DNA from: a virus
DNA length: 64,000 bases
IMG/VR virus record: IMGVR_UViG_3300027668_000008
Location: 1-64,000 of that record
Reading direction: 5' to 3' (one strand)
Shown: in pieces, positions 1-64,000 of the stretch
Position numbering within the stretch: position 1 is the stretch's first letter
How the letters are laid out: every line of letters starts with the position of its first letter
Program-made: the position numbers and the translations under genes
The notes under the pieces: model-generated
What the model saw: only the letters and a program-made list of their open reading frames with translations
What the model was told of the DNA's origin: nothing
The model's database searches: none

Positions 1-454
1 ATAGTATACATTGTACATTATAAGTAACATATTGAATTATATACAATACTATATAAACACAGTATGATATATGCAATACTATATAATCATATTGTACTCG
101 AAAGAGTGCATACTGTAGTAGTGACTACGTCTACTATAGTACAGGTTTAATACGTTACTAGTGTAGACATATCCATCACACGTTATATAACCCTAGAAGA
201 CTATAAGTTTATTTACTAGTATACTAGTAGCGGAACTAAAGGGTTGAAAAGGTGTTGCCAAAACCTAAAAAAGTTGACCAGCGATTTGATTGCGCCAGGG
301 TAAGGAATCACGGTGGGGCCAAAACGTAGCCCCCTGGGCCTGAAATATAATTCTTTTTTTATTATTCTGAGTTTACTCTAATACTAGTATAGCATATAGC
401 ATAGATTCAATATTAGGGGTCTACAGTGTACATACACTGCTAGTACTAGTACTA
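1..454. other. Non-coding left edge, ACTAGT-rich
   Basis: I see no credible gene in this stretch. It is very AT-rich, with many overlapping TATAC/TACTATA words and several copies of the palindrome ACTAGT (near 157, 213, 221, 383 and 443). The only GC-rich part is about 290-340, described separately as a possible folded RNA, followed by a T-run near 353-360. It may be a regulatory or recombination-prone intergenic region, but nothing in it identifies an origin or attachment site. Confidence 0.5.
294..360 (+). ncRNA. Possible structured RNA or terminator-like hairpin
   Basis: An inner stem GGGGC (315-319) pairs with GCCCC (329-333), and an outer CCAG (295-298) pairs with CTGG (334-337), leaving a large 5'-side bulge. 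A run of T follows at about 353-360, rather far from the stem for a classical intrinsic terminator. This is the only GC-rich island in the AT-rich left edge. Whether it is a small RNA, a terminator or chance cannot be decided from sequence. Confidence 0.25.
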
Positions 455-727
455 CTATGCATAGGGACTACCTACTATATCAATAGCCCACTGATCCCAA
501 GGCTCTGTTGTTGTAGCCTTCAAACAGTTAGTCTCTGTAGTAAGACCTGGTGCTAGTACATCATTCTCTAGTATACTAGTAATAGTATTGACTTCACTCT
601 CATCATCACTGTCTACCCATAGCACACCATGTGCCCATTCCATCTTAGGAGCACAACTCTGCAGGTTATCAGTAAAGTAATCTTGTATAGTAGTAATACT
701 CGTTTGCTCTATGTTATCATATGACAT
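455..727 (-). CDS. Small acidic protein, unknown function
   Basis: A 90-residue acidic protein with no family I recognise and no signal peptide or membrane segment. It is supported as a gene by an AAGGAG ribosome binding site about 8 nt before the ATG at 727 and by a strong promoter (761-788) directly upstream. It stands alone on the minus strand next to another small promoter-driven gene (798-953), a layout typical of early phage genes that act on the host. No function can be given. Confidence 0.7.
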   Translation of the reverse strand: MSYDNIEQTSITTIQDYFTDNLQSCAPKMEWAHGVLWVDSDDESEVNTITSILENDVLAPGLTTETNCLKATTTEPWDQWAIDIVGSPYA

Positions 728-760
728 ATGTATGCTCCTTTAAAGTTAACTTATACTATA

Positions 761-788
761 ATTATAACACAACTAGACGTACTGTCAA
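761..788 (-). promoter_or_regulatory. Sigma70-like promoter, TTGACA-N16-TATAAT
   Basis: Read on the minus strand, TTGACA (788-783) is followed after exactly 16 nt by TATAAT (766-761) and then by a TAGTATAAGTTAA element before the AAGGAG of the 455-727 gene. It is one of a family of near-identical promoters in this window. Confidence 0.8.
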
Positions 789-797
789 CCGGTTATT

Positions 798-953
798 TTA
801 TAATAAGTCGATTTCTAATTCAGATAAACACACAACTACGGCTTGACTAGGTGATGTTGTTACGTTATAACTAATGCAGGCATTACTGGCTTGATCGAAT
901 GTAGAGAAAAAGAGTGTAGTTTGTGTTGCGAAGTCGACGATTGCGTACTGCAT
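798..953 (-). CDS. 51-residue protein, unknown function
   Basis: This short gene encodes 51 residues (MQYAIVDFATQ...) ending in LSELEIDLL. An AGGAG ribosome binding site lies 7-8 nt before the ATG at 953, and a TTGACA-N16-TATAAT promoter (992-1019) stands directly upstream, so it is very likely expressed. No conserved domain is recognised; there is no transmembrane segment. Like its neighbour at 455-727 it is a single-gene unit, which suggests an early host-directed role, but that is inference. Confidence 0.6.
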   Translation of the reverse strand: MQYAIVDFATQTTLFFSTFDQASNACISYNVTTSPSQAVVVCLSELEIDLL

Positions 954-991
954 AGAGTATCTCCTGTTTGTTTAACTTAACTTATACTACT

Positions 992-1019
992 ATTATAGCA
1001 TATCTAGCCGGCTTGTCAA
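992..1019 (-). promoter_or_regulatory. Sigma70-like promoter, TTGACA-N16-TATAAT
   Basis: On the minus strand TTGACA (1019-1014) and TATAAT (997-992) are separated by 16 nt, followed by AGTAGTATAAGTTAA. It drives the 51-residue gene at 798-953. Confidence 0.8.
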
Positions 1020-1117
1020 CCTAAATAAATACATTTGTACACATTATTATGTGGATATTCAGTCATAGTTGTACGTTACTATTGGTTCAATAGTCCAGAA
1101 CTCCAGTTTACATATAC

Positions 1118-1146
1118 ATTATAACAGGTTTTCACCATGTTGTCAA
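1118..1146 (-). promoter_or_regulatory. Promoter-like element without a clear gene
   Basis: On the minus strand TTGACA (1146-1141) is followed after 17 nt by TATAAT (1123-1118). No ORF starts in the roughly 100 nt before the next promoter (992-1019). It is either an upstream promoter for the 798-953 gene or the start of a small RNA. Confidence 0.55.
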
Positions 1147-1159
1147 CCTAATTAAACGG

Positions 1160-1187
1160 TTGACAAACTGAATAAACAGTGTATAAT
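1160..1187 (+). promoter_or_regulatory. Sigma70-like promoter for the first radical SAM gene
   Basis: TTGACA (1160-1165) and TATAAT (1182-1187) are separated by 16 nt on the plus strand, 31 nt before the ATG at 1219. It overlaps closely with the oppositely directed promoter at 1118-1146, making a divergent pair. Confidence 0.8.
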
Positions 1188-1218
1188 ATAATATTAACCT
1201 CCTTATGAACAGGTAGTA

Positions 1219-2523
1219 ATGACGAAACCCAATAAGAAAAGCCCTACACACTGTATGTTACCATGGATTCATTCGCATACTAGTGCTAATGGAACCTTCA
1301 AACCATGTTGTAATGCCATGGGCAGTGATCAACCACTGTGGACCAGTGATGCAAATGATGAAAGCACGTGGTATAAACAGGATCCTAACGCTACTAATGT
1401 AGCAAGAGCCGGCGATAGTATGAGTATAAGACGTAACAACATGACATTAAGTGAGTGGTTCACTAGTGCTTACATGGATAAACTACGCAATGACCTTGCT
1501 AATGGTGTACAAAACCCTATGTGTGGAAGGTGTTGGAGAGATGAAACTCGTAGTGGTACTAGTATAAGACAAAGATATAACAGTAAGTATGAACATCATA
1601 CCACTGTTGAACCCTCAATCTCATACCTAGACCTCAAGTTAACCAACCAATGTAACCTCAAGTGTAGGATGTGTGGCCCAAGTGACAGTAATTTAATAGC
1701 ACAAGACATAGTAGAACTAGAATCCCGGGGGTTGACAGTGCCCGTTAACTATGCTAATGCCTTCGGCCCTAGGAGAAGAAGCCATGCAGATACCAATTAC
1801 ATCGGAGGTTTGCCGGCAAGTACACTAGAAGACATTGAACATCTACTACCACAGTTAACACAACTTAAAGTAACCGGTGGTGAACCAACGCTACAACCAG
1901 AAGTACTACGCTTGTTCGATAGATGTATAGACAACAAGTATGCAGAAAACATTGAACTACACGTTACTACCAATGCTACCAAGTTTACAACAAAGTTTCT
2001 TGAACGTATAGAGCAATTTAAGAACACAAGATTCAATATAAGCGTTGATGGTTATGGTACAACATACAATTACATACGCTATCCCTTTACATGGGACAAG
2101 TTTAATGCTCGTATACAGTTACTAGAAAGTAGATACACTAGTAGTACTACAATACATTGGGCCTATACTTGTGTACCACAGATGTTTAACATAGAGAACA
2201 TACATAAACTACAACAACGAGTAGGGTCAGAACATTTATATGTGAACAATGTGCTACACCCTGACGGTATATACAACAGTTTAGACATAGTACCTGAACA
2301 TATACTAGTATACGCACTAGAGAACATAGAGTATGTTGAAGGTCAAAGTGATATTTTAATTAATTATATTAAAACATTATTAAATGATTATAAGCCCGTG
2401 ACTAAGAGTAGACTAGCAGACATGGTAAAGAGTGTTACTAGTGTAGACATACTACGCAATCAGCACTACAGTGAGTGTTTAGACCCCTTAACAGTGAAGT
2501 TTATAACTGAATCAGCATTGTAG
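1219..2523 (+). CDS. Radical SAM protein with N-terminal twitch domain (type B)
   Basis: A 434-residue radical SAM enzyme. The core carries Cys145-x3-Cys149-x2-Cys152 (NQCNLKCRMC) for the SAM-binding 4Fe-4S cluster, and the glycine-rich motif VTGGEPTLQ. Ahead of the core are Cys12, Cys30/31 and Cys102-x2-Cys105, the pattern of an auxiliary Fe-S twitch domain at the N terminus, as in the family called twitch domain-containing radical SAM protein. Five more type B relatives follow downstream. This copy is set apart: it has its own promoter, lies 387 nt before the main cluster, and uses CTA leucine codons and ACTAGT words far more than its paralogues, which suggests separate acquisition. Substrate unknown. 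Confidence 0.88.
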   Translation: MTKPNKKSPTHCMLPWIHSHTSANGTFKPCCNAMGSDQPLWTSDANDESTWYKQDPNATNVARAGDSMSIRRNNMTLSEWFTSAYMDKLRNDLANGVQNPMCGRCWRDETRSGTSIRQRYNSKYEHHTTVEPSISYLDLKLTNQCNLKCRMCGPSDSNLIAQDIVELESRGLTVPVNYANAFGPRRRSHADTNYIGGLPASTLEDIEHLLPQLTQLKVTGGEPTLQPEVLRLFDRCIDNKYAENIELHVTTNATKFTTKFLERIEQFKNTRFNISVDGYGTTYNYIRYPFTWDKFNARIQLLESRYTSSTTIHWAYTCVPQMFNIENIHKLQQRVGSEHLYVNNVLHPDGIYNSLDIVPEHILVYALENIEYVEGQSDILINYIKTLLNDYKPVTKSRLADMVKSVTSVDILRNQHYSECLDPLTVKFITESAL

Positions 2524-2910
2524 ACGGTTGTAATGGACATACCTTGAGAAACGGAAGCGACAGAAAGGCATACCTCAGCGACTCGAACCGACCTATAAGA
2601 AAAATTCTACACCCTAGATTCACTAGCACTACTAGTGTAATTAAATGAATTTACTTGCTCTTTGGTTGTTTCTCTAGTATAATGAGTACTATAAGCAGTG
2701 CTAAATAGTAGTGCGTATACTAGTTCTATAGTGTGTGCTTTCCCCATGCAAACTTTAACTACTATACAACTGTATACTATAATGTGAATTAAATCATTTA
2801 TTATTTTTAGTTCTCTACTAGTGTAAAACAAACCTGTACTAGTGTAGAACAGAGTAAATAACAATACTATTAGAGTAACAATGCTAACTATCAATTACAA
2901 GAGAACATAG
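2524..2910. other. Intergenic region before the radical SAM cluster
   Basis: This 387-nt gap holds several ACTAGT copies (about 2632, 2717, 2817, 2838). A minus-strand open frame (2607-2894) exists but has a TTG start, no ribosome binding site and repeat-like composition, so I do not call it a gene. I see no convincing promoter or terminator; a more GC-rich segment at 2524-2600 has partial inverted repeats but no tRNA fold. Confidence 0.4.
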
Positions 2911-4509
2911 ATGTCAAAACTGGACAACCCATACGATAAAACACAATTTACTACTAATCCACTAGAACCTTTAAGTGTACTATCATTAAAAGAACGCAAA
3001 GCAAACAAATGGTTTGATGCTGAAGGCAACACTATGTTTCAATATGAACGTGTTAAACGTTTAGAATTGGAATTCAATAATACTTGTTTCTTATACTGTG
3101 GAGGTTGTGGACGTACATTTAATCCAGAACTAGAGAAAGCAGGTAAGAAACTAATCATGCTTAAAGACGTTAAAAAGTTCTTCCCACCCGAATTTTGTGC
3201 TCAACTGCATTATTTTTTAAGTTGCGGTAACTATGGTGATCCAACAGCACATCCAGAGACACTAGACATACTACGTTGGTTTAGAACAAATGGAACAAAG
3301 AACGTAAGCATAAGTTCAAACGGAGCAAGTCGTAGTCCTGAATGGTGGGCTGAACTGGCTGGCATCATCAATGGAGAAGGTGGAAGCCGTGATGATATTA
3401 AAAACTATTACGGCGGTAGAGTTACCTTTAGCATTGACGGACTAGCAGACACCAACCATTTATACCGTGTGGGTGCAAAATGGGATAGGATAGTGGAAAA
3501 TGTTACTGCGTTTATTAATGCAGGAGGCAGAGCTAGATGGCAATGGATTATGATGAACCATAATGAACACCAATTAGAAGAAGCAAAAGCATGGGCTAAA
3601 GAAATAGGCTTTAGTGAGTTTATAGAAAAGGTTAGTTTTAGATATAACCCCATACGTTTAAGCAAACGTGAAGCAGAGAAACTAGCAGAAGACCAAGAGT
3701 TTGAAATGCTTAAAGACCGTAGTTTAAAGCAGGAGGAACTGCGAAAAGACGTTAGTATGAAATTTGAGCTTACCGACGCTAATGCGGCACTGAGTGCCCG
3801 AGCCGCCAAGCAAGGTGGCACCGAATTGAGCCCAGTTAATGTAAGTGTTAATCCAGAGAATCAACATCCTTATAGAGAAAAGATTAAAGGCATACACGAA
3901 CGTACAAGCAAGACTGCTAAAAAGTTTTGGAGCACTAAACAAAACATTATATGTCAAAACATAGGTGATCCAAGGATATATGTTGATGCAACAGGTAAAG
4001 TATGGCCCTGCAATTGGTTAGGTGGAATAGAGTTTTATGAAAATAAGGACAAGCATTGGCCTCTACCAAGTTATAAGAAGTATGGTATAGATGATCAATG
4101 GAACAGTTTATATAACTTTGCAGACGACGATAATCCAGTTAGAAGCATACTAGAACATCCTTTTTATGAGTATTTGTTAGAAGAAGATTGGAAACATAGT
4201 AGTGAAATGCAACCTGCTAAATGTAAACAAATGTGTCATACAGAGCTAGGTGATGGTATATTTGAAAGTATGAGACGTAATGAACAGAATTTAAAAACTG
4301 GTGAGTATAAAGACATCAGCGAAATACATGATACAGGTATTACTAAAGATGGTGGTCAAGTTGTTATGGCTCCAGAAGGTCAAAAGACTGGACGCTTTAA
4401 ACATCAAGGCGGAACAGGTATTGGTCCTGGCAGTAACAAGGCTGTAGAAGGATTAGATCAAAGCATACTAGATATTGAAACAATAGATGAAGACACCAAC
4501 GAATCATAA
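2911..4509 (+). CDS. Radical SAM protein with C-terminal twitch-like domain (type A)
   Basis: A 532-residue radical SAM protein, first of the type A series. The cluster motif is Cys59-x3-Cys63-x2-Cys66. In place of the usual GGEP it has CGNYGDPTAHPE (about 105-116), shared in form with the other type A proteins. Cys348, Cys367 and Cys438-x3-Cys442 give a C-terminal auxiliary Fe-S domain. It is longer than its relatives because of a charged insertion around 250-340 and a Gly-rich tail of about 80 residues. Its 3' end overlaps the next gene, a type B radical SAM, by 23 nt, so the two are probably co-translated. The ribosome binding site is weak. Substrate unknown. Confidence 0.85.
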   Translation: MSKLDNPYDKTQFTTNPLEPLSVLSLKERKANKWFDAEGNTMFQYERVKRLELEFNNTCFLYCGGCGRTFNPELEKAGKKLIMLKDVKKFFPPEFCAQLHYFLSCGNYGDPTAHPETLDILRWFRTNGTKNVSISSNGASRSPEWWAELAGIINGEGGSRDDIKNYYGGRVTFSIDGLADTNHLYRVGAKWDRIVENVTAFINAGGRARWQWIMMNHNEHQLEEAKAWAKEIGFSEFIEKVSFRYNPIRLSKREAEKLAEDQEFEMLKDRSLKQEELRKDVSMKFELTDANAALSARAAKQGGTELSPVNVSVNPENQHPYREKIKGIHERTSKTAKKFWSTKQNIICQNIGDPRIYVDATGKVWPCNWLGGIEFYENKDKHWPLPSYKKYGIDDQWNSLYNFADDDNPVRSILEHPFYEYLLEEDWKHSSEMQPAKCKQMCHTELGDGIFESMRRNEQNLKTGEYKDISEIHDTGITKDGGQVVMAPEGQKTGRFKHQGGTGIGPGSNKAVEGLDQSILDIETIDEDTNES

Positions 4510-5797
4510 ACAATTAAAAGGCTTTTGTGTACTGCCTTTTATTCATTTAAGCACACGCACTGATGGTAGTATGCAGATATGCTGTCATGCTAACAGTAGT
4601 AGTACGGAAGATAATAGAAAACCCGGCGTTAATCGTAAAGATGATGGTAGTTTAGTTAATCTAAAGCAGGATAGAGCTGAAGACTATTGGAATACAGAGT
4701 TTATGCGTACTATACGCACAGATATGTTGGCAAATAAGATGCCAAGAGCTTGTTTAACTTGTTATAAAGAAGAAGGATTAGGCTATCGCAGTAAACGTGT
4801 ATGGGAAAACGAAGAGTGGGAAAGGCGTATTGATGTGCCTGCATTATTAAAAGGTGTTGACAATAGTGGAGCAATGAGTTATGGTATACACTATGTTGAT
4901 ATGAAGTTAGGTAATAAATGTGACCTTGCTTGTGTTATGTGCAACCCTGCTGATAGTACACAATGGATACCTGACTATAATAAATTAATTAGCAGTGCTA
5001 GTGATGAATTAAATAAAGAAGTTTATTGGAATAAATCAGAAGCAGGTGGATATAATTGGTGGAAAAATAATAAAACATATTGGACTGACATATATGAGCA
5101 GTTGCATAACCTAAGACATATTTATATTATTGGTGGTGAGCCAACTATTAATAAAGAATTTAAACAGTTCTTACAGTATTGCGTAGATAATAATTATGCA
5201 AAAGGTATTGAATTAAGATTTAATACTAATGGACAAACAATAGATCCTGAATTAAAACAATTATACACAAAATTTAAACATTGTTTAATTCATTTAAGCA
5301 TGGACGGTATATACGAACGTTATGAATATATTCGTTATCCTGGTACATGGGCTAAAGAATTAGAAGTATTAAAGTATTGGGACAATATGCCTGACAACGT
5401 AACAGTTGACATCGACTGTACAGTTAGTGCATTAAACGTTAGCCATATACCAGACTTTGTACGTTGGAAGATGGATCAAGGCTTTAAAAAATTAAATAAA
5501 ACAAGATTCGGTGGCACTATAGGAATGCATTTACTATGGACACCTAACTTCTTAGGCATTAATAATTTAAATGATGAAATAAAAGCCAAAGCAAGTAACG
5601 ATATAGCACAACTACGCATGGAACTTGGCACAACAGTTACAAATAGATATAAAAAATTTGATGCACTATTAAATGCACTAGATAAACCAGCAACAAATAT
5701 AACAGTCTTAGTTGAGTACTTGGACAAAATGGATAAGATAAGAGGAACTTCATGGCAGGATACATTTCCAGAACTAATCAGTTTGCGAAAGAGCTAA
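4487..5797 (+). CDS. Radical SAM protein with N-terminal twitch domain (type B)
   Basis: A 436-residue type B radical SAM enzyme. Auxiliary cluster cysteines are Cys14, Cys32/33, Cys89 and Cys92; the core motif is Cys145-x3-Cys149-x2-Cys152 and the SAM-binding motif is IGGEPTINK. The start at 4487 lies within the end of the type A gene upstream (23-nt overlap), which argues for translational coupling and possibly for a partnered pair. It overlaps the aminotransferase-like gene downstream by 46 nt. Substrate unknown. Confidence 0.87.
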   Translation: MKTPTNHKQLKGFCVLPFIHLSTRTDGSMQICCHANSSSTEDNRKPGVNRKDDGSLVNLKQDRAEDYWNTEFMRTIRTDMLANKMPRACLTCYKEEGLGYRSKRVWENEEWERRIDVPALLKGVDNSGAMSYGIHYVDMKLGNKCDLACVMCNPADSTQWIPDYNKLISSASDELNKEVYWNKSEAGGYNWWKNNKTYWTDIYEQLHNLRHIYIIGGEPTINKEFKQFLQYCVDNNYAKGIELRFNTNGQTIDPELKQLYTKFKHCLIHLSMDGIYERYEYIRYPGTWAKELEVLKYWDNMPDNVTVDIDCTVSALNVSHIPDFVRWKMDQGFKKLNKTRFGGTIGMHLLWTPNFLGINNLNDEIKAKASNDIAQLRMELGTTVTNRYKKFDALLNALDKPATNITVLVEYLDKMDKIRGTSWQDTFPELISLRKS

Positions 5798-6726
5798 TAG
5801 AAAAAGAATTAATTAGCCACAAAAAGCACAACGCAATATACGATTACTTTTTTCAAACAACATTAAGGGACGCACCGTGGTATGATTGGTTAGACCAACC
5901 CGGATACTTTGAAGTTGCGGATGAATATAAAGAACGTATGACTGAATGGATTGTTGATAATGATTTTAATACTGTACATGGATTAGATAACTTTAAGCAT
6001 CGCGATTTAATTAATGGAACTACACAAGCATTTGATGAAGCATATTATAGATACAGTGGCAGACGTTTAAGAATATTGCGTGGCGAGTATGCGTATCACA
6101 AACGTGTTGTGTCTGATTATGTTTATTTAGACGAAGTATATTCAGAAGATTTAAGCATGAGCCAATTAGATGGTGATAACCCAATAAAAGAAAACGATTG
6201 GGTAATAATTAGTTTCCCATTTTGTGGAACAGGCGGAACTCCATTAGGATATCATGCAATATTAAATGATTGTTTGTTAAAAAAGGTTCCTGTATTAATA
6301 GATTGTGCTTGGTATGGAACTTGTATGGATCAACATATTGATTTAACACACCCTGCTATCAGTGAAGTAAGTTTTAGTTTAACTAAAAGCACAGGTACAG
6401 GCAACATTAGAAGTGGTGTGCGTTACAGTAATTACGAAGATAACTTACCAATTAGACAACAAAACAATTATAATCATTTAGTATTGGGAGCGGCACAAGT
6501 AGGTATTCATGTAATGAAACATATACCTAGTGACTGGCAAGTAAAGAATTACAGAGATTTTCAAATACAACTATGTCGTAAGTTAAACATTATGCCTAGT
6601 CCATGTATGCATATCGCAATAGCAGATGGTGAAGAAGATTGGCACAAGGACTTCTTAATGGACCAACGACATTACAAAGTTGGCATTAGACAGGCACTTA
6701 AGGCAATGAAGAAGGAACAACTTTAA
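5752..6726 (+). CDS. PLP-dependent aminotransferase-like protein (fold type I)
   Basis: The 324 residues show the layout of fold-type I PLP enzymes: NGTTQAFDEAY (about 88-98) like the cofactor phosphate-binding turn, a segment at 150-170 corresponding to the NNPTG region, Asp184 in LIDCAWYGTC as the pyridine-nitrogen partner, and Lys212 in SLTKSTGTGNIRSG as the likely Schiff-base lysine. The family would perform transamination, beta-elimination or a related amino acid reaction. An AGAGGA ribosome binding site supports the start at 5752 despite the 46-nt overlap with the upstream radical SAM gene. It ends in MKKEQL within a 28-nt sequence repeated at the end of the next gene. The specific reaction is unknown. 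Confidence 0.7.
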   Translation: MAGYISRTNQFAKELIEKELISHKKHNAIYDYFFQTTLRDAPWYDWLDQPGYFEVADEYKERMTEWIVDNDFNTVHGLDNFKHRDLINGTTQAFDEAYYRYSGRRLRILRGEYAYHKRVVSDYVYLDEVYSEDLSMSQLDGDNPIKENDWVIISFPFCGTGGTPLGYHAILNDCLLKKVPVLIDCAWYGTCMDQHIDLTHPAISEVSFSLTKSTGTGNIRSGVRYSNYEDNLPIRQQNNYNHLVLGAAQVGIHVMKHIPSDWQVKNYRDFQIQLCRKLNIMPSPCMHIAIADGEEDWHKDFLMDQRHYKVGIRQALKAMKKEQL

Positions 6727-6732
6727 TGAGTA
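6705..6732 (+). repeat. 28-nt direct repeat, left copy
   Basis: This segment spans the end of the aminotransferase-like gene and the start of the DUF1289 gene. The same 28 nt, with one mismatch (GGAAC versus GAAAC), recur at 6965-6992 across the end of the DUF1289 gene and the start of the next. The repeats flank the DUF1289 gene exactly. Confidence 0.8.
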
Positions 6733-6986
6733 TGATTTCTCCATGTATCAGCATATGTAGATGGGATCCAGTAACCAGTAACTGTTACGGATGTGGTCGT
6801 ACTGTTGCAGAGAAAATGATATGGAAAGACCAGGATACCACAGACGAGTGGAAAGAAAACAATTTAAAAGAGTGCATGGAAAGATTATCAGGGTGGCAAT
6901 TAGAAAGTTTCAAGGAATCATATCAGCATAAGATTAAATACGGTATATCCTTGTTTAAAAAAGAAATGAAGAAGAAACAACTTTAA
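6726..6986 (+). CDS. DUF1289-like small cysteine protein
   Basis: An 86-residue protein beginning SPCISICRWDP and continuing with CYGCGRTVAEKMIW, which matches the DUF1289 pattern SPCI.VC.....C.GC.RT..EI..W. The four cysteines (Cys7, Cys11, Cys19, Cys22) could bind a metal or Fe-S cluster. Members usually form short stand-alone proteins of unknown role. Start and stop overlap the neighbours by one base (TAATG) on both sides, and the gene is bracketed by a 28-nt direct repeat, so it may have been inserted or lost as a cassette. Its place among Fe-S enzymes suggests a helper role, which is inference. Confidence 0.75.
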   Translation: MSMISPCISICRWDPVTSNCYGCGRTVAEKMIWKDQDTTDEWKENNLKECMERLSGWQLESFKESYQHKIKYGISLFKKEMKKKQL

Positions 6987-6992
6987 TGAGTA
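6965..6992 (+). repeat. 28-nt direct repeat, right copy
   Basis: Second copy of the repeat at 6705-6732, offset by 260 nt, which equals the length of the DUF1289 gene unit. It encodes the C-terminal MKKKQL and the TAATGAGTA coupling junction. Confidence 0.8.
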
Positions 6993-7702
6993 ACACACCT
7001 AATCCTGTAATTCGAATTATTGGCGATAGTTTTTTTACTAAAACTAAACGTAATTGGCTAGACCGTGCTATAGATCCAACACAGTTTACAATACATAACA
7101 GTGCTAAAGGTGGTACTGGCTTTTGGAGACAGTTAGATCAAGTAAAAGATTTAAAGAACCAAGACTATTATAATAATATTAAATATTGTATAGTAGGGTG
7201 GAGTCATCCATTTAGAATGTATGCTCCAGAGTATATGAGAGACTGGCGTATGAACGATCCAGCACTTTGTGATGAGGAGTTCTTTGGAGTCAAACACGAT
7301 CCTGGACTTAAAGCAAAGCAAGGTACAGTTTCTAATATGATTAAGTATGATTTAATAAATGAAGGTAGAGAATGTACTAAAGCATACGACTTATTACAGT
7401 ATGTTGATGCAGTATTATATCCTAGTATGCCACATATTAAATTCATTAACTTCTTTTGCTTTGACTTTGATTATATAGATGTAACATTAAATGACTTTAA
7501 CTTTAAAAACGCTGTTACAATACATCCAACATTATTTGATATTTGTACTGCTGATGAAAAGGATCCTGATAAAAAGGTAACTCCTATGGACGTTAATAAT
7601 CATTTAAATCATATACAACATAAAGGCATGGCATTAATGTTGGCAAATATAATACGTGATACAGAACAATTCAAACGAGTGAATATTAATAAATGGCTTT
7701 AG
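6986..7702 (+). CDS. SGNH-like hydrolase-family protein
   Basis: A 238-residue protein opening with RIIGDSFFTK, which resembles block I (GDS) of the SGNH/GDSL hydrolase superfamily, followed by SAKGGTGFW, a possible block II glycine. A canonical C-terminal DxxH is not obvious, though HLNHIQHKGMAL near the end resembles the His region. SGNH enzymes act on esters or acyl groups. It is coupled to the DUF1289 gene (TAATG) and overlaps the next radical SAM gene by 10 nt. Three other SGNH-like proteins occur in the window (33968-34813, 34810-35520, 61841-62551). Activity is uncertain. Confidence 0.5.
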   Translation: MSNTPNPVIRIIGDSFFTKTKRNWLDRAIDPTQFTIHNSAKGGTGFWRQLDQVKDLKNQDYYNNIKYCIVGWSHPFRMYAPEYMRDWRMNDPALCDEEFFGVKHDPGLKAKQGTVSNMIKYDLINEGRECTKAYDLLQYVDAVLYPSMPHIKFINFFCFDFDYIDVTLNDFNFKNAVTIHPTLFDICTADEKDPDKKVTPMDVNNHLNHIQHKGMALMLANIIRDTEQFKRVNINKWL

Positions 7703-8766
7703 ACATAGATAAAATTAACTACATGATGATAGAGTTTACATCGGCTTGTAATGCCAGATGTCCTGCTTGTGCAAGAACACAGCACTTTGTTAACAGTGGA
7801 ATAACTCCTCATGGTAGTAGACAAATAACAATGGACCATATGAAGAATCTTTTTGGTATCAAATGGCCCAATTTAAGAAAACTTAATATTGATGGCAACT
7901 ATGGTGACAGTATGTATCACCCACACAGTTTAGAATTATTGGAATACATCGCTGACACACAAGATGCATCTAAGATTAAGTTATACATTGATTCCAATGG
8001 AGGCTACAAGAAGCCTGAGTTTTGGACAAAGTTGGGCGACTTAATGAAACGTTTTCATCCTACAAGTTGTATTACATTCGGCATCGATGGAATAGATCCA
8101 GAAATGCATGCCAGGTACAGAGTAAGAGTAGACTTAAACAAAGTATTTGAAAATGCTAAAGCGTTTATCGATAATGGTGGCAACGCTGAATGGAAATGGA
8201 TTGGCTTTGATTATAATGATCACCAATTGGAAGATGCTAAACGTATGAGTAAAGAAATGGGGTTCAGTGCGTTTATATATAAAAATACTAGAGTAAGACA
8301 TAGTATTATACGTGAAGCAATGGGTCTACAAGACTTAGACAAGGGTGTTAGTGCTACGAGTAAGAATGTTAACAGTACAATTAGTCAAGAGATAGTTGCA
8401 CAAGCAAAGAAAGAAATTAAAAGTGTTAAAGACTTTGCTAACGATAGTACAATACATTGTAGGTTCCGTAGGGAAAAGAACTATGGATTTCAAGTAGAAC
8501 ACAGTGGCAGAATATATCAATGCTGTCATTTACCTGGGTACTATAATTACCAACAACCTGGCACTGAGATTTATAAAGAATATGAATATTATACAAATAA
8601 ATACAACACTAACTGGAACAGTTTAGACGAACACGGAATAATGGATATATTAAATCACCAATACTTCCAGCACGACTTAACAGACAGTTTTAATAACAGA
8701 ACAGATGCAACTGAAAACCCTAGAATAAACAGATGTATTTCAAAATGCGGATCAATTGATGCTTAA
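7693..8766 (+). CDS. Radical SAM protein with C-terminal twitch-like domain (type A)
   Basis: A 357-residue type A enzyme with Cys19-x3-Cys23-x2-Cys26 (SACNARCPAC) and DGNYGDSMYHP in the position where GGEP usually sits. The C-terminal auxiliary site is shown by CRFRREKNY, RIYQCCHLPG and RCISKC. It is most like the type A protein at 13394-14488. The gene overlaps the SGNH-like gene before it and the type B radical SAM gene after it (by 8 nt from the ATG at 8759), repeating the A-then-B order seen at 2911-5797. Substrate unknown. Confidence 0.87.
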   Translation: MALDIDKINYMMIEFTSACNARCPACARTQHFVNSGITPHGSRQITMDHMKNLFGIKWPNLRKLNIDGNYGDSMYHPHSLELLEYIADTQDASKIKLYIDSNGGYKKPEFWTKLGDLMKRFHPTSCITFGIDGIDPEMHARYRVRVDLNKVFENAKAFIDNGGNAEWKWIGFDYNDHQLEDAKRMSKEMGFSAFIYKNTRVRHSIIREAMGLQDLDKGVSATSKNVNSTISQEIVAQAKKEIKSVKDFANDSTIHCRFRREKNYGFQVEHSGRIYQCCHLPGYYNYQQPGTEIYKEYEYYTNKYNTNWNSLDEHGIMDILNHQYFQHDLTDSFNNRTDATENPRINRCISKCGSIDA

Positions 8767-10021
8767 AGATAAGAAAAACTTCTGCCCGGCTCCCTTTGTA
8801 CATGGATACATTAATGCAAACAATAGAGCTCATAAACTATGTTGCATGAGTGATATTGTGGGCAGGTTTGATGGAACAAAGCCTTTGCAAGACACTTTCC
8901 AAGAGTTTTGGAATGGAGAGGTGATGCAAGACACAAGAAAGTCTTTTATGCAAGGAGAGTTTCCCAAGGCTTGTTGGTATTGTAAGGAACACGAAGAAAA
9001 AGACAACATCGCTGAAAGTCAAAGAATACAATTACTCGAACGTTATGAAAATAAACTAGACTTTGAAGAACTTGAGTTAGATATTGTAAACGGCAACAAA
9101 CATAACAAGCCATTAGATATTGATTTACGTCCTGGTAAACTATGCAATCTAAAATGCAGAAGTTGTAATACTGTTTGGAGTGATAAGATTGAAAAAGAAG
9201 TTTTAGCAAATCCAGAGATACAAGGCAAAGAATGGTATTGGGATACCATTACACAAAACAAAAAGTCAATGGATATTGTTAACAGCATCGACTGGGAAAG
9301 TGATGACTTTGATATCGTGAGTAATTTTGATTTAGATAATGTTAAATGGTTAAAAATGTCTGGCGGAGAGACACTAGTAGATAAACGTGTTATTAGAATG
9401 TTACAACGTGTGGCAGATACAGGTTATGCAAAAGGTATAAACTTACACCTGCTTACTAACGGTACAGTTAATCCTATTAAGTTAAGACCTGTGCTAGAAC
9501 AGTTTAAGGTGTTAACCATCAATACAAGTTTTGACGCAAGTGGATCGCTAAATGAATACTTAAGAACAAATTCTAACTACGACAAGTGTATCACAAACTT
9601 TAAAGACATATTTAAAATAAAGAATTTACAATGGCAAGGCATTAATGCAGTTATGCAAGTTACTAATGCTTTCAATATTGACGAATGGTATAGTGAATTA
9701 TATGAAATAGGCAAAGAAGCAGGCGGGGATAAGTTTAAAGGAATTAACTTACTGCCGTTAGTTGATCCTATGTATTTGTGTGTTGGTTGGTTAGATGAAG
9801 ATCATAAACAAATTATTCAAAGCAAGTTAGACATATTACTTAAACGTTATGCTAACAATAACGATATTGAAAAGAAATTAAAAGTTTTAAAAACAGAATT
9901 AAACCAAAAATTAGATGTAGAGTACGAAAAGGCAAGGTATGTAAGACATACAAAAGCATTAGATAAAATTAGGAATACAAATGTGTTAGATTTTGTACCA
10001 CAACTAGAGAGGTATATGTAA
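8759..10021 (+). CDS. Radical SAM protein with N-terminal twitch domain (type B)
   Basis: A 420-residue type B radical SAM enzyme. I take the ATG at 8759 (ATGCTTAA overlap with the stop of the preceding gene) rather than a TTG three bases earlier. Auxiliary cysteines are Cys9, Cys28/29, Cys72 and Cys75; the core motif is Cys129-x3-Cys133-x2-Cys136, with MSGGETLVD as the SAM-binding motif (Thr where most have Pro). It is coupled by TAATG to a nitroreductase-like gene. Second member of an A-B doublet. Substrate unknown. Confidence 0.87.
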   Translation: MLKDKKNFCPAPFVHGYINANNRAHKLCCMSDIVGRFDGTKPLQDTFQEFWNGEVMQDTRKSFMQGEFPKACWYCKEHEEKDNIAESQRIQLLERYENKLDFEELELDIVNGNKHNKPLDIDLRPGKLCNLKCRSCNTVWSDKIEKEVLANPEIQGKEWYWDTITQNKKSMDIVNSIDWESDDFDIVSNFDLDNVKWLKMSGGETLVDKRVIRMLQRVADTGYAKGINLHLLTNGTVNPIKLRPVLEQFKVLTINTSFDASGSLNEYLRTNSNYDKCITNFKDIFKIKNLQWQGINAVMQVTNAFNIDEWYSELYEIGKEAGGDKFKGINLLPLVDPMYLCVGWLDEDHKQIIQSKLDILLKRYANNNDIEKKLKVLKTELNQKLDVEYEKARYVRHTKALDKIRNTNVLDFVPQLERYM

Positions 10022-10761
10022 TGGAATGGCTTGATATAATAAACAACAGGCACACAACGTTTGCTTGGGAAGAAGATAAGATACCAACAGAGGAAGAACT
10101 TGTGGACGTTCTGCAGGAGGTATTCGCACATATACCATCTAAAAATTTACAGTTTCCTTATCAAGTAAGACTTTTAAGGAATAATGATCCTGCGATAAGC
10201 AAAGAAATAATGACTATTTGTAAACGAAACGAACACAAAACAGATGAAGAAGATCTAGGAAATCCTCAAGTACTTGCTCCGTGGCTTATAGGATTTTGTT
10301 CTAGATATGTAGCAGACTTAGAGTCGAGATACGAATCAGACTCAACAAGAGGCCTAGACACGTTTGAACTTCCGGAAGTAGGCACTAGAGAAAGAAAAGC
10401 AAAAATACAAAATCGTGCTGGTAGTGAACGAGGACAAATGCAAACAGAAAATATTGAAATAGGTATTATGTCTACTTATATTATGTTAGCAATGGCTAAT
10501 AGAGGAATACAAACTGGTATGTGTCAAAACATACAAAGAGATTACACTAGAGCGGAAGAGATATTCGATATCGATAGTGATGTTAAAAACCTAGACTTTA
10601 GATTTATAATGGGAGTTGGGTATGGAAAAGATGCTAGTATAAAGCACGAGTACTTCGATCCTAGAATAGATAAAACAAAACTAATTCCGTTTAAGCCAGT
10701 TAATGTAGAAAAAGTATACCCTCGTCCTGTGTTCGACGATGTAATTAAGGTGGTAAAATAA
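10021..10761 (+). CDS. Nitroreductase-like flavoprotein
   Basis: The 246 residues resemble the nitroreductase family (FMN-binding, usually dimeric NAD(P)H oxidoreductases). The N terminus IINNRHTTFAWEEDKIPTEE corresponds to the family's RRS.R.F....I opening, SKNLQFPYQVRLLRN to the substrate/FMN region, and EIGIMSTYIMLAMANRGIQT to the helix before the second FMN contact. It sits between two type B radical SAM genes, coupled to each by TAATG, so it could supply electrons to, or act on the same substrate as, the radical enzymes; that is inference. Some conserved FMN residues cannot be checked by eye. Confidence 0.6.
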   Translation: MEWLDIINNRHTTFAWEEDKIPTEEELVDVLQEVFAHIPSKNLQFPYQVRLLRNNDPAISKEIMTICKRNEHKTDEEDLGNPQVLAPWLIGFCSRYVADLESRYESDSTRGLDTFELPEVGTRERKAKIQNRAGSERGQMQTENIEIGIMSTYIMLAMANRGIQTGMCQNIQRDYTRAEEIFDIDSDVKNLDFRFIMGVGYGKDASIKHEYFDPRIDKTKLIPFKPVNVEKVYPRPVFDDVIKVVK

Positions 10762-11918
10762 TGAAAAATACAATTTGTTCAGCACCTTGGCAAGCAACAT
10801 ACTATAAAGAAAGTATGGGCAAATACAAAATGTGTTGTAGTTTTAAAAAATGGACTAAAGCAGAAAGTCCTGAAGATTATTACAACTCGCCAATGGTAGA
10901 ATCTGTTAGGGAGAAAATGCTTAACGGAGAATGGCATGAAGGTTGTACACTTTGTCACAAATTAGAAAACGCGGGTCTTGAAAGTGATAGAGAAACATTT
11001 AATAAACATTTAGAAGTTGACAAATTAGATACAAGTAAGTTTGAACTTAAATGGTTAGATTATAGACCAGGAAACTTATGTAACTTAAAATGTAGAATGT
11101 GTCATTCTAGTAACAGTAGTTTAATCGATAAAGAAACAAAAAAACATCCTGAATTGAAAAAATTTATGGAGACAATACCTGAATACGAATCGGAATTATT
11201 ACCAAGTATTTGCAATGATGAAACCTTTAGAGATTTAGAAGTATTAAAAATATTAGGCGGTGAACCAACTATTGATCCACAAGTACAAAAATTACTAGAG
11301 TGGACAATTAGTAATGGATACGCAAAGAATATTAATTTGCGTTACACAACAAATGCAACAAACATAAATGAAAATTGGATTAAAGCAGTTAAACAATTTA
11401 AAACAACAAAGATTCAATTAAGTTTAGATGGCACAGGCAAAACATACGACTATATTAGAACAGGCGCCAATTGGCATAAAATTAAAGAAAATATTATGTT
11501 AATGCCTAAAAAGATTAATAACATTAGAAACATTGGTTCTAATATTGTGTTTAGTGTCTATGACTGTTTTACTATTGATCAGTGGTATCCAGAGTTGTTA
11601 GAAATAAAAGAAACTATGCAACGAGAATATGGTATAGACATTAACTTTAATATTATTGATTGTACTTGGCCCACTTATCAAATGGTATCTAATTTACCTG
11701 AGGAATACAAACAAATTGTAGTAGACAAAATCGATAGTATGCCAATGGATAAAGTTTTAAAAGCAGTTAGACATCACACTACTAAAAAAGCAAAAGGCAT
11801 ACCAGAAAAAGAAGTTGCTATGTTCTTTGAACATAACGATATGCTAGATAGAATTAGAAAAACAAATATCAATGATATAAGCGAACACTATGAAACACTT
11901 CGACAGAACACATTATAA
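10761..11918 (+). CDS. Radical SAM protein with N-terminal twitch domain (type B)
   Basis: A 385-residue type B enzyme, the shortest of the six. Auxiliary cysteines are Cys6, Cys25/26, Cys62 and Cys65; the core is Cys107-x3-Cys111-x2-Cys114, with LGGEPTIDP as the SAM motif. It has no type A gene before it but follows the nitroreductase-like gene and overlaps the next type B gene by 29 nt. Substrate unknown. Confidence 0.87.
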   Translation: MKNTICSAPWQATYYKESMGKYKMCCSFKKWTKAESPEDYYNSPMVESVREKMLNGEWHEGCTLCHKLENAGLESDRETFNKHLEVDKLDTSKFELKWLDYRPGNLCNLKCRMCHSSNSSLIDKETKKHPELKKFMETIPEYESELLPSICNDETFRDLEVLKILGGEPTIDPQVQKLLEWTISNGYAKNINLRYTTNATNINENWIKAVKQFKTTKIQLSLDGTGKTYDYIRTGANWHKIKENIMLMPKKINNIRNIGSNIVFSVYDCFTIDQWYPELLEIKETMQREYGIDINFNIIDCTWPTYQMVSNLPEEYKQIVVDKIDSMPMDKVLKAVRHHTTKKAKGIPEKEVAMFFEHNDMLDRIRKTNINDISEHYETLRQNTL

Positions 11919-13401
11919 AGATCCAGAACATTACGAACAGAGTATAAAAGATAAAGGTTGTTCAGGCTTTTGTCCTATACCCTGGGTTAGTCTAGGAGTT
12001 AATAACAACGGTGACTATCGTATGTGTGTTCAAGCCGCGGCTAATAGAAAAAATAACATCAGAGGACAATGTAAAGGCCCTGACGGTGTTACTATGCGTA
12101 TCGAAGACACTAGCATTGCCGATAGTCGTAACAGCGAAGTAATGAAAGAAACAAGACGTGATATGATTGCAGGCAAGAGAAGTGATCATTGCGTTCGTTG
12201 TAACAGAGAAGATGATGCTGGTAGTAACAGCCGACGTTGGCTTGACTTAAAGAAGTATTGGCAAGAGTTTGACATCGACGATGCAATAGAGAATACAGCC
12301 AAAGATGGTAGCATAGACACAGAGGAATATCCATTATTAGACTTAGACTTACGTTTAGATAACACTTGTAACTTGAAGTGTCGTATGTGTGGGCCTACTG
12401 AGAGTCATCAATGGTACACTGAATGGATGAAGACAACAGGATACAAAAAGTTTAAAGCGTATGACCACACTGTTAATTTAGAAATGCAAGGTAGCCGAGC
12501 TAAAATAGTTGGTAAGAGTCCATATGGCTGGAGCGACAGAATCGATGTTGCAGAGATACTTCAGAAAGATGCACCTCACTTAAAACAAATATATATGAGT
12601 GGAGGCGAACCTTTAATCATTAATCAACAGTACGAAGTATTACAACAGTATATCGATAATGGTACTGCAAAAGACTTAGAGATCGATTACAATACAAACT
12701 TTACAAGTATTCCACAACGTGCATTAGATCAATGGAAACACTTTAGACAGGTTAACATTGGTGGAAGTGTAGACGGTATCGATAAAGTAAACGACTACGT
12801 TAGGTATCCAAGTAAGTGGACACAGATAAAAGAGAACATAACAAAATTAGATACCCAAACAGAAGATAATGTAACGTGTTGGTTAACATACACCTGGCAA
12901 ATATTAAATGTGTTAAGTGTTACAGACATTATAGAGTATTGTTTAGAGCAAGACTTTGTTAAGTTTAATCGATATAGTCAAAGTGCTTTCTTTACATATC
13001 ACCCTGTGCATAATCCTGCATATTATTGTGTAACTAGTCTGCCAGACCCTGCAAAAGAGTATGTAACAAAGTATATAACTGATTGGATGAATGGTTGGTT
13101 TAAAGAATGGTGTGATAGTAAGCCTAGAGACTATAAAATGTCTAACAGTAATTATGAAATGAGAAACCATGGTAAGATTACAAGAGATTGGGACAATGGC
13201 CCTGATGCTTTATATGAAATCACTTGCAAACAATTGAATAGTATGTTACAATTTATGAATGCACGAAGTACAGTAGAGGAACTACCTGAAATGTGGAGAC
13301 GTACACGCATTTTAGATGAAAGTAGAGGAGAAAACTTTGAAGAAGTTTATCCTGAACTTGCAGTTCATATTAAAAAACACTTAGGCATTAGTAATGATTA
13401 A
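11890..13401 (+). CDS. Radical SAM protein with N-terminal twitch domain (type B)
   Basis: A 503-residue type B enzyme. Auxiliary cysteines are Cys28, Cys46, Cys101 and Cys104; here the usual CC pair is a single Cys (RMCVQAA). The core is Cys160-x3-Cys164-x2-Cys167 and the SAM motif is SGGEPLI. It is closely related to the type B protein at 14485-15813: both share NSRR, EFDI, DG(S/T)IDT and CRMCGPT(E/D)SH stretches, so they are recent paralogues. An N-terminal extension of about 20 residues may reflect a start chosen too far upstream. It overlaps its neighbours by 29 and 8 nt. Confidence 0.87.
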   Translation: MKHFDRTHYKDPEHYEQSIKDKGCSGFCPIPWVSLGVNNNGDYRMCVQAAANRKNNIRGQCKGPDGVTMRIEDTSIADSRNSEVMKETRRDMIAGKRSDHCVRCNREDDAGSNSRRWLDLKKYWQEFDIDDAIENTAKDGSIDTEEYPLLDLDLRLDNTCNLKCRMCGPTESHQWYTEWMKTTGYKKFKAYDHTVNLEMQGSRAKIVGKSPYGWSDRIDVAEILQKDAPHLKQIYMSGGEPLIINQQYEVLQQYIDNGTAKDLEIDYNTNFTSIPQRALDQWKHFRQVNIGGSVDGIDKVNDYVRYPSKWTQIKENITKLDTQTEDNVTCWLTYTWQILNVLSVTDIIEYCLEQDFVKFNRYSQSAFFTYHPVHNPAYYCVTSLPDPAKEYVTKYITDWMNGWFKEWCDSKPRDYKMSNSNYEMRNHGKITRDWDNGPDALYEITCKQLNSMLQFMNARSTVEELPEMWRRTRILDESRGENFEEVYPELAVHIKKHLGISND

Positions 13402-14488
13402 ATTACAAGATTTAGAATCAATACAATTAGAAATTACAAGTAATTGTAATGCCATGTGTTTAGATTGTGCTAGAAACATTGATGGAGTAAAACTTAATCC
13501 ATATGTAGAGTTTGGTAAAGCAGGAAACATGAGCTTTGAATTATTTAAAAGTATACTTAACAAAAAGACATTACCTAACTTTAAGAAGTTAGAACTAGAT
13601 GGTAACTTTGGTGATAGTTTAATACACCCACAGAGTTACGAGTTTATGGAATACTATTGTAATGAGTTTCCAGGAACTAATATCGAGATTAATTCTAATG
13701 GATCTTATAATGACACAGACTGGTGGTATAAGTTAGGAAAGTTATTATCCACACATCTTAATAGGAGACCGGAGCATATTAAGTTTGGTATAGATGGAGT
13801 AGACTTTGAAACACACGGAATATATAGACGTAACTTAGATTACAATAAAATTATAGATAACGCAACAGCATTTATGGCAGGTGGAGGTGTTGCTACATGG
13901 AAGTTTTTAGAGTTCGACCATAATACACATCAAGTTGAACAAGCAAGACAACTAGCAAAAGAATTAGGATTTCAAAGATTTTATTTGAAAGCAACAAGGA
14001 ATAAAACAAGAGTAATTGAAGAAACTTTAGATAATAAATCTTATAAGGTAACTGGACAAGCAACAAAGAAAAAAGAACATATTGAAATAGATTCAATGGA
14101 TAAGGCTACAAGAAATGTTTTAGAAACTCATATAAAAAGTATTGTAAGTGATACTGAAAACTTTTATGATACAAGTACAGTCCGTTGTCCATGGCAAAGA
14201 CGTAAGATGATACAAATAGACTACGATGGTAGAATATATCAATGTTGTCATATTGGTGGAAAATATGGTAGAACAAAGAACTTTAAACATAAAGAGTATC
14301 AATATTACATTGACAAATATGGCATCGATTGGAATAACTTAAATATACATACAATACAAGAAGTTTTTGATCATCCATACTGGAAAGACCTCGACGAAAG
14401 TTTTAACAACAGTATACATGATAAATCAAATCCAAGAATTAAAAGATGCGTTGAAAAATGTTCAGCGGAATTATGGAGTAATGCATGA
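13394..14488 (+). CDS. Radical SAM protein with C-terminal twitch-like domain (type A)
   Basis: A 364-residue type A enzyme with Cys18-x3-Cys22-x2-Cys25 (SNCNAMCLDC), the variant motif DGNFGDSLIHP, and a C-terminal auxiliary site marked by RCPWQRRK, IYQCCHIGG and RCVEKC. It is the nearest relative of 7693-8766. It overlaps the type B gene before it by 8 nt and the one after by 4 nt (ATGA), forming the third A-B doublet with 14485-15813. Substrate unknown. Confidence 0.87.
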   Translation: MIKLQDLESIQLEITSNCNAMCLDCARNIDGVKLNPYVEFGKAGNMSFELFKSILNKKTLPNFKKLELDGNFGDSLIHPQSYEFMEYYCNEFPGTNIEINSNGSYNDTDWWYKLGKLLSTHLNRRPEHIKFGIDGVDFETHGIYRRNLDYNKIIDNATAFMAGGGVATWKFLEFDHNTHQVEQARQLAKELGFQRFYLKATRNKTRVIEETLDNKSYKVTGQATKKKEHIEIDSMDKATRNVLETHIKSIVSDTENFYDTSTVRCPWQRRKMIQIDYDGRIYQCCHIGGKYGRTKNFKHKEYQYYIDKYGIDWNNLNIHTIQEVFDHPYWKDLDESFNNSIHDKSNPRIKRCVEKCSAELWSNA

Positions 14489-15813
14489 GTAAAACATTTT
14501 GTCCAATACCTTGGAACTTTCAGGCTATTAGAAATAATGGCGACATTCGTATTTGCTGTCAAGCAAACGTAACAAAGAATCAAGGTGTAGTTAGACATAA
14601 AGACGGCACTCCGTATAATGCAGGTAAGCATAGTATGAAGCAGGCTCGTAATGCAGACTTAATGAAAGCAGTTCGAAAGAATATGCTTGAAGGTAAGTGG
14701 AGCGACGAATGTACTCGTTGTAAGCAAGAAGAAGACGTAGGACTTAACAGTAGACGTCAATACGAATTGCAAACATGGAAAGAATTTGATATACGACAAG
14801 CACAAGTGTTGACATCAGAAGATGGAACTATTGATACTAGCAATTCTCCTGTTGTTTATTATGATTTACGGTTTGGTAACTTATGCAATCTACAATGTAG
14901 AATGTGTGGACCAACAGATAGTCATAGTTGGTATGAACAGTGGACAGACTATCATAAAGAAGATGGCTTCCAAGACACACATGGTTATGTTAAACTTGAA
15001 CGTAATGCAAAAGGTAGGCTAGACACTGATGATTATAGTTGGCATGGCTCTACTAGTTTTTGGAATAACATTGAAAAGAATTTAGATAATATTCGACACG
15101 TTTATATGGCAGGCGGCGAACCTATGATGATCGAAAGACATTACGAGTTCCTAGAGAAGTGTGTAAAGAAAGGTGTTGCTAAGAATATATTAATTGAATA
15201 CAATACTAACATGACAGCATTGCCTGATAGAGTATTAGAGTATTGGAAACATTTTAAAGAAGTAAGAGTTGGTGCTAGTATAGATGGTATGGGCAAAGTA
15301 CTAGAGTATCAACGTTATCCAATTAAATGGGAACAAGCAAAGAAGAATTTAGATAAGTTAGATAAGTTCTGCCAAGAGAACAGCAACGTAATGGCATGGA
15401 TCGCTTATACAGTAACAGTAAACAATATATGGCACTTGCCGGAGTTTATGTTATGGAAAGTTAATGCTAGTGGGTGGAAGAAGATTAATAGTACATTAAA
15501 GAGACCTGTTATAACTCACCATGTTGCACATGGACCCAGACGTGCTAACATTAGGTTACTTCCTGAGGATATGAAAGACGAATTAGAATTATTTTATACA
15601 GGTTGGAAGAAGATTTTCGAAGGAGAGTTTACTGATTTACAGACAGAAAAGGCTTGCAAAATACTAGATAGTGTGTTACAATATTGTAAATCAGAAGATT
15701 ACTCTGATGCATTACCTGAGTTTAAGAAGTTTACAAAGTATTTAGACATATCAAGAAACCAAAGTATACTCGATGTTGCTCCTAGATACAAACGATTGTT
15801 CGACAATGATTAA
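14485..15813 (+). CDS. Radical SAM protein with N-terminal twitch domain (type B)
   Basis: A 442-residue type B enzyme. Auxiliary cysteines are Cys6, Cys24/25, Cys76 and Cys79; the core is Cys134-x3-Cys138-x2-Cys141, with AGGEPMMIE as the SAM motif. It is a close paralogue of 11890-13401. The ATGA overlap with the type A gene upstream and an 8-nt overlap with the next type A core downstream indicate tight coupling. Substrate unknown. Confidence 0.87.
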   Translation: MSKTFCPIPWNFQAIRNNGDIRICCQANVTKNQGVVRHKDGTPYNAGKHSMKQARNADLMKAVRKNMLEGKWSDECTRCKQEEDVGLNSRRQYELQTWKEFDIRQAQVLTSEDGTIDTSNSPVVYYDLRFGNLCNLQCRMCGPTDSHSWYEQWTDYHKEDGFQDTHGYVKLERNAKGRLDTDDYSWHGSTSFWNNIEKNLDNIRHVYMAGGEPMMIERHYEFLEKCVKKGVAKNILIEYNTNMTALPDRVLEYWKHFKEVRVGASIDGMGKVLEYQRYPIKWEQAKKNLDKLDKFCQENSNVMAWIAYTVTVNNIWHLPEFMLWKVNASGWKKINSTLKRPVITHHVAHGPRRANIRLLPEDMKDELELFYTGWKKIFEGEFTDLQTEKACKILDSVLQYCKSEDYSDALPEFKKFTKYLDISRNQSILDVAPRYKRLFDND

Positions 15814-16525
15814 AGAAGGATACGAAGGACTTAACAATTCAGTATATTTGGAAGGTGGGTTTAGAATACAAATAGAATCCAGCACAAGATGTAACTGCTT
15901 ATGTCCTGGTTGCTCTAGAACAAAGACTAAAGCAAAGTATGATGCAGGTGAGAGTGAACTTATGTATCCTATTATGGATATGAGTTTAGATAATTTTAAA
16001 CTGTTAGTTCGTCCTGAGAATAATATTAAACGTATAACATATAGTCTTACATTAGGAGATCCTATATACAGTGGATCGTTTTTAGAACAAGTGCATTACT
16101 TAAATACTTTAGATAAACGTCCTTGGATTAATTTACATACTAACGGCAGTGGTCGTTCTAAAGATTGGTGGAGTAAACTAGGTAAACTACTACGAGGTAG
16201 AGATAGAGTTGAGTTTACTATTGATGGACTAGAAGATACAAATAAGATTTATAGAATTAACTCAAAGTGGAATACAGTTATAGATGGCTTTAAGGCTTTA
16301 AAGACGAGTATAAATGAAATAGATAGTGATGCTGAAGTAGATGTAAGACATCTTATATTCGAACACAACTATCACCAAACACTAGATGTTTGTAAACTCG
16401 CACAAGACTTAAAGGCAAACACGTTGCGTATATTTGTTGGAGATGGCAGAACACCAGAACATATGAGATTAAAGAGTAAACAGTGGAACGACATTAAAGG
16501 AGAGATAGATGCCTATTTACCCTAA
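15806..16525 (+). CDS. Radical SAM core, type A, lacking its twitch domain
   Basis: A 239-residue radical SAM core with Cys29-x3-Cys33-x2-Cys36 and an extra Cys31 (RCNCLCPGC). LGDPIYSGS takes the place of the GxxGD motif of other type A proteins. I chose the ATG at 15806, which overlaps the stop of the preceding gene (ATGATTAA). The protein ends just where its relatives begin their C-terminal auxiliary domain; that domain is encoded by the next gene, which overlaps by 17 nt in another frame. It could be a natural split or the product of a frameshift. Confidence 0.82.
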   Translation: MIKEGYEGLNNSVYLEGGFRIQIESSTRCNCLCPGCSRTKTKAKYDAGESELMYPIMDMSLDNFKLLVRPENNIKRITYSLTLGDPIYSGSFLEQVHYLNTLDKRPWINLHTNGSGRSKDWWSKLGKLLRGRDRVEFTIDGLEDTNKIYRINSKWNTVIDGFKALKTSINEIDSDAEVDVRHLIFEHNYHQTLDVCKLAQDLKANTLRIFVGDGRTPEHMRLKSKQWNDIKGEIDAYLP

Positions 16526-16859
16526 ATGTAAATACAGAGATGACCAGCCACCTATCCTAAGAGTAGATGGATATGTTGGACCTTGTTGTCACTTCGGCGG
16601 CGAGTCTCCGTGGTTCGACTTAAAAAATTTACTTGGAGATAAAATAGAACAACTGCATATCTCAAACGGCACAATGGATGAAATTAATCGTAGTGAAGCA
16701 AGTTACATGATAGAACAAAGTTTTACAGATGCTCCAATGGATAGTTGTAAACAAATGTGTGGCAAACCGTTCTTACAAACAAGTAAGGAAGGCGGCTTCT
16801 CTACAGCAAACGACAGAGTAATGATTAAAAACTTAATAAAAAGTAGATTAGATGACTGA
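16509..16859 (+). CDS. Stand-alone twitch/auxiliary Fe-S domain (split from radical SAM core)
   Basis: This 116-residue protein corresponds to the C-terminal auxiliary domain of the type A radical SAM proteins: Cys7, then RVDGYVGPCCHFGG with Cys26/27, then Cys80-x3-Cys84 (DSCKQMC), matching IYQCCHIGG and RCVEKC in the relatives. An AAAGGAGA ribosome binding site stands about 7 nt before its ATG, inside the end of the core gene, so separate translation is plausible and the split looks real rather than a sequencing error. It presumably binds a 4Fe-4S cluster and docks on the 15806-16525 protein. It overlaps the following gene by 8 nt. Confidence 0.78.
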   Translation: MPIYPKCKYRDDQPPILRVDGYVGPCCHFGGESPWFDLKNLLGDKIEQLHISNGTMDEINRSEASYMIEQSFTDAPMDSCKQMCGKPFLQTSKEGGFSTANDRVMIKNLIKSRLDD

Positions 16860-17958
16860 TTTAAAAACAAGTGAATATGACTTTAGTGCTATACCCTTTG
16901 ACGATTTAGTTAGTGTTGGGCAACGTACTTTACTTCATAGAGATATTTTTACAGTTAGTTGGCTACTAGGAAGATTTTGTAACTACAAATGTTCTTATTG
17001 TTGGCCCTATGCTCGTAGTGATAGAAAAGACCATAGACCTACGGAACTATGTCTATCAACTATTGACGAAATTAAGAGACAGGCAAGAGACAATGGCTTT
17101 AATAGTTTTCATTTTAGTTTAAGTGGAGGCGAGCCAACTTTTCATCCTGGTTACTTAGATATTTTAAAACATTTAAGTGACGATGCTCACAATACAAACT
17201 ACACAAGTGTACACATGACTAGTAATTGTAGTCGTAACATGAAGTGGTTTGAAACGTATGTCGATTACGCAAGTAAGTTTCACCGTGCTAGTATTACTTG
17301 TAGTCTACACGTTGAACACGTCGACACACCTGAGAAAATGCAGGACCTTGCAAACAAACTTATACTATGTCAAGAACATGATGTACAAGTAACTATTAAT
17401 ATGGTTATGGTTCCAGAAGTATTTGACAAGTATTATGAGAATGCATTGTTCTTTCATAATCAGAACATTAACGTAACTTTAAAGCCTATGAGTGATCCAA
17501 CTGCAAGTAGAGTCGTTGATGGTTATACAGAGGAAATGAAGCAAAAACTGTATAATGATATGCCACAACGTGCATATACTGAGATTAAAAATAAATACGT
17601 TAGTAGACCAAAGCCCAATTGGAAGCCTTTACCAGAAATGAAATTGGACAATGGAACAGTACCTCAGCATTTTCAAGTAGAGTTTGAAGATAATAAAGGC
17701 AAGAAATGGTACATGGATCAAGCAGAACGCTTTAATGCGTTTAATTTTAATAAATTTACTGGTTGGCAATGCAATGCAGGGTTCCAAGGAATTATAATAA
17801 GAGAACCAGACGGCTCAATTAAGAGAAGTTATAGTTGCAGTGACAGTCCACTAGGAAATATCGAAACAGGGTTTAAGTTATTTAATAAACCGATGCCTTG
17901 TATTTCAAACTCGTGTGTATCTAGTGCAGACAGTAAGATTCCAAAAAGGAAAGAATGA
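16852..17958 (+). CDS. Radical SAM protein, third type
   Basis: A 368-residue radical SAM enzyme distinct from types A and B. The core is Cys43-x3-Cys47-x2-Cys50 (FCNYKCSYCWP) with LSGGEPTFHP as the SAM motif, and it has no N-terminal auxiliary cysteines. The C-terminal third has cysteines in GWQCNAGFQG, SYSCSDS and CISNSC, followed by a basic end, which suggests an auxiliary Fe-S site. It closes the run of radical SAM genes and is coupled by ATGA to a small basic ORF that leads into the Fe-S genes nfu and sufE. Substrate unknown. Confidence 0.86.
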   Translation: MTDLKTSEYDFSAIPFDDLVSVGQRTLLHRDIFTVSWLLGRFCNYKCSYCWPYARSDRKDHRPTELCLSTIDEIKRQARDNGFNSFHFSLSGGEPTFHPGYLDILKHLSDDAHNTNYTSVHMTSNCSRNMKWFETYVDYASKFHRASITCSLHVEHVDTPEKMQDLANKLILCQEHDVQVTINMVMVPEVFDKYYENALFFHNQNINVTLKPMSDPTASRVVDGYTEEMKQKLYNDMPQRAYTEIKNKYVSRPKPNWKPLPEMKLDNGTVPQHFQVEFEDNKGKKWYMDQAERFNAFNFNKFTGWQCNAGFQGIIIREPDGSIKRSYSCSDSPLGNIETGFKLFNKPMPCISNSCVSSADSKIPKRKE

Positions 17959-18134
17959 GTAACAACGACGACAAACGAAAACAAAGAGATCCGAAAGGAA
18001 TATTCGCGGGAATGGACGACGAATCGTTTAGTAAGTTAACTAAAACTTACGGAACAAATCCATCAAGTAAACGCCCGATCAATCAACAGAGTAAAAAACA
18101 TGACAGACAAAACAAAAGAAGAAATAATAGTTGA
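17955..18134 (+). CDS. Small basic protein, unknown function
   Basis: A 59-residue, very hydrophilic protein (MSNNDDKRKQRDPKG... ending RRNNS). Its ATG overlaps the stop of the radical SAM gene (ATGA) and its end overlaps the Nfu-like gene by 35 nt. The many Asn, Lys and Arg residues suggest a disordered, nucleic acid- or protein-binding peptide. No cysteines are present and it does not resemble a typical radical SAM precursor peptide, though that role cannot be excluded. Confidence 0.55.
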   Translation: MSNNDDKRKQRDPKGIFAGMDDESFSKLTKTYGTNPSSKRPINQQSKKHDRQNKRRNNS

Positions 18135-18468
18135 GATTAAAAAAGTTGTAGAAGAATATGTACAACCTAATGTAGCACAACATGGTGGAACTGTTACACT
18201 CGAAGACTTTGATATGGAAACTGGACAAGCAACAATGCTAATGAGCGGAAGTTGTTCAGGCTGTGCAAGTAGTATGATGACACTTAAAATGGGTGTTGAG
18301 AATATGCTTAAACATTACATACAAGAAGTTAAAAGTGTAGTCGGTGTAGATGATCCCGCTTTCAATAATCCTTATTATACCAATGCAGAATTTTATGATG
18401 ATTGGCGTGAGGAAGACTTTTTCGAACAAGGTGAGACACAGGTGTTAAATGATCCAATCAAAAATTAA
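18100..18468 (+). CDS. nfu: Nfu-type Fe-S scaffold/carrier protein
   Basis: A 122-residue protein with the C-terminal NifU domain pattern: VEEYVQPNVAQHGG (about 17-30), then GSCSGCASSMMTLKMG with Cys52-x2-Cys55, the pair that binds a bridging 4Fe-4S cluster between two subunits. Nfu proteins pass 4Fe-4S clusters to client enzymes. An acidic C-terminal extension of about 35 residues follows the domain. It overlaps the SufE-like gene downstream by 20 nt. Its place right after eleven radical SAM genes suggests it loads clusters onto them. Confidence 0.85.
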   Translation: MTDKTKEEIIVEIKKVVEEYVQPNVAQHGGTVTLEDFDMETGQATMLMSGSCSGCASSMMTLKMGVENMLKHYIQEVKSVVGVDDPAFNNPYYTNAEFYDDWREEDFFEQGETQVLNDPIKN

Positions 18469-18850
18469 GACTTGGGCAGACGACTTATCCATGTTAGAAG
18501 GACACGAAAGATTATCTTATCTTGTTGACCTTGCTCGACGAGCAACAACCCTCCCTAGTGAATTGCGAACTGATGAAAGATTAGTCCCAGGATGTATTAG
18601 TAAGATTTGGGTCGAAGTAGGACTGAAAGAAGATGGTATAAACATTTATTACGACAGTGATGCTTTAATCCCTAAAGGAATAACAACAATAGTTTGTGAT
18701 ATCTTTACAGGTAGCAATAAAGAAGAAGCACTCAGTATGAAAATGGAAGACCTAGAACCTCTGGGCTTCACACAATTAGTTACACCACAGAGACGTAATG
18801 GTCTCTACAATCTAATCGGAGTAATACAAAGCAAGATAGAAAGACTATAA
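18449..18850 (+). CDS. sufE: SufE-like sulfur acceptor for Fe-S assembly
   Basis: A 133-residue SufE/CsdE-family protein. The conserved RLVPGCISKIWV carries Cys49, the residue that accepts persulfide sulfur from a SufS-type cysteine desulfurase. The usual order of the family is kept: an N-terminal helix with SYLVDLAR, then the Cys loop, then IPKGITTIVCDIFTG. No cysteine desulfurase is found in the window, so the host enzyme is presumably used. The gene overlaps nfu by 20 nt, and with iscU (22646-23062) completes a sulfur-to-cluster route. Confidence 0.85.
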   Translation: MIQSKIKTWADDLSMLEGHERLSYLVDLARRATTLPSELRTDERLVPGCISKIWVEVGLKEDGINIYYDSDALIPKGITTIVCDIFTGSNKEEALSMKMEDLEPLGFTQLVTPQRRNGLYNLIGVIQSKIERL

Positions 18851-18906
18851 ATTATGATCACGCACTATAGTAGAGATGAAAATAGAGATAGTACCAAGAC
18901 AGAAAC

Positions 18907-19503
18907 TTGCGACAATACGCTATTCAAAGCAACACCCAACACTCACTAATGTTTCAAATTAAAGAATTAACACCAGAGATGGATTTAAGCCTAAGTAACT
19001 TCTGTAAGAAGTGTGAAGGACTTGGGTATATGAACAATACATTCTCAGCAATGAAATACGAATGGCTACGCCAACAAGGCGGTATATGGCATTGTGTTTC
19101 TCATGGTGGATTAGAAGCAGGGTATGGAGACATATTAAGTTTGGCAGGATGCCACCCATTGCCTGAAGTAAACGAAAACGCCTGGAGAGTTATGTTTAGA
19201 GGCGTACAGATTCCTGGTAACTATGGACTAGGGTTAAGCAAGTATCATATGAATGCTTTAACTTGGAGATACATATTACCTAAACAAATAGAATTTATAG
19301 GTGAAGACAAAGACATCTATATTACTACTAACATGAACAATGATGCTAGTGGGAAAATGAATAAGACACACAGATTGTTCCAACGTTTAAAAGTGTTGGG
19401 TATGGTAGAACATCATAATGATATGGAGTTATACTTTACAAGACAAAGTGTGTGGAAACTAAACAAAGAGAAGTACATGGAGGTACGAGCTAATGTGGTT
19501 TAA
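18907..19503 (+). CDS. Conserved phage protein, GNAT-like, uncertain 5' end
   Basis: A protein of up to 198 residues with SLSNFCKKCEGLGYMNN, LAGCHPLPEV, RVMFRGVQIPG and ITTNMNND motifs. I believe it belongs to a marine-phage family that resembles N-acetyltransferases, but no clear acetyl-CoA loop is visible. The 5' end is unsettled: in this frame only a TTG at 18907 or an ATG at 18949 without a ribosome binding site is available, while a 28-residue reading frame at 18876-18962 (MKIEIVPRQKLATIRYSKQH...) runs in another frame and looks like the missing N terminus. A frameshift is therefore possible. Confidence 0.6.
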   Translation: MRQYAIQSNTQHSLMFQIKELTPEMDLSLSNFCKKCEGLGYMNNTFSAMKYEWLRQQGGIWHCVSHGGLEAGYGDILSLAGCHPLPEVNENAWRVMFRGVQIPGNYGLGLSKYHMNALTWRYILPKQIEFIGEDKDIYITTNMNNDASGKMNKTHRLFQRLKVLGMVEHHNDMELYFTRQSVWKLNKEKYMEVRANVV

Positions 19504-19795
19504 TTGGAATCATCTAAGAGAAGCAGAAAAACATGGTGGCAATAAAGGTACAAATGGGATAGTGTTATATTTTAAACACGCCAGAGTAAGTTTAATTGAA
19601 GCATGGAGTTTGTTTGTATTATGTATAGCAAGTATCCTACACGCAATCTGTCCACCCTTATTCGACTTTAAGTTATTAGAATTAAGATTAAAATATGACG
19701 AGAAGTTATACGACTTTGTCCCTACGCATAAAGCGTGGGATAGTTTAAGAACAAAGATCAACAAAGAAAACAACAAACAAAAAACAAAGGAATAA
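19493..19795 (+). CDS. Small membrane-associated protein, DUF6356-like
   Basis: A 100-residue protein with one strong hydrophobic segment (about 35-57, SLFVLCIASILHAICPPLF) and a Lys-rich C terminus. The arrangement YFKHARVSLIEAW followed by SILHAICPPLFDF is reminiscent of DUF6356 proteins, small bacterial proteins of unknown function. It overlaps the previous gene by 11 nt and ends directly before the cold-shock gene (TAAATG). Confidence 0.5.
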   Translation: MWFNWNHLREAEKHGGNKGTNGIVLYFKHARVSLIEAWSLFVLCIASILHAICPPLFDFKLLELRLKYDEKLYDFVPTHKAWDSLRTKINKENNKQKTKE

Positions 19796-20005
19796 ATGAC
19801 AACAATAACAGGAAAAGTAAAATGGTTCGATGGCGTTAAAGGCTACGGATTTATTGAAAGAGACGACAAAGAAAAGGATGTATTTGTACATTCTTCAGCA
19901 GTAAGAAGTTCAGGAATGGACGGACTAAATGAAGGCGATACATTATCGTTTGAGGTTGAAGAAGGTCAACGAGGATCATCGGCAGTAAACCTACAAAAAG
20001 CATAA
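19796..20005 (+). CDS. csp: Cold-shock-domain protein
   Basis: A 69-residue single cold-shock domain of full length. [19 protein letters not shown] contains the RNP1-type KGYGFI and DVFVHSSAV the RNP2-type VFVH, both needed for binding single-stranded RNA or DNA. Such proteins melt RNA structure and aid translation or antitermination. Its presence inside the biosynthetic gene string may mean it assists expression of this long transcript, which is inference. Confidence 0.93.
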
Positions 20006-20017
20006 AAAGAGTGACGA

Positions 20018-20728
20018 ATGGAAATCAACAAGTTACAAGATATTATCAACGAGGGTACGACTATATGTTCTAGCGGAACAACAGGCAAACCTAAACCTAT
20101 AGAACAAACAGTTGCTAAACTAAAAGCAGGTGACGAAGCCGCTATAGACAGTCAGCGACTTACAAGCAAGTCTAAAGTTTATACAGTGTGTAAGACTACA
20201 CACGCCGGCGGACTACTTGCACAAAGTTTACCAGCAATTCGTTTAGGAGCCGAAGTTGTATTTGATGACTTTAATCCATATCGTTGGGTTAAAGAAGTAC
20301 ACAAGTACACGCATACACACATCATACCTGCACATGGCGAAGCAATTATGAAAACAAAGGGCTTTAAGGACATGGACTTATCCAATGTTTGGATAACTTG
20401 TGGCAGTGACATTGTTCCATGGCATCTTATTAAGGCGTTTGTTAACAGAGGTGCAACGTTTATGTGTAACTGGGGAATGACAGAAGTAGGTCCTTGTGCA
20501 ATCAATACAGTATTTGGAAGTTTAGGCAAGATAGAAGAATATGAAAGCAAAGTGGATCTAAAGGGATCAATGCCTGTACTAGGTGATAGATTCTACTGTG
20601 ATTACCAAATAAGTGAATGGAACGAGTTATCTGTTAAAGGCAATATCTGTGTGTATGATGATTGGTTTAAAACAGGTGACTTAGTCGAACAACATAAGAA
20701 CGTATTATTTTATAATGGCAGAAAATAA
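20018..20728 (+). CDS. Miniature ANL-superfamily adenylating enzyme
   Basis: A 236-residue protein with ANL (acyl-CoA synthetase/adenylation) motifs in order: SSGTTGKPK (18-26, ATP phosphate loop), NWGMTE (151-156, the usual YGxTE), and KTGDL (218-222) with the ATP-ribose Asp221. It stops at GRK, the hinge before the C-terminal lid domain, so the lid and its catalytic lysine are absent, and about 150 residues are missing at the N terminus compared with standard 500-600-residue enzymes. It may be an adenylate-forming core or be complemented in trans. It overlaps the following sulfotransferase-like gene by 14 nt. Confidence 0.75.
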   Translation: MEINKLQDIINEGTTICSSGTTGKPKPIEQTVAKLKAGDEAAIDSQRLTSKSKVYTVCKTTHAGGLLAQSLPAIRLGAEVVFDDFNPYRWVKEVHKYTHTHIIPAHGEAIMKTKGFKDMDLSNVWITCGSDIVPWHLIKAFVNRGATFMCNWGMTEVGPCAINTVFGSLGKIEEYESKVDLKGSMPVLGDRFYCDYQISEWNELSVKGNICVYDDWFKTGDLVEQHKNVLFYNGRK

Positions 20729-21434
20729 CCTAATTGTAATAAGTGCTCCAATGGGAGCAAAAGGACATCAAATTGGCAGACTATTGGCTAGTTGCGATAA
20801 TGTTGAATGGTATAATCATAGTGCTAATGGCACAGAACCATGGAAGCCTTATAGGGAAAATCATCTCCATGGTACTGATAACAATTTTACTATATATCAT
20901 TGGAATAGACGCTTTAATGGCTCTAAAGGACATGGTTTAGACGAATATACTGTTCCCCCTGTACTTGATATGGCGAACAGACAAACACAGCGTACGGGCA
21001 AATATGAGCCCATAAACGACTGGAAACAACGTGTGTCTCCCTCTAATTTAATGTATGCATTACATGGACCTTTGGATAAAACTAAAGAGTTTTTTGGTCC
21101 TGCTAAACACATTGTAGTTATACCTAAAGATATGTCTAGACTACTTGCAAGGTTCTGTCAAACAAGTGCCAAGTATTATGTTGATCCAGAGAATCCAGAT
21201 AAAACATTCTTTGATTTATATGAGGGAAATTATATGAATATGCTTGAACATTTAGAACGTGTAGTAGACAACTACAGTCGTAATGTTACAGAAGAGGATG
21301 TCATAATAACAGACCCGGATAAGTTTTTTGTTGAAGAAAACTTCCAAAAGGTCTGTGATAAGTTTAATTTAACTTTTAATGATGATAACTTTGATAAAGT
21401 TATTAAGTTTATTCGAAACCCATGGTTGCTATAA
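20715..21434 (+). CDS. Sulfotransferase-like P-loop protein
   Basis: A 239-residue protein starting with LIVISAPMGAKGHQIGRLL, a P-loop-like turn in the position of the PAPS 5'-phosphate loop of sulfotransferases, with KHIVVIPKDMSRLLARF (about 130-146) as a possible 3'-phosphate-binding region. It is a distant relative of the two minus-strand proteins at 21409-22146 and 23064-23933. It is the last gene of the plus-strand string, and its 3' end overlaps the converging gene by 26 nt. A catalytic His or Lys cannot be assigned with confidence. Confidence 0.5.
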   Translation: MAENNLIVISAPMGAKGHQIGRLLASCDNVEWYNHSANGTEPWKPYRENHLHGTDNNFTIYHWNRRFNGSKGHGLDEYTVPPVLDMANRQTQRTGKYEPINDWKQRVSPSNLMYALHGPLDKTKEFFGPAKHIVVIPKDMSRLLARFCQTSAKYYVDPENPDKTFFDLYEGNYMNMLEHLERVVDNYSRNVTEEDVIITDPDKFFVEENFQKVCDKFNLTFNDDNFDKVIKFIRNPWLL

Positions 21435-22146
21435 ACGTATCTAGTTTCTGATTACTAACCATCATAGAATAACCATCTTCGTTTTTAAGTTCTAACTTTT
21501 TAGAATCCAATGTTAACGGAACACCTTCGACCATTCTAATATACTTTTTAATTATACTATCGTCTGTGTCGACATTAAAGACATTCTTCCAATAGCCTTC
21601 ATTACATACATTCATAGTTAATTTGTTTTCATGAATAAACATTAGATTGTGTCTATTCTCATGGGCCATTGCTTTAATCATTGTTTCTTTGTTAGTGTAT
21701 CCTTCTTTGTATCTAGGATACGGAATATCAAACCCACCTGCCCCAAACCAACCTTCCTCGCACTTTTCATCTGATCTATAAACAATAACAAACTTACTGT
21801 TTGGGAACATCTTATAGATTTTAGGTAAGTCGATACTAAATTGATGACACTTGATAATTTTGTATCCGTCGTTGGTAGTGATCCATGCTCTTTCAATCTC
21901 TTCGAATATCTCTTTCTTAGATAAGCGATCCAATGCATCGAAACTATCACCGAATGGAAAACCTGGACCAAAATAACTACCACGATGTGGGATAATATCG
22001 GGATCGTTGTAGTGTGCGTACTGTCTATCTTCAGCATAGTCTCCGGTATCGAATAGATACTTTTTACTTTGTGCCATTATGTGTGCAACTGCACTCCATT
22101 TACTACCAGGTGCACCTGTAAAAAATACTAGTTTACTTTCGTCCAT
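21409..22146 (-). CDS. Sulfotransferase-like P-loop protein
   Basis: A 245-residue protein with KLVFFTGAPGSKWSAVAHIM at its N terminus (P-loop-like), HRGSYFGPGFPFGDSFDAL, GYKIIKCHQFSIDLPKI and KFVIVYRSDEKCEEGWFGAG. The last segment matches the region where sulfotransferases bind the PAPS 3'-phosphate (VYRxP..). It is clearly homologous to 23064-23933 (shared GAPG(S/T)(K/R)WSA, YFGP, IVK(C/S)H and GGFDI.YP.Y). The pair is separated by a DUF2721 membrane protein and iscU. The substrate is unknown; a carbohydrate or small molecule is usual for the family. Confidence 0.6.
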   Translation of the reverse strand: MDESKLVFFTGAPGSKWSAVAHIMAQSKKYLFDTGDYAEDRQYAHYNDPDIIPHRGSYFGPGFPFGDSFDALDRLSKKEIFEEIERAWITTNDGYKIIKCHQFSIDLPKIYKMFPNSKFVIVYRSDEKCEEGWFGAGGFDIPYPRYKEGYTNKETMIKAMAHENRHNLMFIHENKLTMNVCNEGYWKNVFNVDTDDSIIKKYIRMVEGVPLTLDSKKLELKNEDGYSMMVSNQKLDTFIATMGFE

Positions 22147-22562
22147 TATAAGTCCTCTAAATCTTGTAAGTGTGTATCTAATGCTTTAGTGGCGAATTGC
22201 AATTCAACTGCATATAATAATATTGCTAATCCAAATATAACTAAACTACTTGTAAACAATAAACTGAATATAGAAAATGACTTAATAAAAGCAAAGTACA
22301 TAGCAAATAAGTTGCATATAAATGCAAATGCCGCCAATGTTGATGTTGCCCTATTAAGTCCTAAACGTTTTCGTAGTACAGTTATTTGTTTTAAGTATCT
22401 ATTTGTTGCTTTATCCTTTTTACTTAACTTCTTAGACATTAGTTCGTCGTGTATCTTACGAATTAATGTAGCCAAAGATGTATAACGGTTACCAAAAGAT
22501 ATCATCATTAAGGGTATTGCCGGAAATAAAGCGGCAGGTAATAGTAGTACTGAGTCCATCAT
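22146..22562 (-). CDS. DUF2721-family membrane protein
   Basis: A 138-residue protein starting MMDSVLLLPAALFPAIPLMM, followed by NRYTSLATLIRKIHDEL, a basic middle and two further hydrophobic segments (about 85-105 and 108-125). This matches DUF2721, a small integral membrane family of unknown role. I place the start at 22562, behind an AAGGAA ribosome binding site, rather than 60 nt upstream. The gene abuts the sulfotransferase-like gene downstream. Confidence 0.75.
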   Translation of the reverse strand: MMDSVLLLPAALFPAIPLMMISFGNRYTSLATLIRKIHDELMSKKLSKKDKATNRYLKQITVLRKRLGLNRATSTLAAFAFICNLFAMYFAFIKSFSIFSLLFTSSLVIFGLAILLYAVELQFATKALDTHLQDLEDL

Positions 22563-22567
22563 GTTCC

Positions 22568-22645
22568 TTATAATATTTGTGTTACGACAAGAACTATGAT
22601 AACAGAAAAAATAAACAACCAACCCTTTTCAGGTAGTTCTTTCAT
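22568..22645 (-). CDS. 25-residue single-span membrane micropeptide
   Basis: A tiny ORF begins immediately after the iscU stop codon (TAAATG) and ends 5 nt before the DUF2721 start. The peptide is MKELPEKGW followed by a 15-residue hydrophobic stretch (LFIFSVIIVLVVTQI). The exact fit between two genes supports it, but no ribosome binding site apart from coupling is visible. Confidence 0.4.
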   Translation of the reverse strand: MKELPEKGWLFIFSVIIVLVVTQIL

Positions 22646-23062
22646 TTACTTGATCTCATAATAATTGCCTGTTTTTTCTTGCTCAGGATTCTTTCCTTGA
22701 TAATCCAACACTGCGGCTTTGATGGCATCTTCTGCCAACACACTACAGTGAATCTTTACTGGAGGCAATGCAAGTTCGGTAGCAAGTTCAGTATTTGTAA
22801 TCTTACCTGCTTGTCCTAACGACATTCCTTTTACCATTGTAGTTAATAAACTACTGCTGGCAATAGCACTACCGCATCCATATGTTTTAAATTTAGCATC
22901 TTCTATGATGCCATTCTTATCAACTTTAATTTGCAAACGCATTACATCACCACAAGCAGGTGCTCCCACCATTCCTGTTCCAATGCTTCCGTCTGTGTCA
23001 TCGAACCTACCTACATTACGAGGGTTTTCGTAATGGTCCATCACCTTATCTGAATATGCCAT
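22646..23062 (-). CDS. iscU: IscU-type Fe-S cluster scaffold
   Basis: A 138-residue, full-length IscU. All three cluster cysteines are present: Cys37 in GAPACGDVMRLQI, Cys63 in KTYGCGSAIASSS and Cys106 in KIHCSVLAEDAIKAA, together with Asp39. LPPVK (99-103), the HscA chaperone-binding motif, is intact, so the protein probably works with the host IscS and HscA/HscB. It builds 2Fe-2S clusters for delivery. With nfu and sufE on the facing operon it suggests the phage secures Fe-S clusters for its many radical SAM enzymes. Confidence 0.93.
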   Translation of the reverse strand: MAYSDKVMDHYENPRNVGRFDDTDGSIGTGMVGAPACGDVMRLQIKVDKNGIIEDAKFKTYGCGSAIASSSLLTTMVKGMSLGQAGKITNTELATELALPPVKIHCSVLAEDAIKAAVLDYQGKNPEQEKTGNYYEIK

Positions 23063-23063
23063 G

Positions 23064-23933
23064 TTATTTTCGTCCGTATTTGTTAATTACTTTTACGGTA
23101 GAATCTATTAAGTTTTGATTAATAATATGATCGGTATACTCTACATCTGGATTGTATACCATTGTCATGGTTGCTTTAGTACGATCGTCTAACATATGTT
23201 TCGTATAAGCATCTCTACCTTCTGAAGTATCCAAATCCCAATCACCATCACCTAATTGCTCTGCTAGTGTTTGAATCTTTGGATCTCTATCCCATACATC
23301 TGTGTAACTTACCTGGCCAGGGTCTAAACCTAAGTCAGTATGCAAGTCAGCGAGTGACTTGTATCGTTTAAATTTTGCTCCGGTCTCTGCCGCAAACTTT
23401 ATTGAACACGCATTTTCTATTTTGATTTGTTGTAACATACGTTCATTTGTTTCATACCAATCGTAGTGCGGGTATTCAATGTCAAACCCTCCTACAACTT
23501 GCCACCATCTTAAACATAGTTCGTCAGGTAGATAGTATGCAATAATCTTTGCCTTAGGAAAGCATTTCTTTAAATGGTCAAGTCCGTATGCAAACCAATG
23601 ACTTTTTACAATCTTGATTCCGGTTTCCCAATCACTAAATGCTTTCTTAAATTCTAATAATAATTCTTCTTTTGTCCATGCTTCTAAATTGTCAAACGTT
23701 TTACCAAACTCATGACACGGGCCAAAGTATACACCACGATGCCAACCAATGCCTGCTTTCTTACCATCTTCATATGATGCAGTACGTTCGTATGTACGGT
23801 CATCTGTTTGGTCTGAAAGGTTAATGTCTGGATGACTTGTAATCGATTGGATACTTGCACTCCATCTTGTACCAGGAGCACCTGTAATGATTATAAGGTC
23901 TTCACCTTGGTAATTATCTATTCCATTCTGCAT
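23064..23933 (-). CDS. Sulfotransferase-like P-loop protein
   Basis: A 289-residue paralogue of 21409-22146. It begins with DLIIITGAPGTRWSASIQSI (P-loop-like), then GVYFGPCHEFGKTFDNLEAW, TGIKIVKSHWFAYGLDHL and KIIAYYLPDELCLRWWQVVGGFDIEYP. The pattern fits the sulfotransferase superfamily; HRG near residue 60 and KSH near 117 are candidates for active-site residues. The gene ends 2 nt before iscU and overlaps the methyltransferase-like gene upstream by 20 nt. Substrate unknown. Confidence 0.6.
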   Translation of the reverse strand: MQNGIDNYQGEDLIIITGAPGTRWSASIQSITSHPDINLSDQTDDRTYERTASYEDGKKAGIGWHRGVYFGPCHEFGKTFDNLEAWTKEELLLEFKKAFSDWETGIKIVKSHWFAYGLDHLKKCFPKAKIIAYYLPDELCLRWWQVVGGFDIEYPHYDWYETNERMLQQIKIENACSIKFAAETGAKFKRYKSLADLHTDLGLDPGQVSYTDVWDRDPKIQTLAEQLGDGDWDLDTSEGRDAYTKHMLDDRTKATMTMVYNPDVEYTDHIINQNLIDSTVKVINKYGRK

Positions 23934-24441
23934 AAATTCTTCTCTTATTCGGTTCTGGTATCTCTGTACCTAGTTCAACTAATTCAAAACCGTAGTCTCT
24001 ACAAAACGTTTCATGCCATTGTTCGCTCCAATGAAAGAACGGTACTTTATGTGTATTTGGCTTGCCATGGTCACTTCGACCAGGATTGCAACGCCAAAAA
24101 ATCTTACAACTTGGTTTCATGTGGGTAAGAAGTTTTTCAATTTGATTACGAATCTTTTTGTCGTCTCCAAAGTTAATACTTCCTAAACAAAATGCTACAT
24201 CGAATAACTTATCCGATTCAAACTCTTCTAAAGTTACAACTTGATCTGCTTTTGTATTAGCAGGGTCAATGGCTACTAAATTTTTAATGGAACCTTTAAA
24301 CGGATTGAATCCACAGCCTACGTCTAATACCCAATCTCTTTTACGACATTTGTGTACTAAATCATATCCCGACAATGCATACTTATCAAATTCTTCTGTC
24401 CATTCTGTAGAGAAATATTTGTTGAGTTCTTCCTGGTTCAT
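23914..24441 (-). CDS. Class I SAM-dependent methyltransferase-like protein
   Basis: A 175-residue protein with motif I VLDVGCGFNPFKG (about 38-50) and an acidic motif II LVAIDPANTKADQV, the SAM-binding elements of class I methyltransferases, then FDVAFCLGSINFGD as post-motif I/II. The target-recognition part is minimal, as in small-molecule methyltransferases. It lies between thyX and a sulfotransferase-like gene, overlapping the latter. Substrate unknown. Confidence 0.75.
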   Translation of the reverse strand: MNQEELNKYFSTEWTEEFDKYALSGYDLVHKCRKRDWVLDVGCGFNPFKGSIKNLVAIDPANTKADQVVTLEEFESDKLFDVAFCLGSINFGDDKKIRNQIEKLLTHMKPSCKIFWRCNPGRSDHGKPNTHKVPFFHWSEQWHETFCRDYGFELVELGTEIPEPNKRRIYAEWNR

Positions 24442-24442
24442 C

Positions 24443-25111
24443 TTAAGTATTTATTTCATTTATCAAAGGAAATATGTTAGCAATAACTTTCGCACAAGCG
24501 ATAGCGACTTCCATGTGTTCCTTTTGTGTTCCGTTAGCACTACGCAATTCAATGTAGTGAACCCACGAACGTAAACTACCGTTCATATATAATGTTGTCT
24601 TTGTAAGTCCTTCGGGTAATACCTTACGAGCTTGTTCTTTAGCAATGCCTTTTTCAATAGCATTCTCATATGCAACCTTTGAAACTTCTGCAACGTGCTT
24701 TTGTTGTGAGTCCCACCAATGTTGTAAATCTCTGTCATCAGTAGCAATACTGTTTTGTCTATTCTTTGTGTCTTGTAAACGTGCTTCACTGTACTCAAAG
24801 ATATCTCCTTGTGCTTTAGGATCAGCATAACGTTGACTAAATTCTTGGAATGAAAAACTACGGTGCCTTACAATTTGATGTGCAATATCCCTAGTTGTTT
24901 TGATTTCTAAACAAGCACTAACCATTTCTAATGGTGACCAATGCTTATGTTTAATCAAATACTTGATAAGTTTCTCATTTGTTTCTTTATTCATTTGTCC
25001 TGCAGGATTACTTACCCTGGCACAAAAGGCAATGAGGTCTTGTACACTGTCTAATTCTGTGTACTCTTTTACAGGATTACTGTAACTTATCATCTTAACT
25101 TCGGCTGTCAT
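24443..25111 (-). CDS. thyX: Flavin-dependent thymidylate synthase ThyX
   Basis: A 222-residue ThyX of normal length. The signature RHRSFSFQEFSQRY (82-95) matches RHRxxSxNExSxRY. The enzyme makes dTMP from dUMP using FAD, NADPH and methylenetetrahydrofolate, supplying phage DNA synthesis. It starts directly after the end of a small conserved gene (25112-25429) and ends beside the methyltransferase-like gene. ThyX is common in large marine phages. Confidence 0.95.
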   Translation of the reverse strand: MTAEVKMISYSNPVKEYTELDSVQDLIAFCARVSNPAGQMNKETNEKLIKYLIKHKHWSPLEMVSACLEIKTTRDIAHQIVRHRSFSFQEFSQRYADPKAQGDIFEYSEARLQDTKNRQNSIATDDRDLQHWWDSQQKHVAEVSKVAYENAIEKGIAKEQARKVLPEGLTKTTLYMNGSLRSWVHYIELRSANGTQKEHMEVAIACAKVIANIFPLINEINT

Positions 25112-25429
25112 TTATAATTCTCCAAGAGTTTGATTTGTTGCTTCGGCTATTATATCCGCGGCTTTAGATGTGTCAATATGCCAGTCGACATACTTAATTT
25201 TATCTTCGATGGTGGCTATCTTGTCGTCTAGTGCTTGTTCCATAGCTCTATAATCAACACCGTGCTTTGACACGATGTCTTTTATATATAAATCTATGAC
25301 TTGCCCATTCTTAAGATGAATGACCATTCGTTGAACGTACTGGATAGGAATATCCTGATACTCAACTCCCTCGAACAAATCTTCCCAATGGTTTATAATT
25401 TGAGATAACCATATAGTTGATGTGGTCAA
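25112..25429 (-). CDS. Conserved hypothetical phage protein
   Basis: A 105-residue acidic protein without cysteines, signal peptide or membrane segment (MTTSTIWLSQIINHWEDLFEG...). The C-terminal half (residues 60-100) is predicted helical. It sits directly before thyX. I do not recognise a family. An AGGTC-like ribosome binding site precedes the start. Confidence 0.65.
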   Translation of the reverse strand: MTTSTIWLSQIINHWEDLFEGVEYQDIPIQYVQRMVIHLKNGQVIDLYIKDIVSKHGVDYRAMEQALDDKIATIEDKIKYVDWHIDTSKAADIIAEATNQTLGEL

Positions 25430-25441
25430 AGTGACCTCTCC

Positions 25442-26029
25442 TTATGCTACGGGTGTTGGCGCTTTTGTTGGACGCCCTCTTCCACGTTTCGGTAATGGCT
25501 TTAACTCTTCTGCTTCTTTTAACAAACGAGTTGCTTCTTTTTGCATTGTAGCCGCTTGTGCTCTTAAACTATCTGCAATTTGATCATCAGATAATGGAGT
25601 ACTGCCGCCCGCTGATGGTGGTGCCGATGGATTGTTTACACTCATCTCTGGCATTCTTACATCACGGTTAGTAGGATTTGGAGTTTGTGGTTCGTCGGTT
25701 CCTACAACTGCATTTAGTTCTGATAGTTGTACTCTCGACTTATCGTTTGGTGTTAAAAATACTTCTACAGTTGGAACCTTAACCATTAAGTTTCCTACAT
25801 TAAGAGTATTAAGTAAACCATCTCCGATTACAGTTTTAAATCTGTACACTGCATCAGAAAATGCTGGTGCATTTTGTCCGTCACGTGATTTTAAACATTC
25901 GTTGATTGCATTACGAGGAATTTCTGGTAAAGAATCGATGTATGTAACTAGACAGTTTTCTTTTTCACCAGGAACTGTTCTAAATATTACTGCGACCTTA
26001 CGGTCCTTGTGTATACCAATATGTTTCAT
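25442..26029 (-). CDS. Hypothetical protein with C-terminal AT-hook-like motif
   Basis: A 195-residue protein with a folded N-terminal half (about 1-105) and a Pro/Asn/Ser-rich linker, then a helical segment RAQAATMQKEATRLLKEAEEL and a basic end KRGRGRPTKAP. The RGRP core resembles an AT-hook that binds the minor groove of AT-rich DNA. It could be a DNA-binding or nucleoid protein of the phage. It is followed upstream by the 122-residue gene at 26048-26416, probably in one late unit. Confidence 0.65.
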   Translation of the reverse strand: MKHIGIHKDRKVAVIFRTVPGEKENCLVTYIDSLPEIPRNAINECLKSRDGQNAPAFSDAVYRFKTVIGDGLLNTLNVGNLMVKVPTVEVFLTPNDKSRVQLSELNAVVGTDEPQTPNPTNRDVRMPEMSVNNPSAPPSAGGSTPLSDDQIADSLRAQAATMQKEATRLLKEAEELKPLPKRGRGRPTKAPTPVA

Positions 26030-26047
26030 TGATTGCTCCTTTTATGA

Positions 26048-26416
26048 TTAAGATACTGCAGATTGATTATTGCTAATCGGGTCTGTCATTGTATCAGTTG
26101 AACTTGGTGTTGCTTCTGTCGGTGCTTCAACATCTACTGCGGGTGCAGTGTCTGGTGTTGCGGCTGGATCACCTGCTTTAGGTATTGCTCCAGTACTAAC
26201 TAGGAAGTTAACTAGGTTTGTGTATGTTGAACCTACTTGTGCCATTTCATTGGCTTCAAAGGCTCCACGTTTAGAACAAATTTGAATAATTTGAACCATC
26301 TTCTTTAAGTCTCCAACACTTAATCCAATTGGTGCTGTCGCATCTACTGGAGTTGTTGACTCAGGTGTTTTAACAGTTGGTACCTTAATACCAGTTGTTT
26401 TATCTTTTTTTGACAT
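26048..26416 (-). CDS. Conserved phage protein, Ala/Pro/Thr-rich
   Basis: A 122-residue protein with low-complexity ends and a conserved-looking core LSVGDLKKMVQIIQICSKRGAFEANEMAQVGSTY split over residues 33-67. The core is likely a small helical bundle. A NATAAATA-type late promoter (26459-26466) lies 43 nt upstream of the start. Function unknown; expression with late genes suggests a virion-related role, by inference. Confidence 0.7.
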   Translation of the reverse strand: MSKKDKTTGIKVPTVKTPESTTPVDATAPIGLSVGDLKKMVQIIQICSKRGAFEANEMAQVGSTYTNLVNFLVSTGAIPKAGDPAATPDTAPAVDVEAPTEATPSSTDTMTDPISNNQSAVS

Positions 26417-26432
26417 ATTTCTCTCCGTTATG

Positions 26433-26440
26433 TATAAATA
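26433..26440 (+). promoter_or_regulatory. T4-type late promoter TATAAATA
   Basis: A perfect TATAAATA octamer, the T4 late promoter -10, on the plus strand 43 nt before the ATG of the exported protein at 26483. It is the only plausible promoter for that lone plus-strand gene. Confidence 0.65.
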
Positions 26441-26458
26441 GTTATATACTACTATTAT

Positions 26459-26466
26459 TATTTATC
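26459..26466 (-). promoter_or_regulatory. Late promoter GATAAATA, minus strand
   Basis: On the minus strand GATAAATA matches the NATAAATA late promoter of marine T4-like phages, 43 nt before the start of the 26048-26416 gene. Its position next to the plus-strand TATAAATA places two late start sites almost back to back. Confidence 0.55.
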
Positions 26467-26482
26467 TTCACAGGAAAAGCCC

Positions 26483-27007
26483 ATGAAATTTTTTATTACT
26501 CTTTTTATTATTCTTATGCCCTTTACTAGTGTAAATGCCGAAGAATACAGTCTTACTACTCCGCCTAAAACTATGGTATACAATTTAGCACAGGCAACAT
26601 ATTATTACAATGTGTCTGGAGGGTGTACATACCTATATACTTTACAGTATAAACACTCTTCTATTGCAACCTTTCTTAATCCAAGCGATAATATTGTAGC
26701 ATTAATGAAAGAACAATCTGCAGAAGTCAATACTTGGATGAAACTTAACCAAATAATGGAAGGTATGCTTATTAAAGAGTTTCAACAAACTTACGATAGT
26801 TTACAATCTTATAAGTTTCAACAATTCCAAGAACTAAATGATTTTTTTGCTAGTAACATTATGTCACTGCATCCTGAAGAATATATAACAAGAATTCTCG
26901 GAGCAACTAATTATTGTATTATGAATAGGAAACCTATTCTTGACTTTATTAATAAAGCAGTTAAGTCTACGCCACCGGAAGTTGATAAGCCAAAGAAAAG
27001 AATGTAG
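26483..27007 (+). CDS. Exported protein of unknown function
   Basis: A 174-residue protein with a clear signal peptide: MKFF then ITLFIILMPFTSVNAEE, with cleavage probable after Ala19 (VNA). The mature part has two cysteines (GGCTYLY and NYCIMN) that could form a disulfide in the periplasm, and a helical middle rich in Gln and Phe. It is the only plus-strand gene between 21.4 and 64 kb, has its own late promoter, and its 3' end overlaps a converging gene by 41 nt. It could act in the envelope during lysis or superinfection exclusion; this is inference. Confidence 0.7.
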   Translation: MKFFITLFIILMPFTSVNAEEYSLTTPPKTMVYNLAQATYYYNVSGGCTYLYTLQYKHSSIATFLNPSDNIVALMKEQSAEVNTWMKLNQIMEGMLIKEFQQTYDSLQSYKFQQFQELNDFFASNIMSLHPEEYITRILGATNYCIMNRKPILDFINKAVKSTPPEVDKPKKRM

Positions 27008-27321
27008 ATTCCTCTGGTACTTCAAAACCAATTGTAACTTCTACATCATACTTGCTTGTATTCCAATCATTGTGTAAGTTTTCAATTTCATCATCGACAT
27101 CGAATTCTTCCCAGGCATCTTTACTAGTAGACTTGCCATAATCTGATACAGTATACCTGCCATCTAGATTATTAAATATCCAATGTTTGATGTTATCAAC
27201 GATATCGTTATGGGTCTTACCTAATCCCATATAATTAAACTTGTGGATTATTTGAGTAAAGTGTTCTGGCATCATACTTACTTCACGTTGATTAAGAACG
27301 TTTAAAGGATTAATGTCTCTC
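26967..27321 (-). CDS. Hypothetical protein
   Basis: A protein of about 118 residues (MRDINPLNVLNQREVSMM...), acidic in its second half (DAWEEFDVDDEIENLHNDW). It starts at the overlap TAATG with the zinc-ribbon gene upstream, and its end converges on the exported protein gene. No family recognised and no membrane segment. Confidence 0.6.
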
Positions 27322-27322
27322 A

Positions 27323-27496
27323 TTATGCCATTGCTCTACGAGAATCAGACAAATTTAATGTCGTCTTTTGTGCCATTACTTTTGGAAAACATTTCTTACA
27401 AAATTGTACAGGTATAATACCTAACTTACCAATCAATGTAGTTGGCTTGTTATGTGTGAATACTTTTGCACAAACTGAACATTTAGGTTTCTTCAC
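27323..27496 (-). CDS. 57-residue zinc-ribbon protein
   Basis: A small protein starting at GTG (27496) that overlaps the TAG of the VWA gene (TAGTG). It has CSVC near residue 6 and CKKC near residue 33, a two-knuckle zinc-ribbon pattern, and a basic C terminus. An AAAGG sequence before the GTG can serve as ribosome binding site. Such small ribbon proteins often bind nucleic acid or polymerase; the role here is unknown. Confidence 0.6.
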   Translation of the reverse strand: MKKPKCSVCAKVFTHNKPTTLIGKLGIIPVQFCKKCFPKVMAQKTTLNLSDSRRAMA

Positions 27497-28803
27497 TATG
27501 CCGCCTTTCTGGTTTTCTTTGGTTCTTCGTTATAATATGCATGAGTTCCAAATGGAGGAACAATGCTTTCATTACCGTGTATAATGAATACTGTGTCACA
27601 ATACAATTCGTCACCCCAACTTCCAAATGGGTAACCATCTGTAAACATAATTAGTTTCTTAGGATCAATACCGTGTTCTTTCATGTATTCCCAATTACAA
27701 TCGAAGTCTGTACCTCCGCCTCCAACTGGTTGGTAATCAATTAGTTCGTCTCCGTTATGCGGATCAAAATCTGCTTCAGCATACACAGAAGTATCAAAGC
27801 ACCATAACTTAATGCTATAATCTTCGTAAGCATCCATAATACCTTTTACTTCACTTAAGAAGTCTTTTGTCATGCTATTACTAATACTACCTGACATATC
27901 AAGTGCAATACAAACATCAATCTTTTCATCGTTGTTCATACCTGGTAGTATTGCATCCATGTGCCATGAACGTCTGTTAATTTTTTGGAAAGTAAAGTCA
28001 CTTTTAATAGTGCTTTCAATTTGTTGTTGTAACAATGTACGCCAATCCATTTTAGGTTGTGTCCAAGACTCTATAAGTCGTTTAACACCTGCAGGAACAT
28101 TACTAGCACCCGAACTCTGTGCCGCACCCATTACAGCCGCTTTCATCTCTTCTTTAATCTGACGCTTCTCTTCGTCTGACAATGAAGGACGTACACTTTT
28201 GCCGCCTTTAGAATCTCCATTACCTTCAGAAGCATCATTGGCTTTTTTGCCTTTACCATCTTCTTCAAGGTGGTCATCTAATACTTTTTGTAAAAGGTCT
28301 TCAATATCAATTTTGTCTGCGTTTTCATATAAGTCATCATACACTTCTTCAAATGACCAATCATAATATTTTCTATCATGTATCATTTCAACAAGTTTAA
28401 TAGGTTCACCAACTGAGTTTTTAACAAGGTCGCCATTAACACAATAGTCAGCGGCAATGTTTGACAAGTTTTTATCACGTCCATGGAACCTTCCCATGTG
28501 GTCATAAACAACGTGCAACACTTCGTGTCCAAATAAGAACATAGTCTCGCCAACAGTTAGTGCATCTATAAATCTTGTATTGTAATAAAAACGTCTACCG
28601 TCTGTTGCCGCCGTAGGCAACCAATCGTCACCATTTACAAGTTCAAGCCTTGTAGCAAGTGTTCCAAAGAATGGATGTTTAATAAGCAAACTAACACGAG
28701 CTTGTACTAATTTCTCTCTAACTTCTAAATCTAATTTAGGATCAGTTTCAAAGCCTGTTTCACAAACAAACTTACCACTGCTTTTATTAGTTTGAAACGA
28801 CAT
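27496..28803 (-). CDS. VWA-domain protein with HExxH metallopeptidase-like N terminus (DUF2201-type)
   Basis: A 435-residue two-part protein. The N-terminal region has His93-Glu94-x2-His97 (GHEVLHVVYDH), a zinc metallopeptidase-like motif, followed by a charged Gly/Ser linker near 180-205. The C-terminal VWA domain has the MIDAS DMSGS (302-306) and GGGGTDF. Such proteins pair with MoxR-type AAA ATPases; the partner is the next gene upstream (29283-30398). MoxR/VWA pairs act as chaperone-like systems that assemble or insert cofactors into complexes. It has its own promoter (28835-28862). The target in this phage is unknown. Confidence 0.82.
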   Translation of the reverse strand: MSFQTNKSSGKFVCETGFETDPKLDLEVREKLVQARVSLLIKHPFFGTLATRLELVNGDDWLPTAATDGRRFYYNTRFIDALTVGETMFLFGHEVLHVVYDHMGRFHGRDKNLSNIAADYCVNGDLVKNSVGEPIKLVEMIHDRKYYDWSFEEVYDDLYENADKIDIEDLLQKVLDDHLEEDGKGKKANDASEGNGDSKGGKSVRPSLSDEEKRQIKEEMKAAVMGAAQSSGASNVPAGVKRLIESWTQPKMDWRTLLQQQIESTIKSDFTFQKINRRSWHMDAILPGMNNDEKIDVCIALDMSGSISNSMTKDFLSEVKGIMDAYEDYSIKLWCFDTSVYAEADFDPHNGDELIDYQPVGGGGTDFDCNWEYMKEHGIDPKKLIMFTDGYPFGSWGDELYCDTVFIIHGNESIVPPFGTHAYYNEEPKKTRKAA

Positions 28804-28834
28804 ATATTACTCCTTTTGTTTAACTTATACTATT

Positions 28835-28862
28835 ATAATAACATCTTTACAGTATTTGTCAA
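28835..28862 (-). promoter_or_regulatory. Sigma70-like promoter, TTGACA-N16-TATTAT
   Basis: On the minus strand TTGACA (28862-28857) is followed after 16 nt by TATTAT (28840-28835), then AATAGTATAAGTTAA and an AAGGAG ribosome binding site for the VWA gene. Confidence 0.8.
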
Positions 28863-28866
28863 TACC

Positions 28867-29109
28867 TTAATGCAAGGTTTTCTTAAATATTTGTCCTATT
28901 AATTGGGGGAATTCGTCTTCTATTTCCATACGAACTGCTTCTTCAATACCCGAATCTGCTATTGCAAGGATCTGCTTCATAGTGAATGCCTTTGTCTCTT
29001 TGTTCTTAGGCATTACTACTGTTTTTAATTGTCCGTTTGGACTAATGACAAGCATCCAGTCATCATCTTCAACAGTGTGAAGTAATTTTTTTATTTCTTT
29101 TTCGGTCAT
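28867..29109 (-). CDS. Small hypothetical protein
   Basis: An 80-residue acidic protein beginning MTEKEIKKLLHTVEDDDWMLV and continuing into a conserved-looking strand-rich part (ISPNGQLKTVVMPKN) and a helix. I chose the ATG at 29109; a longer frame reaches 29208 but its first 33 residues are Pro/Arg-rich and unlikely. It lies between the terminator at 29239-29262 and the VWA promoter. Confidence 0.6.
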   Translation of the reverse strand: MTEKEIKKLLHTVEDDDWMLVISPNGQLKTVVMPKNKETKAFTMKQILAIADSGIEEAVRMEIEDEFPQLIGQIFKKTLH

Positions 29110-29238
29110 ATAATTACTTATCTTTAAGTTTTTAGGGAATAAAGGTGGCCGAGTCTTAGTTCTCTGATGATCGGACTCTGGTTTAATACAACGTAAACTA
29201 GTATTCACTATTCATAACCACCTTATTCTTTTAAAAGC

Positions 29239-29262
29239 GAAAGGGGTTTTTACACCCCTTTC
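29239..29262 (-). terminator. Intrinsic terminator after the MoxR gene
   Basis: GAAAGGGG (29239-29246) pairs perfectly with CCCCTTTC (29255-29262) over an 8-nt loop. On the minus strand the stem is followed by GCTTTT. It lies 21 nt past the stop of the MoxR-type ATPase gene. Confidence 0.7.
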
Positions 29263-29282
29263 TAAATTACCTAGCAGGAGAA

Positions 29283-30398
29283 CTAGGCGTTATGACTGGC
29301 TTTGATATACTTACCAAACCTGTCATAAAACTCTTTGTAATTCTTTAAATACTTAGGTCGTAATGGTATCTTGTAAGTAACCAATGCCGCCCTTGCACCA
29401 AGTACAACCATTTCAGTTTCAAAGTTATCCATCATAAACCTAAAGAAGTTATCTGCAAGTTTGTGGAATTTCTCAATACCTTTTGTACCTTCTTTTTCGT
29501 ATGCTTCACGTAATTCGTAACACATAGAAACAGTAAGTGAATACCTACCTGAGATTTCAACACTTGAATCCAGTGTCTTAACCTTGCCTGCAAGTACATC
29601 ACTTGGGTTAGGAAGTTTGCCACTGTTCTTTAAAGTAGCCATAAACTTAACACCAACGCCTTCACCAACTGCACCTGAAACTAGGTTTGCTAATGTTTCT
29701 TCGTCCATGTCATCATCGTCAATTAAGTCACTAACGAATGTCCAAGAACGAGGAGTTGCAAATGAACGACTTGAGCTACGTGGATCAAAGTCAAACAAGT
29801 CCTGCTTGTGAACTGTTATGTGACCAATAACATCTGAATGTATGTTATTATTGATTGCCCAGTTTAACCAAGACTCATAATCAACACGCATTTCTAAGTG
29901 AACGAACCTGTTTGCCAACGGTGCTGGCATCCTGTAAGTAACACCTTTATCAGTCTCCCTGTTACCTGCGGCAACAATAACTACGTTACTTGGAAGTTGA
30001 TATTTACCAACACGGTTATTAAGAACTAATTGGTAAGCCGCCGCCTGTGTACTTTGCGGAGCAGAGTTAAGTTCGTCTAAGAACAATACAACTGTATCAT
30101 ATTGTTTAGCCAACTCAGGACTTGGAAGGTCAACCGGTGGTGCCCAATCCATAACGCCTAATTCTTTATTGTAAAACGGAATACCTTTAATATCAGTTGG
30201 CTCCATTAGTGCCATACGCAAGTCAATTAGCAATGCGTTTCCAATATCACCAGAATCAACAATGCCTTGCATCAGTTCTGATTTACCAATTCCCATAGGT
30301 CCCCAAAGGAACACAGGTCGCTTTTTAGCGAATGCTTTGAGTATAGCCTTGTTAGCGGCAATACTTGTTACGGTCCTATTTTCTGTTAATTGTGACAT
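29283..30398 (-). CDS. MoxR-type AAA ATPase
   Basis: A 371-residue AAA+ ATPase. Walker A is GPMGIGKS (33-40) and Walker B is VVLFLDE with Asp108-Glu109; sensor-like VIVAAGN follows. It belongs to the MoxR/RavA-like branch that works with VWA-domain partners, and the VWA gene lies just downstream (27496-28803). The pair likely remodels a protein target using ATP. It has its own TTGACA-N16-TATTAT promoter and is followed by an intrinsic terminator, so it is expressed as a single gene. Confidence 0.85.
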   Translation of the reverse strand: MSQLTENRTVTSIAANKAILKAFAKKRPVFLWGPMGIGKSELMQGIVDSGDIGNALLIDLRMALMEPTDIKGIPFYNKELGVMDWAPPVDLPSPELAKQYDTVVLFLDELNSAPQSTQAAAYQLVLNNRVGKYQLPSNVVIVAAGNRETDKGVTYRMPAPLANRFVHLEMRVDYESWLNWAINNNIHSDVIGHITVHKQDLFDFDPRSSSRSFATPRSWTFVSDLIDDDDMDEETLANLVSGAVGEGVGVKFMATLKNSGKLPNPSDVLAGKVKTLDSSVEISGRYSLTVSMCYELREAYEKEGTKGIEKFHKLADNFFRFMMDNFETEMVVLGARAALVTYKIPLRPKYLKNYKEFYDRFGKYIKASHNA

Positions 30399-30437
30399 AT
30401 TATCTCCTTAATTTGTCGTTTTTTTAGTTTATACTTT

Positions 30438-30465
30438 ATAATAACATCTTTTGTCTTGTTGTCAA
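30438..30465 (-). promoter_or_regulatory. Sigma70-like promoter, TTGACA-N16-TATTAT
   Basis: On the minus strand TTGACA (30465-30460), 16 nt, TATTAT (30443-30438), then AAAGTATAAACTAA. It drives the MoxR-type ATPase gene. Confidence 0.78.
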
Positions 30466-30470
30466 CCTTT

Positions 30471-30812
30471 TTAGGCAACATTTTGAAATCCTAAACTTGC
30501 AACAACAGATTTATTACCGCTTTCATCTATGACAATATCTCCAACACTAATTGAATGCATTGGTTTAAATCTTTCTATTTGTTCTTCAGGGCCTATATTA
30601 CCAACTTCAAATACATCTTCTAAATCGTTAGCATTAATATTTGCAACGTGTTCAAAGTAACCATCTTTAAATGCTTGACTGGCTGGAACATTAATATCTT
30701 CTGCAAGAATCATATCCATTTTAGCCTTCTGCTTTGGAACTGAATTATGTCCATGTTCATTGATCATATCAACATCAGCATCTGACAATCTAATTTGAAA
30801 AACTTTATACAT
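30471..30812 (-). CDS. Hypothetical phage protein
   Basis: A 113-residue acidic protein (MYKVFQIRLSDADVDMIN...). The C-terminal part SISVGDIVIDESGNKSVVASLGF looks like a small beta-barrel (SH3/KOW-like) segment. Similar small proteins are common in the early regions of T4-like marine phages. It is expressed from a dedicated promoter (30845-30872) with an AAGGAG ribosome binding site. Confidence 0.65.
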   Translation of the reverse strand: MYKVFQIRLSDADVDMINEHGHNSVPKQKAKMDMILAEDINVPASQAFKDGYFEHVANINANDLEDVFEVGNIGPEEQIERFKPMHSISVGDIVIDESGNKSVVASLGFQNVA

Positions 30813-30844
30813 ATATTCAACTCCTTTGTTTAACTTATATAACT

Positions 30845-30872
30845 ATTATAACACAAACAGTTAATGTGTCAA
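30845..30872 (-). promoter_or_regulatory. Sigma70-like promoter, TTGACA-N16-TATAAT
   Basis: On the minus strand TTGACA (30872-30867), 16 nt, TATAAT (30850-30845), then AGTTATATAAGTTAA and AAAGGAG before the gene at 30471-30812. Confidence 0.82.
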
Positions 30873-30879
30873 TACCTAA

Positions 30880-31083
30880 TTACAGGTATTTTGACATTTT
30901 TTCTTGCCATACTTCATAAAGTCCATCTTCAACGTTATCAGCATCAGAAGAACCAGCAAGTAAATCTTCATGGTGTTTCATTTTGTTAGTAAATTCATCA
31001 AACGATTCACAGTTTGTAATTTCTTTATTTGCAATGTCGTAAAACTTATCTACGTTATCAAATATATAACTACTCATTCCCAT
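30880..31083 (-). CDS. Small hypothetical protein
   Basis: A 67-residue acidic, helical protein (MGMSSYIFDNVDKFYDIANKE...). It carries its own TTGACA-N16-TATTAT promoter and an AAAGGAG ribosome binding site, so it is expressed as a single unit, in the pattern of early phage genes. No family recognised. Confidence 0.65.
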   Translation of the reverse strand: MGMSSYIFDNVDKFYDIANKEITNCESFDEFTNKMKHHEDLLAGSSDADNVEDGLYEVWQEKMSKYL

Positions 31084-31117
31084 TTTTATCTCCTTTGTTT
31101 AATTTAACTTATACTTT

Positions 31118-31145
31118 ATAATAACATCTATTGCCAATGTGTCAA
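31118..31145 (-). promoter_or_regulatory. Sigma70-like promoter, TTGACA-N16-TATTAT
   Basis: On the minus strand TTGACA (31145-31140), 16 nt, TATTAT (31123-31118), then AAAGTATAAGTTAA. It drives the 67-residue gene at 30880-31083. Confidence 0.8.
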
Positions 31146-31259
31146 CCTTTTATTAATCGTGTGTTATATGAAGTATTTGAGCCCTTAAACACCCGTTAAA
31201 TGGTAGTTTAATCGCTTATATAAGGGTCGTATACGGGATCTGCGGGTTTATGTGTAAAC

Positions 31260-31646
31260 TTATAGGGGTTTGTTGGCTTCTAGATACAAATCTAAGTCGC
31301 CATCGTATAAAGACAGCATAGTTGCTACTTCTTCACCGAATAGTTCAATTTTAGGGAAATTGTTGGATAAGGATCCAACTAGGAAATATGGACATTCAAT
31401 TACTTTATCCATATACAATACATTCTTAAAGTTCTGTATTGGTCGTTTAAGTTTTAAAGTGGTGTACTCGATATTGCAGTTAGCAACAAAGAATGCTCTG
31501 CCATTATTGGTTAGCCTTAGCCCACCATCTTCTCTAAAGTTTGCCCAAATCTTTGGATACAATTTATCTAGAGGTTCGTCTATACCAACTGCTTCTTTAA
31601 GCAGTATTTCGGTTAGCCTTCGTTTGTTGATTCCGGATATATGCAT
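31260..31646 (-). CDS. Hypothetical phage protein
   Basis: A 128-residue protein from the ATG at 31646 (MHISGINKRRLTEILLKEAVG...). A region at about 38-60 (LRLTNNGRAFFVANCNIEY) and the acidic C terminus suggest a compact alpha/beta fold. LRLTNNG..F resembles the start of a conserved domain seen in phage DNA-binding or endonuclease-like proteins, but I cannot name it. It overlaps the gene upstream by 34 nt. Confidence 0.55.
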   Translation of the reverse strand: MHISGINKRRLTEILLKEAVGIDEPLDKLYPKIWANFREDGGLRLTNNGRAFFVANCNIEYTTLKLKRPIQNFKNVLYMDKVIECPYFLVGSLSNNFPKIELFGEEVATMLSLYDGDLDLYLEANKPL

Positions 31647-31915
31647 ACGCCTGCGTTCATTAAAACTACTGTAAATTTGTCGCACTTGAATAGTACGTTA
31701 AGTTTTTTCGCTAGGTTGATTGCATGGCCCGGGTTTGAAAATGAAACTTTCTTATACTTTGGAGATGCGTATCCAATCATCGCATTAAAACTCTTTAAGT
31801 TGATTGGTTTTTGGTCATAAAATACTGCCCAAACACCTTCACTCGCAAGGATCTGATCCGTTTTATAGTCTTTGTCGACTTTTTCAATAAGAATTACTGG
31901 CTTTGGTCTACTCAC
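31613..31915 (-). CDS. Hypothetical phage protein
   Basis: A 100-residue basic protein (MSRPKPVILIEKVDKDYKTDQILASEG...) with the segment GYASPKYKKVSFSNPGHAINLAKKLN. Its layout (short strands then a helix) is compatible with a small nucleic acid-binding or single-domain regulatory fold. A GATAAATA late-promoter-like octamer lies 32 nt upstream. It overlaps the next gene. Function unknown. Confidence 0.6.
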   Translation of the reverse strand: MSRPKPVILIEKVDKDYKTDQILASEGVWAVFYDQKPINLKSFNAMIGYASPKYKKVSFSNPGHAINLAKKLNVLFKCDKFTVVLMNAGVCIYPESTNEG

Positions 31916-31946
31916 TTATATTCTCCGATATATTTAATTACAAATA

Positions 31947-31954
31947 TATTTATC
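31947..31954 (-). promoter_or_regulatory. Possible late promoter GATAAATA
   Basis: GATAAATA on the minus strand, 32 nt before the gene at 31613-31915. It fits the NATAAATA consensus but a single octamer in AT-rich DNA can occur by chance. Confidence 0.4.
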
Positions 31955-31978
31955 CAAAGAACATATTAAATGCTACTA

Positions 31979-32200
31979 TTATGAGTTAAAAACTCCACCG
32001 TCCATTTCGCCTGTAGTGGGTGCTACATCTTGCTCCAGTAGTGTTATTACTTTGTTTTGTAAAGATATTACTTTATCTTGTAGTTCTACAATGTCATTTA
32101 CTATTAGGCTGGCTTGTGTTGTATCGATTGATACTTGATCTTTATGCATATCTCTACTGCTAGAAACTAGATGTGCAAATTCTGATAGTTGTATACTCAT
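31979..32200 (-). CDS. Small coiled-coil protein
   Basis: A 73-residue protein from the ATG at 32200, chosen because an AGGAAGA ribosome binding site lies in front of it; a start 27 nt upstream lacks one. The region VELQDKVISLQNKVITLLEQ has a leucine/valine heptad pattern typical of a short coiled coil. Function unknown. Confidence 0.6.
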   Translation of the reverse strand: MSIQLSEFAHLVSSSRDMHKDQVSIDTTQASLIVNDIVELQDKVISLQNKVITLLEQDVAPTTGEMDGGVFNS

Positions 32201-32275
32201 TTGGGATCTTCCTGGTTCATACGCCATAACATAAACACCGGTAAGGCATAGGATAGTAATAAGATTAATACTAGA

Positions 32276-32800
32276 CTAATCATCTTCCCTACTTTTTTTC
32301 CGTAGTGTTGTTAGCATATCTTCTTTTATTTTAAATGGGCCAATAAACTCGTATTTGTCTAAGGTTACAAGTTTTGGACAAAAACTTCTTGTCCAACCAT
32401 TCTCGTACCTAACAACATAGTAACCTGCACAATGCATACTTTGACTTTTTTCATTTTTAGAATATAATGGAAGTTTCTTTCTAACATCATATACTTCATT
32501 GAACGGTTGACTTGCACTAGGATACCCATGTACATCGGCAACGTGTTTTTCGTCTGTATTTCGTGTTACTTCGCCTTGTGGTGACTGAACAGTTACATTT
32601 ATAACGTTAGTATCAATGTTAATACCAAAGTCCACAGTTAAACTAGACTTATCTACTTGTCTAACAATACCGTCTTTGTAACTAACTTCATATTGGTCAC
32701 TAGTATCATTACCTACTTGTCTAAGTGTTCCACACTTTTGACCATCTGCTTCGATGATCCAAAATTTCTTTTCAATTATTGTTTTTAAATTATAACTCAT
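32276..32800 (-). CDS. Hypothetical phage protein
   Basis: A 174-residue protein with strand-rich sequence (KFWIIEADGQKCGTLRQVGN, YEVSYKDGIVRQVDKSSLTV) and a C-terminal part GYYVVRYENGWTRSFCPKL. I recall similar proteins beside the RNase H-like nuclease gene in marine T4-like phages, but have no function for it. It overlaps the nuclease gene by 4 nt (ATGA), so the two are co-translated. Confidence 0.65.
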   Translation of the reverse strand: MSYNLKTIIEKKFWIIEADGQKCGTLRQVGNDTSDQYEVSYKDGIVRQVDKSSLTVDFGINIDTNVINVTVQSPQGEVTRNTDEKHVADVHGYPSASQPFNEVYDVRKKLPLYSKNEKSQSMHCAGYYVVRYENGWTRSFCPKLVTLDKYEFIGPFKIKEDMLTTLRKKSREDD

Positions 32801-33786
32801 TTATATCCTGCCTGTAAAAATTCTGCATACTTTTGAGCATTGTCGGCTAACTTCTGTAAATCATATTTGCCACAGAACTTTAAGAACTTTGCACCTACCA
32901 TCGGGTGTTCTTTTATTGCCACAGTTTCATCGATGTGCGTATCTACAACATCTTTAACATCTTGAGGTTGCTCAGTTAAGTCTATCAAATGTACATTGCG
33001 AGTGTAATCATCTAATACACGATGCTCTACACCATGATGATCTACCCATCGTTGTAACATCATGTTGTTCCAATTAAAGCCTTTGTTCTTACGATCCTCA
33101 AATGCTTCAAGTAAGCCTACTTTGTTCTTAGTGCCTTTCTTACGAACACCGGGGAACGCACTAAACACATTATCACTTGTATCGCCTCGCATACATTTTT
33201 CAAACAATAACCATTCGGGATCAGGTATTGCTTTAGGTAACTTTGTTTTCTTATCAACTACATACTTACCCTTGTCATCAAAGATGCCTTTTAATGTATG
33301 TAATTCTTGTGTAATACCGTTATACTGTGTTACCTTATCAGTTATTAACTGTATAAAATCTGTGTCACTACTAACAATACAATGCTCATCTTCCGGGTGC
33401 TTGTATACCCAACGTGCAATTATATCGTCTGCTTCTGCAATCTTACATTGTAATACACTACAGTTAGTCTTATCTTTTAAGAATGTTGTAAGGTCGTCAA
33501 AGGCTTGCCAAAATAACTGATCTTCTTCTTGTTCTGCTTCTGTTAGAGCCTGACGTGCTACTGCACGATTCTTTTTATAAGGCTCATAGAAGTCTTTACG
33601 CCAACTGCGTCCTTCTAAACAAAATACAACATGATCTGCACCTTGCTTCTGATATGCTTTTAATACCGCATTAAGAGTAATGTGCATTGCCAGTCCTAAT
33701 TTCTCTTCTGCTGACGTACCTCGATATGCTACGTGACGAGCTCTAAAGAAAGTATTTGCAGTGTCTACTAATAGATATTTTGTCAT
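32797..33786 (-). CDS. rnh: 5'-3' exonuclease / T4 RNase H-like nuclease
   Basis: A 329-residue FEN-family nuclease like T4 RNase H, which removes RNA primers and flaps during lagging-strand synthesis. The N terminus KYLLVDTANTFFRARH has the first metal-binding Asp; EADDII and CIVSSDTDF provide further acidic ligands, and CMRGDTSDNVFSAFPGV is the helix-hairpin DNA-binding region. I start it at 33786 behind an AGGAC ribosome binding site. It overlaps a small lipoprotein gene upstream and the 174-residue gene downstream. Confidence 0.9.
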   Translation of the reverse strand: MTKYLLVDTANTFFRARHVAYRGTSAEEKLGLAMHITLNAVLKAYQKQGADHVVFCLEGRSWRKDFYEPYKKNRAVARQALTEAEQEEDQLFWQAFDDLTTFLKDKTNCSVLQCKIAEADDIIARWVYKHPEDEHCIVSSDTDFIQLITDKVTQYNGITQELHTLKGIFDDKGKYVVDKKTKLPKAIPDPEWLLFEKCMRGDTSDNVFSAFPGVRKKGTKNKVGLLEAFEDRKNKGFNWNNMMLQRWVDHHGVEHRVLDDYTRNVHLIDLTEQPQDVKDVVDTHIDETVAIKEHPMVGAKFLKFCGKYDLQKLADNAQKYAEFLQAGYK

Positions 33787-33787
33787 G

Positions 33788-33964
33788 TTAGTCCTTATTG
33801 ATAATATTTGGTGTAATAGCATCTACGACATTCACAGTCGTCGATACAACTGCTTTAGCAGTGTAGATAGTCGTACTAGCAACTGTGTCAACAACTGCAA
33901 CAGTTGTGCTACAAGCAGATAGTAACGATATGAATGTAATTAATAATATTACTTTTTTGTACAT
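33788..33964 (-). CDS. Small lipoprotein, unknown function
   Basis: A 58-residue lipoprotein: MYKK, a hydrophobic stretch, then the lipobox LLSAC with the lipidated cysteine at about residue 17, followed by a Thr/Val/Ala-rich mature part. The stop lies one base from the nuclease start. Small lipoproteins of this size in phages can be outer-membrane spanins or superinfection-exclusion factors; without an identified inner-membrane partner I do not assign either. Confidence 0.65.
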   Translation of the reverse strand: MYKKVILLITFISLLSACSTTVAVVDTVASTTIYTAKAVVSTTVNVVDAITPNIINKD

Positions 33965-33967
33965 ACT

Positions 33968-34813
33968 TTATATTGTAAACAATTTTGTTGTATCTGTCAA
34001 GTATAAAAGTACCTTTTGACCAAAGTTTCTGTGTCCATGCTTGTCAAATTGATTAACTTTTAGTATACTAGCCGTTCCATTTTCTTTAATTTTTGAAAAA
34101 TGCATTCGGTTTGTATTCTTAGTAGTAGATTTAAGTGTTTCATTTCTAGTTAGTGCATAATCTATAACTGCAACTGCGTCATTATCTTTTAAATTTGCAA
34201 ACATTATGTTAGTTAATGGGAATTTTACCCAATCATCTTCTGCAGAATTCTTATCACCAAGTATTGCTGTCTTTAGTCTGTCTATTTCAACAGACATAAT
34301 CACAAATCTGTTATTATAGTCAGCCATTTCCTCTACAAACTCAGAGAATTTTTTTATTTTTGCCACTGCATTAGCATTATCATTGGACTTGCTAAGGTTT
34401 AGTTTATCTAAACTAGACTTAATCTTTGATGCGTGTCCTTTGTATACATTATTTAAATGCTTTTCAAGTTCGTGTTGCTCTTGTGGATTATAAGATAATA
34501 AATCTATCTTACCTTTTGAAGTAGGTAAGTTGATAATAAAGTAATTGATTTGGTCTTCGTCGTCTACATCTTTATAATTGTTTATAGTTTCAATGGCGGC
34601 ATCAATAGTTCCTCCTACACTGAAATCATGGTCAACTACATAGTAGACATAACCGTCAATCTTGTTTGCTATCTCATCTACCCAAGAGTTATACATTGCA
34701 TTAGGATCTATGCTAAACTTCTTTTTGGCCCAGCGATCATCTGCATAAAATTCTTTTGCCTTTGCAACTGGTAAGTTCCAGTTGTCTCCGATTACATATA
34801 TTCTGTTATTCAT
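33968..34813 (-). CDS. SGNH-like protein, degenerate
   Basis: A 281-residue protein opening with RIYVIGDNWNLPVAKAKEF, similar to the GDS block of SGNH hydrolases but with Asn in place of the nucleophile serine. YVVDHDFSVGG and NYFIINLPTSKG could correspond to later blocks. A long helical middle (115-165) interrupts the fold. It overlaps by 4 nt the next SGNH-like gene (34810-35520), so the two may form a complex. The missing serine argues for a non-catalytic or altered role. Confidence 0.45.
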   Translation of the reverse strand: MNNRIYVIGDNWNLPVAKAKEFYADDRWAKKKFSIDPNAMYNSWVDEIANKIDGYVYYVVDHDFSVGGTIDAAIETINNYKDVDDEDQINYFIINLPTSKGKIDLLSYNPQEQHELEKHLNNVYKGHASKIKSSLDKLNLSKSNDNANAVAKIKKFSEFVEEMADYNNRFVIMSVEIDRLKTAILGDKNSAEDDWVKFPLTNIMFANLKDNDAVAVIDYALTRNETLKSTTKNTNRMHFSKIKENGTASILKVNQFDKHGHRNFGQKVLLYLTDTTKLFTI

Positions 34814-35520
34814 AATAATTTTAAGAAACTCCGTTGTAAGGTTTTGTATGCTTCTTTATCAAAGTAACCCCGTCTATGAGGTTGGTGTTGTTTGGAAAGT
34901 ATTTCAACTATACTTTCATTAAGGAAGGTTACGTTGTTAGGTAAGTTTAAATCTAAACTTTCCAAATGTGTAGTTCGATAAACTATCACTTTGTGTGTAA
35001 TATTACTTATCCTCTGAATAAACATTTCTAAGTACTCAATCTTCTTAGCAACATCAACAGTCTTACGTTTCTCACACATCATTTGGTATGTGCTTAACTC
35101 TGCTGGAGTAAGTTCGCCTAAGTTATCAGTACCATTTAGTAGTAAATGCTTACCCACAAACGTAGAGTAATCAGTATCAACACCAAACAACGATTTAAAC
35201 TGTTCTTCATTCTCTGAATGAAATGTGTATAAATCCGGTATACCTATGAAAGCCGTTATTTGATCATTATGACCTGCTATTTCACTTTCATATCTTTCTA
35301 AGTTATCTAACATTACTTCTAGTGTTAGATTATGTCTGCCTACAGTAATTGGTCTTGCTTTGTACATATCTGCCAAGTTTGTAATAAAACTACCAGGCTT
35401 GTTATCCGGGTGCTCTATATCTCTAGCACCAAAATACTTTGGATCATCTTGTGATATTGTATATAGGTTGCCAGTACAACAACCACTTGAGTAACCATCA
35501 CCTATATTATAAAATATCAT
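34810..35520 (-). CDS. SGNH-like protein
   Basis: A 236-residue protein starting IFYNIGDGYSSGCCTG, again like an SGNH block I, here with Gly-Tyr-Ser after GD. AFIGIPDLYTFHSE (about 87-100) resembles the block III region with a G.xD/N. It is co-translated with 33968-34813 (ATGA overlap). The enzymatic status is uncertain. Confidence 0.45.
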   Translation of the reverse strand: MIFYNIGDGYSSGCCTGNLYTISQDDPKYFGARDIEHPDNKPGSFITNLADMYKARPITVGRHNLTLEVMLDNLERYESEIAGHNDQITAFIGIPDLYTFHSENEEQFKSLFGVDTDYSTFVGKHLLLNGTDNLGELTPAELSTYQMMCEKRKTVDVAKKIEYLEMFIQRISNITHKVIVYRTTHLESLDLNLPNNVTFLNESIVEILSKQHQPHRRGYFDKEAYKTLQRSFLKLL

Positions 35521-35874
35521 TTACTTTAATTTCCCGCCAATTTCCCAACCTAGGACTATTCCGTAGTTCTCTTCACCAGTAGACTTTAACTTCTCATATG
35601 CTGGAGAGATGAACCATGTACCTACTTTGTATCTTATCATCGGAACAACATCTGCATATTCGTATCCTGAAACTAATCCTACTTCCAATGAATGAAATTC
35701 ATCAAAGCGGAACTCTTTTCCAACGTATGCACTTACCTTATATTCTGAATTATAAAATATGCCTGCAATATTATCATCTACAGTACACCTTGCGTGTGGG
35801 TGTAGGGCGTTATAACTGCCTTCTAAACCAACGTGCATAGACAGTGCCATAAACACCGATAAGCAAGTTCCCAC
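35521..35874 (-). CDS. Exported beta-strand-rich protein
   Basis: A 117-residue protein starting at GTG, overlapping the TAG of the gene upstream (TAGTG). The short hydrophobic N terminus GTCLSVFMALSMHVGLEG may be a signal peptide. The remainder alternates aromatic strands (YKVSAYVGKEF, SLEVGLVSGYEYA, YKVGTWFISPAYE, GIVLGWEIGGK), as in small outer-membrane barrel-like proteins. No function assigned. Confidence 0.6.
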   Translation of the reverse strand: MGTCLSVFMALSMHVGLEGSYNALHPHARCTVDDNIAGIFYNSEYKVSAYVGKEFRFDEFHSLEVGLVSGYEYADVVPMIRYKVGTWFISPAYEKLKSTGEENYGIVLGWEIGGKLK

Positions 35875-36251
35875 TATTTGATTTCTTTACGTCCGTCACC
35901 GATATCGGTGGTTTTAATAAAACTAGTTCTACCCCGTTCGTCCATATTCTCATATTCGCTTAATGCAACGTTCTTGCATACTGCGTTGAACCATTGGTCT
36001 ACTACTGTTTCATCTTCAACACCTTGGAAGCCTTTAGCTCTTAACTCTGCTACAAAGAATTCATTCCAATCTAATTCAAATGCACCTTGTACAGGATTAT
36101 CAGCATCGATGTCTAAGCCAATAACTTCAATAAACGGTTGTTTATTTTTAGTCGCTTCTGCTTTTGCTTTTGCACTATCTTGTGGAGTCTGTGCTTTAAT
36201 TGTTTCTTTCAGTTTTTCTTTCTTACCAAACATTTTTTTTAGTATGTCCAT
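35874..36251 (-). CDS. Hypothetical phage protein
   Basis: A 125-residue protein with a Lys/Ala-rich N terminus (FGKKEKLKETIKAQTPQ...) and an acidic folded part (PVQGAFELDWNEFFVAELRAKGFQG). I recall relatives in marine T4-like phages without assigned function. It is coupled to 35521-35874 downstream and lies one base from 36253-36468 upstream. Confidence 0.65.
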   Translation of the reverse strand: MDILKKMFGKKEKLKETIKAQTPQDSAKAKAEATKNKQPFIEVIGLDIDADNPVQGAFELDWNEFFVAELRAKGFQGVEDETVVDQWFNAVCKNVALSEYENMDERGRTSFIKTTDIGDGRKEIK

Positions 36252-36252
36252 A

Positions 36253-36468
36253 TTACTCCTTACTTTCTTTTGTGGCTGTTGATTGTAATTCTTGTACCAT
36301 CTTCATGAAGTTATTCATCATGTCGTTGTGTTTGTCGATTCCAGCCGGTATACAAATTGCCGTACTATCATTTTTTAGAACGTGTTCTAGTGCCGCATTA
36401 CAAACGTCTGCACTTGGGTATGTTATATTTAATTGCATAACAGTCGATAGTAGTATGTATTTAAGCAT
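36253..36468 (-). CDS. Small exported protein
   Basis: A 71-residue protein with a short signal-peptide-like N terminus (MLKYILLSTVMQLNITYPSA) and a mature part with two cysteines (VCNAALEH and AICIPAG) that could pair in the periplasm. Function unknown. It lies between queE and the 125-residue gene in the same transcription direction. Confidence 0.55.
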   Translation of the reverse strand: MLKYILLSTVMQLNITYPSADVCNAALEHVLKNDSTAICIPAGIDKHNDMMNNFMKMVQELQSTATKESKE

Positions 36469-36477
36469 TTTATATCC

Positions 36478-37383
36478 TTATGTTCCTATTGCATTTCCAA
36501 ACAAGTAAACGTGTACTCTTGCCGCTACATTGTAGCCACGTTTAAATGCCTTTTCAGCCACTGCACCTGCAGTAGTTGTTTGTTCTTCTTCCCTTGCACC
36601 TGTGGGCATAACCCAAATGGGCCAATCAACACCAGCGTCTTTAAACTTTGCTATTGCTTGTTCCATTTCTTCCCACTCTCTTTCTTTGTGTCCAACTACA
36701 AATTTAAGTTGTCCTTTACTAGAAAGTTCTCTATACTGCTTAACTATTTCTGGCTTAATAGCCTTCTCAGGTTTCTCACCTGATACTGTAAATAGTTTAG
36801 GACTACAAGAAAAGAATATTTCTATATCAATTCTGTTTACCCATTCAACAAACTCGGGTAGTAATTTTTGCGTACCATTTGTTTCAAATGTCATACTAGC
36901 AGGCAAGTTACCTTGTCTTTCAAGTTCTTCATATATACCAATTGTCGCCCGTTGTCCAGTAACCATCAAAGGTTCGCCACCTGTAATACATAAGTGCTGT
37001 CTTTGTTGTGTAACAGGATGTAGGAACAACCCTTCCGGATTGCTCTCATTTTTCATAACGTTAATAATCTTTTGTGCTAACACTGTGGGAGTTTCTTCTC
37101 CCATTAGTTTTTTAAACTTCTTTGCCCAGGTGTAACTACTGTCACAACCTTTATCCCAAACAGGTAAATCTTCTACACGTGATACACTATCAACATCAAA
37201 GTCTTCAAACGGTAATTCGTAAGTGTCAGGTTTTGTAGGATCTATTTGTCCAAATCCATTACACTGTAAGTTACACATGAAGAAACGTATCCAAGCAGTA
37301 GGAACACCTGTGTAATTCCCTTCGCCTTGTATACTATGAAATATCTCCGAATAGTAATACTTCTTTTCTTGTGTTACTGCCAT
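36478..37383 (-). CDS. queE: 7-carboxy-7-deazaguanine synthase QueE, with cluster-loop insertion
   Basis: A 301-residue QueE, which converts carboxytetrahydropterin to 7-carboxy-7-deazaguanine in the preQ0 pathway. SIQGEG (17-22) and ITGGEP are canonical. The SAM-cluster motif is unusual: Cys37-x3-Cys41 is followed by NGFGQ instead of the third Cys, which appears 38 residues later as Cys80 in GCDSSYTW, matching the WCDS.FTW of ordinary QueE. The gene is downstream of queD in one unit. With folE and dpdA it supports a 7-deazaguanine DNA modification pathway. Confidence 0.9.
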   Translation of the reverse strand: MAVTQEKKYYYSEIFHSIQGEGNYTGVPTAWIRFFMCNLQCNGFGQIDPTKPDTYELPFEDFDVDSVSRVEDLPVWDKGCDSSYTWAKKFKKLMGEETPTVLAQKIINVMKNESNPEGLFLHPVTQQRQHLCITGGEPLMVTGQRATIGIYEELERQGNLPASMTFETNGTQKLLPEFVEWVNRIDIEIFFSCSPKLFTVSGEKPEKAIKPEIVKQYRELSSKGQLKFVVGHKEREWEEMEQAIAKFKDAGVDWPIWVMPTGAREEEQTTTAGAVAEKAFKRGYNVAARVHVYLFGNAIGT

Positions 37384-37388
37384 TGTTT

Positions 37389-37838
37389 TTAACCTTTGTA
37401 AATTGCACTATTGGCACCATGCTCGGCACATTCAACTTTTACACAATAACATCTATTGTTTGTTGCTTCACGGATAAGTTTATCTGCAAAGTTAAAGGCG
37501 TGTTCGGCAAACTTCTCTGCACCAACACCGTCCATTACTACAATCTCTGCCAAGTCAAGTTCTTGTAGTTCCATAAACTTGTCCATGTGTGGATCGTCTT
37601 TGTCGATTGCTGTCTTGTGATCAAAGTTATCTTCTAACCATTTCTTCAAAGGTTTAAGTCCCCCAAAGTCTACTGCCCAGTTCTTTTTATCAAGTTCGCT
37701 ACAGCCAAAAGTAAATGTAAATGCTAAACTGTAACCATGTAGTAAATGACAATGGCTATGGTCTGCGTTAGGTTGTCTAAATACTGCCGACAATCCAATG
37801 TTATGTCCGTAATGCTTTGTGCTAAAATATTGTCCCAT
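37389..37838 (-). CDS. queD: 6-carboxy-5,6,7,8-tetrahydropterin synthase QueD
   Basis: A 149-residue QueD/PTPS-family enzyme that turns dihydroneopterin triphosphate into carboxytetrahydropterin. The catalytic and metal region is HSHCHLLHGYSLAFTF, where the usual HGH appears as HGY, so one expected Zn-ligand histidine is replaced; other histidines close by could compensate. FGGLKPLKKWLEDNFDHKTAI and CVKVECAEH follow the family pattern, including the final Glu. It is transcribed from its own promoter (37865-37893), with queE 5 nt downstream. Confidence 0.9.
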   Translation of the reverse strand: MGQYFSTKHYGHNIGLSAVFRQPNADHSHCHLLHGYSLAFTFTFGCSELDKKNWAVDFGGLKPLKKWLEDNFDHKTAIDKDDPHMDKFMELQELDLAEIVVMDGVGAEKFAEHAFNFADKLIREATNNRCYCVKVECAEHGANSAIYKG

Positions 37839-37864
37839 GTATTAATACTCCTTAATTTATATAT

Positions 37865-37893
37865 ATTATACTACTATTTAGGTTCGTTGTCAA
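37865..37893 (-). promoter_or_regulatory. Sigma70-like promoter for queD-queE
   Basis: On the minus strand TTGACA (37893-37888), 17 nt, TATAAT (37870-37865), followed by ATATATAAATTAAGGAG before the queD start. Confidence 0.8.
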
Positions 37894-37900
37894 GGTAATT

Positions 37901-38884
37901 CTAATAATTCCAAACAGAACCAACATATCCTTTACCAGTAGTATCGCCAAATTCGTTATCTAATTCAACACCGTTATATGATATAGTAGTAATAATAGTA
38001 TCACCATTAGGCATTTCAGTTGCACTAATGTCAATCTTACTAACATCAAGTTGCTTACCTTCGGTTTTAACATAGACATCGTGGAATGTGCCTTTTTCAA
38101 TACTCATGAAGAAGAATACATAGTTGTTGCCATTTTCATCTGCATGAGCATCTAAATCCATATAATCAACTTTAATCTCTTTACCATTACGTTCTAATAG
38201 TTTATCTAAGGATTCGTTTTCAACGAGTGTCTCGATCCATTCGGTTCCCCAACTCTTGTCACTGTCTACTTCGTCAATTTCTATATGAACACCATTAGTA
38301 TCAACACCATTTGAATGTTCAATATCGTCTTTCTCATGCCATGCCATATGACATTCATGTTCTGGATCCCACATAAAGTCTGCTTCTTGTGGCATATCAT
38401 TATGCTTACGAAACTCTTCTGGATCATTTGCATAGTCTTCTAGTGTATTGAGATTCGGATTAAATGCATTGTCTTTTTTGTTTTTGTCCCAGTTATTCCA
38501 GAACTCAAATTGTTCTTTAGTTAACTTTGCATAAACACTTTCGCCACCGTAGCCATGTAACCTGATACGATAATGCCTTACTGGCTTCTTAATAACTTCA
38601 ATTAGTTCTTCGTGTGCTTCTTCAGTTGTTTGTACATCTGTAACATTGGCAACTTTAAAACTACGCCAACCTTTTGCATTAATATCATATACACCAATAT
38701 TCTCTAACTGTTTGGCACTTGGTTCTTTCTTTTCTTTAGTACCTTTTGGCATTGCTTCTTCGGGGATAAGTTTAGGATCAGTTGTGCAAGTCATAATGCG
38801 TTGATCACCATTTAGTTTAGTAAAGGTTACTATACTTTCACCTGTCCTAAGACGTTCCATTAATGTTTCTTTAGTATAACTCAT
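37901..38884 (-). CDS. DUF2693-like phage protein
   Basis: A 327-residue protein. The N terminus RLRTGESIVTFTKLNGDQRIMTCTTDPKLIP is split here as TGESIVTFTKLNGDQR and IMTCTTDPKLIP, the pattern of DUF2693, a small phage-associated beta-domain. A second conserved-looking part covers VRHYRIRLHGYGGES..KLTKEQFEFW. The C-terminal half is acidic. It shares the ATGA-type junction with 38884-39159. Function unknown. Confidence 0.65.
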   Translation of the reverse strand: MSYTKETLMERLRTGESIVTFTKLNGDQRIMTCTTDPKLIPEEAMPKGTKEKKEPSAKQLENIGVYDINAKGWRSFKVANVTDVQTTEEAHEELIEVIKKPVRHYRIRLHGYGGESVYAKLTKEQFEFWNNWDKNKKDNAFNPNLNTLEDYANDPEEFRKHNDMPQEADFMWDPEHECHMAWHEKDDIEHSNGVDTNGVHIEIDEVDSDKSWGTEWIETLVENESLDKLLERNGKEIKVDYMDLDAHADENGNNYVFFFMSIEKGTFHDVYVKTEGKQLDVSKIDISATEMPNGDTIITTISYNGVELDNEFGDTTGKGYVGSVWNY

Positions 38885-39159
38885 TAACCTTCTCCAACAT
38901 TATTATCATTGTCCGCTTCGAGAATAGCAACTTGTGTACTTTCCCAATAGTTAATTACATCTGTGAACCCACATTGCATAACAGAATGTTTGTCAAGTTC
39001 TTCTTCAGTATATACTGCAAGTTCATCAATTTGTTCTTGTGTAAGATTAACAACGTCGTCAACATTATAGTATTCTTCTACACGTTCTTTAACACGTTCG
39101 AATATATCATTCATAATATTATCTTCGTGCTTGTGTATTCTGTCCCATTCGAATGCCAT
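38884..39159 (-). CDS. Small acidic hypothetical protein
   Basis: A 91-residue, strongly acidic helical protein (VEEYYNVDDVVNLTQEQIDELAVYTEEEL). It ends where the DUF2693-like gene begins and starts 12 nt after the phosphoribosyltransferase gene stop, with an AGGAG-type ribosome binding site. No family recognised. Confidence 0.6.
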   Translation of the reverse strand: MAFEWDRIHKHEDNIMNDIFERVKERVEEYYNVDDVVNLTQEQIDELAVYTEEELDKHSVMQCGFTDVINYWESTQVAILEADNDNNVGEG

Positions 39160-39171
39160 TTTATTTCTCCT

Positions 39172-39660
39172 CTATTCCCATGGATAAACTAGCCAAACAT
39201 CTTCTTCGGCTTTATTAACTTCGTGTGCTTGATACCTAACGGAACCAAAGTCACTTGAATTATTTTCGGTTAGTACTGCAAATCTTACATTACTATCCCA
39301 TACTTTTTGTACTTCACCGACATCAACGGCTTTAGCCCAATCTTCACAAATCCAATTGAATGTTGCACCACTGTCATTGATATCATCGATAATCAATATC
39401 TTCTTACCTGCAAAAGCGTCTAGAGGCATCCAGGTATTACTTTCTGTTTTAATAAAAAGACCGTCCCTGTCACGCAACCTTACATCTAATGTGTACATAG
39501 GAATACCAGTTCTATTACTCATCATAATAGCAGGTGTTAATCCACCCCTGGTTAATCCTACAATGTATTCTGGTCTCCAGTCATCATTGTACATCTGTGT
39601 AATGATAGATGTAACCATCTTCTCTACATCATGCCAATCATATATATGTTTCTTTATCAT
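39172..39660 (-). CDS. Phosphoribosyltransferase-family protein
   Basis: A 162-residue type I phosphoribosyltransferase fold. The PRPP-binding loop is ILIIDDINDSGATF (89-101) with the Asp92-Asp93 pair, and GLTRGGLTPA (about 35-44) is the second loop. Members salvage nucleobases or regulate pyrimidine genes; short relatives are frequent in phages. The base specificity cannot be read. It starts 9 nt after the cupin-like gene. Confidence 0.82.
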   Translation of the reverse strand: MIKKHIYDWHDVEKMVTSIITQMYNDDWRPEYIVGLTRGGLTPAIMMSNRTGIPMYTLDVRLRDRDGLFIKTESNTWMPLDAFAGKKILIIDDINDSGATFNWICEDWAKAVDVGEVQKVWDSNVRFAVLTENNSSDFGSVRYQAHEVNKAEEDVWLVYPWE

Positions 39661-39669
39661 CTTTGCCCC

Positions 39670-40170
39670 TTAAATGTTATCTTCGCCTAAATACGTTTTG
39701 TGATCTGTCCAAACATACTTTACTGTTTTAGTTTTAAAATCTCCAAACATTTGATCAACTTTCTTTGGGTGAATAAAACCCCAGTCCTTACTTTTCTTAC
39801 CTGGAATAAAAATAGTCCAAGGTGTAATACCTGGCTCTAGTTCTACTCTGTGCATACTATCTGCCGTTGCTTTAATAAGAGATCCAGGACCTCTCCATTC
39901 TCTTGTTGATCCTACAACTGCTCCAGTCTCAGGTACTATAACTGGTACCCATTCGTGATAGCCACCTTTAAGAATAAATGTAGTATAACCCCATGGATGG
40001 TCATGTAAATGATCAGGATCACTTTTTACAAACTTGTGTAAAAATATGTTAAAAGGAAAGTTCTTTCTATCCTTAAGGAACAAGTAATACCTTTCTAAAT
40101 ACGGTTCACCTGTTTGCCTATCATTTATAATTCTATATCTTCCTAACCATGTCATTAACTTCTTAAACAT
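39670..40170 (-). CDS. Cupin-like protein
   Basis: A 166-residue protein with a jelly-roll pattern: PDHLHDHPWGYTTFILKGGY gives the first cupin motif with several histidines, and the second part has DSMHRVEL. A metal-dependent small-molecule enzyme or a sugar-related isomerase is possible. It lies between an exported histidine phosphatase and a phosphoribosyltransferase. Role unknown. Confidence 0.65.
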   Translation of the reverse strand: MFKKLMTWLGRYRIINDRQTGEPYLERYYLFLKDRKNFPFNIFLHKFVKSDPDHLHDHPWGYTTFILKGGYHEWVPVIVPETGAVVGSTREWRGPGSLIKATADSMHRVELEPGITPWTIFIPGKKSKDWGFIHPKKVDQMFGDFKTKTVKYVWTDHKTYLGEDNI

Positions 40171-40179
40171 TACTATCCC

Positions 40180-40752
40180 TTACTGCTTGTTCATCAAATC
40201 ATATGGAGTACTAATTACTCCAATTCTAGTTAGATTTGTATCTACTACTAGCATTTGTCCACTGTCTGCTTTGAAGCCTGGAAAAACACTGTTCATTACT
40301 TTGAAATGTGTAAAGACGAACAAGTTTCCTTTACCATCCCAACTCTTTATTAAATCTCTAATCTTATCAAACTCTTTTGTTTGTGAATCAAACAACTTAT
40401 TCTTTTTAAATTCTATTCCGGCATACTCGGCAGTTTGCCAACATCTACAAATAGGACTTGACCATGCCTTCTCAATTTTAATATTATGTTCTCTTAAGAA
40501 TACACCAATTGCTTTTGATTGTTTAATACCTTCTGACATTAAGTTTCTTTGGTTACCACATACCTTACTACTCTTGTCTTCGTTAATACCTTTTACTTTA
40601 GGTGCGTAGGCGTGTCTTACAAATACAATCATTCCACCTTTTTGCATTGATTCAATTGTTTCTGCTCTATTAAACTCGTTACTAAACCCCCAAGCATGAC
40701 TTGAAAGTGTCAATGTTGCAATTACTGTTGCTATTAATATTTTTTTAAACAT
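40180..40752 (-). CDS. Exported histidine-phosphatase-like protein
   Basis: A 190-residue protein with a signal peptide (MFKKILIATVIATLTLSSHA, about 1-20). The mature part has VFVRHAYAPK with Arg46-His47, the RHG motif of histidine phosphatases in the form RHA, then WSSPICRCWQTAEYA and FVFTHFKV with the second catalytic His. It would act in the periplasm, perhaps on phosphorylated metabolites or surface phosphates. Periplasmic phosphatases could serve phosphate supply in poor seawater, which is inference. Confidence 0.8.
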   Translation of the reverse strand: MFKKILIATVIATLTLSSHAWGFSNEFNRAETIESMQKGGMIVFVRHAYAPKVKGINEDKSSKVCGNQRNLMSEGIKQSKAIGVFLREHNIKIEKAWSSPICRCWQTAEYAGIEFKKNKLFDSQTKEFDKIRDLIKSWDGKGNLFVFTHFKVMNSVFPGFKADSGQMLVVDTNLTRIGVISTPYDLMNKQ

Positions 40753-40754
40753 AA

Positions 40755-41051
40755 CTATCTATTTGCCCACCTTTCTTCCTGTTCTTTTCTTTCGATCAAT
40801 TTTAAATGTGCTGGTCTCATGCCATGTTTCTCTGTCATGTTAACAACTATCATTCCTTTTAACTCCATTAAAAGAGCATCATGTGGGTGCATAGGTTCAA
40901 TTTCATTACCTTCGTCCCAACTGTAAACTTGCCATTCAGGATCATATACTTCGTCTATAGGATCTAACTTACTACTAAACAATCCGTTTCTAAATGATAG
41001 TCTTAATTCTTCTAACGTTTGATCATTTGGCTTTTTAAAACTTGTATGCAA
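40755..41051 (-). CDS. Hypothetical protein, TTG start
   Basis: A 98-residue hydrophilic protein with many Glu and Asp residues (EVYDPEWQVYSWDEGNEIEP) and a helical end. The only start compatible with full length is TTG at 41051, inside the last codons of the subtilase gene (17-nt overlap). No family recognised. Confidence 0.5.
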   Translation of the reverse strand: MHTSFKKPNDQTLEELRLSFRNGLFSSKLDPIDEVYDPEWQVYSWDEGNEIEPMHPHDALLMELKGMIVVNMTEKHGMRPAHLKLIERKEQEERWANR

Positions 41052-43965
41052 TTTGTACTCCTAAGTTTGTGTCAGCAAATCCACCTGTTCTTTGTTCAAC
41101 ATATGCTTTGAAGTCTACTGTATCTATATTATACTTGTAATATGCAGTAAAGTCAAGGTTTCTTTCGTCTGTTTTCATATTAACTTTAGTTTCTGTATTG
41201 TTTACGTTACCATCCATATCTCTACTAGTAGGTACATTATACGTCATACTAGCAGTTTCAATAGTAACTGGCTGACTTACACTTGCACCCCAACCATTCT
41301 TTTCAACACCAGCACTCCATGTACTACTGTAAATATCGCCTGCTTTACTTAACATACTCCATTCATTACTGTAAGAATTTTTAGTGTAACCTAAACCAAA
41401 CTGTCCAAATACCTTAACATCATTATAAGATGCATTGTAATTGAAGTTGGCATAAGTTGTGTATGCATTATCTAAATTACCAAACACACCTGATTGACTG
41501 TTTCCTAAAAACGAATTTGCTTCGTTAAAGAATCCAGGTTGTATTGTCCACTGATGATCTGGATTATCATTTAATGCAATGTGCGGTAATGCCAAGTGTT
41601 GGTCATAATTACTATACCCTGCATACATATTTGTTGCCGCCAATGTGTGTGTAAATTTATTTGCTCTTGTATCTACTTTATATGAAGTACTCATGTCTAC
41701 ATAAAAATCTCTTTCATAACTATCTAATACCATTACACTAGCAAGTTCTGACATAGCACCACTGCTACCTGAAACATATCCTGACAGTGAACTTACACTA
41801 CCATTTGTTCTACCAGTGGTAGGAATACCTGTTACTCCAACTGGTTGTGTTGCTTTATCTAAATCTAACAATCCTTGTCCGTGTGTGTTTACATTATAGT
41901 TTGCAATAGTTTTATCAGCAGTTTCTGTAAGAAGTCTTACAAGGTTCTTGCCTTTCATGTGAGGCCACATTTGATTAACAATAGCAACTGCACCTGTTAC
42001 TACCGGAGCCGCCATACTAGTACCTGACATATGTACATACCCTGTACCATTATTATCTGTACTGTACACACTCGTACCCGGTGCAAGTATATAGTAATCA
42101 CTTATACTTGCGGCATCTGTACAAGCATCATTAACATAAGTTGTACATACCGTGCCTGCTTTGTTACTAAATCCTGATATCTGATTGTTAGCAATATCCC
42201 AACTACCTACTACAAGCATTTGCCCATCTAGTATTAAGTTACCATTGCTATCAGTTGCAGTAGCCATTTGGTTCATACCTGGACTATATTCATACCCTTG
42301 GTTACCTGCGGCTTTAACTAATACCATGTCATCACCTAATGCAGTTTTCCAACCTGTTGCTTCGTCTTTTGCACCATTGTAACCATTTACACCATAATAC
42401 CAATGTGTACTATGCCATTGTCCGTTACCATCTAATGTAAGACTTCTTTTAAATCCGTTATCTAATCTAACTTCGGCACTAACATTAATTGCTATTGCTC
42501 CGTTATCCTTGCCCCACTGTGCGGCTTTTTTGGCCCTGTAAAAACTATATGCAGTATTGTCTGTTACTTTTGCAATCATCATAGTAACATCTGGTGCTAC
42601 ACCAATTATTCCGTTACCATCAAGTTCTGCACCTGTAATACCTGCAACGTGTGTACCGTGTCCGTTACTGTCCGAAACATCTGTACTATTGTCTAAGAAG
42701 TTTTTAGTAAGTCCAATGTTACCATCTAAGTCTGTGTGGTTTACGTTAGCACCACTGTCTGCAATAACTACAATACTTCCTTTACCTGTCCAACCTCTGC
42801 TCCATGCCGCATCTGCATTAATAGTAGACAGCACGTTATCGTTAACAAAGTCTGCAAGTCCAAAGAACTCGTCTGTTCTATATAAGTTATTATCTTTAAT
42901 AGCACCAGGAGTTACTGTACCCAAGTCGCTATGTGTATATACAACATTTGCATATGAAACTGATGTGTTGTTTTCTTCTTCAACAACTTCTTCTTCAACA
43001 ACTTCTTCTTCTACAGGAGCATCACCATTCTTAATGTACTCGTAAGTTATAACAGGACTTGCTGGAACAATGTGCGTAGAAGTTTCAACAACTGTAATAG
43101 CCTTAACACTATTGTCACTATACGTTATGTTGTATGTTACATTCCACGTCTTAATTAGGTTTTCGTTCATGTTTGTTTGAACTCTATACTTGTCGCAAGT
43201 TCCTGTATGAGTTGTGCCATCTTGTAATATTTGATTAGTGCAATCTACTGTAGCATTAAATGATTTACTAACATCACCTGCTACTGTTGACTCTACTACT
43301 TGGCTTTGTAATTCTTTTGCAACTTGTTCTCTAGAAACTTCAGTTACTTCAACTACTGGTTCCTCTACAATAGGCTCTTCTACAATAGGCTCTTCTACAA
43401 TAGGCTCTTCTACAATAGGCTCTTCAACTACTGGTTCTTCTACGACAGGGGCAATAATATCTTTAACATCTTCAACTTCAATCTCACCTGTACCAACCTT
43501 TTCAAAGTCAATCTTATCTTCATTTTGTGCAAAGGCTTTTACATCTAAATATGCACCAGTTTCATCATCAAATGTTCCGCTATCAGCAACACCTTTCCAA
43601 AAGGTTTCTTTACCATCATAATAAACTTTCTTGTAACCTTTAAGTTTATTCCATGCTTGGTCAAGTGGAGTTGCAACACCATCGATTTCAACTGTATAAT
43701 TTTTTAATACGGATTCATCAATACTATTATTGTTCATCCATTCAAATACTTCTACTGCCTCCTGGGCAGTTACTTTACCATCTTCGGTAACAGTTTGTAT
43801 TACTGCAAGATTTCCTATACTATTGGAAATTAATGAATTAAAAGAAACAGTTCCAATATTAGTTGGAGTTGGTGCAGTGATACTAATACTTCCACCTCCA
43901 CCACCGCCACAAGCGGTAAGAGCCAACATACTAACCATTCCTAACACTGCTGTCTTTTTATTCAT
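41035..43965 (-). CDS. Subtilisin-like lipoprotein with autotransporter-like C terminus
   Basis: A 976-residue protein from the ATG at 43965 (AGGAG ribosome binding site). A lipoprotein signal ends in LTAC (Cys19) followed by six glycines. Two low-complexity acidic linkers, with VEEPI repeats near 174-205 and EEEVVEEEVV near 318-332, precede an S8 peptidase domain with Asp403 (IADSGANVNHTDLDG), His436 (NGHGTHVAG), Asn555 and Ser650 (SGTSMAAP). The last about 250 residues are strand-rich with a terminal LGVQIAYKF, like an outer-membrane beta-barrel. It is predicted to be a surface or envelope serine protease, unexpected in a phage. Confidence 0.85.
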   Translation of the reverse strand: MNKKTAVLGMVSMLALTACGGGGGGSISITAPTPTNIGTVSFNSLISNSIGNLAVIQTVTEDGKVTAQEAVEVFEWMNNNSIDESVLKNYTVEIDGVATPLDQAWNKLKGYKKVYYDGKETFWKGVADSGTFDDETGAYLDVKAFAQNEDKIDFEKVGTGEIEVEDVKDIIAPVVEEPVVEEPIVEEPIVEEPIVEEPIVEEPVVEVTEVSREQVAKELQSQVVESTVAGDVSKSFNATVDCTNQILQDGTTHTGTCDKYRVQTNMNENLIKTWNVTYNITYSDNSVKAITVVETSTHIVPASPVITYEYIKNGDAPVEEEVVEEEVVEEENNTSVSYANVVYTHSDLGTVTPGAIKDNNLYRTDEFFGLADFVNDNVLSTINADAAWSRGWTGKGSIVVIADSGANVNHTDLDGNIGLTKNFLDNSTDVSDSNGHGTHVAGITGAELDGNGIIGVAPDVTMMIAKVTDNTAYSFYRAKKAAQWGKDNGAIAINVSAEVRLDNGFKRSLTLDGNGQWHSTHWYYGVNGYNGAKDEATGWKTALGDDMVLVKAAGNQGYEYSPGMNQMATATDSNGNLILDGQMLVVGSWDIANNQISGFSNKAGTVCTTYVNDACTDAASISDYYILAPGTSVYSTDNNGTGYVHMSGTSMAAPVVTGAVAIVNQMWPHMKGKNLVRLLTETADKTIANYNVNTHGQGLLDLDKATQPVGVTGIPTTGRTNGSVSSLSGYVSGSSGAMSELASVMVLDSYERDFYVDMSTSYKVDTRANKFTHTLAATNMYAGYSNYDQHLALPHIALNDNPDHQWTIQPGFFNEANSFLGNSQSGVFGNLDNAYTTYANFNYNASYNDVKVFGQFGLGYTKNSYSNEWSMLSKAGDIYSSTWSAGVEKNGWGASVSQPVTIETASMTYNVPTSRDMDGNVNNTETKVNMKTDERNLDFTAYYKYNIDTVDFKAYVEQRTGGFADTNLGVQIAYKF

Positions 43966-44059
43966 TAACTTACTCCTAAACCAATTAAGAAAAATATAAA
44001 CCAAACTAGGAAAAGTGCTATTGCACTCTTCCATATAAACGATATTAAATCGTTTAACA

Positions 44060-44317
44060 TTAAGCCGCCTCTAACATTGACATTGGAACAGTATAAGTTG
44101 TACCAATAGCACTGTGCGTCTTAACTAAACATTTCTTTTGATTAATTTTAGTAATTGTACCAAGTGTTTTCTTAGTCTTCTGTACAATATAAACGTCCAT
44201 ACCAACTGACAGACTTGCTTTTGCATTAAGTACTTTAACTTCGTTAATAAAACTAGTAAGAGCATTAAGTTCTGTTAAAGACATAGACATTACTTCTTTT
44301 TTAATTACTGTATTCAT
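44060..44317 (-). CDS. Hypothetical protein with KOW/SH3-like segment
   Basis: An 85-residue basic protein from the ATG at 44317, coupled to the upstream membrane gene (TAATG). LSVGMDVYIVQKTKKTLGTITKINQKKCLVKT resembles, in two parts (SVGMDVYIVQKTKK and GTITKINQKKCLVKT), an SH3/KOW-type barrel that often binds RNA or protein. Function unknown. Confidence 0.6.
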   Translation of the reverse strand: MNTVIKKEVMSMSLTELNALTSFINEVKVLNAKASLSVGMDVYIVQKTKKTLGTITKINQKKCLVKTHSAIGTTYTVPMSMLEAA

Positions 44318-44511
44318 TAAGCATCTCCTTTGATTAAAATAACTGCACCAGTGGCTAACATTGCCAGTCCAACTGCCGCGATTTGTAACATTTCTGTAAT
44401 AGAGTTTCCGGGACCACATTTTCCATCACAATCACCGCCTGATCCTGCCATTGCTATAATACCTAAAACAATTAGTATATACGCGGTTGTTTGCATTACT
44501 TTATTAAACAT
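44317..44511 (-). CDS. Small two-span membrane protein
   Basis: A 64-residue protein with hydrophobic segments at about 7-24 and 40-60, separated by a Gly/Cys/Asp loop (GSGGDCDGKCGPGNS). It is driven by its own strong promoter (44546-44573) and translationally coupled to the 85-residue gene downstream. A small holin-like topology is possible but nothing proves it. Confidence 0.6.
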   Translation of the reverse strand: MFNKVMQTTAYILIVLGIIAMAGSGGDCDGKCGPGNSITEMLQIAAVGLAMLATGAVILIKGDA

Positions 44512-44545
44512 ATTTGCTACTCCTTATTAATTAACTTATATTACT

Positions 44546-44573
44546 ATAATAGCACATCTAGCCTATCTGTCAA
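44546..44573 (-). promoter_or_regulatory. Sigma70-like promoter, TTGACA-N16-TATTAT
   Basis: On the minus strand TTGACA (44573-44568), 16 nt, TATTAT (44551-44546), then AGTAATATAAGTTAATT and AAGGAG before the small membrane protein. Confidence 0.8.
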
Positions 44574-44628
44574 CCTAATAACGCATTAAAAAACCCAATG
44601 AAAACAAGGCTCTTTAATCTTTTTTTTA

Positions 44629-44856
44629 TTATTTTTGCCTAAAAAGTGCTTGTATATCCTTCTTAGACATACCATATGCTTGTTCACCGGGTTCTAACAC
44701 ATCAATTACTGTGTCGCCTCTTGCTTCTATTGTTTGGTCAAGACGATTGATTGCATCTTGCTTACTAATAGCTCGTACATAATCAACGTTGAAAGTCTTT
44801 AATTTAGTGTCGGGGCGAGATCTTACCATAAAACTTGTCATTAAACTTGTTAACAT
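44629..44856 (-). CDS. Small hypothetical protein
   Basis: A 75-residue basic protein (MLTSLMTSFMVRSRPDTKLKTFNVDYVRAISKQDA...). The middle part (TFNVDYVRAISKQDAINRLDQTI) looks like a strand-helix-strand unit such as phage PIN/PPase helper proteins, but I cannot name it. It has an AAAGGAA ribosome binding site and its own promoter. Confidence 0.6.
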   Translation of the reverse strand: MLTSLMTSFMVRSRPDTKLKTFNVDYVRAISKQDAINRLDQTIEARGDTVIDVLEPGEQAYGMSKKDIQALFRQK

Positions 44857-44885
44857 ATGGTTCCTTTTTCTTGTTTTAATATTAT

Positions 44886-44913
44886 ATTATACAGGATTTT
44901 GCTAATCTGTCAA
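44886..44913 (-). promoter_or_regulatory. Sigma70-like promoter, TTGACA-N16-TATAAT
   Basis: On the minus strand TTGACA (44913-44908), 16 nt, TATAAT (44891-44886), followed by ATAATATTAAAAC before the gene at 44629-44856. It lies immediately after the yhhQ terminator. Confidence 0.8.
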
Positions 44914-44929
44914 CCTTTGGCCCATAAAA

Positions 44930-44951
44930 AAAGCCACCCGAAGGTGGCTTT
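44930..44951 (-). terminator. Intrinsic terminator after yhhQ
   Basis: AAAGCCACC (44930-44938) and GGTGGCTTT (44943-44951) form a perfect 9-bp stem closed by the tetraloop CGAA (TTCG on the minus strand), followed on the minus strand by a run of seven T. It ends the yhhQ transcript. Confidence 0.9.
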
Positions 44952-44980
44952 AGTTCCAAGTTATCCGATAACTGTTTAGG

Positions 44981-45589
44981 TTATTTTAACTTGTATTTCT
45001 TTTGTAGATGCTTGAGTAACAGACCATATGCTGGTAAGAATATGATTAAGCCTACTGCAATTTTAATTACAACTTGTGAACCTGCAATCTCAATCCAATT
45101 TGCCGCCATATATTCATCAGCACCGTTGTTAAATGCAACTGCAAAGAATGTGTAAGTATCGATGATGTTTGCCGCCACAGTTGATACCGCAGGTGCCAAC
45201 CACCAATTGTTCTTAAATCCTTCTCTGATGTATTGGAATACATATACATCAAGTAATGTACCTACTGCGTATGCAGTAGCACTTGCAAAGCCAATTCTTA
45301 ATGCAACAGATCCTGGTGCACCTTCGGCTAGTACAACTGCTATAGATCCAATAATTGCTAACGGATATGCCGCCGCAATAGTTTGCCTTGCAATGCTTTT
45401 GCCTAGTAACCTAACAGTTAAGTCTGTTGCAATTACTACTAATGGGAACGTGAATGCCGCCCATGTTAATTTTACTCCAAATATCTCTACTGGAATACCG
45501 ACCAATGCATTTGATACTGTAATCACAATAACGTGTAGTGCTACAAGTTTCATCAACATAGTTTTGTCTACGTTCTTAAAGTTAAACAT
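44981..45589 (-). CDS. yhhQ: YhhQ/QPTR-family queuosine precursor transporter
   Basis: A 202-residue integral membrane protein with about six hydrophobic segments. The VUT/YhhQ features are visible: a long early ATDLTVRLLGK segment, RIGFASATAYAVGTLLDVYVF, and AANIIDTYTFFAVAF. The family imports preQ0, preQ1 or related deazapurines in bacteria. It ends at a strong terminator, and a GGAGG ribosome binding site precedes the start. In this phage it complements the folE/queD/queE/dpdA genes by giving a second source of 7-deazaguanine. Confidence 0.88.
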   Translation of the reverse strand: MFNFKNVDKTMLMKLVALHVIVITVSNALVGIPVEIFGVKLTWAAFTFPLVVIATDLTVRLLGKSIARQTIAAAYPLAIIGSIAVVLAEGAPGSVALRIGFASATAYAVGTLLDVYVFQYIREGFKNNWWLAPAVSTVAANIIDTYTFFAVAFNNGADEYMAANWIEIAGSQVVIKIAVGLIIFLPAYGLLLKHLQKKYKLK

Positions 45590-45630
45590 AAGTTTCCTCC
45601 GTGGTGTATGTTATGTTATAATTAATCATA

Positions 45631-46119
45631 TTATTTGTATTCGAAATTCTGCGTGGTTGTATTAATTTCGATCAACCTTGCACCATTCTTAATATGAAAG
45701 TGTGTTGCCATTGGTGTCAATGGTGATAAAGTTACTACACGTTTAATGTGTGGTAACTCTTTTGAAATGTATTCTTTTAGTTTAAGAATAATTTCCCTTC
45801 CTGCACCTCGTTTACGAGACCATACAGTGTAGGCTATTGCTATTGTTGGGTTACTTTCTAAACTAGCCGTCTTACTCATTAGTTCCAATTCTTTTTCAGT
45901 AGTTGGTACTTCATTTGTATAGGCTATGCAAATAATTCCTTCAATAGTATCTTCGTACTTCAATCCATAAATTTTACGTCCGTAACTTGTTCTAAACTCT
46001 AAGTCTAGGTTAGGACGTACAGGATCTTCTGTTACGTCAATTTCGTGTAGCTCAACTAGTTCGGCACCTTTAACCCACCTGAAGAAGTTGTCTATTTGTC
46101 CTTTGTAATCTTTTAACAT
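45631..46119 (-). CDS. GNAT-family N-acetyltransferase-like protein
   Basis: A 162-residue protein with TIAIAYTVWSRKRGAGREII, in which the RKRGAGREI turn resembles the acetyl-CoA pyrophosphate loop (motif A) of GNAT enzymes, followed by VVTLSPLTPMATHFHIKNGARLI as motif B with the typical F....GA. The acceptor substrate is unknown. It directly follows the start of the membrane gene 46119-46355 in the same unit. Confidence 0.65.
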   Translation of the reverse strand: MLKDYKGQIDNFFRWVKGAELVELHEIDVTEDPVRPNLDLEFRTSYGRKIYGLKYEDTIEGIICIAYTNEVPTTEKELELMSKTASLESNPTIAIAYTVWSRKRGAGREIILKLKEYISKELPHIKRVVTLSPLTPMATHFHIKNGARLIEINTTTQNFEYK

Positions 46120-46355
46120 TATACTAGTTCTTCTAATATGCCTAGTAATTCGGCAATTATGAATAAGATACCTGCCACCAAAAGATTACCGTAGAGGAGT
46201 GATCCTCCGGCGCCTATTCTTAAAAACGATTTGACCAAACTGACATAAAAATGGCCCATGCTTGGATCCTTTGGGGCAGGTGTTATCCCTTTGGGGGATT
46301 TTGGTTGTTCCGTAACTGGAACATAAACTCTCTCTGGTATTGGCATAGATGGCAT
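46119..46355 (-). CDS. Small membrane protein
   Basis: A 78-residue protein with a Pro-rich N terminus (PERVYVPVTEQPKSPKG) and a C-terminal hydrophobic segment (about 52-74). It starts directly after the stop of 46356-46673. Function unknown. Confidence 0.55.
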   Translation of the reverse strand: MPSMPIPERVYVPVTEQPKSPKGITPAPKDPSMGHFYVSLVKSFLRIGAGGSLLYGNLLVAGILFIIAELLGILEELV

Positions 46356-46673
46356 CTATCCTCCGAAATAATGTTGAAATAGTCCTGCGACTAATAATGT
46401 TGTTAATGTTGCGTTTAGCATAGTAAGGGCTCTGTCATGCCAAAGCATACCTACCCAAAACCATCCTACTGTTCCTATTAAACTAAACCATAAGTCTATA
46501 AGAGGTATTGTACCTACACTTCTAGCCGCAACGGCAGTTAGTATAAAAAAACTTGCCGCCCACTTAATGTACCACGACAAGTCTCCTTTAGGTGTAATCT
46601 TTTTGAAGACTCTAGAGCTATTAAGTTTTGCTATTTTATCGTCAAGTTTTTCTTTAATCGGTTCTATTGTCAT
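46356..46673 (-). CDS. Small multi-span membrane protein
   Basis: A 105-residue protein with a charged N terminus and three hydrophobic segments. The part VGWFWVGMLWHDRALTMLNATLTTLLVAG resembles the end of the small membrane protein at 58219-58455 (IWVVVGVLWKEKSLIVLNAGLT), so the two are probably paralogues. Function unknown. Confidence 0.6.
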   Translation of the reverse strand: MTIEPIKEKLDDKIAKLNSSRVFKKITPKGDLSWYIKWAASFFILTAVAARSVGTIPLIDLWFSLIGTVGWFWVGMLWHDRALTMLNATLTTLLVAGLFQHYFGG

Positions 46674-46779
46674 TCTCTTTATCCGTTGTGTCCATAAACT
46701 TAAATAGGATTAAGTATAGAACTATAACAGTAACTACCATACCTAGGAAGAACAAACCTATCCCGTCACTAAATGTCAT
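46654..46779 (-). CDS. 41-residue single-span membrane protein
   Basis: A short ORF beginning at the TAATG overlap with the gene upstream and overlapping the start of 46356-46673 by 20 nt. The peptide MTFSDGIG is followed by a 20-residue hydrophobic stretch and a polar tail ending NDNRTD. The tight coupling supports it; function unknown. Confidence 0.5.
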   Translation of the reverse strand: MTFSDGIGLFFLGMVVTVIVLYLILFKFMDTTDKENDNRTD

Positions 46780-46934
46780 TATCGTTTAGTACGTTTGCTT
46801 AATTTGTCCTTAACTTTATACTTAGGACTGTTGGTTTGTTTCTTCATATGAAGTTGTAACCACTCGTAGTCTTTCTTTTCTAAGAGTGTTCCATCATCAC
46901 ATATATGGTATACTATTGGTTTAGAACTAGTCAT
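46779..46934 (-). CDS. 51-residue basic protein
   Basis: A short ORF (MTSSKPIVYHICDDGTLLEKK... ending KLSKRTKR), strongly basic at its C terminus, overlapping 46927-47130 by 8 nt and coupled by TAATG to the next small membrane protein. Function unknown. Confidence 0.5.
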   Translation of the reverse strand: MTSSKPIVYHICDDGTLLEKKDYEWLQLHMKKQTNSPKYKVKDKLSKRTKR

Positions 46935-47130
46935 TAAATTCAGACCTCACGATATGTTTTCTTAATGCTCTAACCAGTTCTTCAATTTTATCTATTACGG
47001 ATATTAAACTTTTATCTGTAATAAATGCTTTACTACTTTTTAACTTGTCGTATTCTTTTAAAGTTAATGTTACAGTACTTTGTTCGTTTTCGAACGTTGC
47101 ATCATTATCTCTATCATCTACACTTGTCAT
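46927..47130 (-). CDS. Small hypothetical protein
   Basis: A 67-residue charged protein (MTSVDDRDNDATFENEQST...) with a helical C-terminal half (VIDKIEELVRALRKHIVRS). It starts 6 nt after the folE stop. A coiled-coil or dimerisation role is possible; no family recognised. Confidence 0.55.
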   Translation of the reverse strand: MTSVDDRDNDATFENEQSTVTLTLKEYDKLKSSKAFITDKSLISVIDKIEELVRALRKHIVRSEFND

Positions 47131-47136
47131 AAAGTC

Positions 47137-47823
47137 CTATCTAGGAGCAAACTCCTGTTGTAGTTTAATGTTATCGAAGAACTCTTGCTTTGTACCAGCG
47201 TCATTTGTAAATGCACCTTTAAGTACTGTAGTTTGTGTTAAACTACTGTGTGCCATAATGCCACGATTCTCACAACAACCATGTGTTGCTTGAATGTAAA
47301 CACCCACGTCTTCACTTCCAGTTGCATTCATAATTTCTCTAGCGATATTATTACAAAGTTCTTCTTGCAGTGTGCCACGTCTTGCACACCACTGAGCTAT
47401 ACGAGTGTATTTGCTCAACCCAATCAATTTCTCTGCCGCAAGTATTCCTATGTATGCGACACCAGTTACTGGTTGGTGGTGATGAGAACAGACACTTTTA
47501 AGTTCACTACGAACCACCAAAATACCTGTGTATGCATCTGCCATCTCTTGTGGAAATGCAGTTGCATTAGGCTTTGGAAAATAGCGTCCACTCATCAATT
47601 CGTTAATATACATTTTAGCAAGACGTCTACCAGTGTCGTTACTGTTAGGATCATTTTCTCTATCAATAAGCAAACTATCTAGTACACTACTGAACTTAGG
47701 TGTAAGTTCTTCGATTAGTTTCTCAGTATCACCATCTTCAAGATACTTGCTAATGTTATCTCCAGCCCAATAACGTCCTTTATCAGCCTGGATTCTTTTT
47801 TTAATTTCTTCACTTATACTCAT
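47137..47823 (-). CDS. folE: GTP cyclohydrolase I FolE
   Basis: A 228-residue FolE, which opens GTP to dihydroneopterin triphosphate, the first step toward 7-deazaguanine and folates. Zn and active-site residues are in place: Cys112 and His114/115 in CSHHHQPVTG, and His181-x-Cys183 in HGCCENRG, with GLSKYTRI and QEELCNNIA between them as in bacterial enzymes. It provides the precursor for queD and queE at 36.5-37.8 kb, and folate for ThyX is a second possible use. Confidence 0.95.
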   Translation of the reverse strand: MSISEEIKKRIQADKGRYWAGDNISKYLEDGDTEKLIEELTPKFSSVLDSLLIDRENDPNSNDTGRRLAKMYINELMSGRYFPKPNATAFPQEMADAYTGILVVRSELKSVCSHHHQPVTGVAYIGILAAEKLIGLSKYTRIAQWCARRGTLQEELCNNIAREIMNATGSEDVGVYIQATHGCCENRGIMAHSSLTQTTVLKGAFTNDAGTKQEFFDNIKLQQEFAPR

Positions 47824-47866
47824 TTAATTCCCCTAGTTATACACGGCGAGTCGTGTTTATTATTAT

Positions 47867-47896
47867 AGTATACTACATTATTATAGTATAAGTCAA
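47867..47896 (-). promoter_or_regulatory. Possible promoter for folE
   Basis: On the minus strand TTGACT (47896-47891) is followed after 18 nt by TATACT (47872-47867). A second TATAATAAT lies between the boxes, so the exact -10 is uncertain. It would start transcription about 40 nt before folE. Confidence 0.45.
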
Positions 47897-48096
47897 CCAA
47901 AATATTTGTTCAACATTTCAAGTCTGTCGTCAGCGGTAGCCATTTTATCTAATTCTTTTTGAACAGTTTCGATAATATCACTATGTTCACCGATGCCTAC
48001 CACAGATTGCATATATACTTCAATATTGGCTTTATGCAAATCTACTTCTGCTTCGGCGTGTTTCTTAGCCGCATTAATTATTATTTGTTTCAACAT
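47893..48096 (-). CDS. Small helical hypothetical protein
   Basis: A 67-residue helical protein (MLKQIIINAAKKHAEAEVDLHKANIEVYM...). It overlaps the HIT-family gene upstream by 23 nt. No family recognised. Confidence 0.6.
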   Translation of the reverse strand: MLKQIIINAAKKHAEAEVDLHKANIEVYMQSVVGIGEHSDIIETVQKELDKMATADDRLEMLNKYFG

Positions 48097-48448
48097 AACT
48101 TCCTTTCCTGTAATTGCCCTTCTCAGGTATAACGTGTCTTACGCCACCCCTTGGGTCTTCCATATCGCCTTTACGTCTTGGGATTAAATGTACATGAGGG
48201 TATTCAATAGTTTGTCCTGCTTCTGCTCCAACATTTTGTCCAATGTTATAAGCATCACAGTAACCATCTTTTACCCAACCATATCCCCAATTATAAGCGG
48301 CTTTATAGCATTTTTCTAAAGATGACCATTCGAGTAATTTAGGAACAAATAAGATATGTCCTTCTGTTACAGGGTAAGCATCTCTAAAGACTGTAAAATC
48401 TCGTGTATCAATTATTACGTCTGTCCATGGAATATCTTTAAATTCCAT
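48074..48448 (-). CDS. HIT-family nucleotide hydrolase or transferase
   Basis: A 124-residue HIT protein from the ATG at 48448. TEGHILFVPK is the family's G..LV.PK strand, and YPHVHLIPRR holds His85-x-His87, the HxH part of the catalytic motif; a DPRGGVRHVIPEKGNY tail follows as in phage and bacterial HIT proteins. HIT enzymes cleave nucleoside phosphoramidates, dinucleotides or Ap4A. It overlaps the glycosyltransferase gene by 11 nt. Confidence 0.85.
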   Translation of the reverse strand: MEFKDIPWTDVIIDTRDFTVFRDAYPVTEGHILFVPKLLEWSSLEKCYKAAYNWGYGWVKDGYCDAYNIGQNVGAEAGQTIEYPHVHLIPRRKGDMEDPRGGVRHVIPEKGNYRKGSYVETNNN

Positions 48449-49532
48449 CGACACTAGCCTTGATAGCCTGATACAATTTGGTACCATCAAAGAAGTCTTT
48501 AAGTCGTTCTTTTAGTAAGTTGTTTGTTTCAACATACTTGTCATAGTTCTCAATCATATCAATAATCTTGTCTACGACTTCAGTAGGACTCTTTTCAAAA
48601 CCTTTTAAATTAACTGTTAAAGCACTTGCATATTTGAATTCATCTGGATACATTTCAAAGTAACTTAATCTATTAGGTACTAATGGTAATGTATCAACTA
48701 AACTACCTTCGTAAGCACTGATACCTAATGTTTCTTGCAAGTTAGCACTAAACACAATCTTTGCTTTACCGAGTAGTTCGTGGTATTCGTCTTTGCTTAA
48801 CTGCTTATCCTGACATACAATAAATTCATAGTCTGGTAATAGTTCTTTTAGTTTAGCAAAGATCTCTGGATTCTTCTCAGGTGCTACTCTGTGCGGAAAC
48901 AATATAATGTTTTCTTTTTTAGCACCAGCAAACGGTTGCAGTGTATCTGTTAGATACTCCATGGGCCAACCAACAATCTGCATCTTACCTACTTCTAAAT
49001 TCTGATCAATATCCTTTGTATCAGTTAAGAAACTTTGTGCAAACAAGTCTACATGGAATCGTGTAGCAAAGTAATTATGGTCATAACATTCGAACATACT
49101 TGCTTCTGCGTAACGTACCCAAGGTTTAGCACCAATCAATCTTCCTAAGAAGTCTGCTGGATCATAACTACCGGCGTGCCACATACCACCAATTTTAATA
49201 TTGATACCTAGTAGTTCTGCCATATACTTTAACTGTATTACTGTAGGGTTCCATGCATCAGTGTACAAGAAGTAATCGCCGTCTTTAACTTTACCACTTG
49301 CAACTAGTTCAGCAATTTGCAACATCTGTTGACTTTTGTAACTGTTAGTTCCTGCAAAGTTTAAAAATGCACCAGGTGTAGTAGTCTGTGGAACATCTCC
49401 ACCACTAATAACTTCTACGTTATAATCCTCTGTACCAAAGTACTCAGACATTTGTTTAGGTAAATGTTTCTTCCACTGAGCCGTGTAACGTGTTTCGACT
49501 GGCTCTAAGTCTACTATATATACTGTTTTCAT
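48438..49532 (-). CDS. GT-B glycosyltransferase-like protein
   Basis: A 364-residue protein starting at 49532 behind AGGAT. The second domain has ENIILFPHRVAPEKNPEIFAK, YEFIVCQDKQLSKDEYHELLG, and SANLQETLGISAYEGSLVDTLPLVPN, split patterns typical of family 4-like retaining glycosyltransferases with the E.x7.E-type motif around ETLGISAYE. It may glucosylate DNA, a virion component or a host glycan. The modified-base pathway in this window makes a DNA role conceivable, but no evidence separates the options. Confidence 0.75.
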   Translation of the reverse strand: MKTVYIVDLEPVETRYTAQWKKHLPKQMSEYFGTEDYNVEVISGGDVPQTTTPGAFLNFAGTNSYKSQQMLQIAELVASGKVKDGDYFLYTDAWNPTVIQLKYMAELLGINIKIGGMWHAGSYDPADFLGRLIGAKPWVRYAEASMFECYDHNYFATRFHVDLFAQSFLTDTKDIDQNLEVGKMQIVGWPMEYLTDTLQPFAGAKKENIILFPHRVAPEKNPEIFAKLKELLPDYEFIVCQDKQLSKDEYHELLGKAKIVFSANLQETLGISAYEGSLVDTLPLVPNRLSYFEMYPDEFKYASALTVNLKGFEKSPTEVVDKIIDMIENYDKYVETNNLLKERLKDFFDGTKLYQAIKASVDGI

Positions 49533-49539
49533 TTTTATC

Positions 49540-49920
49540 CTATTCATGTTCTCCACCAGGATCATTTGGATCTAGTGGAACTTTTTGAGCAATACCATTC
49601 TTATCACGGAATATAATAGAACCTCTACCTCTACCGTAAGAATGATATCCATTTTTAAATTTAAACGCATTTGGAATTTTTTCTGCTACTCTAAATGTGG
49701 CAACGGTAACAACTACTGCTCCTACAAATAATGCGTGTCCGATTGCACTATACATAAAAACCCATATGTTGTTGACAATAATGATTGCAAATACAGTTGA
49801 CCACATAAATGCGAGTATTTGCATCACCATATGTCTAACTTGTAAATCGGGAATAGCTCTTAATGGATTCTTGTTATGATCCATAATAGTATTCCACGAT
49901 TCAAAGATAAATTCTCTCAT
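49540..49920 (-). CDS. Two-span membrane protein
   Basis: A 126-residue protein with two hydrophobic segments (about 31-53 and 57-76) and a soluble Gly/Arg-rich C terminus (YHSYGRGRGSIIFRDKNG). It ends 8 nt before the glycosyltransferase start and overlaps 49920-50138 by one base (TAATG). Function unknown. Confidence 0.65.
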   Translation of the reverse strand: MREFIFESWNTIMDHNKNPLRAIPDLQVRHMVMQILAFMWSTVFAIIIVNNIWVFMYSAIGHALFVGAVVVTVATFRVAEKIPNAFKFKNGYHSYGRGRGSIIFRDKNGIAQKVPLDPNDPGGEHE

Positions 49921-50138
49921 TACTTCCGGATTACCCTCCCTTGAGATCTCATAGCCTTGCCATCTCTAATCCATTGATTATAAGGACGGCGCTTGTTAGC
50001 AATGCTTTTCTGCATATGCCCCCATGGGCTGTTGTTTCGACCAAGGTCTGCTTCGTTAAACGGATATCCGTTATCGACGCAAAACCGCTTATATTGATCC
50101 AGTCGATCAAATAGTTGCTCCGTGTTGCTGAGCTTCAT
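49920..50138 (-). CDS. Small conserved phage protein
   Basis: A 72-residue basic protein (MKLSNTEQLFDRLDQYKRFCV...YPFNEADLGRNNSPWGHMQKS). I recall similar short proteins in marine T4-like phages without function. It starts 6 nt after 50144-50605 ends and is coupled downstream to the membrane gene. Confidence 0.65.
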   Translation of the reverse strand: MKLSNTEQLFDRLDQYKRFCVDNGYPFNEADLGRNNSPWGHMQKSIANKRRPYNQWIRDGKAMRSQGRVIRK

Positions 50139-50143
50139 TTTTC

Positions 50144-50605
50144 TTAATTCCTTGTATACTCATATTTCGCTAAAGATCCGTTTTCCCCGTCCTCACTTAC
50201 TTCAATTTCTACAGTACGTTCAGGGTAACGGGATTGTATCATGCCAAATAAATCATCAGACATCATTTCACAAGATTTGTAATCTAACTCTAATGTTTTT
50301 TCTGCATATAATTTTTCAAGCCAACGTTTGAATTGAATAAATTCAATATCTCTGTCGTCGTGGAATACTTCTATTGCCACTTTAAAATGAAAAATATGTC
50401 TATGAGGATAGCCTAAAAAACTAACATCATATTCATCTCCTGTTGCTAGTTTAGGATCATCTAATGCGGCAGGGTATTTGTGTATACCTTCCTTCTTAAA
50501 TGTAACCCAGATCATTTTACTAGCGGATTCAATTTGCTTTTTTTGTGCGTCTTGTATAGCCGCCGCTCTCATGTCGCTAATCATATCGTCTATGTATCTT
50601 CCCAT
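50144..50605 (-). CDS. Conserved phage protein, possible QueD-like T-fold
   Basis: A 153-residue protein that I believe is widespread in marine T4-like phages. FLGYPHRHIFHFKVAIEVFH, DRDIEFIQFKRWLEKLY and TVEIEVSEDGENGS resemble, in order, the HGH strand, the D..F..LK helix and the EV.E end of QueD/PTPS T-fold proteins. The QueD catalytic Cys-Asp-His set is not complete, so it may be an inactive relative. It has its own promoter (50625-50653). Confidence 0.55.
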   Translation of the reverse strand: MGRYIDDMISDMRAAAIQDAQKKQIESASKMIWVTFKKEGIHKYPAALDDPKLATGDEYDVSFLGYPHRHIFHFKVAIEVFHDDRDIEFIQFKRWLEKLYAEKTLELDYKSCEMMSDDLFGMIQSRYPERTVEIEVSEDGENGSLAKYEYTRN

Positions 50606-50624
50606 TGTTGTTACTTTCTATATT

Positions 50625-50653
50625 ATTATAGTATAGTTGTTTTCGAATGTCAA
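50625..50653 (-). promoter_or_regulatory. Sigma70-like promoter, TTGACA-N17-TATAAT
   Basis: On the minus strand TTGACA (50653-50648), 17 nt, TATAAT (50630-50625), then AATATAGAAAGTAACAAC before the ATG at 50605. The -35 box overlaps the stop of the 50650-50823 gene. Confidence 0.78.
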
Positions 50654-50823
50654 GACTTACTTTTAGCAATTTGCTCTTTAATGTGTAATTTTTTTAGTTT
50701 TAAAGCAATCAAATCTTCTTTGCCTCTCCAACCTCGGTCGCCTTCACGGAGTTTTTCTGCGTCCGCTACTTGTTTTTTAAGTGCCTTATGTTCTTTGCGT
50801 AGTTCATCAGTTGTTGCTATCAT
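50650..50823 (-). CDS. Small coiled-coil protein, DUF465/YdcH-like
   Basis: A 57-residue helical protein with an AGGAGG ribosome binding site before the ATG at 50823. TDELRKEHKALKKQVADAEKL and LIALKLKKLHIKEQIAK form a helical hairpin with spacing like DUF465 (YdcH) proteins, short bacterial proteins of unknown role. The stop overlaps the -35 box of the next promoter. Confidence 0.6.
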   Translation of the reverse strand: MIATTDELRKEHKALKKQVADAEKLREGDRGWRGKEDLIALKLKKLHIKEQIAKSKS

Positions 50824-50840
50824 ATTATACCCTCCTAAGG

Positions 50841-51386
50841 TTATTCAATAAATGTGTCGCCAACGTACTTGTCCCAATCTGAAAATGTTTTACGATTAAT
50901 AACATCTTCCATAGGAACACACCATACACCAGGATTTGTGGCATTAAAGTCTGTGTCATCAAACTTTATAGTTGTATTATGGTTCCATTGTTGCCAATAG
51001 CCAAGTTTTAGACTTTGCATAGGAATGAAGCGTCTATCTTCAACCCAACCCATTTCTAAAATATCTTTACCATATTCCATTAGATCAAAATCTAATGTAA
51101 CCCATAAGTCTGCTTTAAGCAATCCTGAGATGTAATTATTCCAATCAGTCCAGTCACCGTTTGTTACTGGTTTAAATGTTGTGCCTGTGCCTAAATAGAT
51201 GTGTTTAATATCATGATTGGTTGCGTGTTCAATAGTTCTATTTAAGTCTTGTATACCGCATACAAACAATGTCTTTTCACCGTACATAGGAGTCTTTTCA
51301 ACTTCTTTGTTCATAAAGAACTTTGCTTTATCAGTTGTAACTTCGCCACCTTTTAGTGTAGCATACGTTCGCATCATTTGTTTCAT
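50841..51386 (-). CDS. Hypothetical phage protein
   Basis: A 181-residue acidic protein (MKQMMRTYATLKGGEVTTDKAKFFMN...). HIYLGTGTTFKP and DLWVTLDFDLMEYGKDILEMG are strands and helices of an alpha/beta fold without a motif I can name. It follows the dehydrogenase gene directly and may belong to the dpdA-linked unit. Confidence 0.65.
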   Translation of the reverse strand: MKQMMRTYATLKGGEVTTDKAKFFMNKEVEKTPMYGEKTLFVCGIQDLNRTIEHATNHDIKHIYLGTGTTFKPVTNGDWTDWNNYISGLLKADLWVTLDFDLMEYGKDILEMGWVEDRRFIPMQSLKLGYWQQWNHNTTIKFDDTDFNATNPGVWCVPMEDVINRKTFSDWDKYVGDTFIE

Positions 51387-52373
51387 CTATTTACTCTCTG
51401 TTTCGTCAACTATACGTTGAGCTCTGGTTTTTTCATACAGTTTGTACATATGCTTATTCCAAGTAATGTAGCCTCTACTGTATCCTTCTGGACGATTGTT
51501 GCCGTCAACAAATGCTTGTTCCCATTCCATATCTCTATCATAACTTTTTGTCCAAAAGCCATCTATGTTTAAGATACCTGTACTAATTAAGGAAACTGCA
51601 TCTCCCATACTACTATGAAAGTTTGGGTTTCTAGGACTTGGAAAGTCCATACTTGCATTTTTCCATAACAAGTTACCAAATGTAGTAGTAATTCCTTTTT
51701 TCTCTGCCGCTAGTATAATCAATGCATTCTCATTAATTATATCGCCATCAAATACAAGTGTGCTATCATCTTTCAAATCTATCACTACATCATACTTGCC
51801 GTTAGGTTCTGATATTAATCTATCTTCCCAAAACTTTCTATTATGAGAACCTAGCACATCAACATCATCTGCTAAACGTAATACTTTTAATTTTGTGTAA
51901 ACAACTGTTGCTAAAAAGCCACTGCCTATAATTAAAATACGTTGTCGTTGTCCTTTAAACTTTGCCATACCTGACATATAGTTTAACTTGTCTAAGTTAC
52001 TTGTAACTATATTAATACCACAAGCCACAGGCTCTATAATGTATTTAGGATCAGCATCTGGCACAACTACATATTCGTTATGTCTAACGTTGTAATAATC
52101 TGCATATGCAGGTTCACCTCTAGTAGCAACAATGTCGCCTACCTTAGTGTCTGTAATCTCTTTACCAATTTTTGTAACTTGACCTAGTCCTTCATGTCCT
52201 TGCATATTTAAAGGCAATGGACCAAAGTTACCATTCATCATATCAATGTCACTACGACAAATGCCAGTCATTAAAGCCATAACTTCAATTTCTTCATTTC
52301 CTACATTAGGTTTGTTCCATTCGATTTCTTCGAACTTTCCATTGCCTGTTGTTTGTAATAGTTTTACTAGCAT
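51387..52373 (-). CDS. Zinc-type alcohol dehydrogenase-like (MDR) oxidoreductase
   Basis: A 328-residue medium-chain dehydrogenase. TGICRSDIDMMNG gives catalytic-zinc Cys39 and MQGHEGLGQV gives His60-Glu61; VGDIVAT follows as usual. The Rossmann part is ILIIGSGFLATVVYTKL. Structural-zinc cysteines are not obvious. It overlaps the Gfo/Idh-type gene by 7 nt, which in turn abuts dpdA. A role in making or altering a sugar or a DNA-base side group is conceivable, without direct evidence. Confidence 0.85.
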   Translation of the reverse strand: MLVKLLQTTGNGKFEEIEWNKPNVGNEEIEVMALMTGICRSDIDMMNGNFGPLPLNMQGHEGLGQVTKIGKEITDTKVGDIVATRGEPAYADYYNVRHNEYVVVPDADPKYIIEPVACGINIVTSNLDKLNYMSGMAKFKGQRQRILIIGSGFLATVVYTKLKVLRLADDVDVLGSHNRKFWEDRLISEPNGKYDVVIDLKDDSTLVFDGDIINENALIILAAEKKGITTTFGNLLWKNASMDFPSPRNPNFHSSMGDAVSLISTGILNIDGFWTKSYDRDMEWEQAFVDGNNRPEGYSRGYITWNKHMYKLYEKTRAQRIVDETESK

Positions 52374-53242
52374 AGTTCTTCCATTTGTTTATGTATCCAC
52401 ATATCCTTTGTAAATTGATCTTCCCAATATTCATTATTATGCAGGTTTTCTAGTCCAATGTCAATCATTCTTTTGTATGCTTCTTCAGGACATAAGCCTA
52501 ATTCTACACGTTCTATATGACCAAGTATTTCAAAGTTAATCCCGACATCATCGTATAAGTCTGTTTTCCAATTAGCGAGTAAGTTGTATTGACAAAACTT
52601 TGTCTTATATCCCATACCTGCTTCATCATCTACATCATATACTCCATCGGGATCAACTGTGCCATAATCTGTATCAAGTAATCCTTTAAGATCCCAATTA
52701 GTTCTTGCTATTTTATCTGATGGAAGAGTATTAGCATAACTAGGATTGAATACTTGATAAAGGCTTAACAAGTGTGGAAGTAAATCTCTACTTACTCCGC
52801 CATATGCTAATTCTTTTGTTGTAAACCAACTACCCGGATTAGGTACTCTGTTTTTGTTTTGCCAATGAATGTCAACTACACGACTTGTTCTTGCCATATT
52901 AATAAGTTCATCTATGTTGTGTCTAAACTGATTATTCTTTACCATAGATATTCTACACTCTGGAAAGTCATAGTGCAAATCTGACCATGCTTTCGAAGTA
53001 GATAATCCAGGCTTTTCAATAAACATTAAATGACACCAGGGAGCGATAAACCTTGCAAGTTCTTCGTGGGTTTCATTTGGCGTACAGATATGTACAGTGT
53101 CGTACATATCAATTGGTACATCTTGAATAGTCTTAAAATCAGCAGGTCTATTTGGGTCAACTGTTACAACATCGATACCCATTTCTGTTAGTACCTTCAT
53201 GTATAGTTGCCCAATACCCATACCTACTATAAGACTTTTCAT
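52367..53242 (-). CDS. Gfo/Idh/MocA-family oxidoreductase
   Basis: A 291-residue NAD(P)-dependent oxidoreductase. SLIVGMGIGQLYMKVL is the Rossmann nucleotide loop, HICTPNETHEEL the conserved TPN..H segment and FIEKPG the signature EKP (76-78). Members oxidise or reduce sugars, inositols or biliverdin. It lies immediately after dpdA (stop and start adjacent) and overlaps the MDR dehydrogenase. The pair of dehydrogenases may supply a modified group; that is inference. Confidence 0.85.
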   Translation of the reverse strand: MKSLIVGMGIGQLYMKVLTEMGIDVVTVDPNRPADFKTIQDVPIDMYDTVHICTPNETHEELARFIAPWCHLMFIEKPGLSTSKAWSDLHYDFPECRISMVKNNQFRHNIDELINMARTSRVVDIHWQNKNRVPNPGSWFTTKELAYGGVSRDLLPHLLSLYQVFNPSYANTLPSDKIARTNWDLKGLLDTDYGTVDPDGVYDVDDEAGMGYKTKFCQYNLLANWKTDLYDDVGINFEILGHIERVELGLCPEEAYKRMIDIGLENLHNNEYWEDQFTKDMWIHKQMEELC

Positions 53243-54706
53243 TTATACCTCAAACAAACTGTTAAATTGTGCAGAACTGTTAATAGTTTTCTTACCAACT
53301 GCTCCACGTGTTCCAACGACCTTCATCCATAGTTTAGTGTGTTCATCTACTAATGCAAGTGCTTGGTCTTTGTTATCAAGTTCAAATATTCTAGCAATAA
53401 CATCTTTAACTTCTTGTTTATCGAATGTATCGTTAACAAGCATATTAGGATAGTTACCACCGTCATACTGTCTATTTGCTTCTTGTACACTATTAATGTG
53501 TGTATATACATTATGGTTCATCATAAGTGCATATGCAAACGAATCCCAACTAGTTTTAGTCGATACACCCATTCTATTAACATCTGTTGGACTGTAAATA
53601 CAAACGTCATTTACTTTTAGTCCTTGTGTAATAGGAGTAGGCATCCAGTTCATTCCTTGTTTATTAAAGAAGTCTGTTGCTAAATCATCGTAGGGTCTAG
53701 TGTCAGTACTATATGCTTTGTCATCTGGTGCCGGCGACATCATATAACTCCACTTTTCATCTTGTACTGTTCTATGTCCTGTATAGACTTGACCATTTGC
53801 AGTACATAAGAACGGACTTGCACAATCAAATGTTACTGTGAAGTTCTCATTATGGTTCTTACGAATACCACGTTGTATTGCAGTTAGTACTAGTGCCCAT
53901 TCAAGTTTACTAGTTCCTAAGAAGTGCATAACATCTTGTTTACCTTTTTCAAGTAAACCGTCAAACCTTAGTTCAATTACACGTTTCAATGCTAGATGCA
54001 AGTCGCACATATTCTGTCCGCCCATTGCCCAACCGTTAAAATGTGTATCTGGGTACAATCGGTGATCACTGTACTTCTTCATTTGCTGATACCAATCATC
54101 GGCTTGTGCAAAGTTTTCACCTTGTAGTACATTTAAGAACTTACAGTTACCATTACGGTTTTTAATAAAGTATTCGTTATTAAATTGTGTGCCTTCAACT
54201 GCTTCTTGATATGAACTAATTTTACTTTTTTCTGCACCTTCAGGACTACGTCCTACCCATGCCGGAATATCTAAAATCATTCCATAGTCCATGAACTTGT
54301 CCATCCACTTTAGAACACCATCACGTTTCTTTTGTGCTTGAGCACAACCGCTATTTGCTCTCCAGTCACCTTCCCACTTGCCTTTACCAATTTGGAAACC
54401 ACCTGAGTCTCCTAGTAACCAACTGTGTTCTCGGTTCCTGTCTCTGTACATATCTTCACGATACATATCCTTTTCCAAGTCTAGACTGGCATGACCAGCC
54501 GAGTGCAATGACCATTTGTATTTCCATAGACCTTCTGGTGCCAACCAGTTCATACTTTCAACACCGTGTGGAAGAAAACTAGGAACACGATTATAATCAA
54601 TATATTCGTGCCTACGTTGTCTGCCTACAAAGAGTGCGTAGAATGTACTTAATGCTGGCAGAAATACTGCGTAGTCATTTTGTGCATCTGTAAGGTTAGT
54701 CTTCAT
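53243..54706 (-). CDS. dpdA: DpdA / Tgt-like 7-deazaguanine DNA transglycosylase
   Basis: A 487-residue Tgt-superfamily protein. GDSGGFQIGKG contains Asp100, the general-base Asp of DSGGFQ in tRNA-guanine transglycosylases; NVLQGEN matches their VQGG region, GWAMGGQN the substrate loop and TFDCASPF holds Asp294, equivalent to the nucleophile in FDCV.PTR. DpdA proteins exchange guanine in DNA for a 7-deazaguanine. It is longer than typical Tgt and sits in a phage next to clamp and polymerase genes, with folE, queD, queE and yhhQ elsewhere, so DNA rather than tRNA is the likely target. Confidence 0.85.
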   Translation of the reverse strand: MKTNLTDAQNDYAVFLPALSTFYALFVGRQRRHEYIDYNRVPSFLPHGVESMNWLAPEGLWKYKWSLHSAGHASLDLEKDMYREDMYRDRNREHSWLLGDSGGFQIGKGKWEGDWRANSGCAQAQKKRDGVLKWMDKFMDYGMILDIPAWVGRSPEGAEKSKISSYQEAVEGTQFNNEYFIKNRNGNCKFLNVLQGENFAQADDWYQQMKKYSDHRLYPDTHFNGWAMGGQNMCDLHLALKRVIELRFDGLLEKGKQDVMHFLGTSKLEWALVLTAIQRGIRKNHNENFTVTFDCASPFLCTANGQVYTGHRTVQDEKWSYMMSPAPDDKAYSTDTRPYDDLATDFFNKQGMNWMPTPITQGLKVNDVCIYSPTDVNRMGVSTKTSWDSFAYALMMNHNVYTHINSVQEANRQYDGGNYPNMLVNDTFDKQEVKDVIARIFELDNKDQALALVDEHTKLWMKVVGTRGAVGKKTINSSAQFNSLFEV

Positions 54707-54717
54707 TGACTTCCCCT

Positions 54718-55464
54718 TTATTTAGATTGTGCTGGAAGGATATAATCGTATTGAATCTGTCCAGAATCAACTGAAATCATACTAGCACCCTCATCAGAGA
54801 ATCGCATAGTAATTTCACCTGGGAGGCTCAAAATACTAATTACTTGGTTAATGGGCCACTGCCAACCGTGCTTCAACGAACCAGTAATATCTGGTTGGAA
54901 TACAAAGTTACCTGCGTGTGTGCTATGGTCACCAAAGTAAAACTTTAAGTTGCCATCTTCTGTTCTAGCGATGAAAGTTGTTTCTTCACTATGCACTTGT
55001 GCCTGCATTTTTAAACGTTGTACTGCCGCCATACTTGGCTTAATTTCAACGTCCCACTTAACACCCTTAAACTTTACAGTTTTAAGTTTGTCGTTAATTA
55101 CTTCACTTGTCATAAAGCGATAGTCGTTCTTAAAGTCGCCCCTAACATTTTCAAAGTATAACCCAACTGGAACATCTGTTCCGTTGCGTTCTTGTTTGCT
55201 AATTGTAATCTTAGCATCTGCTTTATACTCTTGAATACCAAGTAGTATTGCTAATTTACTTAAATTAGGCATACCGAACGTACCCATAAACTCTGCGTAC
55301 GGCGATTTAAATTTGGCTTGTACGATAACACTTCTGTCATCTGCAAGTCCTTCTAGTGTTGTTGCAACATCACTACCTTCAATTTTTACCAAGTCAATAA
55401 AGCCTAGGCTGTGTGTATGCTGAACAATATCGTTTAGATAGTCTTTCATAGATTTATTCTCCAT
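54718..55464 (-). CDS. 45: Sliding clamp (T4 gp45-like)
   Basis: A 248-residue protein whose size, place beside the polymerase and sequence features fit the gp45-type trimeric sliding clamp: GTFGMPNLSKLAILLGI (early conserved strand-helix), MRFSDEGASMISVDSGQIQYDYILPAQ at the C terminus (given here only in part: DEGASMISVDSG). The clamp tethers DNA polymerase and, in T4-like phages, activates late transcription. It has its own promoter (55479-55507) and a GGAG ribosome binding site. Confidence 0.8.
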   Translation of the reverse strand: MENKSMKDYLNDIVQHTHSLGFIDLVKIEGSDVATTLEGLADDRSVIVQAKFKSPYAEFMGTFGMPNLSKLAILLGIQEYKADAKITISKQERNGTDVPVGLYFENVRGDFKNDYRFMTSEVINDKLKTVKFKGVKWDVEIKPSMAAVQRLKMQAQVHSEETTFIARTEDGNLKFYFGDHSTHAGNFVFQPDITGSLKHGWQWPINQVISILSLPGEITMRFSDEGASMISVDSGQIQYDYILPAQSK

Positions 55465-55478
55465 CAGTTAATAATACA

Positions 55479-55507
55479 ATTATATGTGTATTTAGGTTCA
55501 AAGTCAA
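55479..55507 (-). promoter_or_regulatory. Sigma70-like promoter for the sliding clamp gene
   Basis: On the minus strand TTGACT (55507-55502), 17 nt, TATAAT (55484-55479), followed by TGTATTATTAACTG before the gene at 54718-55464. Confidence 0.7.
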
Positions 55508-55514
55508 GTTCTTT

Positions 55515-58172
55515 TTATTCAAAACTAAACAAATCATTAAATTTAGTGTTAGTATTGGAATCTAGCGTCAAGTCCCACCCCAATACGTCTAATAGGTTGT
55601 TAATCTTACTGTCAATTACAGTGCTTTCCATTGCACTATCATCAAACGGTAATTCTTTAAACCATTGTGGCAAATGCGGTTCATCAACTGGATAAGCCAC
55701 ACTAGTGTATCCTAGTGGATTTGCCTTCATTTTACAAACAATAACTTTGTGACCGTCTTTGATCTCGGTACTATATCTGTCACTGTTCATCTTTCGCAAT
55801 CTATTCCAGTTCATACTAGCTCTGACGTGTCCTGGCATATTTGCTCTTCCTTGCCGCTGTTCAAGTGCTTGGAATTTTGTCATGTTATTTGCACGTCTTG
55901 GGCTACCTTTTTCCCAACCTTGCTTTTGCATGAATTCTTCTTTAAACAACTTTACTTTCTCAAGTGCAGTATCTCTATCATCGCCAGTTAACACTCCTGT
56001 TAAGATGTTACTAAGAAAGTCTTGTACAATCTTAGGTGTATCTGACCGTTTAAGGTCAAGTCCCATTGCTTTAATCTTTCCCGGACTGTCTTTATCTGTG
56101 CGATATCCTTCGTTGTCGTATATAAGTAATGCATAACGTTTCTTTGTAATAAACAAACCTTTGGTTGCACATACTTCTCTACCACCAACAATAATCTCTC
56201 CATTTTCCCTAGGTGCATTAAAAGCCTTCTTCATAAAGCCTGGAAAACTTTCGTTAACTTTGTCGCTAATAGAATCATATAAAGCAGTACAAGTATCTTT
56301 GTTCCACTCTAATTCACCTTTCTCAACACGTTCTTTAAGAACGGGCCATGCACTAAAGTATGCAGAGTCTGTGTCACCATATATAATAGTTTCACCTCTA
56401 TGATCATACACGCCTGTTAAACATTCATTAACATATGCGTCCATGTGTTTTGCAATACTTCTGCCACACAATGTAGTACTTTGTCCAATACGTTTATCAA
56501 AGAATCTACAACCTGGATTAAGAATCGCACCATATAAACTGTTCAAGTTAATCTTTTTAACTAACTGTCGTTTATCCCAAAACTGTTTCTCTTCCGGAGT
56601 TGTTGCACTTGCTTTTACTTTTTGTATATCTTGTCGTTCTCTGTACCAACGTGCTAATAGTCCAGGTACAACACCTTCTATTTGCGAATTAAATATAGTA
56701 CCATTTGCACTTAACATCCAAGGTTTTTTACTTAAAAATATAAGTTTATAGATCTCTTTACCAGACATTATATCATGCGAACCGTTTTCCCATTCAAGTA
56801 CAATTTCTTTTTCGATGTCTTGTGACATAACTAGTTCATATTCGATACTACCAAACATACCTTCCCAAGAATCTGCAAAACTCTTCTTGTCAGCCATGCT
56901 ATCTTTAACGTGTCGGTCTGTGTAGTCCGGACGCAACTGTCCTACAATAGTTTCATTTCCCATGTTAAGAGCACGAATAGCCGAAGGATACAAACTGTTA
57001 ATATCAATACTACCAATCCAATCATGCAATCCTTTTTGTGGGTATGCCACATACGCACCAGCCGCCTGTGTGTTACCAAGTTCATCTCTACTCTTACGAC
57101 TTGGAACAACTAACCCACGTTCGTGTGCTTCGTTAATAATTGCTTGTTCTGTAACTGCGACAGCACCCATTGTTGTTTGTAACAACACTGTATTACTGTG
57201 TGCTAGTTCACTACTCAACTCCATAAATTTTAATTTCTTATCTAGTTTATCTAGTAGTGCAGTATCCTGTCTCGAATATTCAATAAACGTTTCAAAGTCA
57301 TTGTTATATAATTGATCCAGTGTGCCTGTGTATTGAACTTTGCGTTCATCTAATTCATATTCACCAATAGCATCTAAACTGTAACTATGCATTTCGTGGT
57401 ATGTATACTTACGATACAGTTGCATATAGTCCATGTGTACACGACCAATAGTATCAAACGTTAGTGTTTCACTACCAAATCGTTCAAACGTTCTCGACTT
57501 GGGTAATGCACCCCATAAACAAAAACGTCTTGTATCATCTTTACTCAGTACACGTTTAACTCTGTTTACCAAATACGGAATATCATAACCTTCACTGTTC
57601 CAACCAGATAAAATATCTGCATCATCAATAAGTGTTAAGAATGTATCTAGTAATTGCGACTCTTGTTCAAAGAAGAAACAGTTTTCATACTTTGCACAAA
57701 CCTTATCGCTTTCTTCCTTACTCATTCCTTTAGGCGGAATTGCAAGTGTTATAAGTTGATCAGTCCATTGTAAGTACAAACTAATTGCAGTTACAGGATT
57801 AAACGGATCCTCAGGCGGAGAGAAACCTCGTTCCTTATCGAAGTCAGTCTCAATATCAAAGAAACAAGTGTGCAACTTAGGTGCTTCTTGTCCTAGATAG
57901 TTTTCTTCTAAAATACGGAATACAGGATTAAAGTCGCTTTCATAAAGTCGCTTTTGTCCTACTAGTTTTATTTCTCTACGGAAATCTTTTATCGAACGGC
58001 ACTGGATTCTACTAACAGTGTTGCCGTGGATACTTTTATGTTTACCTTTCGGATCATCATAATAGAATACATATTTTGCGGGATAATCTTTATACACACG
58101 TTTACCGTGCTTATTTCGTTCGACTATTTGTATTAAGTCCTTGTCTCTATCAAAGAGTGCATCAACGTACAT
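55515..58172 (-). CDS. 43: Family B DNA polymerase (T4 gp43-like)
   Basis: An 885-residue replicative polymerase, near T4 gp43 in length. The 3'-5' exonuclease has Exo I FFDIETD (Asp106, Glu108), Exo II GWNSEGYDIPY (Asn192-Asp197) and Exo III YSRQD (Asp303). Polymerase motif A is DINSLYPS (389-396), motif B KKINLNSLYGA (539-549) and motif C YGDTDS (Asp600, Asp602). All catalytic residues are intact. No intein or split is seen. It lies upstream of the clamp gene in the same orientation. Confidence 0.97.
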   Translation of the reverse strand: MYVDALFDRDKDLIQIVERNKHGKRVYKDYPAKYVFYYDDPKGKHKSIHGNTVSRIQCRSIKDFRREIKLVGQKRLYESDFNPVFRILEENYLGQEAPKLHTCFFDIETDFDKERGFSPPEDPFNPVTAISLYLQWTDQLITLAIPPKGMSKEESDKVCAKYENCFFFEQESQLLDTFLTLIDDADILSGWNSEGYDIPYLVNRVKRVLSKDDTRRFCLWGALPKSRTFERFGSETLTFDTIGRVHMDYMQLYRKYTYHEMHSYSLDAIGEYELDERKVQYTGTLDQLYNNDFETFIEYSRQDTALLDKLDKKLKFMELSSELAHSNTVLLQTTMGAVAVTEQAIINEAHERGLVVPSRKSRDELGNTQAAGAYVAYPQKGLHDWIGSIDINSLYPSAIRALNMGNETIVGQLRPDYTDRHVKDSMADKKSFADSWEGMFGSIEYELVMSQDIEKEIVLEWENGSHDIMSGKEIYKLIFLSKKPWMLSANGTIFNSQIEGVVPGLLARWYRERQDIQKVKASATTPEEKQFWDKRQLVKKINLNSLYGAILNPGCRFFDKRIGQSTTLCGRSIAKHMDAYVNECLTGVYDHRGETIIYGDTDSAYFSAWPVLKERVEKGELEWNKDTCTALYDSISDKVNESFPGFMKKAFNAPRENGEIIVGGREVCATKGLFITKKRYALLIYDNEGYRTDKDSPGKIKAMGLDLKRSDTPKIVQDFLSNILTGVLTGDDRDTALEKVKLFKEEFMQKQGWEKGSPRRANNMTKFQALEQRQGRANMPGHVRASMNWNRLRKMNSDRYSTEIKDGHKVIVCKMKANPLGYTSVAYPVDEPHLPQWFKELPFDDSAMESTVIDSKINNLLDVLGWDLTLDSNTNTKFNDLFSFE

Positions 58173-58218
58173 ATATTTTTCCTTTGTTGCTTATAGCCAA
58201 CTAACTGTGATTCATGCT

Positions 58219-58455
58219 CTACTGAGCGATTAAACTTTGTATAATTCCAATTATGTATATTAAAGTAAGTCCTGCGTTTAATACAATCAAACTCTTTTCT
58301 TTCCATAATACACCTACCACTACCCAGATAGCATTTGCCAAACAAAATGCATAACTGTAGTACGGATACATATTGAAACTTGCCATAGTAGCCGCGATTA
58401 GTAATATTGCAGTGCCAGTCCATGCGAGTCCTTGATATGGTTTTACTTTTTCCAT
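58219..58455 (-). CDS. Small multi-span membrane protein
   Basis: A 78-residue protein with three hydrophobic segments. The end IWVVVGVLWKEKSLIVLNAGLT resembles the membrane protein at 46356-46673. It overlaps the gene upstream by 13 nt. Function unknown. Confidence 0.6.
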   Translation of the reverse strand: MEKVKPYQGLAWTGTAILLIAATMASFNMYPYYSYAFCLANAIWVVVGVLWKEKSLIVLNAGLTLIYIIGIIQSLIAQ

Positions 58456-58643
58456 TCCATTAACTCCATCTCTACTGCATCTGCTCCTTTATTATAATGT
58501 CTTTCCACTAATTTTACAACCTTTTTAAATGTATCTGTTACTGTTTCTTTTGTTACTTTATTGCCTTTAGTAATAAGGAGGTTATAAGTAAGCAGTTCTG
58601 TGTCTTGCTCATCTGCTTTATCGTAACCTCCTATACTACTCAT
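58443..58643 (-). CDS. Small hypothetical protein
   Basis: A 66-residue protein (MSSIGGYDKADEQDTELL...) with a helical C-terminal half (VTDTFKKVVKLVERHYNKGADAV). It is coupled to the peroxiredoxin gene by a TAATG overlap. No family recognised. Confidence 0.6.
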   Translation of the reverse strand: MSSIGGYDKADEQDTELLTYNLLITKGNKVTKETVTDTFKKVVKLVERHYNKGADAVEMELMEWKK

Positions 58644-59194
58644 TATACTTTTGCTGTTTCCTTAAGAAAGGCAATAGCATTCTCTGGTGTTGTCTGTTCA
58701 TATGGATCGCTATCAGAACCGACGTTATTGATGCCGGGTTCTTCCCACCATTGTTCAATAACTCCATTATTGATAACTGCCATAAAACGCCACGAACGAT
58801 TGCCGAAGCCTACGTGAGTTTTATTAATAAGCATACCTAAACATTTAGTAAGGTCACCATTTCCGTCAGGAATAACTTTAACGTGCTTAATGTCTAATAC
58901 TTCTTTCCAAGCATTCATAACAAACGAATCGTTTACTGAACTAACATAAACATCATCGATGCCTAAGTTACGAAACTCTTCCATATTATCTTCAAACCCT
59001 GGTAGTTGTGTGCTTGTACACGTTGGTGTAAATGCCCCTGGTAAACTAAACAATACAACACGTTTATCTTTAAAGTAATCATGTGTTGTTTCTGTATGCC
59101 ATTTACCGTCTGCAAAACTGCAACCTTTTTCAAGTACAGTGTCGCCTGTTCTGACATTAAATTTTAATAGCGGGATTATTACGCCTGGTTTCAT
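58643..59194 (-). CDS. Peroxiredoxin (Prx5-like)
   Basis: A 183-residue thiol peroxidase. LPGAFTPTCTSTQLPGFE carries the peroxidatic Cys59 within the typical PGAFTPTC motif of the Prx5/AhpE-type group, and YVSSVNDSFVMNAWK and RSWRFMAVINNGV follow in order. It would reduce hydrogen or organic peroxides, protecting infected cells and perhaps the oxygen-sensitive Fe-S enzymes of this phage. Cysteines at about 25 and 118 could serve as resolving residues. Confidence 0.92.
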   Translation of the reverse strand: MKPGVIIPLLKFNVRTGDTVLEKGCSFADGKWHTETTHDYFKDKRVVLFSLPGAFTPTCTSTQLPGFEDNMEEFRNLGIDDVYVSSVNDSFVMNAWKEVLDIKHVKVIPDGNGDLTKCLGMLINKTHVGFGNRSWRFMAVINNGVIEQWWEEPGINNVGSDSDPYEQTTPENAIAFLKETAKV

Positions 59195-59226
59195 ATATTA
59201 TTCCTGTTGTTTATTGCTAGTTGTTT

Positions 59227-59508
59227 CTACCACCATTGTGCCGCAACACCGTAACCAAATACGTTTACGAGACCAAAGTAAAATGTTAGTAGTGTTACCC
59301 AAGCCGCACCTCTGCGATAACTTGCATAACATTGTGTTATTGATCCGACAAAGAAGCCTGGATAAACAATAAGCATATTTGGATCTTTAGCATTGATAGC
59401 CAAAGTCAAACTTGCACCTACTGTAAATACAAAACTTATTAATTCAAGTCCAAAAGCAGTTGTATCACTTTTGTATGAATTTACCCAAAACGACCTAATC
59501 TTCTCCAT
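59227..59508 (-). CDS. Small membrane protein
   Basis: A 93-residue protein with three hydrophobic segments (about 18-38, 45-62, 72-90) and an aromatic end YGVAAQWW. It starts at the stop of the DsbA-like gene (TAATG). The layout resembles the other small membrane proteins in the window, but homology is not clear. Confidence 0.6.
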   Translation of the reverse strand: MEKIRSFWVNSYKSDTTAFGLELISFVFTVGASLTLAINAKDPNMLIVYPGFFVGSITQCYASYRRGAAWVTLLTFYFGLVNVFGYGVAAQWW

Positions 59509-59786
59509 TAATAAGAACTTATAGTGCCGATTTTACCTACAGTTGCAAGGATATTCTCCAGGCTACCATAATCTTCTGCGTTCTCGTCAAAGTTGCCTTT
59601 ATGGGCAGTTTTTATTGCTTTTTTTAATACTGCTGGTTTAATTTGCATTTCTTCTGCAATCGCTTTAACAGTATCGGATAGACCTTCGTTCAAGTCTTCG
59701 ACTTCTTGCATCACACTGATGCCTTCATTGATAACTTGAGTAAGTTTTGCTTTTTCTTCTGGATTAAATACTTTATCTGCACTCAT
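59508..59786 (-). CDS. dsbA: DsbA-like dsDNA-binding late transcription accessory protein
   Basis: A 92-residue protein close in length to T4 DsbA (89 residues). EEVEDLNEGLSDTVKAIAEEM (in part) and IKPAVLKKAIKTAHKGNFDE match the pattern of DsbA homologues in marine T4-like phages, where the protein binds double-stranded DNA and aids late-promoter transcription. It has its own promoter (59833-59861) and is coupled to the membrane gene downstream. Confidence 0.75.
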   Translation of the reverse strand: MSADKVFNPEEKAKLTQVINEGISVMQEVEDLNEGLSDTVKAIAEEMQIKPAVLKKAIKTAHKGNFDENAEDYGSLENILATVGKIGTISSY

Positions 59787-59832
59787 ACATCTGACTCCTT
59801 TTAAAAGTTAATATAGTTTATATATTGTTACT

Positions 59833-59861
59833 ATAATACAACAAAGATGACGACTTGTCAA
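59833..59861 (-). promoter_or_regulatory. Sigma70-like promoter, TTGACA-N17-TATTAT
   Basis: On the minus strand TTGACA (59861-59856), 17 nt, TATTAT (59838-59833), then AGTAACAATATATAAAC and the gene for the DsbA-like protein. Confidence 0.78.
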
Positions 59862-59887
59862 CCTTTATTGCAACTTATTTTAGGATA

Positions 59888-60952
59888 TTATGAAAGTTTA
59901 GGATTGAACTGGAATAGCATTTCTTGTGGCTTTCCAGTAGTTATGATAGCAGGGTTCTTCTTGGCTGTGCTTACTTTATTAAAGTCTTCACCAGTACTCA
60001 TAACTCCTACGGAATTATCTGCCATGCTAATGCCCACCAATACTTGCCAAGCACCACCCATGTCTGAGTCTTTGTACCATTCGAAGTTGGCTCTAATATA
60101 TGCTTTTCTAACCTCATTAGGATCTGCTTGGGGTTTAGAAAAGATGTTTATAATTTCGGTTGCGTGACCTTGGAAGATCTCGCTGAATAATTCTTGTCCA
60201 AGTGCTTTACGTTCACTTGCTTCAGGATTTGCATTGTTAACAATACTTACAAAGTTTTCAACGTTTAAACTTGCTTGTCCTTCTAAGTATTCATTAATAG
60301 GACCTGCTAACCATTCGTAACTTGTACAAATGCCAAGCATTTTATCTCTGCTAGGTAATGCACCAGTTTCTCCAAAACGTCCACCGCCTGAACCTTTTTT
60401 CTCGCCAATAGCCGCTTTAACTTCAACGGGTGTATTGCCTACTGTAACATCTCCCTTACCTTTAATACCAATATCACTACTTAGAATAGCCAATGCGTGT
60501 TCCATTGGACCTTTCATAAGTTGACCAACACCGAAGCTCTTCATGTGTAAAAATACTTCTTTGTTAACGGCACTATCATAACATAACTTGTCAATAGTGT
60601 ATGTACCTGGGGTAATTAATACTTTAGGATTAATAACTTTGTTACTTGCTAAATTCTCTGTGAACTTCATTTTCTCTGCAAATGACAATGGTGCTTTAGA
60701 TATTTCTCCAGCAATCTTCATTACTTGCGTATCGTTGTATTCACCTTTGAGTATGGATGGTAGTACTGATGTGAATCTATCTAACACTTGGTTCTTGTTT
60801 AAAACAGTGTAAATTTTGTCAAGCACTTGCTCTGCTGTTTTACGAGCATCTTCGTCTTGTGTGTCAGGGTCAATAGCATTTATACTCTTCAAAATCTCTG
60901 CTTTAGCAGTATTTAAATCTGTATATTCTATTAAAAAATCTTTGGCTCGCAT
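59888..60952 (-). CDS. Phage protein with PD-(D/E)XK nuclease-like motif
   Basis: A 354-residue protein beginning MRAKDFLIEY, an opening common to several proteins of marine T4-like phages. GKGDVTVGNTPVEVKAAIG contains Asp168 and Glu177-x-Lys179, the D...ExK arrangement of the PD-(D/E)XK nuclease superfamily, followed by a GGGRFGE loop. It may be a structure-specific or packaging-related nuclease. A GATAAATA late-promoter octamer lies 23 nt before the start, pointing to late expression. Confidence 0.6.
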   Translation of the reverse strand: MRAKDFLIEYTDLNTAKAEILKSINAIDPDTQDEDARKTAEQVLDKIYTVLNKNQVLDRFTSVLPSILKGEYNDTQVMKIAGEISKAPLSFAEKMKFTENLASNKVINPKVLITPGTYTIDKLCYDSAVNKEVFLHMKSFGVGQLMKGPMEHALAILSSDIGIKGKGDVTVGNTPVEVKAAIGEKKGSGGGRFGETGALPSRDKMLGICTSYEWLAGPINEYLEGQASLNVENFVSIVNNANPEASERKALGQELFSEIFQGHATEIINIFSKPQADPNEVRKAYIRANFEWYKDSDMGGAWQVLVGISMADNSVGVMSTGEDFNKVSTAKKNPAIITTGKPQEMLFQFNPKLS

Positions 60953-60974
60953 TGTTTATTCCTATTGTATAAAG

Positions 60975-60982
60975 TATTTATC
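60975..60982 (-). promoter_or_regulatory. Late promoter GATAAATA
   Basis: GATAAATA on the minus strand, 23 nt upstream of the gene at 59888-60952, matches the NATAAATA late promoter of marine T4-like phages. Confidence 0.5.
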
Positions 60983-60988
60983 ACTTTA

Positions 60989-61276
60989 TTAGTTTGTATG
61001 TATCTCAACGATTAGGTCATTAACACCTTTAATAATCCTGTGATATACTTCCTTGGGTATAAAATGGGTCTCGCCCATTACTAAAACTTTAGGAATACTG
61101 TTATCCATTTGTAGTTGCCAACCATCACTGCTGATAACTTTAATAGTACGGTCTTCGTTATCTCGATGCCATACTAAGTCGTCTTCCCAGATTGTCTCTG
61201 GAAATGTCCTAATTTTTCTATTGTTTGAAATTGTTTTCTCTACGAAAGGAAAAACATTACCACCAAGTTCCGCCAC
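60989..61276 (-). CDS. Hypothetical protein
   Basis: A 95-residue protein rich in beta-strand-forming sequence (DDLVWHRDNEDRTIKVISSDGWQLQMD, in parts) with a basic N terminus. It overlaps the gene upstream by 20 nt. No family recognised. Confidence 0.6.
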   Translation of the reverse strand: MAELGGNVFPFVEKTISNNRKIRTFPETIWEDDLVWHRDNEDRTIKVISSDGWQLQMDNSIPKVLVMGETHFIPKEVYHRIIKGVNDLIVEIHTN

Positions 61277-61832
61277 CAGATAATCCTAAACTTTTTGCAT
61301 AACGTGGTAAACGACAACTCCAGTATCCTGCTTTAGTTTTATCATTCTTGTTTTCGCAATCATGTCTGTCTTTAAATGCTTTTTTAGCCTTAGGGTCTTT
61401 TAGTTTAACTGCAAGATTACCGCCGCCACCTGCCGCACCGAATGATACTTTAATTGTGTTACCTTTTTTGTTCTTTGTGTATACATAGAACTTTTTACTA
61501 CCACCACGTTTGGGTTTATTTAAATCTACTTTTTTACCTTGATACTCTGCTTCGTGGACATTCATGTTGTCTTCACTAATAATCATATCTAAAGGAACTC
61601 TGCCATGTTCTTTTAAGTTAACCCATTCACCCAGTTGTGTGTCACGAAGAATCTCTTCATCAAACCAATGTAAGTCGTTTAACTTACCTTCTGTGTAAAG
61701 AGACCTTGCTTCTTTAAACATATTAAAGTACTCATCACTACCTAAACGAAAGACGCTTTCGTGCAGTGGAGTATTAGATTTTAGGTGATATTGTACACCT
61801 TCGGAAATGGGTAATAATTCTGTATATTTCAT
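61257..61832 (-). CDS. Conserved phage protein with Cys-rich C terminus
   Basis: A 191-residue protein. The middle has KKFYVYTKNKKGNTIKVSFGA and a Gly-rich turn; the end has RHDCENKNDKTKAGYWSCRLPRYAKSLGL in two parts, with two cysteines and His that could bind zinc. I recall this basic C-terminal pattern in many marine T4-like phages, usually without function. It probably belongs to a late unit. The N-terminal 90 residues appear variable. Confidence 0.7.
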   Translation of the reverse strand: MKYTELLPISEGVQYHLKSNTPLHESVFRLGSDEYFNMFKEARSLYTEGKLNDLHWFDEEILRDTQLGEWVNLKEHGRVPLDMIISEDNMNVHEAEYQGKKVDLNKPKRGGSKKFYVYTKNKKGNTIKVSFGAAGGGGNLAVKLKDPKAKKAFKDRHDCENKNDKTKAGYWSCRLPRYAKSLGLSGGGTWW

Positions 61833-61840
61833 ATTAGTAT

Positions 61841-62551
61841 TTAGTTCAAGACTTTGTTAAAGTAGTTTGCTAGAGCCTTGTGTCCTTGCTGATTAGGGTG
61901 TTGCGTGTTATCAAATAGTTTACTAGTCATACTAAAGTCTGTTCTTTCGAAGTGTGCTTTACGCCAGTTACTGTCTACATTTTTATCTAGCCATGCTTGT
62001 CCAAACGTATTAGGTTCTTGTAAATATCCTAATTCATATACTGGACAGTCGTACATAAAGTATCTTTGCTTTTCTTCGAAGTACAATACATTAATTAAAC
62101 TGTGTGGCAAGAATGTTTCTTGTTTTCTCCAAAATTCTGTATCTTCAAATACAGGTATAAAGTGTACTGGGCAATCCCATACTTGAGCCACTATACATTC
62201 AATTGCATGAAAGTTATATAACGAATAGTCCATAACATTCTTTACAGTTACATTGTCATCAAACACTCTCTTTTGTGCATCTGCATACCACGGGTCTGGG
62301 TGTTGTGATATACAAAGTTCACTATTAACACTGATGTTTATAGTCATTCTGTTAATACTAGTAAATGCAATTATAACTGCTTCAACATCTTCGTCTGGAT
62401 AATCAAGACTTGCTTCACTTACTTGATCTGTTATTTGTCTGTTACTGGCACCAGCTCGTGCAAAGTTTTTACAGTCCTTGTCTAGTAATTCGGGCCACGG
62501 TGTGTGGTCTTGCCACTTTGCAGTCCAACTGTCACCAAACGTGAATATCAT
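61841..62551 (-). CDS. SGNH/GDSL hydrolase-family protein
   Basis: A 236-residue SGNH-type protein with the best-preserved set in the window: IFTFGDSWTAKW with Ser8 (block I), ARAGASNRQI (block II), VIIAFTSINRM (block III, with Asn) and HPNQQGHKALANY (block V, catalytic His). Such enzymes remove acyl groups from glycans or lipids. It overlaps the oxygenase-like gene upstream by 4 nt. The substrate could be a surface polysaccharide, which is inference. Confidence 0.75.
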   Translation of the reverse strand: MIFTFGDSWTAKWQDHTPWPELLDKDCKNFARAGASNRQITDQVSEASLDYPDEDVEAVIIAFTSINRMTINISVNSELCISQHPDPWYADAQKRVFDDNVTVKNVMDYSLYNFHAIECIVAQVWDCPVHFIPVFEDTEFWRKQETFLPHSLINVLYFEEKQRYFMYDCPVYELGYLQEPNTFGQAWLDKNVDSNWRKAHFERTDFSMTSKLFDNTQHPNQQGHKALANYFNKVLN

Positions 62552-63267
62552 GTTACATACTCTGTAAAGATACTTAACCCTGTTTTTTCTTCCATACCGT
62601 TTTCTAAAAAATTACTAGCACAATGTAGTCTAGCACAATCAAATATAATAGCATCACCTGGTACCCAAGGGCATTCTGATTCAATACTAAAACCTTCTAA
62701 CCATTCTTGTTTCATATGTCCTGTATCTGTATTAGGTATTCTATTGTCTTGATGTAAGTTATGTACTCCGGAGTATTCAAATATAGGCTCATTGCCTTTC
62801 TCATACATTTGTGCTGAATCTTTATTCTTAAAACACTTTACTGGTCTATCGAAATACATTTGATCAAATATGTAAAATTTTGCGTCATCTAACATAGGAA
62901 GTTGGTATGTTGTGTATACTTTTTCTAAAGGCAATACAATACATTTACCCGGAATAATAGCATGATCTTTAGGAACATCATTATGGAGTATGTGTGGTTT
63001 CCTTACTGTAAAGTAATTACCACCGAATGGTTTAATTTTTGCATCTAGTACACTTTCAACACGTTTCATTATGTTTTGATAATGATGATCACTTTTATGA
63101 GGTAACTTACTAACAACAGGACCTGTGTTCTTAAACACCTTCTCATGGTCCGGTCTATCTTTATGTATGTTTAGTAAGTGTATTTGTTCAACTTCGGATA
63201 AGAAGTTTTTAATTGTGATTGTCGGTGAAGTGTTGTCTATTATTTGCTGTTGTCGTTCGTTGAGCAT
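62548..63267 (-). CDS. 2-oxoglutarate/Fe(II) oxygenase-like protein
   Basis: A 239-residue protein with a double-stranded beta-helix pattern. PHILHNDVP provides His95-x-Asp97, and IFDCARLHCASNF provides the distal His215, the Fe(II) triad; Lys228 in EKTGLSIFTEY may bind 2-oxoglutarate. The layout is like phytanoyl-CoA dioxygenase-type or other phage oxygenases. A hydroxylation of a nucleotide, amino acid or sugar is likely. It overlaps a small zinc-finger gene by 28 nt. Confidence 0.7.
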   Translation of the reverse strand: MLNERQQQIIDNTSPTITIKNFLSEVEQIHLLNIHKDRPDHEKVFKNTGPVVSKLPHKSDHHYQNIMKRVESVLDAKIKPFGGNYFTVRKPHILHNDVPKDHAIIPGKCIVLPLEKVYTTYQLPMLDDAKFYIFDQMYFDRPVKCFKNKDSAQMYEKGNEPIFEYSGVHNLHQDNRIPNTDTGHMKQEWLEGFSIESECPWVPGDAIIFDCARLHCASNFLENGMEEKTGLSIFTEYVT

Positions 63268-63407
63268 TGTTTACATCTACACTGTTTGCAGACTTCAATT
63301 TGTCTGTATTCTGCTGGTTGTTCGCTAGGGTAGTCTTTTTCTTCTCGCCATAACGGACTTCCACAATGGCTGTGGTGTCCACAATTTTGACAAGAATTAG
63401 AAGTCAT
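63240..63407 (-). CDS. 55-residue Cys/His-rich zinc-finger-like protein
   Basis: A small protein with CQNCGHHSHC near the N terminus and CKQCRCKQC near the C terminus: seven cysteines and three histidines in 55 residues, enough for one or two zinc sites. It starts at 63407, 7 nt after the end of the partial gene at the right edge, and overlaps the oxygenase-like gene. Function unknown. Confidence 0.6.
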   Translation of the reverse strand: MTSNSCQNCGHHSHCGSPLWREEKDYPSEQPAEYRQIEVCKQCRCKQCSTNDNSK

Positions 63408-63413
63408 TGTAAC

Positions 63414-64000
63414 TTATAATCCTGATAGGTATTTAATTCTATCTAACTCTACACTCTCGTTTACATCAGCGGCTAGTTTTTGCTTGTCGCCTTCGAGTTC
63501 TTTAGCAAGAGCAGGATCGGCTTTGTATTTGTCCGAACCAGATATAAATCTTTGGTATGCTATACTGTTTACTTTTTTATCAGCAAGTGTTACTAACATT
63601 TGTTCCATTTCTTTAACTCCAATTGAGTCACCTGTGTATTCTGACACTGGTCCTTCTGTTTCAGCAACACTATGGTCACCTTTTTTATTCATCATACCAA
63701 ATACTAGGTTTGTTACTTTAATCATACCTGCTTTAGTACCCATCATGCCAAGTAACTTTGCTTGGTTTTGTGGATTAATCTTATCAAATACTTGTGTAAT
63801 AGCACTTGCACTATACAAGTCTACACTCATTTGTCCGTCTGCGAACTTAACAGGCATATTTTGCTTGTCTGCAACAATCTTTCTCAATGTATCTAATGCT
63901 ACATTACTATGTGTTGCTTGTTCATCTGGACTTGCTATTTCTGTAATTTTGTTTTGTGCATAATAGTCAATTATTTCTTGTGCAGTGTCAAACGATTCTT
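63414..64000 (-). CDS. Partial phage protein running off the right edge
   Basis: The reading frame stays open to the window end, so at least 195 C-terminal residues are present and the start lies outside. VALDTLRKIVADKQNMPVKF, SVDLYSASAITQVFDKINP and DSIGVKEMEQMLVTLADKKVN are typical of helical proteins I recall from late regions of marine T4-like phages. No enzymatic motif is seen. Internal TTG or ATG codons should not be taken as its start. Confidence 0.7.
   Translation of the reverse strand, partial: ESFDTAQEIIDYYAQNKITEIASPDEQATHSNVALDTLRKIVADKQNMPVKFADGQMSVDLYSASAITQVFDKINPQNQAKLLGMMGTKAGMIKVTNLVFGMMNKKGDHSVAETEGPVSEYTGDSIGVKEMEQMLVTLADKKVNSIAYQRFISGSDKYKADPALAKELEGDKQKLAADVNESVELDRIKYLSGL

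Follow-up and report, generated by a model that had tools for sequence, protein, structure and literature searches.

A gene of a giant T4-like phage encodes a subtilisin-type serine protease that is predicted to be exported and anchored at the outer membrane of the infected cell. The gene lies in a window of 64,000 nucleotides (the whole stretch of DNA that was analysed), comprising positions 1 to 64,000 of the virus record IMGVR_UViG_3300027668_000008. It is proposed that the active enzyme is an early product of the phage infection and is exported by the Gram-negative host cell. Two anchors, a lipid at the N terminus and a beta-barrel at the C terminus, would fix the protein in the outer membrane, with a long spacer of acidic and beta-strand segments separating the lipid anchor from the protease domain. 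Anchored in this way, the enzyme would cleave host envelope proteins, most likely surface-exposed ones, and so remodel the surface of the infected cell. A loss of phage receptors, leading to the exclusion of competing phages, would be the most plausible benefit, and we hypothesise superinfection exclusion as the advantage gained. An early protease that is anchored in the outer membrane and attacks envelope proteins of the host, chiefly on the surface side, is given an even chance of being the correct reading. The gene and its phage context, the catalytic triad, the lipobox, the barrel-type C terminus, the selection acting on the gene and its shared descent with proteobacterial S8-barrel proteases were computed; from these we infer activity, early timing, action on the surface rather than the periplasmic side, and the nature of the target proteins.

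The gene is whole and occupies 41035-43965 on the minus strand, as do all parts of the protein given below, with an ATG at 43965, a stop at 41035 and a product of 976 residues. An in-frame ATG further upstream would give a version of 999 residues, but the start at 43965 is favoured by the signal peptide, by a GGAG-like ribosome-binding site and by its conservation in relatives. The protein matches PHROG 3677 (protease; E 9.8e-34), its nearest solved structures by sequence are subtilisins, and the single domain above the Pfam cut-off is Peptidase_S8 (PF00082; residues 394-694, 41884-42786, E 1.1e-31). Within this domain lie the catalytic residues of the S8 family: Asp403 (42757-42759), His436 (42658-42660) and Ser650 (42016-42018), together with Asn555 at the oxyanion-hole position (42301-42303). 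All four align with the catalytic residues of relatives and are intact in every relative aligned over the sites, the Asp in all that cover its position and the other three invariant; one relative (L060) is truncated ahead of the Asp position. A catalytically dead branch (L041 and others), in which a first pattern search missed the Ser motif, was considered and rejected, as the alignment shows GTSQAA in place of GTSMAA with all the residues there. Catalytic competence is well supported on sequence grounds. The record, of 306,714 bases, contains the gene only once.

The record itself is viral. On it lie gp23, the major capsid protein of T4 (E 2.3e-99), together with a T4-type prohead protease at 232-235 kb, a terminase match and, at 55.5-58.2 kb of the window, a T4-type DNA polymerase; its source is a giant T4-like phage. 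Another IMG/VR contig (L003) agrees with the record at 99.991% identity across 22,928 bases, and on both sides of the protease lie preQ0-pathway and metabolic genes of phage type. The preliminary description had placed the protease in a phage and had named host DNA or an assembly chimera as the finding that would overturn this. The placement stands, with T4 hallmark genes on the record, the 99.99% identical contig and synteny conserved in more than 20 phage contigs. An origin of the gene as host DNA included in a phage contig, or as the product of a chimera, gains something from the occurrence of its domain architecture in bacteria too. Its probability is nevertheless negligible, and we treat it as excluded, because T4 hallmarks lie on the same record, the neighbours are of phage type, the independent contig agrees at 99.99% over 22.9 kb, and relatives occur in 69 viral loci with conserved synteny.

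The preQ0-type genes that flank the protease (36478-47823, minus strand) encode QueE-like, QueD-like and FolE (PHROG 2197) proteins, and a Vut_1 family transporter is found nearby at 44981-45589. The next larger gene downstream (40180-40752, minus strand) encodes a histidine phosphatase with a probable signal peptide (Pfam His_Phos_1, 1.5e-6), and a histidine phosphatase is also found near the protease in three other contigs (L002, L003 and L021). This protein is a possible functional partner of the protease and might provide a second activity that modifies the envelope.

Phage proteases often mature capsids, and a few tail and baseplate proteins are found among the structure matches of S8-like type. 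A role in the virion, in morphogenesis or at the tail is nevertheless highly improbable: the neighbours are preQ0 and metabolism genes rather than structural ones, relatives with intact N termini carry export signals, and the genome has its own T4-type prohead protease adjoining gp23 at 232-235 kb. Identity with the prohead (maturation) protease itself is rejected, since Peptidase_S77 and gp23 are both at 232-235 kb of the record and the S8 gene is at 41-44 kb.

Residues 1-19 (43909-43965) form a lipoprotein signal peptide ending in the lipobox LALTAC19, with Cys at +1 and Gly at +2, as in bacterial lipoproteins with a type II signal peptide. A lipobox is found in 25 distinct N termini of the family, this one among them; the +2 residue is G, Q, N or V, and Asp occurs at +2 in 0 of the 25. 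An N-terminal lipid anchor is predicted from this motif. Lipoboxes occur both in the branch to which the window belongs and in a branch with a ClpA-like neighbour gene, whereas in eight relatives (L041, L042, L050, L055, L058, L075, L077 and L084) the N terminus resembles a plain signal peptide, which replaces the lipid anchor. The catalytic and C-terminal domains are the constant part of the family; the N termini vary by branch.

Between the lipobox and the protease domain the protein has a long spacer. A mostly helical region at residues 42-168 (43462-43842), modelled by AlphaFold2 with low to medium confidence, is followed by an acidic VEEPI repeat linker at residues 172-207 (43345-43452), encoded by a 15-bp tandem repeat of 5.3 copies at 43364-43443. 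Three very long predicted beta strands, which may serve as a stalk or spacer, then occupy residues 211-312 (43030-43335; pLDDT about 60-80), and a second acidic repeat linker (EEEVV; 42973-43015, 15-bp unit, 2.9 copies) follows. Among the four closest relatives the acidic linker is of varying length and composition. The suggestion that the VEEPI tract is prone to length change is borne out by this comparison, as copies are more numerous in L021 than in the window and L019 has EEEK repeats instead.

The C-terminal domain (residues 708-976, 41038-41844) is predicted to be an outer-membrane beta-barrel. The full-length AlphaFold2 model, built from a 35-row alignment, gives a pLDDT mostly about 90 for the S8 domain, low values for the linkers and 10 long strands at the C terminus; the same strands appear when the C-terminal domain is modelled alone (pLDDT 71.8, pTM 0.68). 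The models are of moderate confidence overall (pLDDT 72, pTM 0.57-0.68), and neither predicts a long pore helix. Hydrophobicity alternates along the strand columns to a degree reached in only 1 of 5000 permutations, the 10 long strands being amphipathic, and the protein ends in Phe. Of the 41 distinct C termini of the family, 31 end in F, W or Y, the non-aromatic ends being confined to one lineage with a tail of 52-69 residues after the barrel. This tail, seen in L012 and relatives (e.g. 12191-12364 of L012), has conserved cysteines in the members aligned. Asp748 and Arg752, near the start of the domain, are invariant, and the clade of the window lacks about 45 residues of the domain relative to most relatives. 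Thus the open reading frame, its coordinates and triad D403/H436/S650, the lipobox, the acidic repeat linkers and the strand-rich C terminus ending in Phe, all of which the preliminary description had reported, were recovered, the open reading frame exactly and the strands in both models.

Solved structures matched by the C-terminal model are mostly outer-membrane barrels, with OMPLA first (E 1.3e-3) and porins, FapF, AlgE, EspP and AaaA among the further weak matches; none reaches E <= 0.001, and TM is at most 0.39. A sequence-profile search of the C terminus against solved structures gave chance matches only. Two named barrel families were rejected by hhalign against alignments made from proteobacterial genomes: the classical (type Va) autotransporter barrel, with a probability of 4% against 20 PF03797 barrels, and Porin_4, with 2.8%. 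By HMM search, 0 of 35 family members match PF03797 at E 0.1. The viral C-terminal profile does match the C termini of bacterial S8 proteins, at 99.75% (E 3e-27), and in these proteobacterial proteases, as here, the S8 domain is followed by the homologous C-terminal domain, which has no Pfam name. Judged by these profiles, the C-terminal domain is real, common to bacteria and phages, and distinct from the classical autotransporter translocator. The view of the protein as an envelope protease of bacterial type, its triad intact and its end barrel-like, is upheld, and its export and outer-membrane anchoring have good support in the sequence.

The closest characterised parallels are NalP of Neisseria and SphB1 of Bordetella, lipidated subtilisin-like 'Group 15' autotransporters which act on surface proteins (PMC9289746, PMC9977779). 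These share with the phage protein, in which the features are predicted, an N-terminal lipid, an S8 catalytic domain and a C-terminal outer-membrane barrel (PMC9289746, PMC9977779). They differ in that the phage barrel has no match to the defining PF03797 by HMM or, at 4%, by profile-profile comparison, and in that the phage protein is phage-carried and has a long acidic and beta spacer between lipid and protease. It cannot be taken for granted that the protease is moved to the surface, since the barrel is not a PF03797 translocator.

By default, a domain that precedes a barrel lies in the periplasm. The protease may then be a periplasmic enzyme, attached to the outer membrane through its lipid and barrel, which degrades proteins of the periplasm or envelope and might, for instance, weaken the envelope ahead of lysis or eliminate stress or defence factors. 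This is a real possibility, if a rather unlikely one: the barrel differs from the classical translocator, the models predict no long pore helix, and lipid and barrel would both sit at the outer membrane without any translocation, but the known lipidated subtilases with barrels work at the surface. The strongest form of the surface reading, in which T4-like phages have dedicated outer-membrane subtilases that reach the surface by way of a barrel with no sequence relationship to those of known autotransporters, strip surface proteins and exclude competitors, is unlikely as a whole. The nutritional reading is more doubtful still. Extracellular subtilases commonly digest external proteins for nutrition, and the N-terminal spacer could project the protease domain, so that a secreted or displayed enzyme might digest external proteins to peptides that feed the infected cell. 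We regard this as very improbable, as no peptide transporter is found among the neighbour genes tested and a gain within one infection cycle is doubtful.

Expression early in infection is consistent with the promoter context. A sigma-70-type promoter (TTGACA-16-TATTAT; 44546-44573, minus strand) matches the consensus and lies in a region also conserved in L002 and L020. It precedes two small open reading frames and then the protease; the first start codon after it is at 44511, and that of the protease lies about 580 bp downstream of the promoter. Modules of a promoter and leader (TTGACA/TATAAT-like, then AAGTTAA and AGGAG), 73-85% identical in pairs, are dispersed in the window before several genes (near 972-1024, 28800-28892, 30400-30471, 30794-30901, 31086-31151 and 44490-44582). 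Promoter-like sites in total show no excess (28, against 24.4 in shuffles), and the promoter argument therefore draws on the near-perfect sites and on the fact that they recur. The T4 late motif TATAAATA is depleted in the window (2 found, 11 expected); both sites lie elsewhere, and none was found near the protease gene. The consensus matches suggest that the protease is expressed early, and a sigma-70-type rather than late context counts against a lysis-timed role for a periplasmic enzyme.

The gene is not peculiar to one phage. A scan of IMG/VR found 17 loci with the single protein as query and 69 with an alignment, most of the matches extending into the C-terminal domain or to its end; in genome contigs the corresponding scans found 0 and 6 loci. 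A search for the gene in related phages had been proposed as a check, and these 69 loci, with their conserved phage neighbourhoods, answer it. Two groups can be distinguished by synteny. In the first, to which the window belongs, the neighbours are FolE, QueD, QueE and phosphoribosyltransferase genes; in the second they are a ClpA-like ATPase, peptide deformylase and a gene read from its sequence as DnaJ-like. Both groups look T4-like, since the DNA polymerase family of the window's record is present in 5 of the 8 contigs tested from the second. The family is thus widespread, virus-dominated and found in at least two T4-like lineages.

Against 50,697 phage records the S8 domain gave distant matches and the C-terminal domain none, and at the nucleotide level the DNA region has no near match among known phages; so far, the family is known mostly from uncultivated viruses. 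Subtilases of Bacillus phages (SP-15, Goe3, vB_BcoS-136 and others; PHROG 3677) likewise have a phage-encoded S8 domain, but match the catalytic part only (9-35% of the query), the C-terminal domain being unmatched in those records. Among viral models, the C-terminal model is matched best by an S8 protein from an uncultured phage (TMq 0.70). The uncultured Caudovirales protein A0A6J5TBB6 ('Peptidase S8/S53 domain containing protein') matches over S8 domain and barrel (TMt 0.71 over 721 columns) and over the barrel alone (TMq 0.70), but is shorter, at 689 residues, and its public entry has no functional description. In the open-access PubMed Central literature no description of a phage subtilase family of this kind was found.

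All regions of the protease are under purifying selection where this could be calculated, with dN/dS (Nei-Gojobori) of 0.06-0.37 in the N-terminal region, the S8 domain and the C terminus; two regions of one pair (L042/L050) were saturated. Conservation of this kind across the family goes far beyond chance. In a tree of 48 proteins, 29 viral copies and two from bacterial metagenome-assembled genomes (MAGs) form one clade (support 100/99, stem 0.84) which stands apart from the other proteobacterial S8 proteins. These include uncharacterised proteases (Henriciella L090, and L097-L110) that share the S8 domain and the homologous C-terminal domain (99.75%), usually with an aromatic C terminus and in several cases a lipobox, but are bacterial and fall outside the well-supported virus-dominated clade. 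Of 399 genomes in a sample from the phylum to which a Henriciella genome belongs, 30 encode proteins with both domains. It had been suggested that phylogeny might identify a bacterial donor: a shared proteobacterial S8 family is evident, but no single donor emerges, and the deeper part of the tree is limited by long branches. The gene was probably acquired from proteobacteria.

Both MAG copies (L086 and L087) are nested within the viral clade. L086 is on a 4-kb contig and may be viral. The other, from a Hylemonella MAG (4359-6857 of L087), groups with the phage protein L084. Its neighbours, recognised from sequence only, are of chromosomal type (an ABC transporter cluster and DedA-like and amidase-like genes), and on this basis a prophage or mis-binning was rejected for the Hylemonella copy. 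As L087 has such neighbours, at least one exchange of the gene between phage and bacterium is likely.

Phages are known to alter host surfaces by means of small lipoproteins or sugar-modifying enzymes. The T4-like phages of this family probably use their own enzyme to remodel the surface of the host cell. If so, a conserved family of outer-membrane-anchored proteases in at least two T4-like lineages would represent a new way to alter the host surface, and the stripping of surface proteins would be a phage-encoded, enzymatic form of superinfection exclusion. The family would also define an unnamed barrel domain common to bacterial and viral proteases.

Two further features of the window were observed. 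At least six radical SAM proteins are clustered at 1219-15813 on the plus strand (PHROG 14086, 21308 and 1802), unusually many for one phage region. A predicted small lipoprotein of 58 residues (MYKKVILLITFISLLSACS...) is encoded at 33788-33964 on the minus strand.
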